A stretch of DNA of 36,670 nucleotides, taken from positions 1 through 36,670 of the IMG/VR virus record IMGVR_UViG_3300043399_001128; one strand, 5' to 3'. The notes beneath the pieces are model-generated. The model saw only the letters and a list, made by a program, of their open reading frames with translations. It was not told the origin of the DNA and made no database searches. Position numbers and translations under genes: made by a program. This document shows positions 1-36,670 of this stretch, in pieces. Source of the DNA: a virus. How positions within the stretch are numbered: the first letter of the stretch is position 1; each line of letters starts with the position of its first letter.

Positions 1-111
1 GAATCCCTCGGCCTCGGTGCCTGCGCGCCGGCGCAGTGAGAGTTTCAAGTTTGAAGATTCAAGTTTGAAGTCGGGTGTGCCGCGAAGGAGTTTCCAGTTC
101 CCAGTGAGTCT
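1..111. other. Left flank outside the phage (probable host DNA)
   Basis: This DNA lies outside the left terminal repeat that starts at 112. It has no convincing gene. It holds a near-tandem AAGTTTGAAG motif (about 48-70) and a GC-rich palindrome at about 22-36 (CTGCGC...GCGCAG). It shows no similarity to the right flank, so the two ends appear to be joined to different loci. The palindrome region shares GCGCC-GGCGCAGTG with the repeated element inside the phage at 14647 and 28435, apart from one missing base. Confidence 0.6.
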
Positions 112-131
112 TGGCGCCGAGTTTGAGATTC
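112..131 (+). repeat. Left phage terminus and first transposase site (L1)
   Basis: The sequence TGGCGCCGAGTTTGAGATT starts at 112. Read on the other strand, the right end gives TGGCGCGGGGTTTGAGATA, so 16 of 19 positions agree in inverted orientation. Mu-family ends start with TG, and their first transposase site begins a few bases inside the end. The GTTTGAGA core here is shared with the inner sites at 205 and 246. The exact terminal base is inferred from the point where similarity between the two ends stops. Confidence 0.75.
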
Positions 132-186
132 GCGAAATCAGGCGGGAAATTTCGGGATGACGCGGGAAACCAACGAGTTCCAAACG

Positions 187-210
187 AAAAAACCCGCACG
201 ATGCGGGTTT
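187..210 (-). terminator. Rho-independent terminator of the leftward operon
   Basis: On the minus strand a 9-bp perfect stem, AAACCCGCA / TGCGGGTTT with a 3-base loop, is followed by a run of six T. It lies about 60 bp beyond the last leftward gene and just inside the phage end, so it should stop leftward transcription before it enters host DNA. Its right arm merges with the second transposase site at 205, so the two functions share bases. A nearly identical hairpin occurs at 11338-11362. Confidence 0.8.
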
Positions 211-219
211 GAGACAAAT
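205..219 (+). repeat. Putative transposase-binding site L2
   Basis: GGGTTTGAGACAAAT shares the GTTTGAGACAA core with the sites at 246 and at the right end. It lies about 85 bp inside the first site, similar to the wide L1-L2 spacing of phage Mu. It overlaps the stem of the leftward terminator. Confidence 0.65.
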
Positions 220-234
220 CCGGCCGAAAACCGG

Positions 235-258
235 AAAATTGCAATGGTTTGAGACAAC
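235..258 (+). repeat. Putative transposase-binding site L3
   Basis: AAAATTGCAATGGTTTGAGACAAC matches the minus strand of the right end (AAAATTGCAATACTTTGAGACAAA) in all but three positions. This pair defines a site of about 22-24 bp containing an ATTGCAAT palindrome and the TTTGAGACAA core. The length fits Mu-type transposase sites. It abuts the end of the leftmost gene. Confidence 0.7.
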
Positions 259-266
259 TTCGGGGG

Positions 267-728
267 CTACGCGGAATCCTTGCAGGCGGGTTGCATGCCC
301 CCTGCATCAGTCCTGCCAGCGGCTGCATCGAGCACCCGACCGACCCACTCGGACAGGGAGAGCCCCTGATCGCGGGAGGCTTTGACCCATGCCCCCTTCC
401 GCGCCAGCTCGACTCGCATCTGGAGCTGCCCCTCCAACGGTTTATCGCCAATCTGACGAGCACGATTCCCGACACGGAATTTTCCGTCCTGACGGCGGTT
501 TGGCAAATGAGCGCCGAGGCCCAGCTTTTCGTTGAGAAAACGGCACGCGGCGGCGTGTGTGATCTCACCGGAATATCCGCGGCTCCGCGCGTGCCGAATG
601 ATGCGCCCAACCCACTCCCCTGGCTTGATCTTTCCAGTCTCGGTTGGGTGGTGGGTGCGGACCCACTCCAGATCGACGTATTCGAGGAATGTGCTCATGC
701 GCTTTTGGTGCCGTCTGGCACCGCTCAT
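267..728 (-). CDS. Small protein with ribbon-helix-helix-like C-terminus
   Basis: This is the leftmost gene of the phage, 153 residues from the ATG at 728; a shorter form would start at 698 (MSTFLEYVD). I do not recognise the whole protein. The last 45 residues read like a CopG/Arc-type ribbon-helix-helix DNA-binding unit: a basic strand (QMRVELARKG), a helix, and the hallmark GLSLSEWVGRVLDAA second helix. The N-terminal half also contains a W-V-G-R-I-I element. It is the third gene of a small cluster that appears to have its own promoter at 1305-1332, and it stops 9 bp before transposase site L3. A regulator acting near the left end is possible but not shown. Confidence 0.65.
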   Translation of the reverse strand: MSGARRHQKRMSTFLEYVDLEWVRTHHPTETGKIKPGEWVGRIIRHARSRGYSGEITHAAACRFLNEKLGLGAHLPNRRQDGKFRVGNRARQIGDKPLEGQLQMRVELARKGAWVKASRDQGLSLSEWVGRVLDAAAGRTDAGGMQPACKDSA

Positions 729-761
729 TCCCCCGCCTGTCACGCAGGGGAGAGGGCGGGG

Positions 762-965
762 TCAGGAGATGCGCACCAGTCCGCCGCCGCCAGTGATCTC
801 AGAAACCTGGCCAGCCAGCGTTTCTTTTGCGGATTCCACGGTGTGGAATTCGCCGCAGCCTTGGCACACGAAATGGCCGACGTCGTATGTGACCTTTCGG
901 TTGCCAGAGTGGTACTTGTTGCAGCGCAACTTGCTCATCGCCTGCTTGATCTCGTTGGCTTTCAT
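762..965 (-). CDS. Small Cys-containing protein, possible zinc ribbon
   Basis: This is a 67-residue protein. It carries a lone Cys at about residue 15 (LRCNKYHSGN) followed by C-Q-G-C at about 34-37 and a nearby His in GEFHTVE. This is a partial zinc-ribbon pattern with one to two ligands of uncertain position. The tail is glycine-rich (ITGGGGLVRIS). It sits between the 81-residue gene and the ribbon-helix-helix gene, 24 bp after the former. Function unknown. Such small zinc-binding proteins are common in phage accessory regions. Confidence 0.55.
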   Translation of the reverse strand: MKANEIKQAMSKLRCNKYHSGNRKVTYDVGHFVCQGCGEFHTVESAKETLAGQVSEITGGGGLVRIS

Positions 966-989
966 GTTGTGTTCGGTTGGGAGTTGAGG

Positions 990-1235
990 TCAAAGGGCGG
1001 CGGTCCAGTTGGTGGAGATCCAGTCCGAAATCTCGTCGACGATCTCTTGATCCGGGCCGCTCACGCCGCGCCCGCCGATCTCAGATTCCTTGATGATAGA
1101 GACCCCGAGAAACTCAGCCTCGACCAGCTTGGCGATGTTGTCGGAAATCCGTTCCGCGTCGGCTTGGGTGCAGGTGGATGAGTAGTAGCTGGGATCAGTG
1201 GAAACGCGGACGGTGTATTCGCTGTAGTTGCTCAT
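990..1235 (-). CDS. Small acidic protein of unknown function
   Basis: This 81-residue protein is the first gene after the promoter at 1305-1332 and so leads a three-gene accessory unit. The N-terminus reads like a beta-strand (SEYTVRVSTD). It is followed by an acidic helix (DAERISDNIAKLVEAEF) and a second acidic helix ending in W-I-S-T-N-W. There is no transmembrane segment or Cys cluster. I recognise no family. Its separate promoter and small acidic character would fit a host-takeover or anti-defence protein, but that is inference. Confidence 0.6.
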   Translation of the reverse strand: MSNYSEYTVRVSTDPSYYSSTCTQADAERISDNIAKLVEAEFLGVSIIKESEIGGRGVSGPDQEIVDEISDWISTNWTAAL

Positions 1236-1268
1236 GATTCTGCTTTCGATTTGCGTTCCGGGTTCCGC

Positions 1269-1285
1269 CCGGTCGGACCGACCGG
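1269..1285. promoter_or_regulatory. 17-bp perfect palindrome in the leader of the left-tip genes
   Basis: CCGGTCGG-A-CCGACCGG is a perfect inverted repeat with 8-bp arms. It lies downstream of the promoter at 1305-1332 and 34 bp before the ATG at 1235, within the expected leader. It could be an operator or an RNA hairpin. There is no T-run after it on the minus strand, so it is not an obvious terminator. Confidence 0.4.
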
Positions 1286-1304
1286 TTTCTCGGTCGACGG
1301 GAGC

Positions 1305-1332
1305 AATCTACCAGCGGGCTACCGTATGTCAA
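1305..1332 (-). promoter_or_regulatory. Sigma-70-like promoter for the left-tip genes
   Basis: On the minus strand there is a perfect -35 TTGACA (complement of 1327-1332), a 16-bp spacer and a -10 of TAGATT (complement of 1305-1310). It lies in the only sizeable gap (116 bp) of the leftward gene block and points at the 81-residue gene. This suggests the last three genes can be expressed independently of the long operon, for example before induction. Confidence 0.6.
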
Positions 1333-1351
1333 TACACACGGCAAAGAATCT

Positions 1352-1882
1352 TCAAAAAAGATCGAGCTGGGACCTGGACGCGGCGCGGGCGGCGGCGGCC
1401 TCGGTGGATCTGCTGCGGCGTTGCACCGCGAGGAGCTGCTGAGCCTGGGCGAGATCGCGGACGGGATCCGGTTTTTTCCCGACGCCGGCGGCCAGATCCC
1501 GGAGGCATTCCTCAATCGTCGGGGTGACCAATTTGGCCTCGTCGTAATAGCGCTCCCAGTGGATGCGCCAATGGCTCTGCACGACGTGCCGGAGATAGGC
1601 CGGGATGTACGTGGGACGGCCGCCGTGCGTCAGGGCCTCGCGGAGGATCTCCAGGTGGATCTCCAGGTACCGGGCACCGGGCAGGGTCAGGCAGGCTCCA
1701 TCCAGTCGCCCGGCCGCCTCGAAAACCACCCACTCCAGAAGCCGCGGACGGTCCTTGGCAAATGCCGCCGGAGTGGCGTCCTGGTACCAGTGCGATCGGA
1801 TGAATCCGAGGAGGGTATCGAGGATCTCCTGGGAGAGCACATCCCGCTGCGGGCGACGGGCGCGTTGCTGACGCTTTGGCAT
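1352..1882 (-). CDS. Unknown protein ending in a beta-clamp-binding motif (QLDLF)
   Basis: This 176-residue protein starts at the ATG whose first base is shared with the methyltransferase stop codon (TGATG). The N-terminus is basic (MPKRQQRARRPQRD). A helical body follows, rich in Trp and His around residues 30-45 and 100-120 (GFIRSHWYQD, QSHWRIHWERYYDE). The last ~40 residues are an Ala/Arg/Gln-rich stretch ending exactly in Q-L-D-L-F. QL(S/D)LF is the known consensus by which polymerases, mismatch-repair proteins and others dock on the bacterial sliding clamp DnaN, and it often sits at the extreme C-terminus. No enzyme motif is recognised. A likely role is recruiting or interfering with host replication factors during transposition-replication; that is inference. 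Confidence 0.65.
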   Translation of the reverse strand: MPKRQQRARRPQRDVLSQEILDTLLGFIRSHWYQDATPAAFAKDRPRLLEWVVFEAAGRLDGACLTLPGARYLEIHLEILREALTHGGRPTYIPAYLRHVVQSHWRIHWERYYDEAKLVTPTIEECLRDLAAGVGKKPDPVRDLAQAQQLLAVQRRSRSTEAAAARAASRSQLDLF

Positions 1883-3042
1883 CACGAGGCGATCCCTCGC
1901 ATGAGGCTGGAAACGTCGCTGCTCTGGAGCAAATGAGCACCGACAAGCGCTCGGCCAAAACCGCAAGGCACGGCGTTGCCGATTTGCCGCACTTGGTCCT
2001 CGATCGTCCCGCAGAATTGATACCCCGCCGGGAACCCCTGCGCGGCGGCGTACTCGTGAGGACGCAGCATGCGGAAAGCGACCTCATCCAGCGACGCCTG
2101 AACCAACCCAAACCGGGCCTTGCAAGTCACGGTTGGGAGAGGCTCCGAGATGGGGCGGGCTCCCCCGTTGCCGTAGTACGAAATCAGGAAGGCGACACCG
2201 ATGGCTCCTCCACGCGCACACGTCACCGTCGGCATCGGCTGATCCGCTGAAATGGTCCGACCCTTGTGCTCCATCGCGACGAGGAAAGGAGATCCCCCAA
2301 ACCGCTCCAATCCTTGCCGGATCCACTGGAGGGTTTTTGGACGCAAAGCGCGGGAGCGTTTGGCGATCGGAGTAGCCGGGATCGACCAGTCAATCACGGC
2401 ATCCTGAGCCGACCGCCAGAGCGGCCTGCCAAGCAGATCAGCAAACCTCGAATGGGTCGGATTCGGCCAGACGATTTTCCGCCCTTGCCGCACCGCTTGG
2501 ACGAACAGGCGACGACGCACAGTTGGGTCTCCAAAATCCGCCGCGCAAAGCACACGCCAGTCGACCGTGTAGCCGTAGGATCGAAGGGCGTTGATCCATG
2601 CATTGAATACCTCGCCTTTGCGACCGGGAATCGGTTTGGCGGTGTCGTCCAACGGCCCCCATTCCTCGAACTCCGGCACGTTCTCAACAAACACCACCGA
2701 CGGACGAAGGTCAGCGGCCCATTGCACCACGTCCCACGCGGTCGCGCGGGACTGGTCTTGTATGGGTGCTCCACCCCTGGCTCGGGAGTGGTGCGTGCAT
2801 TCCGGAGATGCCCACAGAACGTCGAGTTCCCCGGTGCCGAAAAGCTCCGTCGGTTTGAGGCTGTCAACCCTCGCGCAGTAGTGCCGTGCGCTGGGGTGAT
2901 TCGCGACGTGGGTCTCGATAGCCAGATCCCAGTGATTCACGGCCGTGATCCGGGGCTGGTAGCCGAGCGCCATCGCGGCCTCCGCAGCCCCTTGGCTCGT
3001 GCCGCCACCACCGCAAAAGAGGTCTGCAAAATTGAGGATCAT
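1882..3042 (-). CDS. C5-cytosine DNA methyltransferase
   Basis: This 386-residue protein has the full set of C5-MTase motifs in order. Motif I is NFADLFCGGGGTSQG (4-18), for AdoMet binding. Motif IV is ASPECTHHS with catalytic Cys82; it is a PEC rather than the usual PPCQ form. Motif VI is FVENVPEF (118-125), motif VIII is TVRRRLF (174-180), motif IX is in RMLRPHEYAAAQGFP, and motif X is QIGNAVP near the end. The target-recognition region lies between VIII and IX. It methylates cytosine C5 in a specific but unknown sequence, most likely to protect phage DNA from host restriction, and in transposable phages this would also act on integrated copies. The start overlaps the upstream stop (ATGA). 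The length is typical of the family. Confidence 0.92.
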   Translation of the reverse strand: MILNFADLFCGGGGTSQGAAEAAMALGYQPRITAVNHWDLAIETHVANHPSARHYCARVDSLKPTELFGTGELDVLWASPECTHHSRARGGAPIQDQSRATAWDVVQWAADLRPSVVFVENVPEFEEWGPLDDTAKPIPGRKGEVFNAWINALRSYGYTVDWRVLCAADFGDPTVRRRLFVQAVRQGRKIVWPNPTHSRFADLLGRPLWRSAQDAVIDWSIPATPIAKRSRALRPKTLQWIRQGLERFGGSPFLVAMEHKGRTISADQPMPTVTCARGGAIGVAFLISYYGNGGARPISEPLPTVTCKARFGLVQASLDEVAFRMLRPHEYAAAQGFPAGYQFCGTIEDQVRQIGNAVPCGFGRALVGAHLLQSSDVSSLMRGIAS

Positions 3043-3287
3043 GGGACGGGATCGAAGACTATCCGGTACCAGGAGTGGATGCGGCGGCCGACCTGTGTGC
3101 GTTTCCACTGGATGTTGTGGCCGCGCCTGCGGAGATCGGCCACGCGCGAGTGGATGTTGGCGGATCCGGAATGCCGCATCAGATCTGGCAGGCTCACCCA
3201 CTCGCCGCCGGCGAGGACGAGCATCTCCAGCACCAGTTGATTTTGGGATTTTCCGCAGTCCTGGGCGGTATAGGTGGATTGGTTCAT
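3039..3287 (-). CDS. Small winged-helix/HTH protein
   Basis: This is an 82-residue protein. The core (about residues 16-75) reads as a helix-turn-helix domain found in many phage genomes: a first helix LVLEMLVLAGG, then WVSLPDLMRHSGSANIHSRVADLRRRGHNI, then a basic wing with RTQVGRRIHSWYRI. The S-x-x-IHSRVADLRRRG stretch is the recognition region and resembles the HTH_39-type domain. It is coupled to its neighbours by a TGATG junction upstream and an ATGA junction to the methyltransferase gene. It may regulate the downstream methyltransferase, but nothing in the sequence proves that. Confidence 0.75.
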   Translation of the reverse strand: MNQSTYTAQDCGKSQNQLVLEMLVLAGGEWVSLPDLMRHSGSANIHSRVADLRRRGHNIQWKRTQVGRRIHSWYRIVFDPVP

Positions 3288-3499
3288 CAGTAGCCTTTCG
3301 CTCGCATCCATTCGGCCCAGCGTTGCTTCCATCCGGGGCGGGTGTGATCGATGCCGTTGGCGTCGCCGGCGGTGATCAGGGCAGCGATCCTGGCATCGCG
3401 GTTGGCCAGCTGGGATTCGAGGTCGGCGACGCGGATCCGGAGAGCCAGGATCTCGGTCGGTTGAACGAAGGCCGAAGGTGGATTGGTGGATGGGGTCAT
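3287..3499 (-). CDS. Small coiled-coil protein
   Basis: This 70-residue protein starts at an ATG overlapping the previous stop (ATGA). A Pro/Ser/Thr-rich N-terminus is followed by a predicted coiled coil (LALRIRVADLESQLANRDARIAAL split over about residues 19-42). The C-terminus is Trp- and Arg-rich (GWKQRWAEWMRAKGY). I do not recognise it. It is probably a small accessory or regulatory protein of the early operon. Confidence 0.6.
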   Translation of the reverse strand: MTPSTNPPSAFVQPTEILALRIRVADLESQLANRDARIAALITAGDANGIDHTRPGWKQRWAEWMRAKGY

Positions 3500-3726
3500 G
3501 AGGAGACGCGGCGGAAGGTTTCGCCAGGCGAACGGCGGAGGTTGCGGATGGATCCGGACGACCAGCACTCGACGATGCGGCCGGACCGCTCGATCGTGGC
3601 AATCGCGCCGTGGCGGGCTGGGTCCAAAGAGGCGGCGCGTGCGGATTTACGGGCGTCCTCCAGATCCACGCGCACGTCGATCCGGTCGCCATCGCAGAGG
3701 ACCACGTAGTCCAAATGGTGGTTCAT
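3496..3726 (-). CDS. Small conserved-looking protein of unknown function
   Basis: This 76-residue protein starts at the second of two adjacent ATG codons (3729 and 3726). That choice puts the strong ribosome site GAGGAGG about 5 nt upstream, whereas the first ATG would be too close. The protein begins with a short beta-strand (DYVVLCDGDRIDVRVD), then an Ala/Arg helix (LEDARKSARAASLD) and a second strand (AIATIERSGRIVECW). This is a plausible small beta-alpha-beta fold of the kind phages encode as accessory factors. Function unknown. Confidence 0.6.
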   Translation of the reverse strand: MNHHLDYVVLCDGDRIDVRVDLEDARKSARAASLDPARHGAIATIERSGRIVECWSSGSIRNLRRSPGETFRRVSS

Positions 3727-3736
3727 CATCTCCTCC

Positions 3737-4450
3737 TCAGAACGGATTGTTGTCGTCGTCTCCACCGCCGGCGACGACGGGCGTCGGCGCGGGCGTTGAA
3801 ATGGGTTTGCGCGGGCGTTGCGGGGCGGGTGCAGGACGTTCGCCCTTGGCCGCGGCGCGGGCCTGCTTGCAGGCCTCGCAGGCGCAGGTGACCTGAGCCA
3901 GGGCGCACATGTCGTGGACGCTGTGGCCATGCTTCGAGCGCATGCCGTGATGGCCGTTAAGACGGGCCGTCAGGGTCATGCGGAGCTGGTCGAGTTCGGA
4001 GTCCTCCTTGCCCACGGAGCGCACTGCGGACAGGTCGCGCCAGTGGCGCGGATGGATGACGCCGGTGCCGTATTTGTCGACGCCCGGGAACTTGTCCTGC
4101 ACGACGCCGGCGACGTACGCCTCACCCTTGCCGGGCAGGTACACCTCGACGCATTTGATGAGCCACTCGATGCGCCAGAGGAGACGCCGGGAATCCCCGT
4201 TCTGCGGACGCACCTCGTCGACGGCACCGTCGACCCGATTGGCCAGGCTGCGGACGCGAGCCAGGAGGCGATCGAATCCGCGGTTGTCCACGTCCCGGAG
4301 GCTGGCGAAGCCGAGGGCCTCCAAGATCTCGTGGCGTTTCGCGTCGACCTGGTCAGAGGTCCAGCCGGCCTCGCGGGTCCAGCCTTGGGCCTTGCACGCG
4401 GCGGACCAGCTGCGCCACCAGAGGGTCAGTTGCGCCTTGCTCAGGAGCAT
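3737..4450 (-). CDS. GemA-like (DUF1018-type) early regulatory protein, tentative
   Basis: This is a 237-residue protein. The N-terminal ~70 residues contain a W-W-R-x-W start, a DAKRHEILEALGFASLRDV segment and NRGFDRLLARVRSL. The pattern of an RHE-x-L-x-x-LGF helix followed by FD-x-x-L resembles the GemA/gp16 group of Mu-like phages, although identity looks low. A middle region (RRLLWRIEWLIKCVE, about 90-105) follows. A Cys-His segment lies at about 180-200 (HDMCALAQVTCACEACKQ) and could bind metal. The tail is Pro-rich and acidic, ending GGGDDDNNPF. In Mu, GemA alters host gene expression and DNA supercoiling. It overlaps the upstream gene by 10 bp. Confidence 0.5.
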   Translation of the reverse strand: MLLSKAQLTLWWRSWSAACKAQGWTREAGWTSDQVDAKRHEILEALGFASLRDVDNRGFDRLLARVRSLANRVDGAVDEVRPQNGDSRRLLWRIEWLIKCVEVYLPGKGEAYVAGVVQDKFPGVDKYGTGVIHPRHWRDLSAVRSVGKEDSELDQLRMTLTARLNGHHGMRSKHGHSVHDMCALAQVTCACEACKQARAAAKGERPAPAPQRPRKPISTPAPTPVVAGGGDDDNNPF

Positions 4451-4839
4451 GCGGCCTCCAATCGGGAGATCAGCGATCGCAGATCTGCGTCGGTGTCCAG
4501 ATAGTTGGCCGCGGCGCGCTCATAGTGCAGGTCGAGCGTCCGTTTGCGGCCGAGTGCCGTGATGATTTCCTTGGCGTCGATCTCCATTCCCCGGGCCACG
4601 ACATAGATGGCGTACCTGATCCTCATCAGACTGCCAGAGCGGCATCGGCCGACGATGTCCTCAACTCGCACCCCACCGAGCATGGCAGCCGTACGGATGA
4701 TTTCACCGATCTGGCCAGATCCGCCGAGCATGGAGCGCAGCAACCGCATTTCGGCGTGCAACTCGTCCCACTCCTGACGGGAGACCTGAACCCAGTCGGA
4801 CGGGGCGACGACCAGGCATGGTGTGGTATCAGTGCTCAT
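4441..4839 (-). CDS. DnaA domain IV-like DNA-binding protein
   Basis: This is a 132-residue protein. Residues about 43-114 resemble the C-terminal DNA-binding domain of the replication initiator DnaA: a helix (IGEIIRTAAMLGGVRVEDIVGRCRSG), the basic-loop helix LMRIRYAIYVVARGM (71-85), then EIITALGRKR and a helix ending AAANYL. The usual D-H-T/S-T-V contact motif is replaced by RTLDLHYER, so its DNA specificity is probably different. There is no AAA+ domain. The N-terminal 40 residues form a Trp-containing helix. It may be a regulator or may interfere with origin firing. The ATG follows the previous stop after one base. Confidence 0.6.
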   Translation of the reverse strand: MSTDTTPCLVVAPSDWVQVSRQEWDELHAEMRLLRSMLGGSGQIGEIIRTAAMLGGVRVEDIVGRCRSGSLMRIRYAIYVVARGMEIDAKEIITALGRKRTLDLHYERAAANYLDTDADLRSLISRLEAACS

Positions 4840-4840
4840 G

Positions 4841-5239
4841 TCAGGATCCCAGTTGGTCCGCCGCGCGGAACAGTTCGTCGACGTACGCGTTGTCCCACTC
4901 TAGGATTTCCTGCAACGCAATGATCATGGGCGAACCGCGGGAGATCGTGGGTTTCTCCGCCCACCTATTGAGGGCAATGGTCCGGTTGGGCTCGGGCAGG
5001 GCTTGCAACGCAGCCTCGATCGCAGGGATCAGACCGCGCAGCACGCACACCTCGCGCATCGCCCAGCGTGGAATCTCGTCGGGTACAGGACCCAATGTCC
5101 CTGGTGCGGGTTCGACGATCGCATTGGATGGGACATCCTGTGCCGGGATGAACTCATAGCCATCGGGCAGGGCTCCTTTGGGCTCCGTCACGTAGGTGGC
5201 CACAGAGTTCCGGCCTCGGTGAAAAATTGCGTAGCTCAT
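4841..5239 (-). CDS. Fibre-adjacent small protein
   Basis: This 132-residue protein starts 3 bp after the collagen-like fibre gene. The N-terminal third is a beta-rich piece (YAIFHRGRNSVATYVTEP) with a Pro-rich linker. The C-terminal ~75 residues form the helical pattern IPRWAMREVCVLRGLIPAIEAAL ... RWAEKPTISRGSPMIIALQEIL ... DELFRAADQL. Similar helical proteins often follow tail-fibre genes in phages, where they are suspected of acting in fibre assembly. A chaperone or assembly role for the neighbouring fibre is therefore plausible, but it rests on position and on my recollection of the family. Confidence 0.6.
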   Translation of the reverse strand: MSYAIFHRGRNSVATYVTEPKGALPDGYEFIPAQDVPSNAIVEPAPGTLGPVPDEIPRWAMREVCVLRGLIPAIEAALQALPEPNRTIALNRWAEKPTISRGSPMIIALQEILEWDNAYVDELFRAADQLGS

Positions 5240-5242
5240 AGA

Positions 5243-6487
5243 TCAAAAAACGGTGATTTCGATCGAACCGTTGTCGCCCGATCCCCCAGCCCCCGAGTTT
5301 CCGACACCGTCTGTCGCAGCGCCGCCGCCGCCACCTGCGGCACCTGGTCCGCGTCCGTTTGCGCCGTTGCCCGCGTTGCCGAGCACCGAGGATCCTCCAC
5401 CGCCGCCGCCGTACCCCGTGCCGGTGATTGGAGCGGCAGATTGGTTGCCGTTTTGTCCGATAGCACCGCCGAAGCCCTGAGTCACCGCGGACCCGGCGAA
5501 CCCGCTACCCGCCGGGGCACCTTGTCCTCCTGCACTGGCCACGTTGCCCGTGGTGATGCCACCGCCGGCACCACCGCCGGTAGGCACATAGTGGTTAGGT
5601 GTCGGCGCGGCTCCACCAGCCCCGCCCGTGGTCGAGGCTGACCCACCAGCGGAGTTGTTGCCGGTGATGCCGCTGACATAGCTGCCGCTGCCGGTAGCAG
5701 CGCCGGCCGCACCGGATGCGTTGGTGCCGCCCGCGCCGGGATTACCTGCCAGACCGATAAACGCCCCGAACGTCGTATTGGTTCCCGCGATTCCGGGGTT
5801 GCCGTTCGTCGAGTTCGCGCTGACAGACGCCCCGCCCGCTCCGCCTGTACCAACATTATAGGGGACGGAACTCGGCAGAAGATCCGTCCACGCCCAGAAA
5901 TCGTTGACAGCGGCGCCGGCCCCACCGCCACCCCCACAGCGGACCGTTCCCGCAGCGCCTTTGCGTCCTGATCCACCCCCGGGTCCGCCGCCAATCAGAC
6001 GGACGAGAACTTTTCGCCTGACTGTTGGACTTGGGTTCGTCCACGCGCCCGATCCCGGTGTCGTGATGATTGTGTAAGTGCTGCCGCTGGGTCCCGCAGG
6101 CCCCTGAGGTCCTTGTGGGCCTGTAGCGCCAGTAGGACCTGCCGGACCCGTCGCGCCCGTGGGTCCTTGCGGTCCTGTGGCGCCGGTGGGCCCTTGGGGA
6201 CCCTCAGGACCTGCGGGTCCCTGAGCGCCGGTGGCACCTGTGGGCCCCGCCGGACCTTGGGGTCCGGTGGCACCGGTGGCACCCGTCGCACCAGTTGCCC
6301 CGGTGGCACCCGTCGCACCCGTCGCACCCGTGGGGCCCTGCGGGCCTGTGGCACCGGCAGGACCGATGGGACCTTGCGGCCCCTGCACACCCTGCGGGCC
6401 GGGTGCGGTGACCTCGACGGTGGTTCGCTGATCGACGACCTCGACCACGCTCACCTCGCGGATGACCTCGATGACCTCGGCGCTCAT
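5243..6487 (-). CDS. Collagen-like, glycine-rich tail fibre / receptor-binding protein
   Basis: This is a 414-residue protein. A short N-terminal helix (about 1-27) leads into about 34 Gly-X-Y triplets (about residues 29-131; repeats of GAT, GPQ and GPT), which would form a collagen-type triple helix. A linker ([14 protein letters not shown]) follows. The C-terminal domain from about 150 is extremely Gly/Ala/Asn-rich ([26 protein letters not shown]) and ends in GSIEITVF. This is the design of glycine-rich phage adhesins whose polyglycine loops bind receptors. The ATG overlaps the stop of the upstream anchor-like gene. Its position in the leftward transposition operon, away from the tail genes, is unusual. 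Repeated 9-bp units at about 6270-6340 could change copy number. Confidence 0.8.
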
Positions 6488-6819
6488 TGGATGACGTTCT
6501 GGTTGATCCGTCCTTGGGCGAACGGCTCGGTGTTGCCACCGGGGCGCGTGATCATGATCCGGTAGTAGACCGTACCCGACCAACGCGACGTGGTGGCGGC
6601 CGGCACGCTCACGCTCACCGTGCCCGCCGTGCCGCCGAGGGTGACGCCGCCGGTCTCGGTGCTCAGCGTGGCCAGAACCTCCGCCTCATTCGCGCTGCGC
6701 CACACGGTCATGGATGCGGAGGCACCCGTGAGGTCGATCGGCGTGCCGTTTGGGTTCTTCCAGACAAACGCCTGGGTGAGGGTGCCTCCGCGGGTATAGG
6801 TGAGGTGCGTGGTGATCAT
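6484..6819 (-). CDS. BppU-like fibre-associated protein
   Basis: This is a 111-residue all-beta protein of the type that contains F[15 protein letters not shown] near the start (here about residues 17-34), followed by a second sheet ([17 protein letters not shown]) and a strand [14 protein letters not shown]. Proteins of this kind sit next to tail-fibre genes in many phages and resemble the N-terminal domain of baseplate protein BppU. It would probably anchor or link the collagen-like fibre encoded next, with which it shares an ATGA overlap. The ATG follows the Gam stop after one base. Confidence 0.65.
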
Positions 6820-6820
6820 G

Positions 6821-7369
6821 TCAGATCGCGACGGGAGCCGCCGATTGGTTGTTGGGAGAGATGAAGAAGGTCTCGCCCTGGTTGATTTCCACACCGACGG
6901 TGCGCAGCTGTTCCGCCGTGAGTTTCTCGCGGTCTGCGATGAGCGCGTCCTTCTTGCACTCGATCGTTTCGCGGACATAGGACTCGCCCCACGGCTGCGC
7001 CTGGATGCGGAAGGCAACGTTCTCCCAAGTGTCCTTCTTGTGGAGCATCTCGACCTTGGGCGGGTTGGTGCGGAACCCAACGGTGGCGTTGCCGAATTCG
7101 ATCGAGCGCTTCTTCGGCCCGAAGATTTCCGGGTGCGCGGTGCAGTAGAGATGGCAGCAAGTGGTGACCGCATCGATCTCCTGCATGAGGTCGCGATGCG
7201 CCTCATCGAATGCGGTGTTGAGAGCGGCGATCTTCGCGTCCAGCTCGGCCTTGTGTGCCGCCAGCTGCGTCTTCATCTCGACGAGCTGGTTGGCGCGGGC
7301 GTTCAGGCCGTCCACGGTTTCGATCGGAGGGACGTAGGTTTTGGGCGGCGAGGGCTTCTTCTTCGACAT
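6821..7369 (-). CDS. gam: Gam-like host-nuclease inhibitor (DNA-end-binding protein)
   Basis: This 182-residue protein starts at MSKKKPSPP. A long N-terminal helix (about 20-70) is followed by the signature region SIEFGNATVGFRTNPPKVEM (about 93-112), then DTWENVAFRI, a second helix (ECKKDALIADREKL), and LRTVGVEINQGETFFISP near the end. This order matches the Mu Gam family, which is structurally related to eukaryotic Ku and binds double-stranded DNA ends to block host exonucleases such as RecBCD. It lies downstream of the transposition genes as in Mu. The length is close to Mu Gam. Confidence 0.88.
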   Translation of the reverse strand: MSKKKPSPPKTYVPPIETVDGLNARANQLVEMKTQLAAHKAELDAKIAALNTAFDEAHRDLMQEIDAVTTCCHLYCTAHPEIFGPKKRSIEFGNATVGFRTNPPKVEMLHKKDTWENVAFRIQAQPWGESYVRETIECKKDALIADREKLTAEQLRTVGVEINQGETFFISPNNQSAAPVAI

Positions 7370-7373
7370 GGGA

Positions 7374-7721
7374 TCAGTGGGTAGGTTGTTGGTCTGCCTC
7401 GGGTCCACCGGCCGACTCAGCCGTGGCGTCCGCGTGCAGGGAGAGCAGGATATAGTTCGGGAGCGTGGTGATCAGGATCACGACCAGGGCGATCGCCGGT
7501 GCGACGCGAGCGAACCAGGCTACATCGCCATACGGCGACAGGTAGGCCGCGAGGATCAGCCACAGACGATTGAGGATCATCGGAGAGAGAACCGCCCACC
7601 GCACGGCGAGGAGATCGCGGCGCAGCGCCTGGGATGGCGTCAGGTGGGCGGGATGGGCCAACGGCGCGGGTTCGTCCGTCGGATGGGCGCAGGGCGCGCC
7701 CGAAATCTGGGTGGTGATCAC
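7374..7721 (-). CDS. Small inner-membrane protein with two transmembrane helices
   Basis: This is a 115-residue protein from a GTG that overlaps the stop of the B-like gene (GTGA). Two hydrophobic segments are clear: about residues 45-62 (WAVLSPMILNRLWLILAAY) and about 75-98 (RVAPAIALVVILITTLPNYI). Short cytoplasmic or periplasmic tails flank them, the C-terminal one acidic. It may be a holin-like or superinfection-exclusion protein. Two helices and small size fit either role. Its place between the transposition activator and gam implies early expression, which argues mildly against a lysis role. Confidence 0.65.
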   Translation of the reverse strand: MITTQISGAPCAHPTDEPAPLAHPAHLTPSQALRRDLLAVRWAVLSPMILNRLWLILAAYLSPYGDVAWFARVAPAIALVVILITTLPNYILLSLHADATAESAGGPEADQQPTH

Positions 7722-8857
7722 GCGACGCCCTCCCCTTCGGCCAGGCAATAGGTGTAGAGCACCCGGCCCCAGCTCATGGGCTTTTTGCTCTCGGCGGCTT
7801 CGTCCTTGGCGTCTTCGAGGAGCTTGATCCAGGAGCCGAGGCCCTGACGCCGGAGGACCGTGCGTTCCAGATCTGCGGGGATGGCGCTATAGGTCCGGCT
7901 GACCTGTTGGCCGGTGGCCTCATCCAACACCTGAAAGCGGACCATGAGTTTCTCGGTCGGCGCGGGCGGCAGGCCGAACGCTGAGGAGAACCGGACCACG
8001 TCCCGAGGCCCGGGTATCTCAGGCAGCTGCACGACGGAGCCAGGGGAGCGGCGTTTCCAAAGCTGCTTGAGCACCGAGTTGTTTTCGAGCGCGCCCTTGA
8101 ACGCATAGTTGCCGATGAGCACCAAGCCGCAGTGACGGCGGTCGTAGATCTCGCGGAGCCACTCCAGCGATCGAGAAATTCCGGAACGCGTGGAAAGCGC
8201 GTGCTGGCACTCGTCGACGATCAGGAGGTTGGACTCGTCGAAGCAGTCCATGACCCGACGGCGACCGCCCACCAGGTTGTTGCGGGCGATACCGAACAGC
8301 TGGCTCATCTCGTCCGAGAGAGTCGTGAGCGCGCCCCCCGTGGGCATGCGGACGAGGATCGTTTTGCCATGGTTGTTCTGGCGCTGGAACTCGACGGCCG
8401 CGGCCGTTTTCCCGATCTGGGACTCGCCGAAAATGAAGCTCAGCCGATGCCGATTCATCGCCGTTCGAAACGCCCGGAACATGAGGGCGGACAGATCCGT
8501 CTCGATGAACGCCGTGTCCATCCGAGGGGCGGTCTCCAGCGTCCGGCGCTTGTACTGGAGTATCGACTCGCAGACGCGGTCAATGCCTGCGCCTTCCTCG
8601 GTGCGCTTGCCTGTGAGCACCGCGTACAGCGTGGCGATGCTGTAGGGCGATCCGTCGTCCTTGGTGATCTGTCCGGACACATCGCGCAGGGTCAGGCCTG
8701 CGGTGCGTGCGTGCTGATCCAGCCAGCGCAGGGCCTCGCGCTGCGGCTCGGGCAGGGTTGCAGTGGCGCGCGCGACGACGTCGGCGGCGATGGTCCATGG
8801 ACGCGGCACTTGGGCGACGCGTTCCACGGGTTGTTTTGGTGTCTCCTCGTTTTCCAT
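7718..8857 (-). CDS. MuB-like AAA+ ATPase, target-DNA activator of transposition
   Basis: This is a 379-residue protein. The N-terminal part contains an HTH-like segment (about 52-85, TLRDVSGQITKDDGSPYSIATLYAVLTGKR). The AAA+ core has Walker A GESQIGKT (144-151) and Walker B LLIVDECQHA (211-220). It is followed by a helix with SRSLEWLREIYDRR and a sensor-like strand GLVLIGNYAF. MuB proteins form ATP-dependent filaments on target DNA, stimulate the transposase and give target immunity. The gene starts 7 bp after the transposase stop. The longer reading frame from 8986 is rejected because it would overlap the transposase and has a low-complexity N-terminus. Confidence 0.88.
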   Translation of the reverse strand: MENEETPKQPVERVAQVPRPWTIAADVVARATATLPEPQREALRWLDQHARTAGLTLRDVSGQITKDDGSPYSIATLYAVLTGKRTEEGAGIDRVCESILQYKRRTLETAPRMDTAFIETDLSALMFRAFRTAMNRHRLSFIFGESQIGKTAAAVEFQRQNNHGKTILVRMPTGGALTTLSDEMSQLFGIARNNLVGGRRRVMDCFDESNLLIVDECQHALSTRSGISRSLEWLREIYDRRHCGLVLIGNYAFKGALENNSVLKQLWKRRSPGSVVQLPEIPGPRDVVRFSSAFGLPPAPTEKLMVRFQVLDEATGQQVSRTYSAIPADLERTVLRRQGLGSWIKLLEDAKDEAAESKKPMSWGRVLYTYCLAEGEGVA

Positions 8858-8864
8858 GGTCAGT

Positions 8865-10742
8865 TCAGATTTCCTGCACGGGTGTCTCTGTCTCGGCAGG
8901 GGTTTCGGTCGGTGAAAATTCCTCGACGGCCACGGGGGCCTCGGCGCGCTCCGGGCGCACGATGCCGGCGCCGGCGCGGGCGGCACGGGCGGCGAGCTTG
9001 TCGGCGGCTCGGTCTTCGGCGCTCAGTAGATCCAGCGCCGCGGCGTTGGCCTGCGTCTCCTCGACCCGCTGGGCGGTGATGCGGGCACCGAGCACGGCCA
9101 CAGGGCGCAGGCGCTCGGCGAGATCGTGGCTGGCGCGGCCCAGCTGGCGGGCGACGGCTTCCTGATCGTTGCGCGAGGGGCGCAGGATCCGGGGCACGCT
9201 GCCGACGTAGCGGCCGCGGGCGTCGAACAAGAACAGGTGCGACGGGGCGAAGGGGTTGAGCACTGCCTGGTACTTCTCGCCGGGGGCGAACTCCTCGGCG
9301 CGGAACCGGAGGGCATCGGCGCTGACGCCCTTCTCCATCATCTCGATCTCGTGGCGGGGCGTGATCCGTACCTCCGACGCCGAATCCCGGTACAGGATCT
9401 GGGCGATGCCCTCGGGTGGCAGCGGCGTGAGCGTGCGGCGTCCACTGGTCCAGACCTCCGCAGGGGACATGCGCCGGATCGACAGACCGCCATCGGCGGG
9501 CACGCACATCGCGTCCCAACCCTCCAGCCGGTGATCCGTGCGGCAGTTGATCCGTGCGTAGATCTGCTCTGCGATCTCGCGGAACTGGGTGAGGCTCACC
9601 AACGGGTACCGGAGCATCTGGGCGACATCCGGCCGGGTCTCTGCGATCGCCGTGAGGGCGTTGAGCAGCGCGTCGTTGTGCCGCAGTAAGCCGTGGGTGC
9701 CTTCGGGCCGCTCGTCCGTGTTGCGACCCGTCTGGCCGGGCAGCTGCAGGACGTCTGCCATTTCGTTGTGGATGAGGTTGCCGAGGGATTCGAGCGCGCC
9801 CTTGAAGCGGAAGTTGCCCTTCCCGCGGCCGGCGTACTGGCCGACGAATGCGGGATCCCCCTGGATGCCGGACCGAGCCACGCGAATCAGGCCGCCGGTG
9901 AGGTCGTGCAGGATGCGCTCCAGATCCTCGCGGATGGCGGCGGTGCCGTGCTCGACGATGAGCGTCGTGCCGCCTACCGGCCGGTAGCCGTGCGAGCTGA
10001 GGAGCGATGCCAGGAGGAAACGCATGTGCTCCTCGCGCAGCGACTCCATGCGGCCGGTGATGTCGCTCTCCGTGCGTGCCGCAATGCCCCAGTGGACCTT
10101 GCACGCGCTCTTGAGGTCGAGGGCGTGGAACTCGACAGGCCGGCCCGTCTTGGCCGTGTCCAGGACGTTGACGAAATGGTCGTGGACGATGTCGTCGAAC
10201 AGGTACATCTCGCCCACCGCCAGACCGGCCCGGGTCGTATAGACCATGGGACCTAGATCGCTCGCCGTCGCCTTGCCGATGCGGATGGCCTTCAGCTGAT
10301 AGGCCGTTGGCTTGTGCCGCATGAGGTTCTCATACGACCAGCCCGGGGGCAGCTCGTTGCGGGGCGTGCCCTCGGCAACGCCTGGGATCGTGGCACCGGC
10401 GAAGAAGTCGCGGACCAACTTCCTATAGGCGGGCTTGCACTTGCGCTGGTTTTCGACGCACAGGCGTTGCCAGTGTAGGATGAGGCCATCGGGCAGGCCG
10501 GCCTCGCCCTCGCGCGCCTTGGAGCGGTTGACGAGGCCCTCCCAGCCCTGCTTTGACCAGGCATCGTACTTCCGGCGAGCCGTGGCAAACGACACCCCGC
10601 ACGATTTGGCCAGCTCCTTCAGGGCCGCGGTCACCGGAGGCGTGAGCGACTCCAGCCGGGTGATCCAGAGCCGGACCTCCTGCCGGACATCGGCAGGGAG
10701 GGCAGCCAGGCACGCCGCATCGTTGGGGGTGAGGGAGCGCAT
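8865..10742 (-). CDS. Mu-type DDE transposase (A protein)
   Basis: This 625-residue protein starts at the ATG that overlaps the previous stop (TGATG). An N-terminal HTH lies at about 42-62 (KELAKSCGVSFATARRKYDAW). The RNase H-like catalytic core follows: first acidic residue in MYLFDDIVHDHF (Asp183), second in TLIVEHGTAAI (Glu264), third in FKGALESLGN (Glu318, with Glu327 as an alternative). Spacings of 81 and 54 residues fit Mu transposase. The usual second Asp is Glu here. A beta-barrel-like domain (about 420-540) and an Ala/Glu-rich C-terminal tail, probably the B-interacting part, complete it. It binds the end sites at 112-258 and 36491-36537 and carries out strand transfer and replicative transposition. 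Confidence 0.9.
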   Translation of the reverse strand: MRSLTPNDAACLAALPADVRQEVRLWITRLESLTPPVTAALKELAKSCGVSFATARRKYDAWSKQGWEGLVNRSKAREGEAGLPDGLILHWQRLCVENQRKCKPAYRKLVRDFFAGATIPGVAEGTPRNELPPGWSYENLMRHKPTAYQLKAIRIGKATASDLGPMVYTTRAGLAVGEMYLFDDIVHDHFVNVLDTAKTGRPVEFHALDLKSACKVHWGIAARTESDITGRMESLREEHMRFLLASLLSSHGYRPVGGTTLIVEHGTAAIREDLERILHDLTGGLIRVARSGIQGDPAFVGQYAGRGKGNFRFKGALESLGNLIHNEMADVLQLPGQTGRNTDERPEGTHGLLRHNDALLNALTAIAETRPDVAQMLRYPLVSLTQFREIAEQIYARINCRTDHRLEGWDAMCVPADGGLSIRRMSPAEVWTSGRRTLTPLPPEGIAQILYRDSASEVRITPRHEIEMMEKGVSADALRFRAEEFAPGEKYQAVLNPFAPSHLFLFDARGRYVGSVPRILRPSRNDQEAVARQLGRASHDLAERLRPVAVLGARITAQRVEETQANAAALDLLSAEDRAADKLAARAARAGAGIVRPERAEAPVAVEEFSPTETPAETETPVQEI

Positions 10743-11653
10743 CAGGCGAGGGTTTGTCCGAGCGTCTTGATCGTTTGGGGGTTCCGGGCGGATGCCGGCG
10801 AGGCGATCCACTCACGGCGGACACTCAAGGCACGCGCCAGCAGACCGATCTGAGCCTCAATCTCCGCATCCGTCAGGACCGTGAATCCCATGCCGCCGCC
10901 GAGGATGCCGCGCTCGACCGTGGCCCAGTCCTCGATCGCCGCGCGCTTGATCGCCTCCTCGTCGATCACAGCGCTTGCCGCGGGGCGTCCGCCGGTGTTT
11001 CCCCCTAGGGCGGGGTTGCCCGGGCGTTTCACGATCCCCAGCTCGGCGAGGAAATCCAGTTGGGTCCGGCCGTCCGTGATTTTGGCGACGGCCTTGCTGA
11101 GCATCTGGACCTCCTCAGGGGCGAGGTTGCTGATCGGGCGATCGAGCAAGCTCTGGATCATATCCCCCCAGCCATCCAACTTCCGCAGCCTGGGCAACGC
11201 CGCCTCGGCCATCGCCATCCAGCGGCCCGCGGTGTCGGCGCTGATTCCGGCCGTTCCCTTGAGGAAAGCCTCCCAAGTGGAAAAACCCGCAAAGGGGTCG
11301 GAGGCGACAGAAACGCCCATTTCAGGCCCATTTTTGGAAAAACCCGCATCGTGCGGTTTTTTCCCCGGGAGGGCCTTGCGCCCTTGGGTGTAGGGGCTCA
11401 TCCGCTTGATGTCCCGGAGGGTGATTCCGCACATCACCTGCATCGCGAGGCTGGCCCGGGCGAACCAATCGGACGACGACGCGTACAGTTTGAGCCGATC
11501 AATGTCGCCGGCCAGACCGGGCTTGGTGAGCACCCGCTGGCTGATGGCGGGGACCGTCACGACGGGCGGGAGGCTATCGCCACCGATGTCCTCAACCTCG
11601 ACATGGCGAGCGGTGGAAACGACTTCGAGCACTTCAACGTCTTGGGAACTCAT
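10742..11653 (-). CDS. Unknown 303-residue protein preceding the transposase, regulator-like
   Basis: This is a 303-residue protein immediately before the transposase and coupled to it. An acidic N-terminus is followed by a region around 60-90 (SLAMQVMCGITLRDIKRM). Then comes STWEAFLKGTAGISADTAGRWMAMAEAALPRL (about 123-154), which resembles the W-x-x-F/Y ... S-x-R-T-A-x-R-x-M-x-x-A pattern of small DNA-binding regulators with an HTH. A third part (about 180-215) is helical and precedes a Gly/Pro-rich linker. The C-terminal ~60 residues are helical with ARALSVRREW. The coding sequence contains a terminator-like hairpin at 11338-11362. Function unknown; control of, or assistance to, the transposase is suggested by position only. 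Confidence 0.7.
   Translation of the reverse strand: MSSQDVEVLEVVSTARHVEVEDIGGDSLPPVVTVPAISQRVLTKPGLAGDIDRLKLYASSSDWFARASLAMQVMCGITLRDIKRMSPYTQGRKALPGKKPHDAGFSKNGPEMGVSVASDPFAGFSTWEAFLKGTAGISADTAGRWMAMAEAALPRLRKLDGWGDMIQSLLDRPISNLAPEEVQMLSKAVAKITDGRTQLDFLAELGIVKRPGNPALGGNTGGRPAASAVIDEEAIKRAAIEDWATVERGILGGGMGFTVLTDAEIEAQIGLLARALSVRREWIASPASARNPQTIKTLGQTLA
11338..11362. terminator. Terminator-like hairpin inside a coding sequence
   Basis: On the plus strand ACCCGCATCGTGCGGT is flanked by A5 and T6. On the minus strand the same CCGCA-CGA-TGCGG stem is followed by G and T5, so it could act in either direction. It lies within the 303-residue gene (encoding about KKPHDAGFSKN). It is almost identical to the genuine terminator at the left end (187-210). 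Termination here would lower transposase expression. Confidence 0.45.
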
Positions 11654-11656
11654 AGA

Positions 11657-12094
11657 TCAACGGATTCTGCGGGACATGAGGAACGGGATGAGGGATTGGC
11701 GCTTCACCTGGTACGTGTGACCAGAGAGCACGCCGAGGACCTCGCGGGACTCAGCCCAGCGCACGACCGACCGGCGGTGGACGGTGAACCGGAGCGAGAG
11801 CTGGCTGCATGCGATCCACTCCGCGAGGGAGTGACCGATGATGCTTTGGATGGCGGACTCGGGATCGGACTCGACGCGGATCCCGCGGGAGTAGGCCAGG
11901 AGGGACTCGGTCCAGATGCGGACCTCGCGCCGCTCGGCATCCGCCCTGCGAAGGTCGAACGTGTACTCGAGCTCGCCGGACTCGCAGAGGGCCGCGACGC
12001 TCTGCGCGTCCAGACCGAGGACGGCCCGGGCCGTGTCCACGCTGATGAGCGTGGTGTGCGCCGTCACCGGGAGTTGGAGAGCGAGCTGTTTCAC
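11657..12094 (-). CDS. Small HTH-type protein
   Basis: This is a 145-residue protein. An N-terminal module (about 16-75) has the layout of an excisionase/MerR-type winged helix: LISVDTARAVLGLDAQSVAALCESGELEYTFDLRRA, then EVRIWTESLLAY. A second helix-turn-helix-like piece lies at about 90-140 (SLAEWIACSQLSLRFTVHRRSVVRWAES). It begins four bases inside the upstream gene (ATGA) and ends 4 bp before the 303-residue gene. It is likely a DNA-binding regulator of the early region; its target is unknown. Confidence 0.65.
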   Translation of the reverse strand: MKQLALQLPVTAHTTLISVDTARAVLGLDAQSVAALCESGELEYTFDLRRADAERREVRIWTESLLAYSRGIRVESDPESAIQSIIGHSLAEWIACSQLSLRFTVHRRSVVRWAESREVLGVLSGHTYQVKRQSLIPFLMSRRIR

Positions 12095-12414
12095 GGCTGG
12101 GTCTCGGTTGGTGTCATCACCATGTCCCGCGTGTCCACGTGCGTGGCCTTCTGGGCATGACGCTCAGCCGCTCCGGCGGCACCGCCCTGGCGAAAGTGGG
12201 CGGGGGTGTTTTCCCGGCGCATCTCCTCGGCGGCGGAACGCAGGATCTCAAGGCGCGTCAGCACCTCCTGAATACCGGCGGCGATGTCGGGCCACCCGCG
12301 GCGTTGTGCGCGCAGCATGGCGTTCTCGGCGTCGGTATAGGACCGCTCCAACCCGCGGCGGATCTGGTGCGCGTCGTGGCCGGCGTCGTGCAGGCTGGGG
12401 AGGTGAGGGTTCAT
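12091..12414 (-). CDS. Small helical protein of unknown function
   Basis: This 107-residue protein is His-rich at the N-terminus (HLPSLHDAGHDAHQIRRG). A long amphipathic helix (about 22-70; SYTDAENAMLRAQRRG, VLTRLEILRSAAEEMRRE) and a basic tail follow. It contains no Cys and no transmembrane segment. Its start and stop overlap both neighbours by ATGA junctions, which supports it as a real gene of the early operon. I recognise no family. Confidence 0.6.
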   Translation of the reverse strand: MNPHLPSLHDAGHDAHQIRRGLERSYTDAENAMLRAQRRGWPDIAAGIQEVLTRLEILRSAAEEMRRENTPAHFRQGGAAGAAERHAQKATHVDTRDMVMTPTETQP

Positions 12415-12650
12415 CGCTCAGCCTCCTCCTGGCATTCCGCCAATGCGCCTTGGGTGTCCTCGGTCCAACTCTCCGTCTCGTATTCCTGGACGGCCGCGTC
12501 CACGGCTTCCTCGTAGCGCTTCATCTGCTCGCTGGCCTCGCGGAGGCCCTTGCGGAGGGAGTGGAACCGTTGGTCATCACCCCATTGCCCGACGATCGCG
12601 GCGAGGGTGGAGAGGCCTGCGCTGGTGCGCGGATTGATCGTGCCGCTCAT
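12411..12650 (-). CDS. Small acidic helical protein
   Basis: This is a 79-residue protein, mostly one long acidic helix (about 28-79; LRKGLREASEQMKRYEEAVDAAVQEYETESW) after a short Thr/Ser-rich start. ATGA overlaps tie it to both neighbours. No family recognised. The acidic single-helix design is seen in DNA-mimic or adaptor proteins of phages, but there is no direct evidence for that here. Confidence 0.55.
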   Translation of the reverse strand: MSGTINPRTSAGLSTLAAIVGQWGDDQRFHSLRKGLREASEQMKRYEEAVDAAVQEYETESWTEDTQGALAECQEEAER

Positions 12651-12928
12651 GACGCCCTCCGGAGTGGCTCGCGCAGGATGGTGACCCGCACGGATTGGAG
12701 TTCGGCGATCATGGCCCGGCGAATTTCCTCCCACCGCTCGGGCGAGCTGGTGCGGCGTAGGGTGGTCAGGGTGATGCGGGCCTGTGAGATGTCCGAGGCG
12801 GTCAGGCCGGCAAGGAAGGAATGATAGTCCGGCCCGCGACGCGTGATCCCACTGCGGATCACATCCCCGGCGTTGATCAGATTCCAGGCGACACCTCGCA
12901 GGAGTGTCATGGTCTCCTTGGAGATCAT
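12647..12928 (-). CDS. Small basic helical protein
   Basis: This 93-residue protein starts at the MISKETM methionine, which overlaps the upstream stop (ATGA). Several helices alternate with basic turns (LLRGVAWNLINAGDVIRSGITRRG, SDISQARITLTTLRRTSS, WEEIRRAMIAELQSVRVTIL). No catalytic or metal-binding pattern is visible. Part of the run of tiny genes in the early operon; function unknown. Confidence 0.55.
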   Translation of the reverse strand: MISKETMTLLRGVAWNLINAGDVIRSGITRRGPDYHSFLAGLTASDISQARITLTTLRRTSSPERWEEIRRAMIAELQSVRVTILREPLRRAS

Positions 12929-13245
12929 CGGGCACCTCCGAGGCACTTGCCTGCCAGACGCCACCCGGAGCGGAACGCGACCCACGCCTCACGGCGACGG
13001 GCGGGGGGCATGGCTGCGCAGATCTGGAGCGTGGGCGTGGCCATCTCGCGGATGGCGTCACGGCGGCCCGAGCAGCTCCAATAGGTCGCCGCCTGAGTTT
13101 TGGCCTCATTTCCGGGGCCGTCCGGAAGCCGCGATAGGGTGACCGCCTTGCGGAAGCGGGCCTCTGCCAATCGCAGGTCGTAAGCCAGCTTCACGATCAT
13201 CTGGAGGATCGCCTTGTCCGTGGAGCGCAGTTGCCAGGTGCTCAT
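12925..13245 (-). CDS. Small basic protein of unknown function
   Basis: This is a 106-residue protein. An N-terminal helix (TDKAILQMIVKLAYDLRLAEARFRKA) is followed by a loop and a second region containing two Cys (YWSCSGRRD, LQICAAMPPARRREAWVAF), ending in a Gly/Arg-rich tail. The Cys residues are too far apart for an obvious zinc finger. It shares ATGA junctions with both neighbours. It is unrecognised and assigned as real mainly on gene packing. Confidence 0.55.
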   Translation of the reverse strand: MSTWQLRSTDKAILQMIVKLAYDLRLAEARFRKAVTLSRLPDGPGNEAKTQAATYWSCSGRRDAIREMATPTLQICAAMPPARRREAWVAFRSGWRLAGKCLGGAR

Positions 13246-13457
13246 GCGACCTCCGATCCGGCATTGCCGAGGTTCAGCTCGCGGAGCTGGGTGATGTGAT
13301 GCTCCAATCCGAAACGTGCGTCCTTGACGGTTTCGGCCAGCGAGTGGGTGGCGGGGATAGCCTCATCGAGGCTTTTCAGGATCGACAGCCGGGGCTCAAC
13401 GCCAGCCGGCAACGTCCTCATGACGTGGGTAACGATGTTGGTCCATGAATCAGACAC
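13242..13457 (-). CDS. Small early protein with a strong ribosome site
   Basis: This is a 71-residue protein. A GTG start at 13457 is chosen because AAGGAGG lies 6 nt upstream, the best ribosome-binding site seen in the window, and because the start overlaps the end of the upstream HTH gene. The protein is helical (LSILKSLDEAIPATHSLAETVKDARFGLEHHITQLREL). As the second gene of the early operon with a strong ribosome site, it should be made in quantity early after induction. Function unknown. Confidence 0.65.
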   Translation of the reverse strand: MSDSWTNIVTHVMRTLPAGVEPRLSILKSLDEAIPATHSLAETVKDARFGLEHHITQLRELNLGNAGSEVA

Positions 13458-13641
13458 GGGGCACCTCCTTGAATCGAAGAGCACCCAGCAGCATGCGGCG
13501 CGTTGGAGTGGGCTTGATGTCCGCCCACGCCCGGTAGCACTGCATTCGGCTACGCCCAATTTGTCTCGCCAACGCCGTCACGGTCGTCCCGTTGATCCGG
13601 GCAATCGTTCCGAGGTTCGCACTGGGGTTTCGGTGACTCAT
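13450..13641 (-). CDS. Ner-like small HTH regulator, first gene of the early operon
   Basis: This is a 63-residue protein from the ATG at 13641. The core TIARINGTTVTALARQIGRSRMQCYRAWADIKPTPTRRML (about 12-50) is a helix-turn-helix: TALARQIGRSRMQCYR fits the A-x-x-x-G-x-S recognition pattern. It is the first leftward gene, directly beside the operators and divergent from the repressor gene. That is where Mu-like phages place Ner, a small DNA-binding protein that turns down both divergent promoters during lytic growth. The assignment rests on position and the HTH. A longer form from 13683 would run through the operators and is unlikely. Confidence 0.7.
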   Translation of the reverse strand: MSHRNPSANLGTIARINGTTVTALARQIGRSRMQCYRAWADIKPTPTRRMLLGALRFKEVPRV

Positions 13642-13642
13642 C

Positions 13643-13657
13643 GTTTCGTAACTAAAC
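13643..13657. promoter_or_regulatory. Operator-like repeat O1
   Basis: GTTTCGTAACTAAAC is an imperfect dyad (GTTT...AAAC), 1 bp upstream of the ATG of the leftward HTH gene. It matches the repeat at 13691 in 13 of 15 positions. Confidence 0.6.
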
Positions 13658-13661
13658 GTGA

Positions 13662-13676
13662 CAGTTGTAACTATAC
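13662..13676. promoter_or_regulatory. Operator-like repeat O2 over a leftward -10 box
   Basis: CAGTTGTAACTATAC shares the GTAACTA core with O1. On the minus strand positions 13675-13670 read TATAGT, a good -10 box, but no matching -35 lies 16-18 bp upstream. The leftward early promoter may therefore be weak or helped by an activator, and a protein bound to O2 would block it. Confidence 0.45.
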
Positions 13677-13690
13677 CTTGCAAGGGGAAA

Positions 13691-13705
13691 GTTTCGTTTC
13701 TAAAC
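13691..13705. promoter_or_regulatory. Operator-like repeat O3 before the repressor gene
   Basis: GTTTCGTTTCTAAAC, an imperfect GTTT...AAAC dyad like O1, lies 8 bp before the repressor GTG start. A repressor bound here could control its own synthesis. Confidence 0.55.
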
Positions 13706-13713
13706 CGGAGTGC

Positions 13714-14229
13714 GTGGATGCCTACAACAGAGAGTTCGTGCGCCTGATGGGTGAAGCCGGGTGGACCGCCACAGACTGCGTCAATCGTCTGGGTCTTTCA
13801 AAGGGGGCAATCTCCCAGTACCGAAACGGGATCACTCGCCCGTCCCTGCAAGTGCTGAGGCTTTTTGCCTCGTTGTCTGGGGTGCAGTTGAAGTTGCCAG
13901 GGGAGGCACCTCCGCCAGATCCACTCACAAGCGTGTCAGATCAGGAGCGCAGAATTCTACTGACCCTGCGCCGGATTCCATCAGACCAGCGAATCGCGAT
14001 CGCCAACATGCTCACCGCAGTGGCCGGGCCCGAACCGGTCGACGGGCACAGCGAAGACGAAACGGAGAAGGTTGCGTCCGCGGCAACCGCAGTGCTGGCG
14101 GCAGCTGTGGTAGTTCAGACCTCACAATCTGAGCCAGTTTCCGTAGGCGATGCGTCAAAGCCAACCGCTCAGCTTCGTTCAGACTCCGGAAAATCTGATC
14201 GGAAAGGGCGACGAATTCGGTCTGTGTAA
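13714..14229 (+). CDS. XRE-type repressor (lysogeny regulator)
   Basis: This is a 171-residue protein. A GTG start at 13714 is proposed, with GGAG just upstream; an ATG at 13747 would cut into the first helix. The N-terminal ~60 residues form a classical HTH_3 domain (FVRLMGEAGWTATDCVNRLGLSKGAISQYRNGITRPS...LRLFASLSG), with recognition helix around LSKGAISQYRNG. A middle helix (QERRILLTLRRIPSDQRIAIANML) could be for oligomerisation. The C-terminal third is Ala/Val/Ser-rich and ends KGRRIRSV. There is no Ser-Lys protease domain, so RecA-driven self-cleavage is not indicated. It is divergent from the early operon and next to three operator repeats, as expected of the Mu-type c repressor. Confidence 0.75.
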   Translation: MDAYNREFVRLMGEAGWTATDCVNRLGLSKGAISQYRNGITRPSLQVLRLFASLSGVQLKLPGEAPPPDPLTSVSDQERRILLTLRRIPSDQRIAIANMLTAVAGPEPVDGHSEDETEKVASAATAVLAAAVVVQTSQSEPVSVGDASKPTAQLRSDSGKSDRKGRRIRSV

Positions 14230-14239
14230 TTTTTGGCAT
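14012..14239 (-). CDS. Possible antisense small protein over the repressor 3' end
   Basis: This minus-strand frame of 75 residues starts at the ATG at 14239, with GAGGA 5 nt upstream. Its first 45 residues look like a normal helical protein (TQTEFVALSDQIFRSLNEAERLALTHRLRKLAQIVRSEL); the rest is Pro/Arg-rich and resembles read-through antisense. The overlapping C-terminus of the repressor is low in complexity, so either strand could be the real one. Kept at low confidence. Confidence 0.25.
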   Translation of the reverse strand: MPKITQTEFVALSDQIFRSLNEAERLALTHRLRKLAQIVRSELPQLPPALRLPRTQPSPFRLRCARRPVRARPLR

Positions 14240-14302
14240 GGGCATCCTCTTCTACAGTGACGCACCCACAATGGTTACTGGGGAGGGACAACCGCTGTAC
14301 CT

Positions 14303-14641
14303 GTGAATAACCCGACCACCATATTTTGTGAGGCCTGCCAGGCAGAGTCTCAGATCGAAGAAGGCCAGCCACTGCTCTGTCCGATATGCAATGGGGCGAT
14401 GATTGACGCTGACGATCCCGGCAACGAGGCAACGCCAGCGCAGCCGGCCCCTCCACAAGCGCCGCCTCAACAGATCCCGCCACCACCTCAGCCGATGACC
14501 GAGGCCCAGATGACGATTGCGCTGCTGCGGTCGATCAAGGACGGAGTCGACTCGATCAAGATGTTGATGATCATCGCATTTGTTTTGAGCATTATTGGCG
14601 GTCTTCTCTCCTCGTGTAATGGACCTAGTTCACGCTGGTGA
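14303..14641 (+). CDS. Membrane-anchored zinc-ribbon protein
   Basis: This is a 112-residue protein from a GTG. Residues 9-12 (CEAC) and 26-29 (CPIC) form a zinc ribbon. A Pro/Gln-rich linker (about 45-65) follows, then an amphipathic helix (MTEAQMTIALLRSIKDGVDSIKML) and one transmembrane segment (MLMIIAFVLSIIGGLLSSC) near the C-terminus. No family is recognised beyond the fold. It lies after the repressor and before the first repeated dyad element. It may belong with the repressor transcript (lysogenic expression, for example membrane exclusion of other phages) or with the late genes; the sequence does not decide this. Confidence 0.6.
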   Translation: MNNPTTIFCEACQAESQIEEGQPLLCPICNGAMIDADDPGNEATPAQPAPPQAPPQQIPPPPQPMTEAQMTIALLRSIKDGVDSIKMLMIIAFVLSIIGGLLSSCNGPSSRW

Positions 14642-14646
14642 CGATT

Positions 14647-14666
14647 GATAGCGCCCGGCGCAGTGC
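14647..14666 (+). promoter_or_regulatory. Repeated dyad element, copy 1 (before the lysis block)
   Basis: GATAGCGCCCGGCGCAGTGC is identical over 20 bases to 28435-28454 and similar to 19807-19826. It contains GCGCC-C-GGCGC. It lies 5 bp after the stop of the zinc-ribbon gene and about 150 bp before the lysis-type gene. It is a candidate late-activator site or structured RNA. Confidence 0.5.
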
Positions 14667-14815
14667 AGTGCCTCACCGGAGGTGAGAGTGTGGAGCCTGA
14701 AACGGACGTGGAGGGCGGAGACACAGTGAACACCACGGCCCCCGGCTGCTGAACAGCCGTTGTCTCCGGCTAGAACCTCCTCGTGCAGCACGGGGGTCAC
14801 CTGGAGACACTGCCC
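14667..14815 (+). other. Structured untranslated leader of the late operon
   Basis: No gene is seen here. Hairpins are visible: CTCACC-GGA-GGTGAG (14672-14686), and a longer closing stem CGGAGACA (14716-14723) with TGTCTCCG (14761-14768). The latter encloses ACGGC/GCCGT (14735-14739 with 14756-14760), which competes with GGCTG/CAGCC. The nested design suggests a folded RNA leader. A downstream GTGCAGCAC hairpin is weak. No known riboswitch is recognised. Confidence 0.4.
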
Positions 14816-15523
14816 GTGAACACTCGCACCGGTCCGCTGATTTTCGTCCTGCTGCTCGTCCTGCTCGGTCTGTTCCTCGCGCCTCTGGCTGTCATGAGCC
14901 AGGAGGCAATCCCTTTGCCCCCCGACCTCGCCGCGGATCTGGCGCGCCCCCTCGTGGTGCAGGTCGTCGAGAGTCATCCCTGGGTGGCGACGCTGCTCCT
15001 GCTGATGGGCGGCCTGCGTCTGGTCTGCAAACCCCTTATGAGCCTGGTGCGGGCCCGTGTGGCGGCGACGCCCTCGACGGACGACGACGCGCAACTCCAA
15101 CGCATCACGTCCTCGTGGTGGTATCAGGCCCTCGCGTGGAGCCTGGACTTCTTCGCATCGGTCAAGATCCCGCATCCCGCGTCCCGTTCTACCGTGGTCT
15201 CCGCCGCTTCCGTTGAGCGGGGTGCGGCATCCCTCCTGGCTCTCGGATTCGCATTCATCACGGCGAGCGTCGTGAGCGGGTGTGCGTCCTTCAAAACCGT
15301 CCAGATCGACGAACGCAATGAGCACACCGGAGAAGGAAGAATCGAAACCAGAGTGGCGGCCCGCACGCTCTTCACGTCCAAGTCGACCCTCACGCAGTTC
15401 AAGGCCACTCAGACCGAGAGGAGTCAGGGCGCCGAGGTCGGCGGACTCACCCAGCAATCCAGCGGCACCAACGCCGTCAAGGCCCTCGAAGCCCTCGACT
15501 CCATCCTCGGGAAAATCCGCTGA
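14816..15523 (+). CDS. Holin-like membrane protein with fused lipoprotein-like C-terminus
   Basis: This protein is 235 residues from the GTG at 14816; a longer form would start at 14783. Three hydrophobic segments are seen: about 5-28 (GPLIFVLLLVLLGLFLAPLAV), about 55-72 (HPWVATLLLLMGGLRLV), and about 140-160 (ASLLALGFAFITASVVSGC). The part up to about 120, with SWWYQALAWSLDFFASVKIP, looks like small phage holin-region membrane proteins. The third hydrophobic segment ends in a lipobox-like VVSGC. It is followed by about 80 polar residues of a type seen in phage lipoproteins (ASFKTVQIDE ... ARTLFTSKSTL ... QQSSGTNAV). An in-frame GTG at 15194 could produce the lipoprotein separately. Role in lysis is inferred. 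Confidence 0.6.
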   Translation: MNTRTGPLIFVLLLVLLGLFLAPLAVMSQEAIPLPPDLAADLARPLVVQVVESHPWVATLLLLMGGLRLVCKPLMSLVRARVAATPSTDDDAQLQRITSSWWYQALAWSLDFFASVKIPHPASRSTVVSAASVERGAASLLALGFAFITASVVSGCASFKTVQIDERNEHTGEGRIETRVAARTLFTSKSTLTQFKATQTERSQGAEVGGLTQQSSGTNAVKALEALDSILGKIR

Positions 15524-15632
15524 GCGCGCCGCCACGTCTGATGATCTGGCCGAGGCGGCACGCGCGGGAGTGATCCCGGAGTGGTTCCGCCAGGTGGATC
15601 GGGCCGCAGTCGCAGAACTACGCAAACCATGA
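15318..15632 (+). CDS. Out-of-frame overlapping ORF in the lysis block
   Basis: This 104-residue frame overlaps the previous gene by about 205 bp in another frame. The first two thirds are Ser/Arg/Pro-rich (RPSRPSRSSRPLRPRG) and could simply mirror the other frame. The C-terminal 36 residues (ATSDDLAEAARAGVIPEWFRQVDRAAVAELRKP) lie beyond the overlap and look like genuine protein. The stop overlaps the next ATG (ATGA), as at most real junctions here. No ribosome site is seen at 15318; a GTG at 15282 is an alternative, and a frameshift from the previous gene is another. Nested pairs of this kind occur in phage Rz/Rz1 lysis genes. Confidence 0.4.
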   Translation: MSTPEKEESKPEWRPARSSRPSRPSRSSRPLRPRGVRAPRSADSPSNPAAPTPSRPSKPSTPSSGKSAERAATSDDLAEAARAGVIPEWFRQVDRAAVAELRKP

Positions 15633-15955
15633 TCGCCGAAATCTCATCCAATGCGCAGGCCAACGGAGGTCTGTGGATCGCCGCCGGCCTTGCCGCGTTG
15701 GGTGGGGTGCCGGGGGTCATCGCCGTTTTCTCGCTGTTCGCCACGCGGCGCGAGGTGCAGGCGCAGGAACACCGGATCCAGAAGACGGAGGAGGCCCTCA
15801 AGGAACTGCACCGCGACCTGCACGCGATGGAGAACCGCATCACCGAGGCCGGCGAGAAACGCGCCGTCGCCTTGCACGAGCGGACGAACGAAATCCTGTC
15901 TGCCGTCTCCGAATTGAGGGGACGGTTCGAGGCCACGACCCATCACCGCCGATGA
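15629..15955 (+). CDS. DUF2730-like (Mu gp25-type) membrane coiled-coil protein
   Basis: This is a 108-residue protein. One N-terminal transmembrane segment (about 14-38; LWIAAGLAALGGVPGVIAVFSLFA) is followed by a long coiled coil (about 40-105; REVQAQEHRIQKTEEALKEL ... HAMENRITEAGEKRAV ... ILSAVSELRG). Mu-like phages carry such a protein of unknown role (gp25, DUF2730) just before gp26, gp27 and the terminase, which is the order found here. The layout also resembles an inner-membrane spanin. Starts by ATGA overlap. Confidence 0.65.
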   Translation: MIAEISSNAQANGGLWIAAGLAALGGVPGVIAVFSLFATRREVQAQEHRIQKTEEALKELHRDLHAMENRITEAGEKRAVALHERTNEILSAVSELRGRFEATTHHRR

Positions 15956-16206
15956 CCGCTGACGCAAAACTATTCGTCCTCCGTGCGCTGCGCCGCATGG
16001 ACGGGACACCGTTCCCCGAGGAGAGCCTGATCCAGAGCGTACAGGTTGCGTTTCCGCATCCGGTGCCGTCCATGGATGAGGTGCGGACGCTGCTGTCTGA
16101 CATGGAGGCCGAGGGCTGGATCTCCGCCCACACGGACTCGCTCACGGGCAAACGCCAGTGGGTGCTGACGTCCAAGGGCACGGCGCGCGCCGTGCAACTC
16201 CGCTGA
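15952..16206 (+). CDS. Mu gp26-like winged-helix protein
   Basis: This 84-residue protein starts by ATGA overlap. It contains a winged-helix pattern: AKLFVLRALRRMDGTPFPEESLIQSVQVAF, then SMDEVRTLLSDMEAEGWI, then a wing SAHTDSLTGKRQWVLTSKGTARAV. The WVLTSKGTARA end is typical of DNA-binding small phage proteins of the Mu gp26 type found directly before the DUF3486 gene. Probably a DNA-packaging accessory or regulator. Confidence 0.7.
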   Translation: MTADAKLFVLRALRRMDGTPFPEESLIQSVQVAFPHPVPSMDEVRTLLSDMEAEGWISAHTDSLTGKRQWVLTSKGTARAVQLR

Positions 16207-16208
16207 TC

Positions 16209-16775
16209 ATGCCACGCAAAACCCGCAGCGACTCGTCACCGTTCGACCGGTTCCAGACGGAGCTGGATCAATGGCTGACGGTCGAGAACCTCTCCTATGA
16301 GGACACGCTCACGCGCCTCCGCGGCGTGTGGCCTGCGGGGGAGCGCGTGCCTTCGAAGTCCGCGCTGGCACGCTGGGCGGACAAGCGCAGGCAAGAGCTG
16401 GTGCTCGAACGCATCGCGGCCAGTGCGGCCAAGGCTAAGCAGGTCACGGGTGCGTTTGCCGAGAATCCCGGCGATGCCTACGGCGCTCTCCTGGGCATGA
16501 TCGGACAGGCGGCGTTCGAGATGCGTCTCCAGAAGGGCGACGCACTCGACATCGACACCCTCAAGGATCTGGCCGAGGTCGTGCAGGTGGGCCTGCGATC
16601 GCGCAACGAGGATGCCAAGCTCCGCATCCGCGAACAGGAGCTGGCACTCAAGGAGCGGCGCATCGTCCTGCTGGAGAAACAGAGTGCCGACGCCACTGCC
16701 ACGCTCGGCTCCAACGAGCTGAGCGAGGAACAGAAGATGGCGCGCTTCCGCGAGATCTTCGGAATCAAGGTCTGA
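16209..16775 (+). CDS. DUF3486-like protein, probable small terminase subunit (Mu gp27-type)
   Basis: This 188-residue protein starts 2 bp after the gp26-like stop. The N-terminal part (MPRKTRSDSSPFDRFQTELDQWLTVENLSYEDTLTRLRG) followed by VPSKSALARWADKRRQEL (about 50-68) is a DNA-binding HTH layout. From about 75 on the protein is helical, with a coiled coil at 125-165 (EDAKLRIREQELALKERRIVLLEKQ). The C-terminus MARFREIFGIKV is a common end of small terminase subunits. In Mu the equivalent gp27 is part of the packaging machinery. The large subunit follows 3 bp later. Confidence 0.85.
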   Translation: MPRKTRSDSSPFDRFQTELDQWLTVENLSYEDTLTRLRGVWPAGERVPSKSALARWADKRRQELVLERIAASAAKAKQVTGAFAENPGDAYGALLGMIGQAAFEMRLQKGDALDIDTLKDLAEVVQVGLRSRNEDAKLRIREQELALKERRIVLLEKQSADATATLGSNELSEEQKMARFREIFGIKV

Positions 16776-16778
16776 GCC

Positions 16779-18164
16779 ATGGCAGCCTCACCACGCGACC
16801 TACTGCTGCCGTACCAGCGCCATTGGGTCGAGGACACCAGCCGGTTCAAGATCGCGCTCCAAGCCCGGCAGACGGGCAAATCGTTCGGCACTGCCGAGGA
16901 GGCCGTGGCCGATGCCATGGCCCGCAAAACGACGTGGGTCATCGGATCTGCCGGCGAACGCCAGGCATTGGAGTGGATGCTCAAGGCGCGCGAGTGGATC
17001 GAGGCGTACGGGCTCGCGGTCGAGGACTATCAGGAGATCCGCGATCACGGCGAGGCCCTGCTCAAAAACGCCGAAGCGAAGCTCTCGAACGGCTCCCGCA
17101 TCATCGCGGTGCCGGCCAACCCGTCGACGATGCGCGGCTACTCGGCCAACCTCGTCCTGGACGAGTTCGCATTTCACGAGGATCCCGACGCGATCTGGCG
17201 CGCCATCTATCCCTCGATCAGCAATCCGCTGAAGGGGGAGTACAAGATCCGGATCGTCTCCACTCCCAACGGCACCGGCAACAAGTTCGCCGACATCTGG
17301 CGCAAATCCGTCCGGTGGACGCCTGACCGTGGCCCGGTGAAAAAGGGCGAGTGGTCCGGCCACTTTGTGGACATCCACACGGCCGTGGCCATGGGCCTCG
17401 GCGTGGACATCGAGGAGCTGCGCAAGGGCCTCGACGATCCCGAGGGATGGGCGGTCGAGTACGAGTGCCAGTTCCTCGACTCCGCCTCGGTGCTGCTGCC
17501 GTACGAGGTCATTGCCCTCATCGAGAATCCCCTCGCGACCGTCAGCCAGCCGATGGAGTTCTGGTTGGGGAACGGACCGCAGCCGATTGATCTGGGGATC
17601 GATTTCGGCCGGAAAAAGGACCTGACCGTGTGTTGGGCGTTGGAGGACATCGGCGGCTTCGGCATGACCAAGGAAGTGCTGGAGATCGAGAAGACCCCCA
17701 CGCCGCGTCAGGTGGAGATCCTGACTCCACGCATCGAGCGGGCTCGCCGTGTGTGCCTGGACTATACGGGTCCCGGCGTGGGCCTGGGTGATTACCTGGT
17801 GAAGGAGTTCGGGGAGTATAACCCGGACAAACACCTGTACGGGAAAATCGAGTTGGTCACGTTCAACCAGGGCAACAAGGTGGAGCTGATGTCCAAGCTC
17901 CGCATGCGGGCGGACTCACGCATGCTGGGCATCCCGGCCACGCGCACCATCCGCGAGGATCTGCACTCCATGCACCGCGTGACCTCGCCGGGTGGCGGGG
18001 TGACGTACCGGGCCGCTCACACTCCCGATGGTCACGCCGACCGTTGCGTCGCTCTCGCGCTCGCCAACCGGGCTTCCAGCGGGTCACGGACCCCGTTCGT
18101 TTACTCGCCGGTCGGCCGTCCACCCCGGGGAAGCCGGTTGCGGGGCGGAAGGAGGGCAATGTGA
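16779..18164 (+). CDS. Terminase large subunit (Mu gp28-type)
   Basis: This 461-residue protein is the ATPase-nuclease motor that packages DNA into the prohead. The ATPase domain has Walker A ARQTGKS (29-35), an AVPANPSTMRGYS segment (110-122), Walker B LVLDEF (125-130) and the coupling motif STPNG (161-165). The RNase H-like nuclease has DLGIDFGRKKDLTV (Asp275), VCLDYTG (Asp328) and PDGHADRCVALALAN (Asp417/Asp421). In transposable phages it packages by headful from a host-flanked end, which explains the short foreign left flank. The C-terminus is basic (PVGRPPRGSRLRGGRRAM). Confidence 0.93.
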   Translation: MAASPRDLLLPYQRHWVEDTSRFKIALQARQTGKSFGTAEEAVADAMARKTTWVIGSAGERQALEWMLKAREWIEAYGLAVEDYQEIRDHGEALLKNAEAKLSNGSRIIAVPANPSTMRGYSANLVLDEFAFHEDPDAIWRAIYPSISNPLKGEYKIRIVSTPNGTGNKFADIWRKSVRWTPDRGPVKKGEWSGHFVDIHTAVAMGLGVDIEELRKGLDDPEGWAVEYECQFLDSASVLLPYEVIALIENPLATVSQPMEFWLGNGPQPIDLGIDFGRKKDLTVCWALEDIGGFGMTKEVLEIEKTPTPRQVEILTPRIERARRVCLDYTGPGVGLGDYLVKEFGEYNPDKHLYGKIELVTFNQGNKVELMSKLRMRADSRMLGIPATRTIREDLHSMHRVTSPGGGVTYRAAHTPDGHADRCVALALANRASSGSRTPFVYSPVGRPPRGSRLRGGRRAM

Positions 18165-18296
18165 CCCCGTCTAAATGCCCGCAGGAGCGTTTTTGGGGTA
18201 TGTGGACACCACCCAACCCCCTCCGATCGATTTGCAGAGCCTTTGCGCTCATTTGCAGAAGCACCGCAACGGGCCTGTAGATCCCATTTTAACCTC
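18165..18296. other. Non-coding gap between terminase and portal genes
   Basis: This is a gap of 132 bp in an otherwise packed operon. No gene, terminator or ribosome site is seen. It has two TTTGCAGA copies (about 18230 and 18251) and a GTTTTTGGGG stretch. A promoter cannot be identified with confidence. Confidence 0.3.
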
Positions 18297-19811
18297 ATGA
18301 AGACCCAATCCGCTCTCGACGCCGTCCGAATCCGCAATCAGCGGATGTTTCTGGGTAACCCGCTGCGCTCGCTGACGCCTGAGTCCCTCTCCTCGCAGCT
18401 CGACCAGTTCGAGGCGGGGGATCTGCGGTCCGCCGCGCAGACGTGGGCGATCATGGAGCGGCGTTCGCCGGTGCTCGGGTCGGTGGCCCGCAAGCGGTAC
18501 AAGAGCATCAGCCGTCTCCCGTGGTCCGTGCTGACCGTCGACGAGAGTCCGGAGGCCACGGCACACCAGGAGGTCCTTAAAAAGTTTTGGGACGGCATCC
18601 GTGTGACCGACGCAATGGAGCGGAACCGACAGGGCGGCGTCGCGTTGCTGCTCGCTCAGGCCGCGACCTGCATCGGCCACCGGTTCGCGGTCCACGAGAT
18701 CGTCTGGAAACCGGAACCGGGCAACCTGTCGGCGACGTTCACCCGGATCCCGCTGTGGTTTTTCGAGAATCGCACGGGCGAACTGCGGTACCTCACCGGC
18801 GACTATGCAATGGAGGGCGTCCAGTTGGAGCCCGCCGGATGGCTCGTGACGTGTGGCGATGGTCTCATGGAGGCCACAAGCCTTTTGGTGATGCAGACCG
18901 GGATGGCGCTCGGGGACTGGCTCGGGTACTCGGAGCGGTTCGGCATCCCTGGGCAGGCGTGGAAGACGGACGCAAAACCGGGGAGCGAGGAATGGGGGCA
19001 GGTCGAGACGGCCGCCGCGGCGTTCAGCTCCGACTTTGCCTGCGTGATCCCCAAGGGTACGGAGGTGACGACGATCGAGGGCGGCAACACGGGCGCGATG
19101 CCGCAGTCGATCCTCGTCGAGTATTTGGAACGCCGCATCGTGACGCTCTGGCGTGGGGCAGATCTGGGGACGATGTCGCAGGGAGCGGGCGGTGTGGGTG
19201 CGTCCCTCCAGGGCGATGAGACGGAGATCCTCGCCGAGGACGATGTGCAGGCGCTGAGCGAGGCCCTGCAACACCAGGTGGAGCGGTACGTCATCCAGTG
19301 GTATTTCGGACCAGGCGTGGAGCCGAAGGCCTACTTCAAGTTGACCCTGCCCGAGGGCGACAGCACCGAGCGCGACCTCAAGGTCGATCAATTCCTGCAC
19401 ACCGCGGGCGTGCCGATGTCCGTGGCGGATGTTGCCGAGCGGTACGGCCGCGAGTTGCCGGCCGCGGGCGAGGAACTCCTCAAGCCCGCGGCGCCGCCCG
19501 CCCCGCCGATGGGCATGGGCGGACCCATGGGTACGACGCTGAGCCAGCTGGCCAACCAACGCACCAGCCTCGACCAGATGGCCGAGGCCGTGGCCACGTC
19601 CATGGGGCCGGTGCGTGAGCGTCTGCGGATGATCGGCGAGATCACGGACCCGAAGGCGCAGCGAGAGGCGTTGATGTCCCTGCGTCTCGATCTGCCGCGG
19701 TTGCTGCGGCAGGTCTCGACGGACCCAACAACGGTGCGCGTCATGGAGCGCGTGATCGGTGGCAGCGTGGTCAGCGGGCTGCTGACGGCACCAGAGGACA
19801 CCGCGAAATAG
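18297..19811 (+). CDS. Portal protein, DUF935 family (Mu gp29-type)
   Basis: This is a 504-residue protein. The N-terminal region shows the DUF935 layout: NPLRSLTPESLSSQLDQFEAGDLRSAAQTWAIMERRSPVLGSVARKRYKSISRLPW (about 20-76). A middle domain runs to a long central region containing GTEVTTIEGGN and YLERRIVTLWRGADLGTMSQG. The last third has FLHTAGVPMSVADVAERYGRELP, a flexible Gly/Pro/Met-rich piece (APPAPPMGMGGPMG, about 395-412), and a helical C-terminus. Portals form the dodecameric ring at the head vertex through which DNA enters. Its place after the terminase is standard. There is no clear ribosome site at the ATG. Confidence 0.88.
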   Translation: MKTQSALDAVRIRNQRMFLGNPLRSLTPESLSSQLDQFEAGDLRSAAQTWAIMERRSPVLGSVARKRYKSISRLPWSVLTVDESPEATAHQEVLKKFWDGIRVTDAMERNRQGGVALLLAQAATCIGHRFAVHEIVWKPEPGNLSATFTRIPLWFFENRTGELRYLTGDYAMEGVQLEPAGWLVTCGDGLMEATSLLVMQTGMALGDWLGYSERFGIPGQAWKTDAKPGSEEWGQVETAAAAFSSDFACVIPKGTEVTTIEGGNTGAMPQSILVEYLERRIVTLWRGADLGTMSQGAGGVGASLQGDETEILAEDDVQALSEALQHQVERYVIQWYFGPGVEPKAYFKLTLPEGDSTERDLKVDQFLHTAGVPMSVADVAERYGRELPAAGEELLKPAAPPAPPMGMGGPMGTTLSQLANQRTSLDQMAEAVATSMGPVRERLRMIGEITDPKAQREALMSLRLDLPRLLRQVSTDPTTVRVMERVIGGSVVSGLLTAPEDTAK

Positions 19812-19826
19812 CGCCGGGCACCGTGC
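19807..19826 (+). promoter_or_regulatory. Repeated dyad element, diverged copy (before the protease gene)
   Basis: AATAGCGCCGGGCACCGTGC matches 16 of 20 bases of the elements at 14647 and 28435. The TAG is the portal stop codon. It precedes GCGCA-A-CTCCC ... GGGAG-GA-TGCGC, a nested hairpin (about 19824-19855). It lies just before the protease gene. Confidence 0.4.
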
Positions 19827-19848
19827 GCAACTCCCCAGAGGTGGGAGG

Positions 19849-21087
19849 ATGCGCGGCGTGGACGACGTTTTCGAGATGCGCGGCGGGGTAGGATCCGGCA
19901 AGGGACTGGATCTGCTGCGGTCTCCTCTTTCCGCCGTTACGACCCCGGCGGTTAGGCGTGGGTTGGCGATTCGCCATAGCCCTGACTCACGCCGCTCCTT
20001 TCAATTCGCCAACGAGGGCGAGACCCGCTGTGAGCTGACCAACACGGCCGCGGCTGTCGGTGAGGACGGCTGGGCGCAGATCGCGCCCTTCGGGGATTTC
20101 CCTGGCATGGTCACGGAGGTCCTCCCTGGTGGCGGTGTGAAGGGCAAGCCCGCCCCGGCCATCCAGCGGATGGACCGCACCGCGGCGGAGGCGATGGTCG
20201 CGCATTTCAACAGTGCGACATCCCGCATCATGCGCTGGCTGCGCGGCGTGCCGATCTTCAGCGGCCATCCGGATTTCCCTGGTGCCGGCAACCGATACCC
20301 GGACAAGGGGCACAAGGGCGTGATCGCGCAGCTTCAGGTCCGCAACGATGGACTCTATGCGCTCCCTGTGTTCAACGGCGACGGTCAGGCGCTGATTCAG
20401 TCGCAACCAGGTCTGGGATTCTCCGCCCGCTGGACCGCGGAACCTGTGGAGGTCGTCAACGGCGTCCATGTGCTGCGTCCCACCCAACTCATTTCCGCCG
20501 GGCTCACGACCCAGCCAAACCTTCCCGTCCAACTGATCAACGAAACCTATATGGATCTGTCCGCACTCATTGCCGCTCTCAAGCGGATGGGCGTCACCGT
20601 CGCTGACGGTGCCGACCTCGCAGCCATCACCGCCGCCATCACTGCCGCAGCCGAGAAGGCCGAGGCGGACAAGGCTGCGTCCACCACGCAGGCCGCCAAT
20701 GAGCGGCCTGCCCTCACCACCGCGCAGGGCGAGGTCAATCGCCTGGCTGCGTTGCTCACGGCGCGCACCAACGCGCATGCCACCTCCCTGATCGACGAGG
20801 CCATACGCGGCGGACGTGCGACCGAGGCGGAGCGCGCGACGCTCGCCGGTCAGTTCGCGAACGATTTCAACAGCGCCGCCGCGCAGCTCGCCACGCGTGC
20901 CGCGACGCATCTCAAGACCACGCCCACCGCCACCGTGCAGCCTGGCACCGGTGCCGCGGCGAACATGCAGACCCGCCAAGCCATGGCTCAGCAGTTCATC
21001 AACGAGCGCATGCAGAAGGGCGCGACCTACAACGAGGCGTTCAACGCTGTTAAGGCCGAGAAGCCGGAGCTGTTCGGCCTCAAGTAA
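19849..21087 (+). CDS. Head maturation protease / scaffold (Mu I/Z-type)
   Basis: This protein is 412 residues from the ATG at 19849. A GTG at 19858 fits the upstream GGGAGG better, and the N-terminal ~55 residues look poorly conserved, so the start is uncertain. The protease half has GVPIFSGHPDFPGAGNRYPDKGHKGVIAQLQVRNDGLYALPVFN (about 133-177), then LGFSARWTAEPVEV and HVLRPTQLISAGLTTQPNLPVQL, the conserved order of Mu gpI proteases. The C-terminal half from about 240 is Ala-rich and helical (ADGADLAAITAAITAAAEKAEADKAAST), the scaffold part. It guides capsid assembly and then cleaves the scaffold. Confidence 0.85.
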   Translation: MRGVDDVFEMRGGVGSGKGLDLLRSPLSAVTTPAVRRGLAIRHSPDSRRSFQFANEGETRCELTNTAAAVGEDGWAQIAPFGDFPGMVTEVLPGGGVKGKPAPAIQRMDRTAAEAMVAHFNSATSRIMRWLRGVPIFSGHPDFPGAGNRYPDKGHKGVIAQLQVRNDGLYALPVFNGDGQALIQSQPGLGFSARWTAEPVEVVNGVHVLRPTQLISAGLTTQPNLPVQLINETYMDLSALIAALKRMGVTVADGADLAAITAAITAAAEKAEADKAASTTQAANERPALTTAQGEVNRLAALLTARTNAHATSLIDEAIRGGRATEAERATLAGQFANDFNSAAAQLATRAATHLKTTPTATVQPGTGAAANMQTRQAMAQQFINERMQKGATYNEAFNAVKAEKPELFGLK

Positions 21088-21122
21088 TCGACCCAACCGA
21101 CAACCATCCAACGACCACTCCC

Positions 21123-21296
21123 ATGGCCGATCGAAACGAAACCATCCAGGCGCTCGCCCGTGAGCGCGTGAAGTTGTCCGGCGGCGCGCTGTCGCCCGAA
21201 GACGCGATCCTCGTCGCCACCAGTCAGGTCGAGGCTGACGAAGCCGCGGCCGGTGCTGAGAAGAAGACCAAGGCCACCAAGGCCGAGAAGTCCTGA
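21123..21296 (+). CDS. Very small charged head-region protein
   Basis: This is a 57-residue protein between the protease and decoration genes, reading MADRNETIQALARERVKLSGG at the start. It has an acidic middle (SPEDAILVATSQVEADEAA) and a Lys-rich end (EKKTKATKAEKS). It is placed like the small unnamed proteins beside Mu gene T. Upstream is a C/A-rich leader without a ribosome site, as for the neighbouring head genes. Function unknown; a minor head component is possible. Confidence 0.6.
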   Translation: MADRNETIQALARERVKLSGGALSPEDAILVATSQVEADEAAAGAEKKTKATKAEKS

Positions 21297-21330
21297 ACCG
21301 TAGACCCAAACACCCATCACTATCGTCCGA

Positions 21331-21825
21331 ATGAACAAAGTCAAAAACCTGATCCACCTCGCCACCGCGGCTCTTGCGGCCGTGGCGCGGATCGACCGAC
21401 GGACTCACTATGAGTTCGCAAACATCGCCGAGGGCACCTACGAAACCGGGTGCATGAGCCGCCTGACGGATGCCGCGATCACCCGTCGACATCTGGTTGT
21501 GGCGGTCGGCTCCACCATCAATCACGTGGCGCTGGCCGGCGTGACTTCCATCGCCCTGGGCGTCGTCGACGACGAGGCCGAGGCAGCTGAGGATCCCGTG
21601 AACGTGCAGCTGCTCGGCAACAAGCCGGGCACCGTGCTCATGGTAGCCTCCGCGGCCATCACGGCCGGCGCGCAGGTTGTGACCGCGGCGGACGGCAAGA
21701 TCCGTACCTTGCCTGTTGCGACGGGCACCTACCACATCATCGGGCGCGCCCTGGAGGCGGCTAACGGGGACAACGATGTGATCAACGTCCAGCACTGTTA
21801 CCCGATCCAACGCATCGTCGCCTGA
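21331..21825 (+). CDS. Capsid decoration (cement) protein, DUF2190-like
   Basis: This 164-residue beta-rich protein precedes the capsid gene. The pattern AAITRRHLVVAVGSTINHVALAG (about 49-71), VMVASAAITAGAQVVTAADGKIRTLP (about 104-130) and GTYHIIGRALEAANGDNDVINV (about 131-153) is the usual signature of DUF2190-type cement proteins, which bind the outer surface of the expanded capsid and stabilise it. The position directly before the major capsid gene fits. No ribosome site is seen at the ATG. Confidence 0.85.
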   Translation: MNKVKNLIHLATAALAAVARIDRRTHYEFANIAEGTYETGCMSRLTDAAITRRHLVVAVGSTINHVALAGVTSIALGVVDDEAEAAEDPVNVQLLGNKPGTVLMVASAAITAGAQVVTAADGKIRTLPVATGTYHIIGRALEAANGDNDVINVQHCYPIQRIVA

Positions 21826-21854
21826 TCGGATCCCACAACATCACCAGTCATCAC

Positions 21855-22853
21855 ATGAGTAAGACTCTCAGCTCTGCAATTCTGGCCAGCACCGTTGCCG
21901 GCATCATCATTGACGGCCAGTACAACCAGCCGGGTCTCCACCTGGCCAACGAATCGCGATTCGTCGAATCGCACTTCTCCGAGCCTCTGACCACGTACGC
22001 CACTGGCTGGCGTGATCCGGAGAATCTGGAGGAGACCTTGGACTTCGTCGCACCCGCCGTGGAGGTTGGGCGTCGATTCGAGTTCAAGCGTGCCGACAAC
22101 GCCCAGGAGTTCCTGAGCGAGACGATCGACGACCTGCGCGCCATCGGGGCCGATTTCAAGCGCGTCCAGTATTCGAGCAGCAGCGTGCAGGCGAAGACGC
22201 TGCCGCGAGGCCTGACCGAGATCGTCGATCTGGACACCGTCACGGGCAACAACTGGGAACAGGAGGCGGTTGCCCGCATGCAACGCCGGCTTCTCCGCAA
22301 CTCCGTGCGGCGCGCCATCGCCGGCATCACGGCGGCCGCAACCAACACCAACAGGGTGTGGGCTACGTCTGCCGATCCGGATCAGGACGTGGCTGACGAT
22401 CTCGAAACAGCCACCACTGCCTCCGGTATCCGGCCCAACCGCATCCTCTACGGATCCGGCGCGTGGAATCTCCGGCGACGCACGTTCCGTGCCCAGAACA
22501 CCGCTGGCTCCAACGCTTCGGCTCGCATGTCCCTGACGGATCTCGCCGATGAGATGATGGTCGACGCGATCAGGGTGTCACGTGAGAGATTCCAGAGCGG
22601 TGCCACGACGAAGAGTGAAATCGTCGGAATGCGCCAGATCAGCTTCTACGCCGATCCGATGGCAAACACTGTGGACCCCTCGAACATCAAGCGGTTCATT
22701 TCCATGCACGACGCCAACCAGGGCGGCGGACGTTGGCTGGTCTACCGCCACCAGAAGAGCGCGAAGCTCATCGAGATCACGGTGGCCCACTACGAGAACA
22801 TCATCATCACCTCGACGCTCGGCATCCGCCAGATCACCGCCAGCGCGAGCTAA
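21855..22853 (+). CDS. Major capsid protein
   Basis: This is a 332-residue protein. The N-terminal arm (LASTVAGIIIDGQYNQPGLHLANE) and the body with EVGRRFEFKRADNAQEF, SSVQAKTLPRGLTEIVDLD, RNSVRRAIAGITAAATN and IRPNRILYGSGAWNLRRRTFRA fit a phage capsid of the HK97 fold. The last third has a conserved-looking ISFYADPMANTVDPSN and HYENIIITSTLGIRQI. I assign it by position (after protease and decoration protein), size and composition. It does not look close to Mu gpT. It is followed by a terminator-like hairpin, consistent with separate high-level expression. Confidence 0.8.
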   Translation: MSKTLSSAILASTVAGIIIDGQYNQPGLHLANESRFVESHFSEPLTTYATGWRDPENLEETLDFVAPAVEVGRRFEFKRADNAQEFLSETIDDLRAIGADFKRVQYSSSSVQAKTLPRGLTEIVDLDTVTGNNWEQEAVARMQRRLLRNSVRRAIAGITAAATNTNRVWATSADPDQDVADDLETATTASGIRPNRILYGSGAWNLRRRTFRAQNTAGSNASARMSLTDLADEMMVDAIRVSRERFQSGATTKSEIVGMRQISFYADPMANTVDPSNIKRFISMHDANQGGGRWLVYRHQKSAKLIEITVAHYENIIITSTLGIRQITASAS

Positions 22854-22928
22854 CGGAACTCCTACGCGGGCCCATGAGACGCGGCGATCCTGCACATCGC
22901 CACGGAACACGGCCCGATTTCAAACCGG

Positions 22929-22966
22929 CCCGGGAATCGGTCAGGCGAGTCCCGGGCTTCCCTTTT
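22929..22966 (+). terminator. Probable terminator after the capsid gene
   Basis: CCCGGGA (22929-22935) pairs with TCCCGGG (22950-22956) around a 14-base loop and is followed by CTTCCCTTTT. It is a reasonable but imperfect intrinsic terminator just before the next ATG at 22971. It may lower expression of the downstream genes relative to the capsid gene. Confidence 0.45.
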
Positions 22967-22970
22967 CCAA

Positions 22971-23438
22971 ATGGCCACCGTCGCCTGGGTCACCCTCACC
23001 GCTGCCGACATCGAGGCCCGCATTCCGAGCGTCGCGCTTGCCTCGCTGCGCGAGCGCCACAACCTCGACGGCAACGATCCCCTCGCGGTCCTCATCCGCG
23101 ACACGGTCGCCCGGGTCCGCCAGTCGATTGCCTCCTGCGAGGACTACGTCCTGGATGCCACCACGACGACGATCCCACCCGAGCTGCTCGATGACGCCGC
23201 ATGGATCGTCTGCTGCGCGATCATGCTCCGTGTGCCGGACGTCATGCCGACGACGGACGACCACCGAACCCGCCTGCGCCTTGCCGAGGAGAACCTCGCA
23301 AAGGTCGCCGCGTGCGATCTGGCCATCAGCACGCCCACCACTGCCGGCGACGCCACCACCCAAACCACGGGCGGCGTGTCCGTGGTCAGATCCCGACCGC
23401 AACTCAACACCCGCGAACGCCTCAGGGGCCTGATCTGA
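22971..23438 (+). CDS. Head-tail adaptor, DUF1320-like (Mu gp36-type)
   Basis: This is a 155-residue protein. Helical N-terminus: TAADIEARIPSVALASLRERHN, then DPLAVLIRDTVARVRQSIASC, LDDAAWIVCCAIMLRVP and HRTRLRLAEENLAKVAACDLAI. The order (short N-terminal helix, V-R-x-x-I, an L-x-x-A-A-x-x-I helix and an A-E-x-x-L helix) is that of Mu gp36/DUF1320 adaptors, which sit under the portal. The C-terminal tail is Thr-rich (TPTTAGDATTQTTGG). The stop overlaps the next start (TGATG). Confidence 0.8.
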   Translation: MATVAWVTLTAADIEARIPSVALASLRERHNLDGNDPLAVLIRDTVARVRQSIASCEDYVLDATTTTIPPELLDDAAWIVCCAIMLRVPDVMPTTDDHRTRLRLAEENLAKVAACDLAISTPTTAGDATTQTTGGVSVVRSRPQLNTRERLRGLI

Positions 23439-24100
23439 TGCCCACCCTTTTCACCCGCATCCTGGACAACGGCGGCAACGGCATCCCGGGTCACGTCATC
23501 CGGCTGCGTCGCCGGTGGGGTATCTCCGGCCGCGTTGGTGCCGTGACAGCGTCCGGAGACATTCTGGCGGTGACTGACTCGACCGGGTTCGTCACGCAAT
23601 CGATCTTGGGCGGCGAGTACCGCATCTGGATCGGCGATGCCGAGCCGCGGCGGATCGTCGTCCCCGACGACGATGGCACGTATCTCATCGAGGATCTGAT
23701 TGGGGTCACGGGCGGGGTCGCCAACCTCACCTATCGGTACCAGGACGCCGAGTTGCAGGTGCTCAACGGCACAACCGGAGGCTGGCATGGCTTCCGGGTC
23801 ACAGGAGACGAGGGAGAGGAGGTCGTGGCGATCGACCCCGTAGTGGGCGTCACCGCGAATTACAAATGGGAGGGCGGCACACTTCTGATCCGCAACGCCG
23901 GCACCAATGCCTGGCATGCCATCCATCTGACCGGGGCAACGCCGCAGTTCGCACTGGGTGCGGACGGGGAGTTGCTTTCAGGCAATGCCCGCACCACCGC
24001 GGGCAAGCTCCAGCTGCTGAACGTCACCACCGACCTATACCACTCCATCTATCTCACCGGCACGGCATCCTCGTGGGTGATCGCCGCCGGTGAAGCCTGA
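23438..24100 (+). CDS. Beta-repeat protein between adaptor and spike genes
   Basis: This is a 220-residue protein. The N-terminal ~110 residues (FTRILDNGGNGIPGHVIRLRRR, TASGDILAVTDSTGFVTQSILGGEYRIWIGD) resemble a fibronectin- or transthyretin-like beta domain. The rest consists of three related units of about 40-50 residues: ELQVLNGTTGGWHGFRVTG, TLLIRNAGTNAWHAIHLTG and KLQLLNVTTDLYHSIYLTG. Each has L-x-x-x-N-x-x-T-x-x-x/W-H-x-I/F-x-L/V-T-G followed by a short strand. This is typical of beta-structured phage tail or spike accessory proteins. It is coupled to the adaptor gene by TGATG and followed 4 bp later by the spike gene, so it may anchor or chaperone the spike. Confidence 0.65.
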   Translation: MPTLFTRILDNGGNGIPGHVIRLRRRWGISGRVGAVTASGDILAVTDSTGFVTQSILGGEYRIWIGDAEPRRIVVPDDDGTYLIEDLIGVTGGVANLTYRYQDAELQVLNGTTGGWHGFRVTGDEGEEVVAIDPVVGVTANYKWEGGTLLIRNAGTNAWHAIHLTGATPQFALGADGELLSGNARTTAGKLQLLNVTTDLYHSIYLTGTASSWVIAAGEA

Positions 24101-24103
24101 CCT

Positions 24104-27040
24104 ATGATCCAACGACTCCTGCTCTGCTTGCTCCTTGCGCCGTTGGTTGCGCTGCATGCCCAGCTGCCGAGGCCCGTGGCACTGAGTGTGAGCGTGAACA
24201 CCAACGGCGTGGTCATCGCCCCCGCCTCATTTTGGGCGGCGAACAGCAACCTCATGTCCGCGGCATCGCCTCCTGCCCGCGGAGCGGTCACCAACATCGG
24301 ATGGAACTCACGTCATTTCACCGTCAGCGGGACGAATGTTTCGCTCGCGGCCACGTGGTCCATGACCAACGCGCTGCTCATGTCGTTCGGGTTGACGAAC
24401 AACTTCGAGGTCGGCGACGCCAACAACCTGACCTTGGACGGCGTCAACACCGGCATTTACGGGGTGGAATCCCTTTACGCGGACGGCGGAATAACAACGG
24501 TTCGCGGGCTGACCAACCTCAACCTCATCACACCCCGGGTCTATGCGGGCAGCGCATTGTCCGGCCAGTACCTGAGACTGTCAGACGACCTTGAGGGGAC
24601 GGTGGAGTACGCGGATGTCGTCGAATCAGTCGCGAGCGTCAGCCAAATGCTCACCCTGTCTGGCCGGACCACCAAATCGGTTCGCACCCTGGGTTACACA
24701 TCGCCGGGAGACGGAGGCGGAGGGGTCTACTACTGGACCAACTCGACCACCTCGACCAATGCGTTTGGCGGCAGAATCAGCAATGGTACCGGGTCGTGGG
24801 TCCTGCTCGATCGACCCGCCAACTTTTTCCAATTCGGGGTTCGCGCCGGAGATGCGACACAGGGATCCAACAACGCCGCCCGGATGCAGTCTGCCATTGT
24901 CTGGGCTGCTGCTGGGGGGCACTTGGTCCTGCCAAACATTGGATCCACCGTGTTTGTGGGTCCAAACAGCGTCCGGCCCAACACAGCGATCACGAACCTG
25001 ACCATCGAGATCCACGGAACCATTCAGGTTCCCGCGTCCGCCACTTGGTCGACAGCGCATCCCTCCCTGTTTCATTTTGCCGACTCGGGGACCCACAACA
25101 ATTTCGCGATCATCGGCACAGGAACGATCCACGGCAATGCGACCAACCAGACCACATCGGTGGGGCAAAACTACGGGAAGCAGGTGGGGCTGTGGATAGA
25201 CAGTGCCACAAACGTCATGGTCCGGGGAATCCGGCTGGAGGCTTTCGGGAGTTTCGCCCTCTACCTGCGGAATTGTGACAACGCGCACCTACGCGATCTG
25301 CACATCAGCCAGATCCACGGGAACAATGACACGCTGCCTGAGCGGTGGGGTGCCAACGCGGACGGCATCCACGTCGGCAACAGTCGCAACGTGTCCGTGA
25401 TCGGCTGCGACATCGAATCGACGGACGACTGCGTGGCGTTCACCCAATACGCAGCGGGTCAGTACAGCACCAACTTTCTGGTCGCGGGGAATATCCTGAG
25501 ACCCTACGCCCCAAATCCCACCAATGTGCCCAGTGGCGTCCGGCTTGGGTCCGAGTCCGGAATCACCAACACGTGGATCACGGACGTGCTGATTCAGGGG
25601 AATGTGATCAAGCCTGTGGGAGCAAATGGAATGTACCTGGGCGTCCTTGCCTCGACGACGTCACGCGAGCTGAAACGGTTGCGGATCTCCGGGAACATCA
25701 TTGACGGAGCGAACCGGTCGGGAGTGGTGGAAATCGGGCCTCACGCCGGCACCGCGACAACCCACAATTCCGTCTACTCAGGAGGCATCATCCTGCAACA
25801 TGCGGATGACGCCGTGATCGAGGGCAACACCATCGTCAATGCGCGATCCAAGGCCGTGGGCCTGGCGGACTGTGGACAGGTGATCGTGCGCGGAAACGTC
25901 GTCAGCAACATCATCGACTCCGTGGGTGGAGGCACTCCGCGCGGCGTGGGTATCCACCTTCAGTGGTCCTCCTACGGTGACACGGAGGATGTGACGATTC
26001 AGGACAACGTGATCACCGGCACGGACGGTGGATCCGTCCACGGGGTCGGAGCGTCATTCAATACCCGCGTATTGAGAGTCCGAAACAACCTGATGACGTC
26101 CTGGCTCAGGGGTCTCTACTCCGGGCAGGGGCGCGCCCATCCGGCCGTGCTGGCCAGTCGTGGGCTGACCAACCTGATCGATGGGAATCGATTCGCAAAC
26201 GGCGAGGGATCGACGATCGTGATTGCGGCATCCAACACCTCCAGCCGTCACGAGATCCTCAACAACACGATGCCCTTTCGGATCGTGACACCGGGATCCG
26301 GAGTGGGTGGCACGGAACACATTCGCGTGACGTTGAGCGGATCAACAGCCGGCGGCCTGGTGCGGATCAACGGCAACACCATCGGGGGTTACGACGGCCG
26401 AGCCATAACGATGGAAAACATCGGGTCAGCATACATTCTGGGGAACCAATTCATTCCGGACGAGCTAGCGTCCTCCGTCAGCGCGGAGATGATCTATGCC
26501 AATTACACCTCTGGATCCTCCGGTACCGGCATTTACGTCGTCGGTAACAACGTCGCGCATATCACGAGCAAGCTGGGCAGCAATCCATCCACCTTTTTTC
26601 GCACGCTGAACAACAACGGATCCGGTGGCTCGACCGTGACTCTGACGACCGTCGCGGCACAGAACATCATCACGCCTTCGTCTGGGATGGCTCACGTGCT
26701 TGACGCGTTCGCGGGTGGGGCACGCGACCTGACGTTCGGATCAACGACGACCATCCCAAACTCGTCGGAGATGCCCGTCAGACACCGGGTAGCATTGACT
26801 GGAGACACAACGTTGGCCTGGACAAGCCCGAGCCCTGGCCAGCGCGGCGCGCTGGACATTTATCCGGACACATCCACGCGCACGGTCACCCTGCCGACGG
26901 CCGCGTATTCACCCACCGGGGCAACGTTCAGCGTGGCCGGCGGAACGGGATCAACCAACTACGTGCGGATGATGTGGGAGGTCCATCAGGTGGGTGGAAC
27001 AAACCGCATCACTGTTGTGCCACAACTGGTGTATCGGTGA
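24104..27040 (+). CDS. Right-handed beta-helix protein with Sec signal peptide (tailspike/depolymerase-like)
   Basis: This is a 978-residue protein. Residues 1-20 (MIQRLLLCLLLAPLVALHAQ) are a textbook signal peptide with a likely cut after ALHA. An Asn/Thr-rich region (20-230) follows. From about 240, after FFQFGVRAGDATQGSNNAARMQSAI, a pectate-lyase-type parallel beta-helix extends to about 860: many N-x-V/I turns such as NVSVIGCDIESTDDCVAF, DVLIQGNVIKP, LRISGNIIDGANRSG, DAVIEGNTI, VIVRGNVVSNII, VTIQDNVITG. The C-terminus is a beta domain. Such helices degrade or bind polysaccharide. A signal peptide is odd for a virion spike. It lies among head genes, between the adaptor and the F-like gene. 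It is either a spike or an exported enzyme. Confidence 0.8.
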   Translation: MIQRLLLCLLLAPLVALHAQLPRPVALSVSVNTNGVVIAPASFWAANSNLMSAASPPARGAVTNIGWNSRHFTVSGTNVSLAATWSMTNALLMSFGLTNNFEVGDANNLTLDGVNTGIYGVESLYADGGITTVRGLTNLNLITPRVYAGSALSGQYLRLSDDLEGTVEYADVVESVASVSQMLTLSGRTTKSVRTLGYTSPGDGGGGVYYWTNSTTSTNAFGGRISNGTGSWVLLDRPANFFQFGVRAGDATQGSNNAARMQSAIVWAAAGGHLVLPNIGSTVFVGPNSVRPNTAITNLTIEIHGTIQVPASATWSTAHPSLFHFADSGTHNNFAIIGTGTIHGNATNQTTSVGQNYGKQVGLWIDSATNVMVRGIRLEAFGSFALYLRNCDNAHLRDLHISQIHGNNDTLPERWGANADGIHVGNSRNVSVIGCDIESTDDCVAFTQYAAGQYSTNFLVAGNILRPYAPNPTNVPSGVRLGSESGITNTWITDVLIQGNVIKPVGANGMYLGVLASTTSRELKRLRISGNIIDGANRSGVVEIGPHAGTATTHNSVYSGGIILQHADDAVIEGNTIVNARSKAVGLADCGQVIVRGNVVSNIIDSVGGGTPRGVGIHLQWSSYGDTEDVTIQDNVITGTDGGSVHGVGASFNTRVLRVRNNLMTSWLRGLYSGQGRAHPAVLASRGLTNLIDGNRFANGEGSTIVIAASNTSSRHEILNNTMPFRIVTPGSGVGGTEHIRVTLSGSTAGGLVRINGNTIGGYDGRAITMENIGSAYILGNQFIPDELASSVSAEMIYANYTSGSSGTGIYVVGNNVAHITSKLGSNPSTFFRTLNNNGSGGSTVTLTTVAAQNIITPSSGMAHVLDAFAGGARDLTFGSTTTIPNSSEMPVRHRVALTGDTTLAWTSPSPGQRGALDIYPDTSTRTVTLPTAAYSPTGATFSVAGGTGSTNYVRMMWEVHQVGGTNRITVVPQLVYR

Positions 27041-27864
27041 GCGCTTTACCCTTCCAGGACGCCCTGAACAGCCTGCGCCGCCGGGGCGTGTTGCCCACGT
27101 CGCTCAGCACGGCCGACATCGAACGGTTGCCGCAGTGGATCCGCGACCAGGCGTTTTTCTCCGCCCGCGTGGCGCAGGCGGAGATCCTGGATGGGATGAT
27201 GTCCCGGATCGACACGCTCCTCGGCGGCGGGGAACGCGGGCCCGGGCTGGGGATGGATCCGGCCCTGTTCCGCGTCGAGATGCGGCAGCTGCTGGATAGC
27301 GTGTCCTACGAGCCCACGCCGGACGACGCGGGCACGATCAAGGATCTGCGGAGCGAGGCTCGCCTGAACGTCATCGTGCGCACGCAGGAGCAGATGGCCA
27401 CGGGTCACGGCCAATTCCTGCAATCGACGGATCCGGAGATCATCGATCTGTATCCCGCATGGGAGCTGATCCGGCTGCGGGACTCCCGGGTGAAACGCGA
27501 CTGGACCACCCGATGGAGCGAGGCCGCCGGTGCCGTGGGTGACACGGACGCGCTGCGCATGCTCTCCGAGCAGGGTCGGATGATTGCGCGGAAGGACTCG
27601 CCGATCTGGACCCAGCTGAGCCGGTTCGGGCGGCCGCATCCGCCGTTCGATTTCAACTCGGGGATGGACGTCGAGGATGTCGATCGCACCGAGGCCCTCG
27701 CCATCGGCCTCATCCGGCCCACCGATCGCGTGCGCGTGGAGCCGCCGCCGCCGCCGTCCGCGCAGGCCAACCTGCGGGACATGGATCCCCAGATGCGCAG
27801 CGCGCTCCTGGGCTCGTTGCCGGGCTTCCGCATGGACGGTGCAGGGGTGTTGCACGCCGCATGA
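27037..27864 (+). CDS. Minor head / head-morphogenesis protein (Mu gp30/F-like)
   Basis: This is a 275-residue protein from a GTG that overlaps the spike stop (GTGA). Helical N-terminus with LPFQDALNSLRRRGVLPTSLSTADIERLPQWIRDQAFFSARV; then DAGTIKDLRSEARLNVIVRTQEQMATGHG (about 104-132), YPAWELIRLRDSRVKRDWTTRWSEA (about 147-171) and FGRPHPPFDFNSGMDVEDVDR (about 200-220). R-x-x-x-R-x-W and the aromatic/acidic end are the pattern of F-like minor head proteins that bind the portal inside the prohead. In Mu this gene directly follows the portal; here it is about 7 kb later. Confidence 0.7.
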   Translation: MSALPFQDALNSLRRRGVLPTSLSTADIERLPQWIRDQAFFSARVAQAEILDGMMSRIDTLLGGGERGPGLGMDPALFRVEMRQLLDSVSYEPTPDDAGTIKDLRSEARLNVIVRTQEQMATGHGQFLQSTDPEIIDLYPAWELIRLRDSRVKRDWTTRWSEAAGAVGDTDALRMLSEQGRMIARKDSPIWTQLSRFGRPHPPFDFNSGMDVEDVDRTEALAIGLIRPTDRVRVEPPPPPSAQANLRDMDPQMRSALLGSLPGFRMDGAGVLHAA

Positions 27865-28439
27865 ACATCCGCCTCCAGATCACCGACACCGCCACGCCTG
27901 GACTCCAGGACGCGGTCAACACGCTGACGCACCGGCGGGCGGCCAAAGTCGCCGGCATGGCCGTGCGGGTGCTGATCCGGAAACACCTCGAGGCAAAGCA
28001 GCGTCTGCCGAACAAGCAGAACTTCCCAAAGACCAACTGGTACGCTCGAGCGCGGGACCGCGTGATGTACGTGGAGGACGGCATCGGTGTCGCGGTGGTG
28101 ATTGATTTCCCAGGCTTCGCGATGCGGTACACCGGCGACCCCGCCGTGATCCGGCCGGTGAACGCCAAAAACCTCGCCATCCCGATGCACCCGATGGCCT
28201 ACGGACGCAGGCCTCGGGAGTTCAAGGACCTCATTTTTATCCCGGTGCTGCGCGGCCGCACCACGGGCATTCTCGCGATGCAGGTGGGTGTGGGTTCGGC
28301 GAAGGTCTGGATCAACCTCTACCGCCTGGTGAAGTTCGTGAAGACCAAGGCGGACCCGACGATGCTGCCCACGGAACGTGAGTTGCAGGACACAGGCTAC
28401 GCCGCCATCACGGCCGCCGCTGCGGCATCCCTGAGATAG
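27861..28439 (+). CDS. Mu gpG-like virion morphogenesis / tail completion protein
   Basis: This 192-residue protein starts by ATGA overlap. A small alpha/beta protein: IRLQITDTATPGLQDAVNTLTHRRAAKVAGMAVRVLIRKHL at the N-terminus, then a beta region with GVAVVIDFPGFAMRYTGDPAVIRPVN and FKDLIFIPVLRGRTTGILA. The position after the F-like gene and the form resemble Mu gpG (virion morphogenesis, tail completion) and HK97 gp10-type proteins. It would join head to tail. The stop codon TAG is part of the repeated element at 28435. Confidence 0.65.
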   Translation: MNIRLQITDTATPGLQDAVNTLTHRRAAKVAGMAVRVLIRKHLEAKQRLPNKQNFPKTNWYARARDRVMYVEDGIGVAVVIDFPGFAMRYTGDPAVIRPVNAKNLAIPMHPMAYGRRPREFKDLIFIPVLRGRTTGILAMQVGVGSAKVWINLYRLVKFVKTKADPTMLPTERELQDTGYAAITAAAAASLR

Positions 28440-28454
28440 CGCCCGGCGCAGTGC
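28435..28454 (+). promoter_or_regulatory. Repeated dyad element, copy 3 (before the tail block)
   Basis: It is 20 of 20 identical to 14647-14666. It lies over the stop codon of the G-like gene and 32 bp before the first tail gene. No promoter hexamers are evident beside it. Confidence 0.5.
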
Positions 28455-28485
28455 CGCATCGGCATGTGGGTGATAGAGCTGGGGT

Positions 28486-28929
28486 GTGGGTTTGCTCGCT
28501 CCACTCCAGGCAAAGATCGCCGAGATCCTCCGGTCACGTGAGGAGATCGCGGCGTCCCCTGCCATCGAGGTCGTCGAGGAGAACAAGGGCGACCTCAACG
28601 CGGCCGTCGCCTCGGCCGTCTCGCGCCTGGGCATTGTGGTGACGGTGCAGACCCCGAGCCTCGATCCGGATCCGGAACACCCACGGTGGGTGCAGGCAAC
28701 GATCGTGATCGAGGTGCAGGAAAACGTCCCGATCAACCGCGGACCCTCCGGTTCCAAACGCACCTGGCTGGAGTTGGCCGAGGCCATCCACGCTGAGCTG
28801 GCAACGATCCAGCCCGAGCCGTTTTGGCAACCATTGGACTTCGGCGGCATCGAGCAAACCACCGAAGGGAACCCAGTGGTTGCCACCATTTCGTTCACCA
28901 CCCGATGCGCCATCGTGCGCGAAACCTGA
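28486..28929 (+). CDS. Tail terminator-like / DUF1834-type protein
   Basis: This is a 147-residue protein from a GTG. LLAPLQAKIAEILRSREEIAAS (helix), then IEVVEENKGDLNAAVASAVSRLGIVVTVQTP and strands WVQATIVIEVQEN and VVATISFTTRCAIVR. The fold (helix, sheet, helix LELAEAIHAEL, sheet) and position before the tail tube gene fit tail terminators of siphoviruses and the Mu gp37/DUF1834 place. It would cap the tail tube for joining to the head. Assigned by position and layout only. Confidence 0.6.
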   Translation: MGLLAPLQAKIAEILRSREEIAASPAIEVVEENKGDLNAAVASAVSRLGIVVTVQTPSLDPDPEHPRWVQATIVIEVQENVPINRGPSGSKRTWLELAEAIHAELATIQPEPFWQPLDFGGIEQTTEGNPVVATISFTTRCAIVRET

Positions 28930-28935
28930 TCATCT

Positions 28936-29382
28936 ATGTCTGCGAATCATACCGGCAAGGTCGCCATCTTCGACATCGCGGGAACCCTCACGCTCACCGG
29001 TAGCGGCATGCTCGCCACCGATGAGATGTCCAAAAAATCGGCCAGCCTGACCAGCGCCGCAACCCCTGTTGACCTGACGTTCGCCGGGCAGGTTGTGCGT
29101 CGGTCGTACACCAACAAGAGCCGCACGATCAGCGTCACGTTTGTGCCGTACGATCCGGATACCCCGGGCACGCTCTCGGGCCTCAAGGCAAAGGTAAAGC
29201 TGCCCGGTGAGGGCAGCACCGTCACGCTCGCCGACTTCGACAGCCCCGAGTTCAACGGGGACTGGAACTTCGAGTCCGGCACCATCAACAAGAACGAGGC
29301 CCAGTACCTGAGCATGACGCTCAATCTGAGCCGTGTGGGCTACGCCTCCGGAGCCCCGGCCGCACTCCCGCCTCAGACCTGA
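28936..29382 (+). CDS. Major tail tube protein
   Basis: This 148-residue beta-rich protein precedes the chaperone-like gene. It begins MSANHTGKVAIFDIAGTLTLTG, contains VDLTFAGQVVRRSYTNKSRTISVTFVPYD (about 44-73) and ends with GDWNFESGTINKNEAQYLSMTLNLSRVGY. This is the layout of a tail tube monomer (central beta sandwich, loop, C-terminal strand). There are no sheath, tail-lysozyme or baseplate genes nearby, so the tail should be non-contractile. No ribosome site is seen at the ATG. Confidence 0.7.
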   Translation: MSANHTGKVAIFDIAGTLTLTGSGMLATDEMSKKSASLTSAATPVDLTFAGQVVRRSYTNKSRTISVTFVPYDPDTPGTLSGLKAKVKLPGEGSTVTLADFDSPEFNGDWNFESGTINKNEAQYLSMTLNLSRVGYASGAPAALPPQT

Positions 29383-29385
29383 TCC

Positions 29386-30009
29386 ATGCGCCTGCGCGCC
29401 CCCAGTTTTGCCGAGTCGGTTTTCCCGGATGGATGGCGCGTGGGCGCGGTCCGTCTGCGGACGTTCAGCCTCGGTCATGCCTTGCTCCTGGAGCGGTTGT
29501 CCAACGAGTTCTGGTCGCCCTCGGCGGCGGTCGTGCCGAGTCTCGGGGCGCTGTGCCTGGCGGCGTTCGTGTGTTCGCGCCCAGCGGCCAAGGCGGCGCG
29601 CACGATGGGCGGCTGGTACGCCCGCCAGTGGATGGTCTACCACGCCATCCGATGGGGCAGCACCCATGCCGATCGCGAGGCGGAGTTGCGGCTCTACATC
29701 CACGCCGCGCGGTCCACGCCGAACATCGAGCCGGCCCACCAGGGCGAAGGCAAAGCCGCTGGAGCGTCGTTGCTGCACATCCTGTGGCAGCATCGCCGGA
29801 TCCACATGCGGGACACCGAGGACCAGGTGATGGACTGCCCGCTCATGCGTGCGCAGCTGGACCACCTCGCGTGGCATGAGCAGCGCGGGACCCTGACCAT
29901 CATCGGGGACGAACTGTCCGCGATGGAGCAGCTGGTCGAGGCCGCCAAGGCCAACGCGGAATGGGACCGCCAGATGCGCACCAAGAAGCCGGAGGTGGCC
30001 CGTGAGTAA
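29386..30009 (+). CDS. Tail assembly chaperone-like protein
   Basis: This is a 207-residue, mostly helical, Trp/His-rich protein between tail tube and tape measure, the standard place of tail chaperones. It includes LRTFSLGHALLLERLSNEFW, a conserved-looking KAARTMGGWYARQWMVYHAIRWGSTHAD segment (about 65-92) and a charged C-terminus MEQLVEAAKANAEWDRQMRTKKPEV. It overlaps the tape measure start by 8 bp. I see no slippery heptamer of the classical G/GT type, though I could not test for frameshifting. It may bind the tape measure. Confidence 0.5.
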   Translation: MRLRAPSFAESVFPDGWRVGAVRLRTFSLGHALLLERLSNEFWSPSAAVVPSLGALCLAAFVCSRPAAKAARTMGGWYARQWMVYHAIRWGSTHADREAELRLYIHAARSTPNIEPAHQGEGKAAGASLLHILWQHRRIHMRDTEDQVMDCPLMRAQLDHLAWHEQRGTLTIIGDELSAMEQLVEAAKANAEWDRQMRTKKPEVARE

Positions 30010-31129
30010 GAGGGAAATCCGCTATGACATCACCGGCAATGCGGACAAGTTCGGCGAGGCTGCAAAGAAGGCGCAGGAGTACGTCAATCAGCTCAAGGCG
30101 CAGGGACTGGACGCTCTCACGGCCGGCATCTACACGGGCGGGGCCATGGCTCTGGCGACCAAGACGATTGATGCGATCAAGGATGTCGTAAACGAGATCA
30201 GGGATATCGTCGCAAGGGCTGAGAAGCTCAATGTCACAACGGGTGCCGCCATAGATTTGGGGCGTTTCTCCAAGATCACCGGAGTGGATATTGGCTCGCT
30301 CGAATCAGGAGTCCAACAGGCGCGGCGAACAAGGTCAGATGCACTGGCTGGAGATGATCAGGCGGTTCGTGCTTTTGAGTCGATCGGGTTGTCACTTGAG
30401 AAAATCCGCAATCTCAAGCCCGACGAGTTGTTCACAGAGATCCTGTCCGCCGCGAGCAAGGCTGATCTGGACGCCAATCGGTTCTTCAACTTTGCCAAAG
30501 TCATTGGCGAAGACACCGCCAACAAGATTTTGCCGTACGCACAGTCTCCACGCGCAATGAGCGCGGCGAGTGCGGTGATGAGCGCGCGGGACATTATCGG
30601 GAATTCATATCTCCCGTTGGCTCTACTGGCAGATTTGTCTTTGAACGCCGCTCGATACGGCGTCAGACAGCTACGCCAGCCCTTCGAGCCGTTCTCTTCC
30701 TTCGGGATCCAGAACCGCGACCAGACCAACGACGCCGCCGAAGCCAACCGCCAGAAGCTGGCGCTGGTCGCCCGCGCCCAACTGACGACAGAGCAACGAA
30801 TCAACGAGGCGATCGCCGAACGCCTTCGCCTCAGCCGCCTCATCGAGGAGGAGGCCGACCCGCTCAAGCGCCAGAAGCTGATCGCCAACCTCCTCAACGT
30901 CGAAGGGGAGATCGGAGGCCTCGTCACCAAGCGAGGCACCGAACTGGTGTCCTCGCCCACGACCCGGACACAGGATCCGCTGCGCGCCATCGGTGCCGAT
31001 TTCTCCAGCTTCTTCATGCGGCGGGATGAGACCGGGAAACAACAGGTCGACGAACTGCGTCGTCTCCGCAGCACCATTGCAGAGGGGCTGCAACGGGTGG
31101 AGCGGGCCATCAACGAGGAGCAGCCATGA
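30002..31129 (+). CDS. Short tape measure-like protein
   Basis: This is a 375-residue protein from a GTG. The N-terminal region is helical and basic (KREIRYDITGNADKFGEAAKKAQEYVNQLKAQG). A hydrophobic stretch (GIYTGGAMALATKTIDAIKDVV, about 42-63) and a long helical region with IVARAEKLNVTTGAAIDLGRFSKITG follow. The C-terminal ~130 residues are coiled coil (LALVARAQLTTEQRINEAIAERLRLSRLIEEEA, LRRLRSTIAEGLQRVERAINEEQ). Position and form match a tape measure, but it is short. If each residue spans about 0.15 nm, the tail would be around 50-60 nm, which is small for a siphovirus. Confidence 0.6.
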   Translation: MSKREIRYDITGNADKFGEAAKKAQEYVNQLKAQGLDALTAGIYTGGAMALATKTIDAIKDVVNEIRDIVARAEKLNVTTGAAIDLGRFSKITGVDIGSLESGVQQARRTRSDALAGDDQAVRAFESIGLSLEKIRNLKPDELFTEILSAASKADLDANRFFNFAKVIGEDTANKILPYAQSPRAMSAASAVMSARDIIGNSYLPLALLADLSLNAARYGVRQLRQPFEPFSSFGIQNRDQTNDAAEANRQKLALVARAQLTTEQRINEAIAERLRLSRLIEEEADPLKRQKLIANLLNVEGEIGGLVTKRGTELVSSPTTRTQDPLRAIGADFSSFFMRRDETGKQQVDELRRLRSTIAEGLQRVERAINEEQP

Positions 31130-31953
31130 GCCTGGTAGGACCCGAAGGAATCATCACGCAGTCACCGGTGCCGGTCTGGCGTACGGGCGTCGGATGGGCG
31201 TCGGAGTACGCGTTCGAGGGAACGCGTGAGGAGGTCGACGCTGCGGTCGTGCCGTACGCCGGCACCGTGGGTGTCATTGAGATCCGGTACACCGAACTCG
31301 GCGGCACGCTGTGGCGAGGCACCGTGGTGTTTGCGGGCAAGACCCGCGAGGAGGCGCAGGAGCCGCCGAGTCCGGACAGCCTGGTGGAAGTGTCCTGGGC
31401 GTTTCCGCGGAACGATCTCCAACGCGACATCTGGACCCATCCCCGCGTCGAGGCGCAGCTGGCGCGCATGCCGGCCGGGTACCGTGCGCGGTTCCGTGCC
31501 GACGTCGAGGCGTGGATGGCCGGCACGACGACCATCCAGTCACCGACCGGACCCAACCGGCAGATCGAGGAGGTGGAGCTGAGCGCGGAGGCGTTGACCC
31601 AGATCGCCGTGGCGTTTGGTGCCTCGGCGACGGAGATCACGGCCTTCTTCGATGTGCTCACGAAAGGGCAATCGTTTTACATTTTCTCGCGGCGTGTCCT
31701 GCGCCTGCAACGCGTGGGGCCGACCACGGGCCAATGGTGGAAGGCCAACGCGAACACCAACCGCGTGTATCGTCGTGCTCGCCTGATCTCGGAGCTGAGC
31801 CCGCCCGACTGGGTGGCCTTCAAGATGCCGGACGGGTACTGGTTCAAGCACCAGCCCGAGGAGGACCAGAGCGGCACCCGGCTGACCATGGTGCAGGAGT
31901 TCGAGTACTTCGGCGCGGACTACAGCCAGTTCACCTACGGAGCCCCCTTGTGA
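31126..31953 (+). CDS. Distal tail-like protein
   Basis: This 275-residue protein follows the tape measure by ATGA overlap. Beta-rich throughout: VWRTGVGWASEYAFEGTREEVDA near the start, IEIRYTELGGTLWRGTVVFAGKT, then a helical insertion (HPRVEAQLARMPAGYRARFRADVEAWM, about 103-129) and SFYIFSRRVLRLQRVG. The C-terminus is aromatic (FEYFGADYSQFTYGAP). I do not recognise the family. Position after the tape measure and before the large tail-tip gene suggests the distal tail (Dit-like) role. Confidence 0.5.
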   Translation: MSLVGPEGIITQSPVPVWRTGVGWASEYAFEGTREEVDAAVVPYAGTVGVIEIRYTELGGTLWRGTVVFAGKTREEAQEPPSPDSLVEVSWAFPRNDLQRDIWTHPRVEAQLARMPAGYRARFRADVEAWMAGTTTIQSPTGPNRQIEEVELSAEALTQIAVAFGASATEITAFFDVLTKGQSFYIFSRRVLRLQRVGPTTGQWWKANANTNRVYRRARLISELSPPDWVAFKMPDGYWFKHQPEEDQSGTRLTMVQEFEYFGADYSQFTYGAPL

Positions 31954-32114
31954 AATTTTCCAAACGCATCCGCGAATTGCAAAAGGTTGCCCGGCGGATC
32001 CGGCCCGGATCCGTGCCGGATGCGCTGGTGGATGTCACCACCGGCGGGACGTTTGTCCGGCCCACGGCTCGTCGCGTGCGCGGTGCTGTCGGCGGGCCGG
32101 CACGATGGATGTGA
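31950..32114 (+). CDS. Very small basic protein in the tail block
   Basis: This is a 54-residue, strongly basic protein from a GTG overlapping the previous stop (GTGA). It begins MKFSKRIRELQKVARRIRPG, with a Val/Thr-rich middle (DALVDVTTGGTFVRPTARRVRG). Real because of the overlap and its place in a closely packed block; function unknown. Confidence 0.5.
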   Translation: MKFSKRIRELQKVARRIRPGSVPDALVDVTTGGTFVRPTARRVRGAVGGPARWM

Positions 32115-32141
32115 GAGCAAAACACTGACCCCACCTAGACC

Positions 32142-32570
32142 ATGCCAAACACGGTTACAATTCACGCCGAGCTTCTCCTCGCGGGGGACCTCGGCAACGT
32201 CGGAGCCTTCGGCGCGGAGTCGATCTCGGTCAATGCCGAGGCTGCGCTCAACGGAGATTTCAAGGTCGGCACTCAGGCGGTCACGACAACCGCCACGGCG
32301 ATCGACACGGGTGCCGTGGACGTCACGAAACCGTACGCGGTGTACGTGGTCAACGTCACCGCCGCTGGGGCCACGAATCACGTCCGCGCGATGCTCCACG
32401 ACGGCACCAACAGCATTGAGGGCGGACGGCTGTTTCCGGCCGGCGTTGGGCGCTACGTCACCGTCATGCCGCCGCAGGTCAGCGGTTGGCCGAAGCTGCG
32501 ATTGCAGACTGACAGCGGCACGGCGACCTGTTCCGTCAAGGTGATCGAGTTCGGCCAGCCCGGCACCTGA
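32142..32570 (+). CDS. Small beta-rich tail-associated protein
   Basis: This is a 142-residue, all-beta, Thr/Val/Ala-rich protein: TVTIHAELLLAGDLGNVGAFGAESISVNAEAAL, KPYAVYVVNVTAAGATNHVRAMLHDGTNS, then YVTVMPPQVSGWPKLRLQTDSG. It lies 2 bp before the tail-tip gene. Small domains like this cap or decorate tail tips, and it may be an outer collar or lectin-like protein. No family recognised. Confidence 0.5.
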   Translation: MPNTVTIHAELLLAGDLGNVGAFGAESISVNAEAALNGDFKVGTQAVTTTATAIDTGAVDVTKPYAVYVVNVTAAGATNHVRAMLHDGTNSIEGGRLFPAGVGRYVTVMPPQVSGWPKLRLQTDSGTATCSVKVIEFGQPGT

Positions 32571-32572
32571 CC

Positions 32573-35500
32573 ATGCCTGTCGAGTTCCACCGCGTGGAGG
32601 AGGTGGAGCCTGGGCAACGGGTCTCGTCGCGGAACATGCGCCAGCTCGCGGGCGCGATCCGCGAGCGGGCGTTGTCCGGTCTCGGCGATGTGGCGTGGCG
32701 GTACGTCTGGTGGTGGACGGCGATCGCCCGCCAGATCCGCATGCCGGATCAGACCCAGACCATTTGGCCGCCGCAGGGAGAATGGTTGCAGGGCCTCCAC
32801 CTCCTGAAGCCAGAGGAGTCATGGCCCACCGCAGGCCCGGGCGAGCCCAACGGGATCAATCAGGCCACGACGCTGGGGAGCTACGTGTTCGGCCTCGGGG
32901 ATGTGGATGCCGAGGATGTGCGCCTCACGGATCCGCTGGTTGGTGGCGTGCCGTTGGACGGGGCCGAAACCCCGGCGGAGATCTGGGAGCTGGGCAAGCG
33001 GCAGCGCGGTGCGTACGACGCTGCCACGGGCGCCCTTGGCGCGCCCGCGTTCGAAGCCGGGATCTCTCACTACGGACTCATCCAAGCACCGTCCTCGGTC
33101 CACGGTCAGAGCTACGGCGGATGGTTCCCGACGCCGACCGAGAACGGGGATTGCCTGGACGGGACAACGGAGCGGCCGCCTACCGTCGATCTGGAGATCA
33201 AGTTCACGCGATTGTCGGATGGTTTTGTCCGCACGTATCCCGGGACGTGCCCGGAGAATCCGGATGACGTGGCCCGCGTCCTGCCCGGTGCGCTGGGGTA
33301 CTACGTCATCCTCTACAGCGGCCAGGTGGATTACCTCCCGCGCAGCCAATGGATCGAGGGGCCGTACAGCGGCGGACGACGGTTGTCGCGGGCGGAGGGT
33401 GGGCATCTGCCACGCATCCTGAACCGGTTCGCCGGCGAGTTCCGTGGCAACGTGGAGCGGCACCAGAAGGAGAAGGACGGTCTGTTGCCGCCGCTGGGCA
33501 AAGCCTTCGATGTGCGATCGTTTTTCCTGCGCCAATACCTGCTGGCGCCGGCGCGTGGGAGACAGCTGAGCAAGGAGTCCGTCGTGGCCAATTATCCCCG
33601 CGTGTCCATCGCGGGATCGACCTCTGCCGCGCCCGGGACTCGCGTGGGTGCGGTGCAGACGGCGGCAAGTGGTTTCGTGTGGTCGGCGTTCCTCGTCCGT
33701 ACCACGGGCCTCCAGACTTCCACGCGGGTGCAGCTACGCCAGGGAACCACCGTCGTCGGTGAGACGGTCGTGACGCCGGCCGCACCCGATGCCATTTGCG
33801 TCCTGCCTGCGGCGATCGGCGGGGCCGTGCAGTTCGTGTTGACCGATGGGACTCGGTTCTTGCCCAGCATCGGACGCCTCTCGATCGAGCTCGCCGAGCT
33901 CTGGGAGTACAAGCCCCTCACCCACGATCTGATGACCGTCCTGCGCCTCGCCGGTGCGCGGGAGTCGGATGCCCAATTCACCGACGGGTCAGGCCTCACC
34001 GAGGAGGACGCCCGCGCCCTGTGGCGGGGGTATGCCGCCAATGCCTGCATCGTGCGCTCCAGGAGCGACGGGGAGTTGCCCGGGAGCGAGGCGGCGATCG
34101 GCACCAATGCGGTGTACGATCTGGCCCGCCGCTGGGCCCAGACGGTGCGCTCGATCCCGCAACACAACCTTGCGGGGTATTCGGTCGAGAATGGGGACTC
34201 GGTCCTGTGGCTCGATCCGGTGTCCACGAGCAGGGTCGGCGGCCGCGCTCCGGATCTGCTGGAGGGCATCACGGGTCAGATCCGGGACAAGGCTCTGCCC
34301 AACGGTTGGAGCAACCGATGGTGCGTCGTCATCGAGTCGTTCCGGTACCAGAATTTCGGGAACTCCATCTGGAGCGAGGGCAACCTCGCGGATCAGGTGG
34401 CGTTCAGCGATCGGTGTGTCCATTGGACGCCGATCCTGCCGGCCCTGCCGGCGCACCTCCAAAGGCAGTTCAACGGGGGCACCGATTTCTCGGCCCGTCG
34501 GTCGTACGCGCCCGAGGTGGCGAGCGGGTACAGGTACGCCACCGGGGTCAACGCTACGGCCGGCGAGGCTCACTACAGGAGCTGCCCGATTTACAAGCCT
34601 CCGACCGAGATCCGGAGTGCCACCGCCGTCACCGTGGACGGGCGTCGATTGGTCAAGGTCGTGCTCAAGGGCCGGATCCATCATCACCATAGTCTGGCCC
34701 CGGCCGAAATCGGCCGCGACGTCAGCGGCTGGGATAGCGCTGCGCTCACCGCAGAGGCTGCCGATTATCGCAGCGATGAGAGCGCCATTCGCGAGTACCT
34801 GATGCGGCTGGATGACCCCTCCCGGCAGTGCGAGCACACCGGGCCCGGGAATGCGGCCGCGAACAGCGACATTCTCCTGGGCACGGACGTGCCTTGGGGA
34901 GCCTGCGTTCCGCGCATTTATCTGGTCCAGTTGCCCGGGGATCCGTACGAGGATGGAAACTCGGATCCAGACGATGACGACACGGTCCTCACGCACGAGG
35001 AGATGAGCCAGATCGAGCTGTGGCTGCGGGTCGCCAGCGAGGGCTGCGTGGACGGTCAGGCGACAAGCACGTACGGGTGCGAAATCGGCATCGATTTTGT
35101 CTTCGATTTCCGCTGGGAAAACCTCTGCTTTCAGGTCCTCGGCACGCCGTGGGTGACCACCCTGCCGACAGCCACAACCAAGGGGATCAAGAGCGGTGAA
35201 ATCCGAGCCGATGGACCCCAAGGATTTGGGCCGTTGCCGACCTGTTTGCCGACGGCCCAAGGGTTCAGCCAGCTCGCCAAACTGGCCAACGCGCTGAGGG
35301 ATTATCGGGTGACTCTCCCTTGGCAATTTCAGGTCAACTTTTTGCAGGGTGAAGTGACCCGTTCCGTGGGTGACGTGACGGGCAGCACGGGAGCCGTGGT
35401 CAACTGCCCGGGCGGATACAATCCGGGGTTCGTCTGGCAGGGTAACGCGGGCAATCCGGGAGTGGCCGAGGTCAGCGGATTTATCGACGCCGAGACGGCA

Positions 35501-36010
35501 TCGAGCCTGTACCAGCCGGGCTTCGGCGAGAGCGCCGGAGCGTACATGTGCGACGGTGCCAATTTCGTCGTTGCTGCCCTCCGGACAGATCAGGACTACC
35601 GGTACGCATTTGTCGATCCGGATGCCATCTACGCCATCCCCGCCGCTTGGCGTGATCAGCTGAGCACCGCAGGCCGGTTGCTGGCCGTTCAGACCACCAC
35701 CACGGCACGCGTTCGGGCCATCGTCGGATCCGCCACGCCCACCCAGTGCAACGGCAACGCTCCCTGGGACGCCAACGGGGCCGACATTCAGTGGGTCCTC
35801 GACAGCCAGGAGACCGTCGAGTGCAACTTTTTCCCGGCCACCGGGCGGGTCTCCGCGCCCCCCCTCGGAACGGTCACCATTCCAGGGGCCAACGGCACCC
35901 CGATCTGCACCGGGATCACGGAGGCCACCGCGACCTCGATCCGGGTGCTGGATCCGATCGCCACCGACGCCATCGTTTTCCGGGTTCCCCTGATCGATCC
36001 CCTCCCATGA
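32573..36010 (+). CDS. Large tail-tip / host-recognition protein
   Basis: This 1145-residue protein is the largest gene and the last of the tail block. N-terminal region with FHRVEEVEPGQRVSSRNMRQLAGAIRERALS, then a Trp-rich segment (WRYVWWWTAIARQI). The middle contains TVDLEIKFTRLSDGFVRTYPGT, two or more beta domains and the sequence GRIHHHHSL. Several Cys pairs occur (for example RQCEHTG, WGACVPR, EGCVDG, YGCEIG, FPLPTC-type spots), unusual for a tail tip and perhaps disulphide-stabilised. No transmembrane segment or signal peptide. The position of the longest gene after tape measure and distal-tail proteins is that of the central fibre or tip that contacts the host. Family not recognised. 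Confidence 0.6.
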   Translation: MPVEFHRVEEVEPGQRVSSRNMRQLAGAIRERALSGLGDVAWRYVWWWTAIARQIRMPDQTQTIWPPQGEWLQGLHLLKPEESWPTAGPGEPNGINQATTLGSYVFGLGDVDAEDVRLTDPLVGGVPLDGAETPAEIWELGKRQRGAYDAATGALGAPAFEAGISHYGLIQAPSSVHGQSYGGWFPTPTENGDCLDGTTERPPTVDLEIKFTRLSDGFVRTYPGTCPENPDDVARVLPGALGYYVILYSGQVDYLPRSQWIEGPYSGGRRLSRAEGGHLPRILNRFAGEFRGNVERHQKEKDGLLPPLGKAFDVRSFFLRQYLLAPARGRQLSKESVVANYPRVSIAGSTSAAPGTRVGAVQTAASGFVWSAFLVRTTGLQTSTRVQLRQGTTVVGETVVTPAAPDAICVLPAAIGGAVQFVLTDGTRFLPSIGRLSIELAELWEYKPLTHDLMTVLRLAGARESDAQFTDGSGLTEEDARALWRGYAANACIVRSRSDGELPGSEAAIGTNAVYDLARRWAQTVRSIPQHNLAGYSVENGDSVLWLDPVSTSRVGGRAPDLLEGITGQIRDKALPNGWSNRWCVVIESFRYQNFGNSIWSEGNLADQVAFSDRCVHWTPILPALPAHLQRQFNGGTDFSARRSYAPEVASGYRYATGVNATAGEAHYRSCPIYKPPTEIRSATAVTVDGRRLVKVVLKGRIHHHHSLAPAEIGRDVSGWDSAALTAEAADYRSDESAIREYLMRLDDPSRQCEHTGPGNAAANSDILLGTDVPWGACVPRIYLVQLPGDPYEDGNSDPDDDDTVLTHEEMSQIELWLRVASEGCVDGQATSTYGCEIGIDFVFDFRWENLCFQVLGTPWVTTLPTATTKGIKSGEIRADGPQGFGPLPTCLPTAQGFSQLAKLANALRDYRVTLPWQFQVNFLQGEVTRSVGDVTGSTGAVVNCPGGYNPGFVWQGNAGNPGVAEVSGFIDAETASSLYQPGFGESAGAYMCDGANFVVAALRTDQDYRYAFVDPDAIYAIPAAWRDQLSTAGRLLAVQTTTTARVRAIVGSATPTQCNGNAPWDANGADIQWVLDSQETVECNFFPATGRVSAPPLGTVTIPGANGTPICTGITEATATSIRVLDPIATDAIVFRVPLIDPLP

Positions 36011-36246
36011 TCCACGTGTTCCGAGTCACGCGTCAGGGCCGCCCCCGGGAGCCCCGTGCCAAGGCCGCCACAGGGCTCCAGGGCATCCCCACGGAGGCCC
36101 AGTGTCGGGCCTGTCCGCACGCCCACGCCCTGGACTCCGGCCGGATCCGCTGCACCCACCCCGGCAAGGGGTGTCCCCGGTGCGCCTCCAGGATCGATCC
36201 GTGGACCCATCATCGACCCTGTCCAGTCCACCCCGCCACCCCATGA
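36007..36246 (+). CDS. Small Cys/His-rich protein (zinc binding likely)
   Basis: This is a 79-residue protein overlapping the tail-tip stop (ATGA). The middle has CRACPHAH (about 33-40), RIRCTHPGKGCPRC (about 46-59) and HHRPCPVH near the end, giving six to seven Cys and several His. Two compact zinc sites are probable. The N-terminus is basic. Function unknown; a rightmost small gene of this kind could be a mom-like accessory or a host-interaction protein, though no similarity to Mom is seen. Confidence 0.6.
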   Translation: MIHVFRVTRQGRPREPRAKAATGLQGIPTEAQCRACPHAHALDSGRIRCTHPGKGCPRCASRIDPWTHHRPCPVHPATP

Positions 36247-36425
36247 GAACCGCCGTCGTCGCCTGCTACGCCAGCCCCAACACCGTCATGGTGTTCCCCC
36301 TCCTCAATGTGTCAGCTGCCGCCGGAGGCCACGATCAGGCTCCGCCAGGCACGGACGAGGACGAGTTCTGGGTGATCGAACTGGGCTGGCTGGCGTGGGG
36401 TGTCGAGCTATGGTGGCCCCGCTGA
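36243..36425 (+). CDS. Very small protein at the right end
   Basis: This 60-residue protein overlaps the previous stop by ATGA. The sequence opens MRTAVVACYASPNTVMVFPLL and ends with a Trp-rich acidic tail (DEDEFWVIELGWLAWGVELWWP). No full transmembrane segment is convincing, although the first half is hydrophobic. Unrecognised. It is the last gene before the right end. Confidence 0.45.
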   Translation: MRTAVVACYASPNTVMVFPLLNVSAAAGGHDQAPPGTDEDEFWVIELGWLAWGVELWWPR

Positions 36426-36485
36426 TGCAGCGCCCGTGCAGGAGCCATGCAACGAGCCTGCAGGAGGGCTGAGAGGAAAGGCGGT

Positions 36486-36509
36486 CGAAGCCGGGTTTGT
36501 CTCAAAGTA
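36486..36509 (-). repeat. Putative transposase-binding site R2
   Basis: On the minus strand TACTTTGAGACAAACCCGG (36509-36491) carries the TTTGAGACAA core, and the ATTGCAAT palindrome precedes it. Compared with L3 the 24-base unit differs in three positions. It is adjacent to the terminal site, as R1 and R2 are in Mu. Confidence 0.7.
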
Positions 36510-36518
36510 TTGCAATTT

Positions 36519-36537
36519 TATCTCAAACCCCGCGCCA
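36519..36537 (-). repeat. Right phage terminus and first transposase site (R1)
   Basis: The minus strand from 36537 reads TGGCGCGGGGTTTGAGATA, an inverted match to the left end at 112. The phage therefore ends at or very near 36537. Confidence 0.75.
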
Positions 36538-36670
36538 TTTTACACCCCAGCTTCGAAATCCAGCCCCACTTCAATCCCTTCTTGAACTCCAGCACGCCCG
36601 GAGCCACCAGCCCGCCGTCCCGCGTGAACCGCAACCGTTCGTCCACCGGGTTCATCTGCAACATCTCCAT
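36538..36670 (-). pseudogene. Right flank: 5' part of a host gene cut by the phage
   Basis: On the minus strand an open frame enters from 36670 (MEMLQMNPVDERLRFTRDGG, continuing LVAPGVLEFKKGLKWGWIS). It stays open up to the phage end, so the gene is interrupted there. Amino-acid usage is normal for a real protein. The left flank does not continue it in a recognisable way. Start could be 36670, 36664 or 36655. Host family not recognised. Confidence 0.45.

Follow-up and report, generated by a model that had tools for sequence, protein, structure and literature searches.

Organization of the phage genome

The window, i.e. the whole stretch of DNA analysed, is an entire virus record of 36,670 bases, and its PHROG and Pfam matches (Table 1) identified it as a Mu-like transposable phage laid out like Pseudomonas phage B3, with the early genes running leftward (13.1 kb to 1.9 kb) and the late genes rightward. 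A transposase A (phrog_310), a transposition protein B (phrog_296) and Mu-type head genes are present, and the terminase has relatives in named Mu-like phages; together with Gam, the portal, the protease and the capsid, these matches support the comparison with phage Mu made in an earlier sequence-only reading of this DNA. The first gene of the presumed lysis block (14819-15523) matched no family in profile searches, and the genes from 28486-28929 onward are probably neck and tail genes. The gpF (gp30)-like gene follows the gp36-like gene instead of standing directly after the portal gene, and between the two lies a region (24104-27040) encoding a protein of 978 aa that matches GH28 and right-handed beta-helix families. 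A collagen-repeat gene (5243-6583) is located inside the early operon.

Table 1. Features of the window, with positions, strand and basis of assignment.
Feature	Position	Strand	Remarks
Candidate regulator, 132 aa	4441-4839	-	Weak DnaA-domain-IV-type HTH; distal early operon
Gam	6821-7408		PHROG/Pfam match
Transposition protein B	7718-8986		PHROG/Pfam match
Transposase	8865-10811		PHROG/Pfam match
Element copy 1 (GATAGCGCCCGGCGCAGTGC)	14647-14666	+	Before presumed lysis block; dyad centre 14656
Second shared box AGGTGAGAG	14680-14688	+	24 nt after dyad centre; overlaps 8-nt perfect SD GGAGGTGA
Possible leader ORF, 20 codons	14690-14752	+	GTG start; behind copy 1 SD; may not be a gene
First gene of presumed lysis block	14819-15523	+	Membrane segments; lipobox-like GCASF by eye
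gp25-like gene (weaker)	15581-15955		Profile search, 39% probability
Mu gp26-like gene	15952-16206		Profile search, 75% probability, 74 columns
Small terminase	16158-16775		PHROG/Pfam match
Large terminase	16779-18164		PHROG/Pfam match
Portal	18243-19811		PHROG/Pfam match
Element copy 2 (AATAGCGCCGGGCACCGTGC)	19807-19826	+	Between portal and protease genes; dyad centre 19816; TAG is portal stop
Second shared box AGGTGGGAG	19839-19847	+	23 nt after dyad centre
Head maturation protease (Mu gpI type)	19858-21087	+	Likely GTG start; alternative ATG 19849
Scaffold	21331-21825		PHROG/Pfam match
Capsid	21855-22853		PHROG/Pfam match
Mu gp36-like gene	22971-23438		Profile search
Mu gp30/F-like gene	26974-27864		Profile search
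Element copy 3 (identical to copy 1)	28435-28454	+	Between 27861-28439 (192-aa gene) and 28486-28929; dyad centre 28444; TAG is stop of 27861-28439
Second shared box GGGTGATAG	28468-28476	+	24 nt after dyad centre
147-aa protein	28486-28929	+	GTG start; probably tail completion/terminator, from sequence character

A three-copy element in the late region

A search of the window for the 20-mer GATAGCGCCCGGCGCAGTGC yielded two exact copies, and a third copy, AATAGCGCCGGGCACCGTGC, matched it at 16 of 20 bases, all three being located where the sequence-only reading had reported them. When the 20-mer was sought with up to three mismatches in 100 shuffles, 0.01 matches were expected and none of the shuffles contained two. 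It is also the longest exact repeat of the window, tied with a 20-mer inside collagen-type repeats. The genome-wide count proposed in the earlier reading was carried out by scoring both strands of the window over the 15 positions common to the three copies (core TAGCGCC-GGC-C-GTGC), a count that covers the whole record: only the three copies scored 15/15, and the next best site on either strand scored 12/15. All three copies are on the + (late) strand in gaps between late genes, which make up 4.6% of the late region. We conclude that this is a real, specific, three-copy element of the late region, with copy 1 preceding the block at the lysis position and copy 2 preceding the protease gene.

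The TAG of copies 2 and 3 doubles as the stop codon of the preceding gene, whereas in copy 1 it is present without serving as a stop codon, so the TAG belongs to the element and is not merely a stop. Copies 1 and 3 contain a perfect dyad, GCGCC-N-GGCGC, with 5-bp arms and a total length of 11 bp, while the dyad of copy 2 (GCGCC-G-GGCAC) keeps four of the five pairs and has one broken.

Distribution of the element in related contigs

Relatives of the window were sought with the capsid, the protease, one head gene, the transposase and the 132-aa candidate regulator. The capsid, protease and head-gene relatives carried the element in one contig only, IMGVR_UViG_3300035670_007851 (L255; also L015 and L189), whose protease and capsid are 95% and 73% identical to those of the window. 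Copies 2 and 3 are present in this relative at the same gene borders (313-332 and 8956-8975), with all 20 bp unchanged, and the contig ends short of the place of copy 1; since the surroundings are about 90% identical to the window, this conservation is by itself weak evidence. Matches to the core were found in 67 viral contigs, among which only IMGVR_UViG_3300035670_007851 encodes any window protein and only it has two matches. No relative carrying the element was found with the transposase as query, and the 132-aa candidate led to a second contig (L274), covering the early region only, which encodes a 95% relative of the candidate in the same gene order. The collagen-repeat gene of L274 aligns with that of the window over its first 35 residues only, revealing strong variation between close phages. 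In a pattern scan of bacterial genomes, the loci examined among the matches listed encode no window protein and therefore look like chance matches.

Repeats of L191, a distant relative, and of L195 were considered as equivalents of the element and were dropped, being located at start codons or inside genes; in L191, a 20-nt repeat (ACTGACCTATGAAAACACTC) overlaps ATG codons at 6699 and 13276. A whole-contig repeat test on the metagenomic relatives was noisy, with the true relative barely above its control.

Comparison with the late promoters of Mu

In phage Mu, the activator C drives late promoters in front of lys, I and P. The sequence-only reading had assigned the three copies to the three equivalent places: copies 1 and 2 do occupy the positions of the Mu Plys and PI promoters, but copy 3 is found between the gpF-like/192-aa gene pair and a block of probable tail completion and tail genes, and since Mu P comes later, after the tape measure gene, its place differs from that in Mu. 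The layout nevertheless provides a shared site, predicted to be of the activator type, before each late operon (lys, I and tail).

The window thus resembles Mu (Plys, PI, PP and Pmom with C; Pm with Mor) in having a repeated dyad-type site before the lysis, protease and tail genes, and differs from it in the sequence of the site, in the location of the third site at the head/tail border and not at P, in having no recognisable -10 at the Mor/C distance and in that no Mor/C homologue was found. Dyad symmetry is shared with the Mor site, although the dyad measures 11 bp in total in the window compared with 16 bp for Mor. The hexamer TANNNT was absent at 28-35 bp after the dyad centre at all three copies, so that a Mu-type -10 hexamer (about 31 bp after the centre), expected if the copies worked as in Mu, was found at none of them; nor were a sigma-70-like promoter or -10/-35-like hexamers detected at the window sites.

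Lineage-specific repeats in other Mu-like phages

The late gaps of named Mu-like phages were compared pairwise within each genome for ungapped shared sequence, against a shuffled null with 30 replicates. Five of the seven other phages (B3, B23, Rhks, PeaS-P1 and AFS-2018a) have a lineage-specific repeat of their own, usually a dyad, located before the lysis and protease genes and, in three of them, before tail genes too; no such repeat was observed in D3112 and Lsp-JY19 in the same late-gap test. The best pair exceeded the 95% point of the null in B3 (protease/tape measure), B23 (lys/P), Rhks (lys/I), PeaS-P1 (lys/I), AFS-2018a (lys/tail) and the window (lys/copy 3). The highest-scoring pair of Mu, lys/I, reached 10.7 and stayed below its 95% point of 11.7; a 10-bp match between the C-dependent promoters of lys and I has been described (PMC4461284).

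Counted over whole genomes, exactly three perfect dyads, on the late strand and in gaps, were found in Alteromonadaceae phage B23 (CTGAANNNCTTCAGG; lys, I and P at 10242, 17837 and 28422), exactly three perfect dyads in B3 (TTTTCGNNCNNNCGAAAAGC; lys, I and tape measure at 11566, 19835 and 26818) and exactly four in the Pasteurella phage AFS-2018a (MH238466.1; TTTAAANCNCTTTAAAA; 9609, 16819, 22250 and 28202). These repeats of B3, B23 and AFS-2018a were found here and are not described in the literature examined on these phages. A TANNNT lies exactly 30.5 bp after the dyad centre in all four AFS-2018a copies, and 32.5 bp after it in two of the three B23 copies. The Mor dyad in Mu Pm is centred at -43.5 (PMC4287176), which places the -10 hexamer at about the dyad-TANNNT distance of AFS-2018a; the four AFS-2018a dyads with their TANNNT are strong late-promoter predictions.

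The window shares with B3, B23 and AFS-2018a a site that is repeated exactly three or four times in the genome, in gaps on the late strand that precede lys, protease and tail genes, and with B3 also the leftward-early/rightward-late map. The sequences are unrelated, however, a clear TANNNT is seen in AFS-2018a and at two B23 sites, and AFS-2018a and B3, unlike the window, have annotated Mor proteins. In the Rhodobacterales-host phages Rhodovulum phage vB_RhkS_P1 (Rhks) and Pelagibaca phage vB_PeaS-P1, a repeat of the CCCCCGAAAC type is present, as in the window, in the lys and protease (I) gaps, before lysin and protease genes (L264, 11651 and 19543; L268, 18790 and 26725, minus strand), but it lacks clear dyad symmetry and was seen at two sites only. 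PeaS-P1 has been described as lacking Mor (PMC5488378). We take it from these comparisons that Mu-like phages probably often, though not always, carry a repeated site specific to their lineage ahead of lys, I and tail genes, and that the window element would be this phage's version.

Sequences downstream of the copies

A second shared box follows each copy (Table 1). Read as Shine-Dalgarno (SD) sequences, the boxes have 8, 6 and 6 perfect matches, with a chance of 0.0025, 0.036 and 0.036 per stretch, respectively, while most genes of this phage are without an SD. Several window genes begin a few bases after the preceding stop, which, taken with the scarcity of SD sequences, points to a host whose translation is coupled or does not depend on SD sequences. 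If the boxes were real ribosome-binding sites, transcription would start upstream of the element or closer to it than in Mu; alternatively, the box, which at +23/24 adjoins the position where a -10 would be expected, may be part of a promoter in an unusual host.

The GTG starts at 19858 and 28486 are each exactly 42 nt after the dyad centre of copies 2 and 3, and in B3 and B23 an ATG near the protease gene stands 43.5 and 44.5 nt, respectively, from the dyad centre of that phage. Such spacings would suit leaderless late mRNAs, a reading that was considered and set aside: no start lies at this distance from copy 1, and the SD reading competes with it. Nested inverted repeats (GGAGACA...TGTCTCC around GGCTGCTGAACAGCC) were observed at 14719-14775, between copy 1 and the first gene at the lysis position.

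Candidate regulators

HMMER and HHalign searches of all window ORFs with 11 Mor/C-type proteins (from Mu, B3, AFS, Aussie, Mwe-Yong1, D3112, Rhks, PeaS-P1, B23 and Lsp-JY19, some annotated as Mor and others picked by their Mor position) gave nothing significant in this record, which may be incomplete, bearing out the earlier statement that no Mu C homologue is recognisable. The two small HTH proteins put forward in the sequence-only reading both fared poorly: 15952-16206 resembles Mu gp26, a late-gene neighbour, and thus belongs among the late genes, whereas 11657-12094, which precedes the transposase among the early genes and has an HTH match below threshold, falls within the half of the early operon nearest the promoter; in B3 it is the opposite, distal end that carries the Mor-like late activator and GemA as the last early genes.

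The 132-aa candidate (4441-4839) lies in the distal early operon, the position of Mor in Mu and B3, and appears to be better placed than either. It matched the DnaA C-terminal HTH in Pfam with an E-value of 0.028, below the cut-off, and NCBIfam DnaA over the same region (E = 0.2). Its structure model (pLDDT 41.5) was too poor for a fold search, and GemA homology of 3737-4450 was not significant with HMMER/HHalign. A late activator unrelated to Mor/C, perhaps 4441-4839, may have replaced Mor at the same place in the early operon and taken over the late promoters by means of a new site, a history that we regard as doubtful on the present indications.

Interpretation of the element

The repeats of their own that other Mu-like phages carry before the same genes, together with the Mor geometry in AFS-2018a, make a late-promoter reading of the element likely. 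More specifically, it is moderately probable that a late activator encoded by the phage recognises the element, with one site per late operon. We infer the binding protein, its DNA binding at the site, activation and the positions of the transcription starts as follows. The early leftward genes would be expressed first; a product of the early operon, probably in dimeric form, would then bind the TAGCGCC-GGC-C-GTGC site and switch on host RNA polymerase at three rightward promoters, for lysis and packaging, for protease and head, and for neck and tail.

The element might instead act in the late mRNA, marking the gene gap and controlling translation, processing or read-through of the next gene. 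Copies 2 and 3 start at the stop codon of the preceding gene, an SD-like box stands at +23/24 after all three copies in a phage where most genes have none, and a perfect inverted repeat (CTCACC-GGA-GGTGAG) lies over the SD of copy 1; it is this stop-element-SD arrangement that keeps the explanation among the rivals. Copy 1, however, heads the late region, copy 2 loses one dyad pair through its G-to-A difference, and the inverted repeat further downstream does not keep its place in copy 3 and is weaker in the L255 counterpart of that copy. The RNA hairpin raised in the sequence-only reading likewise found no backing, as the folding of 61-nt stretches around the copies did not stand out clearly from that of shuffled sequence (z-scores between -1.66 and +0.45) and an Rfam search returned no match at E ≤ 1, and we regard a role in the mRNA as unlikely.

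It is decidedly unlikely, too, that the element overlaps the core promoter, with transcripts starting directly behind it and a regulator acting either in the -35/-10 spacer, in the manner of MerR-type activators, or as a repressor: a short leader would suit the SD-like boxes, and the conservation is contiguous over 18-20 bp, but -10/-35-like hexamers are missing, and the dyad-TANNNT spacing in AFS-2018a and B23 would place transcription starts about 43 nt downstream of the dyad. Repeated dyads are known to serve transposition, packaging, partition or gyrase in other phages; for the window, another DNA site of this kind, or a mobile repeat without regulatory role, is very improbable given three copies in a single orientation, each before a gene block and none at the record ends, and a layout matched in other Mu-like phages by unrelated sequences.

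If the element is indeed the site of a late activator, late control in Mu-like phages would combine a fixed layout with a freely changing pair of site and activator. Late promoters of uncultivated phages would then be recognisable by motifs repeated in gene gaps, which would also lead to activators missed by homology searches, and testable promoter predictions would be available for B3, B23 and AFS-2018a. Should an activator unrelated to Mor/C have replaced Mor, each lineage of Mu-like phages would have its own set of activator and three or four sites, changing as a unit.
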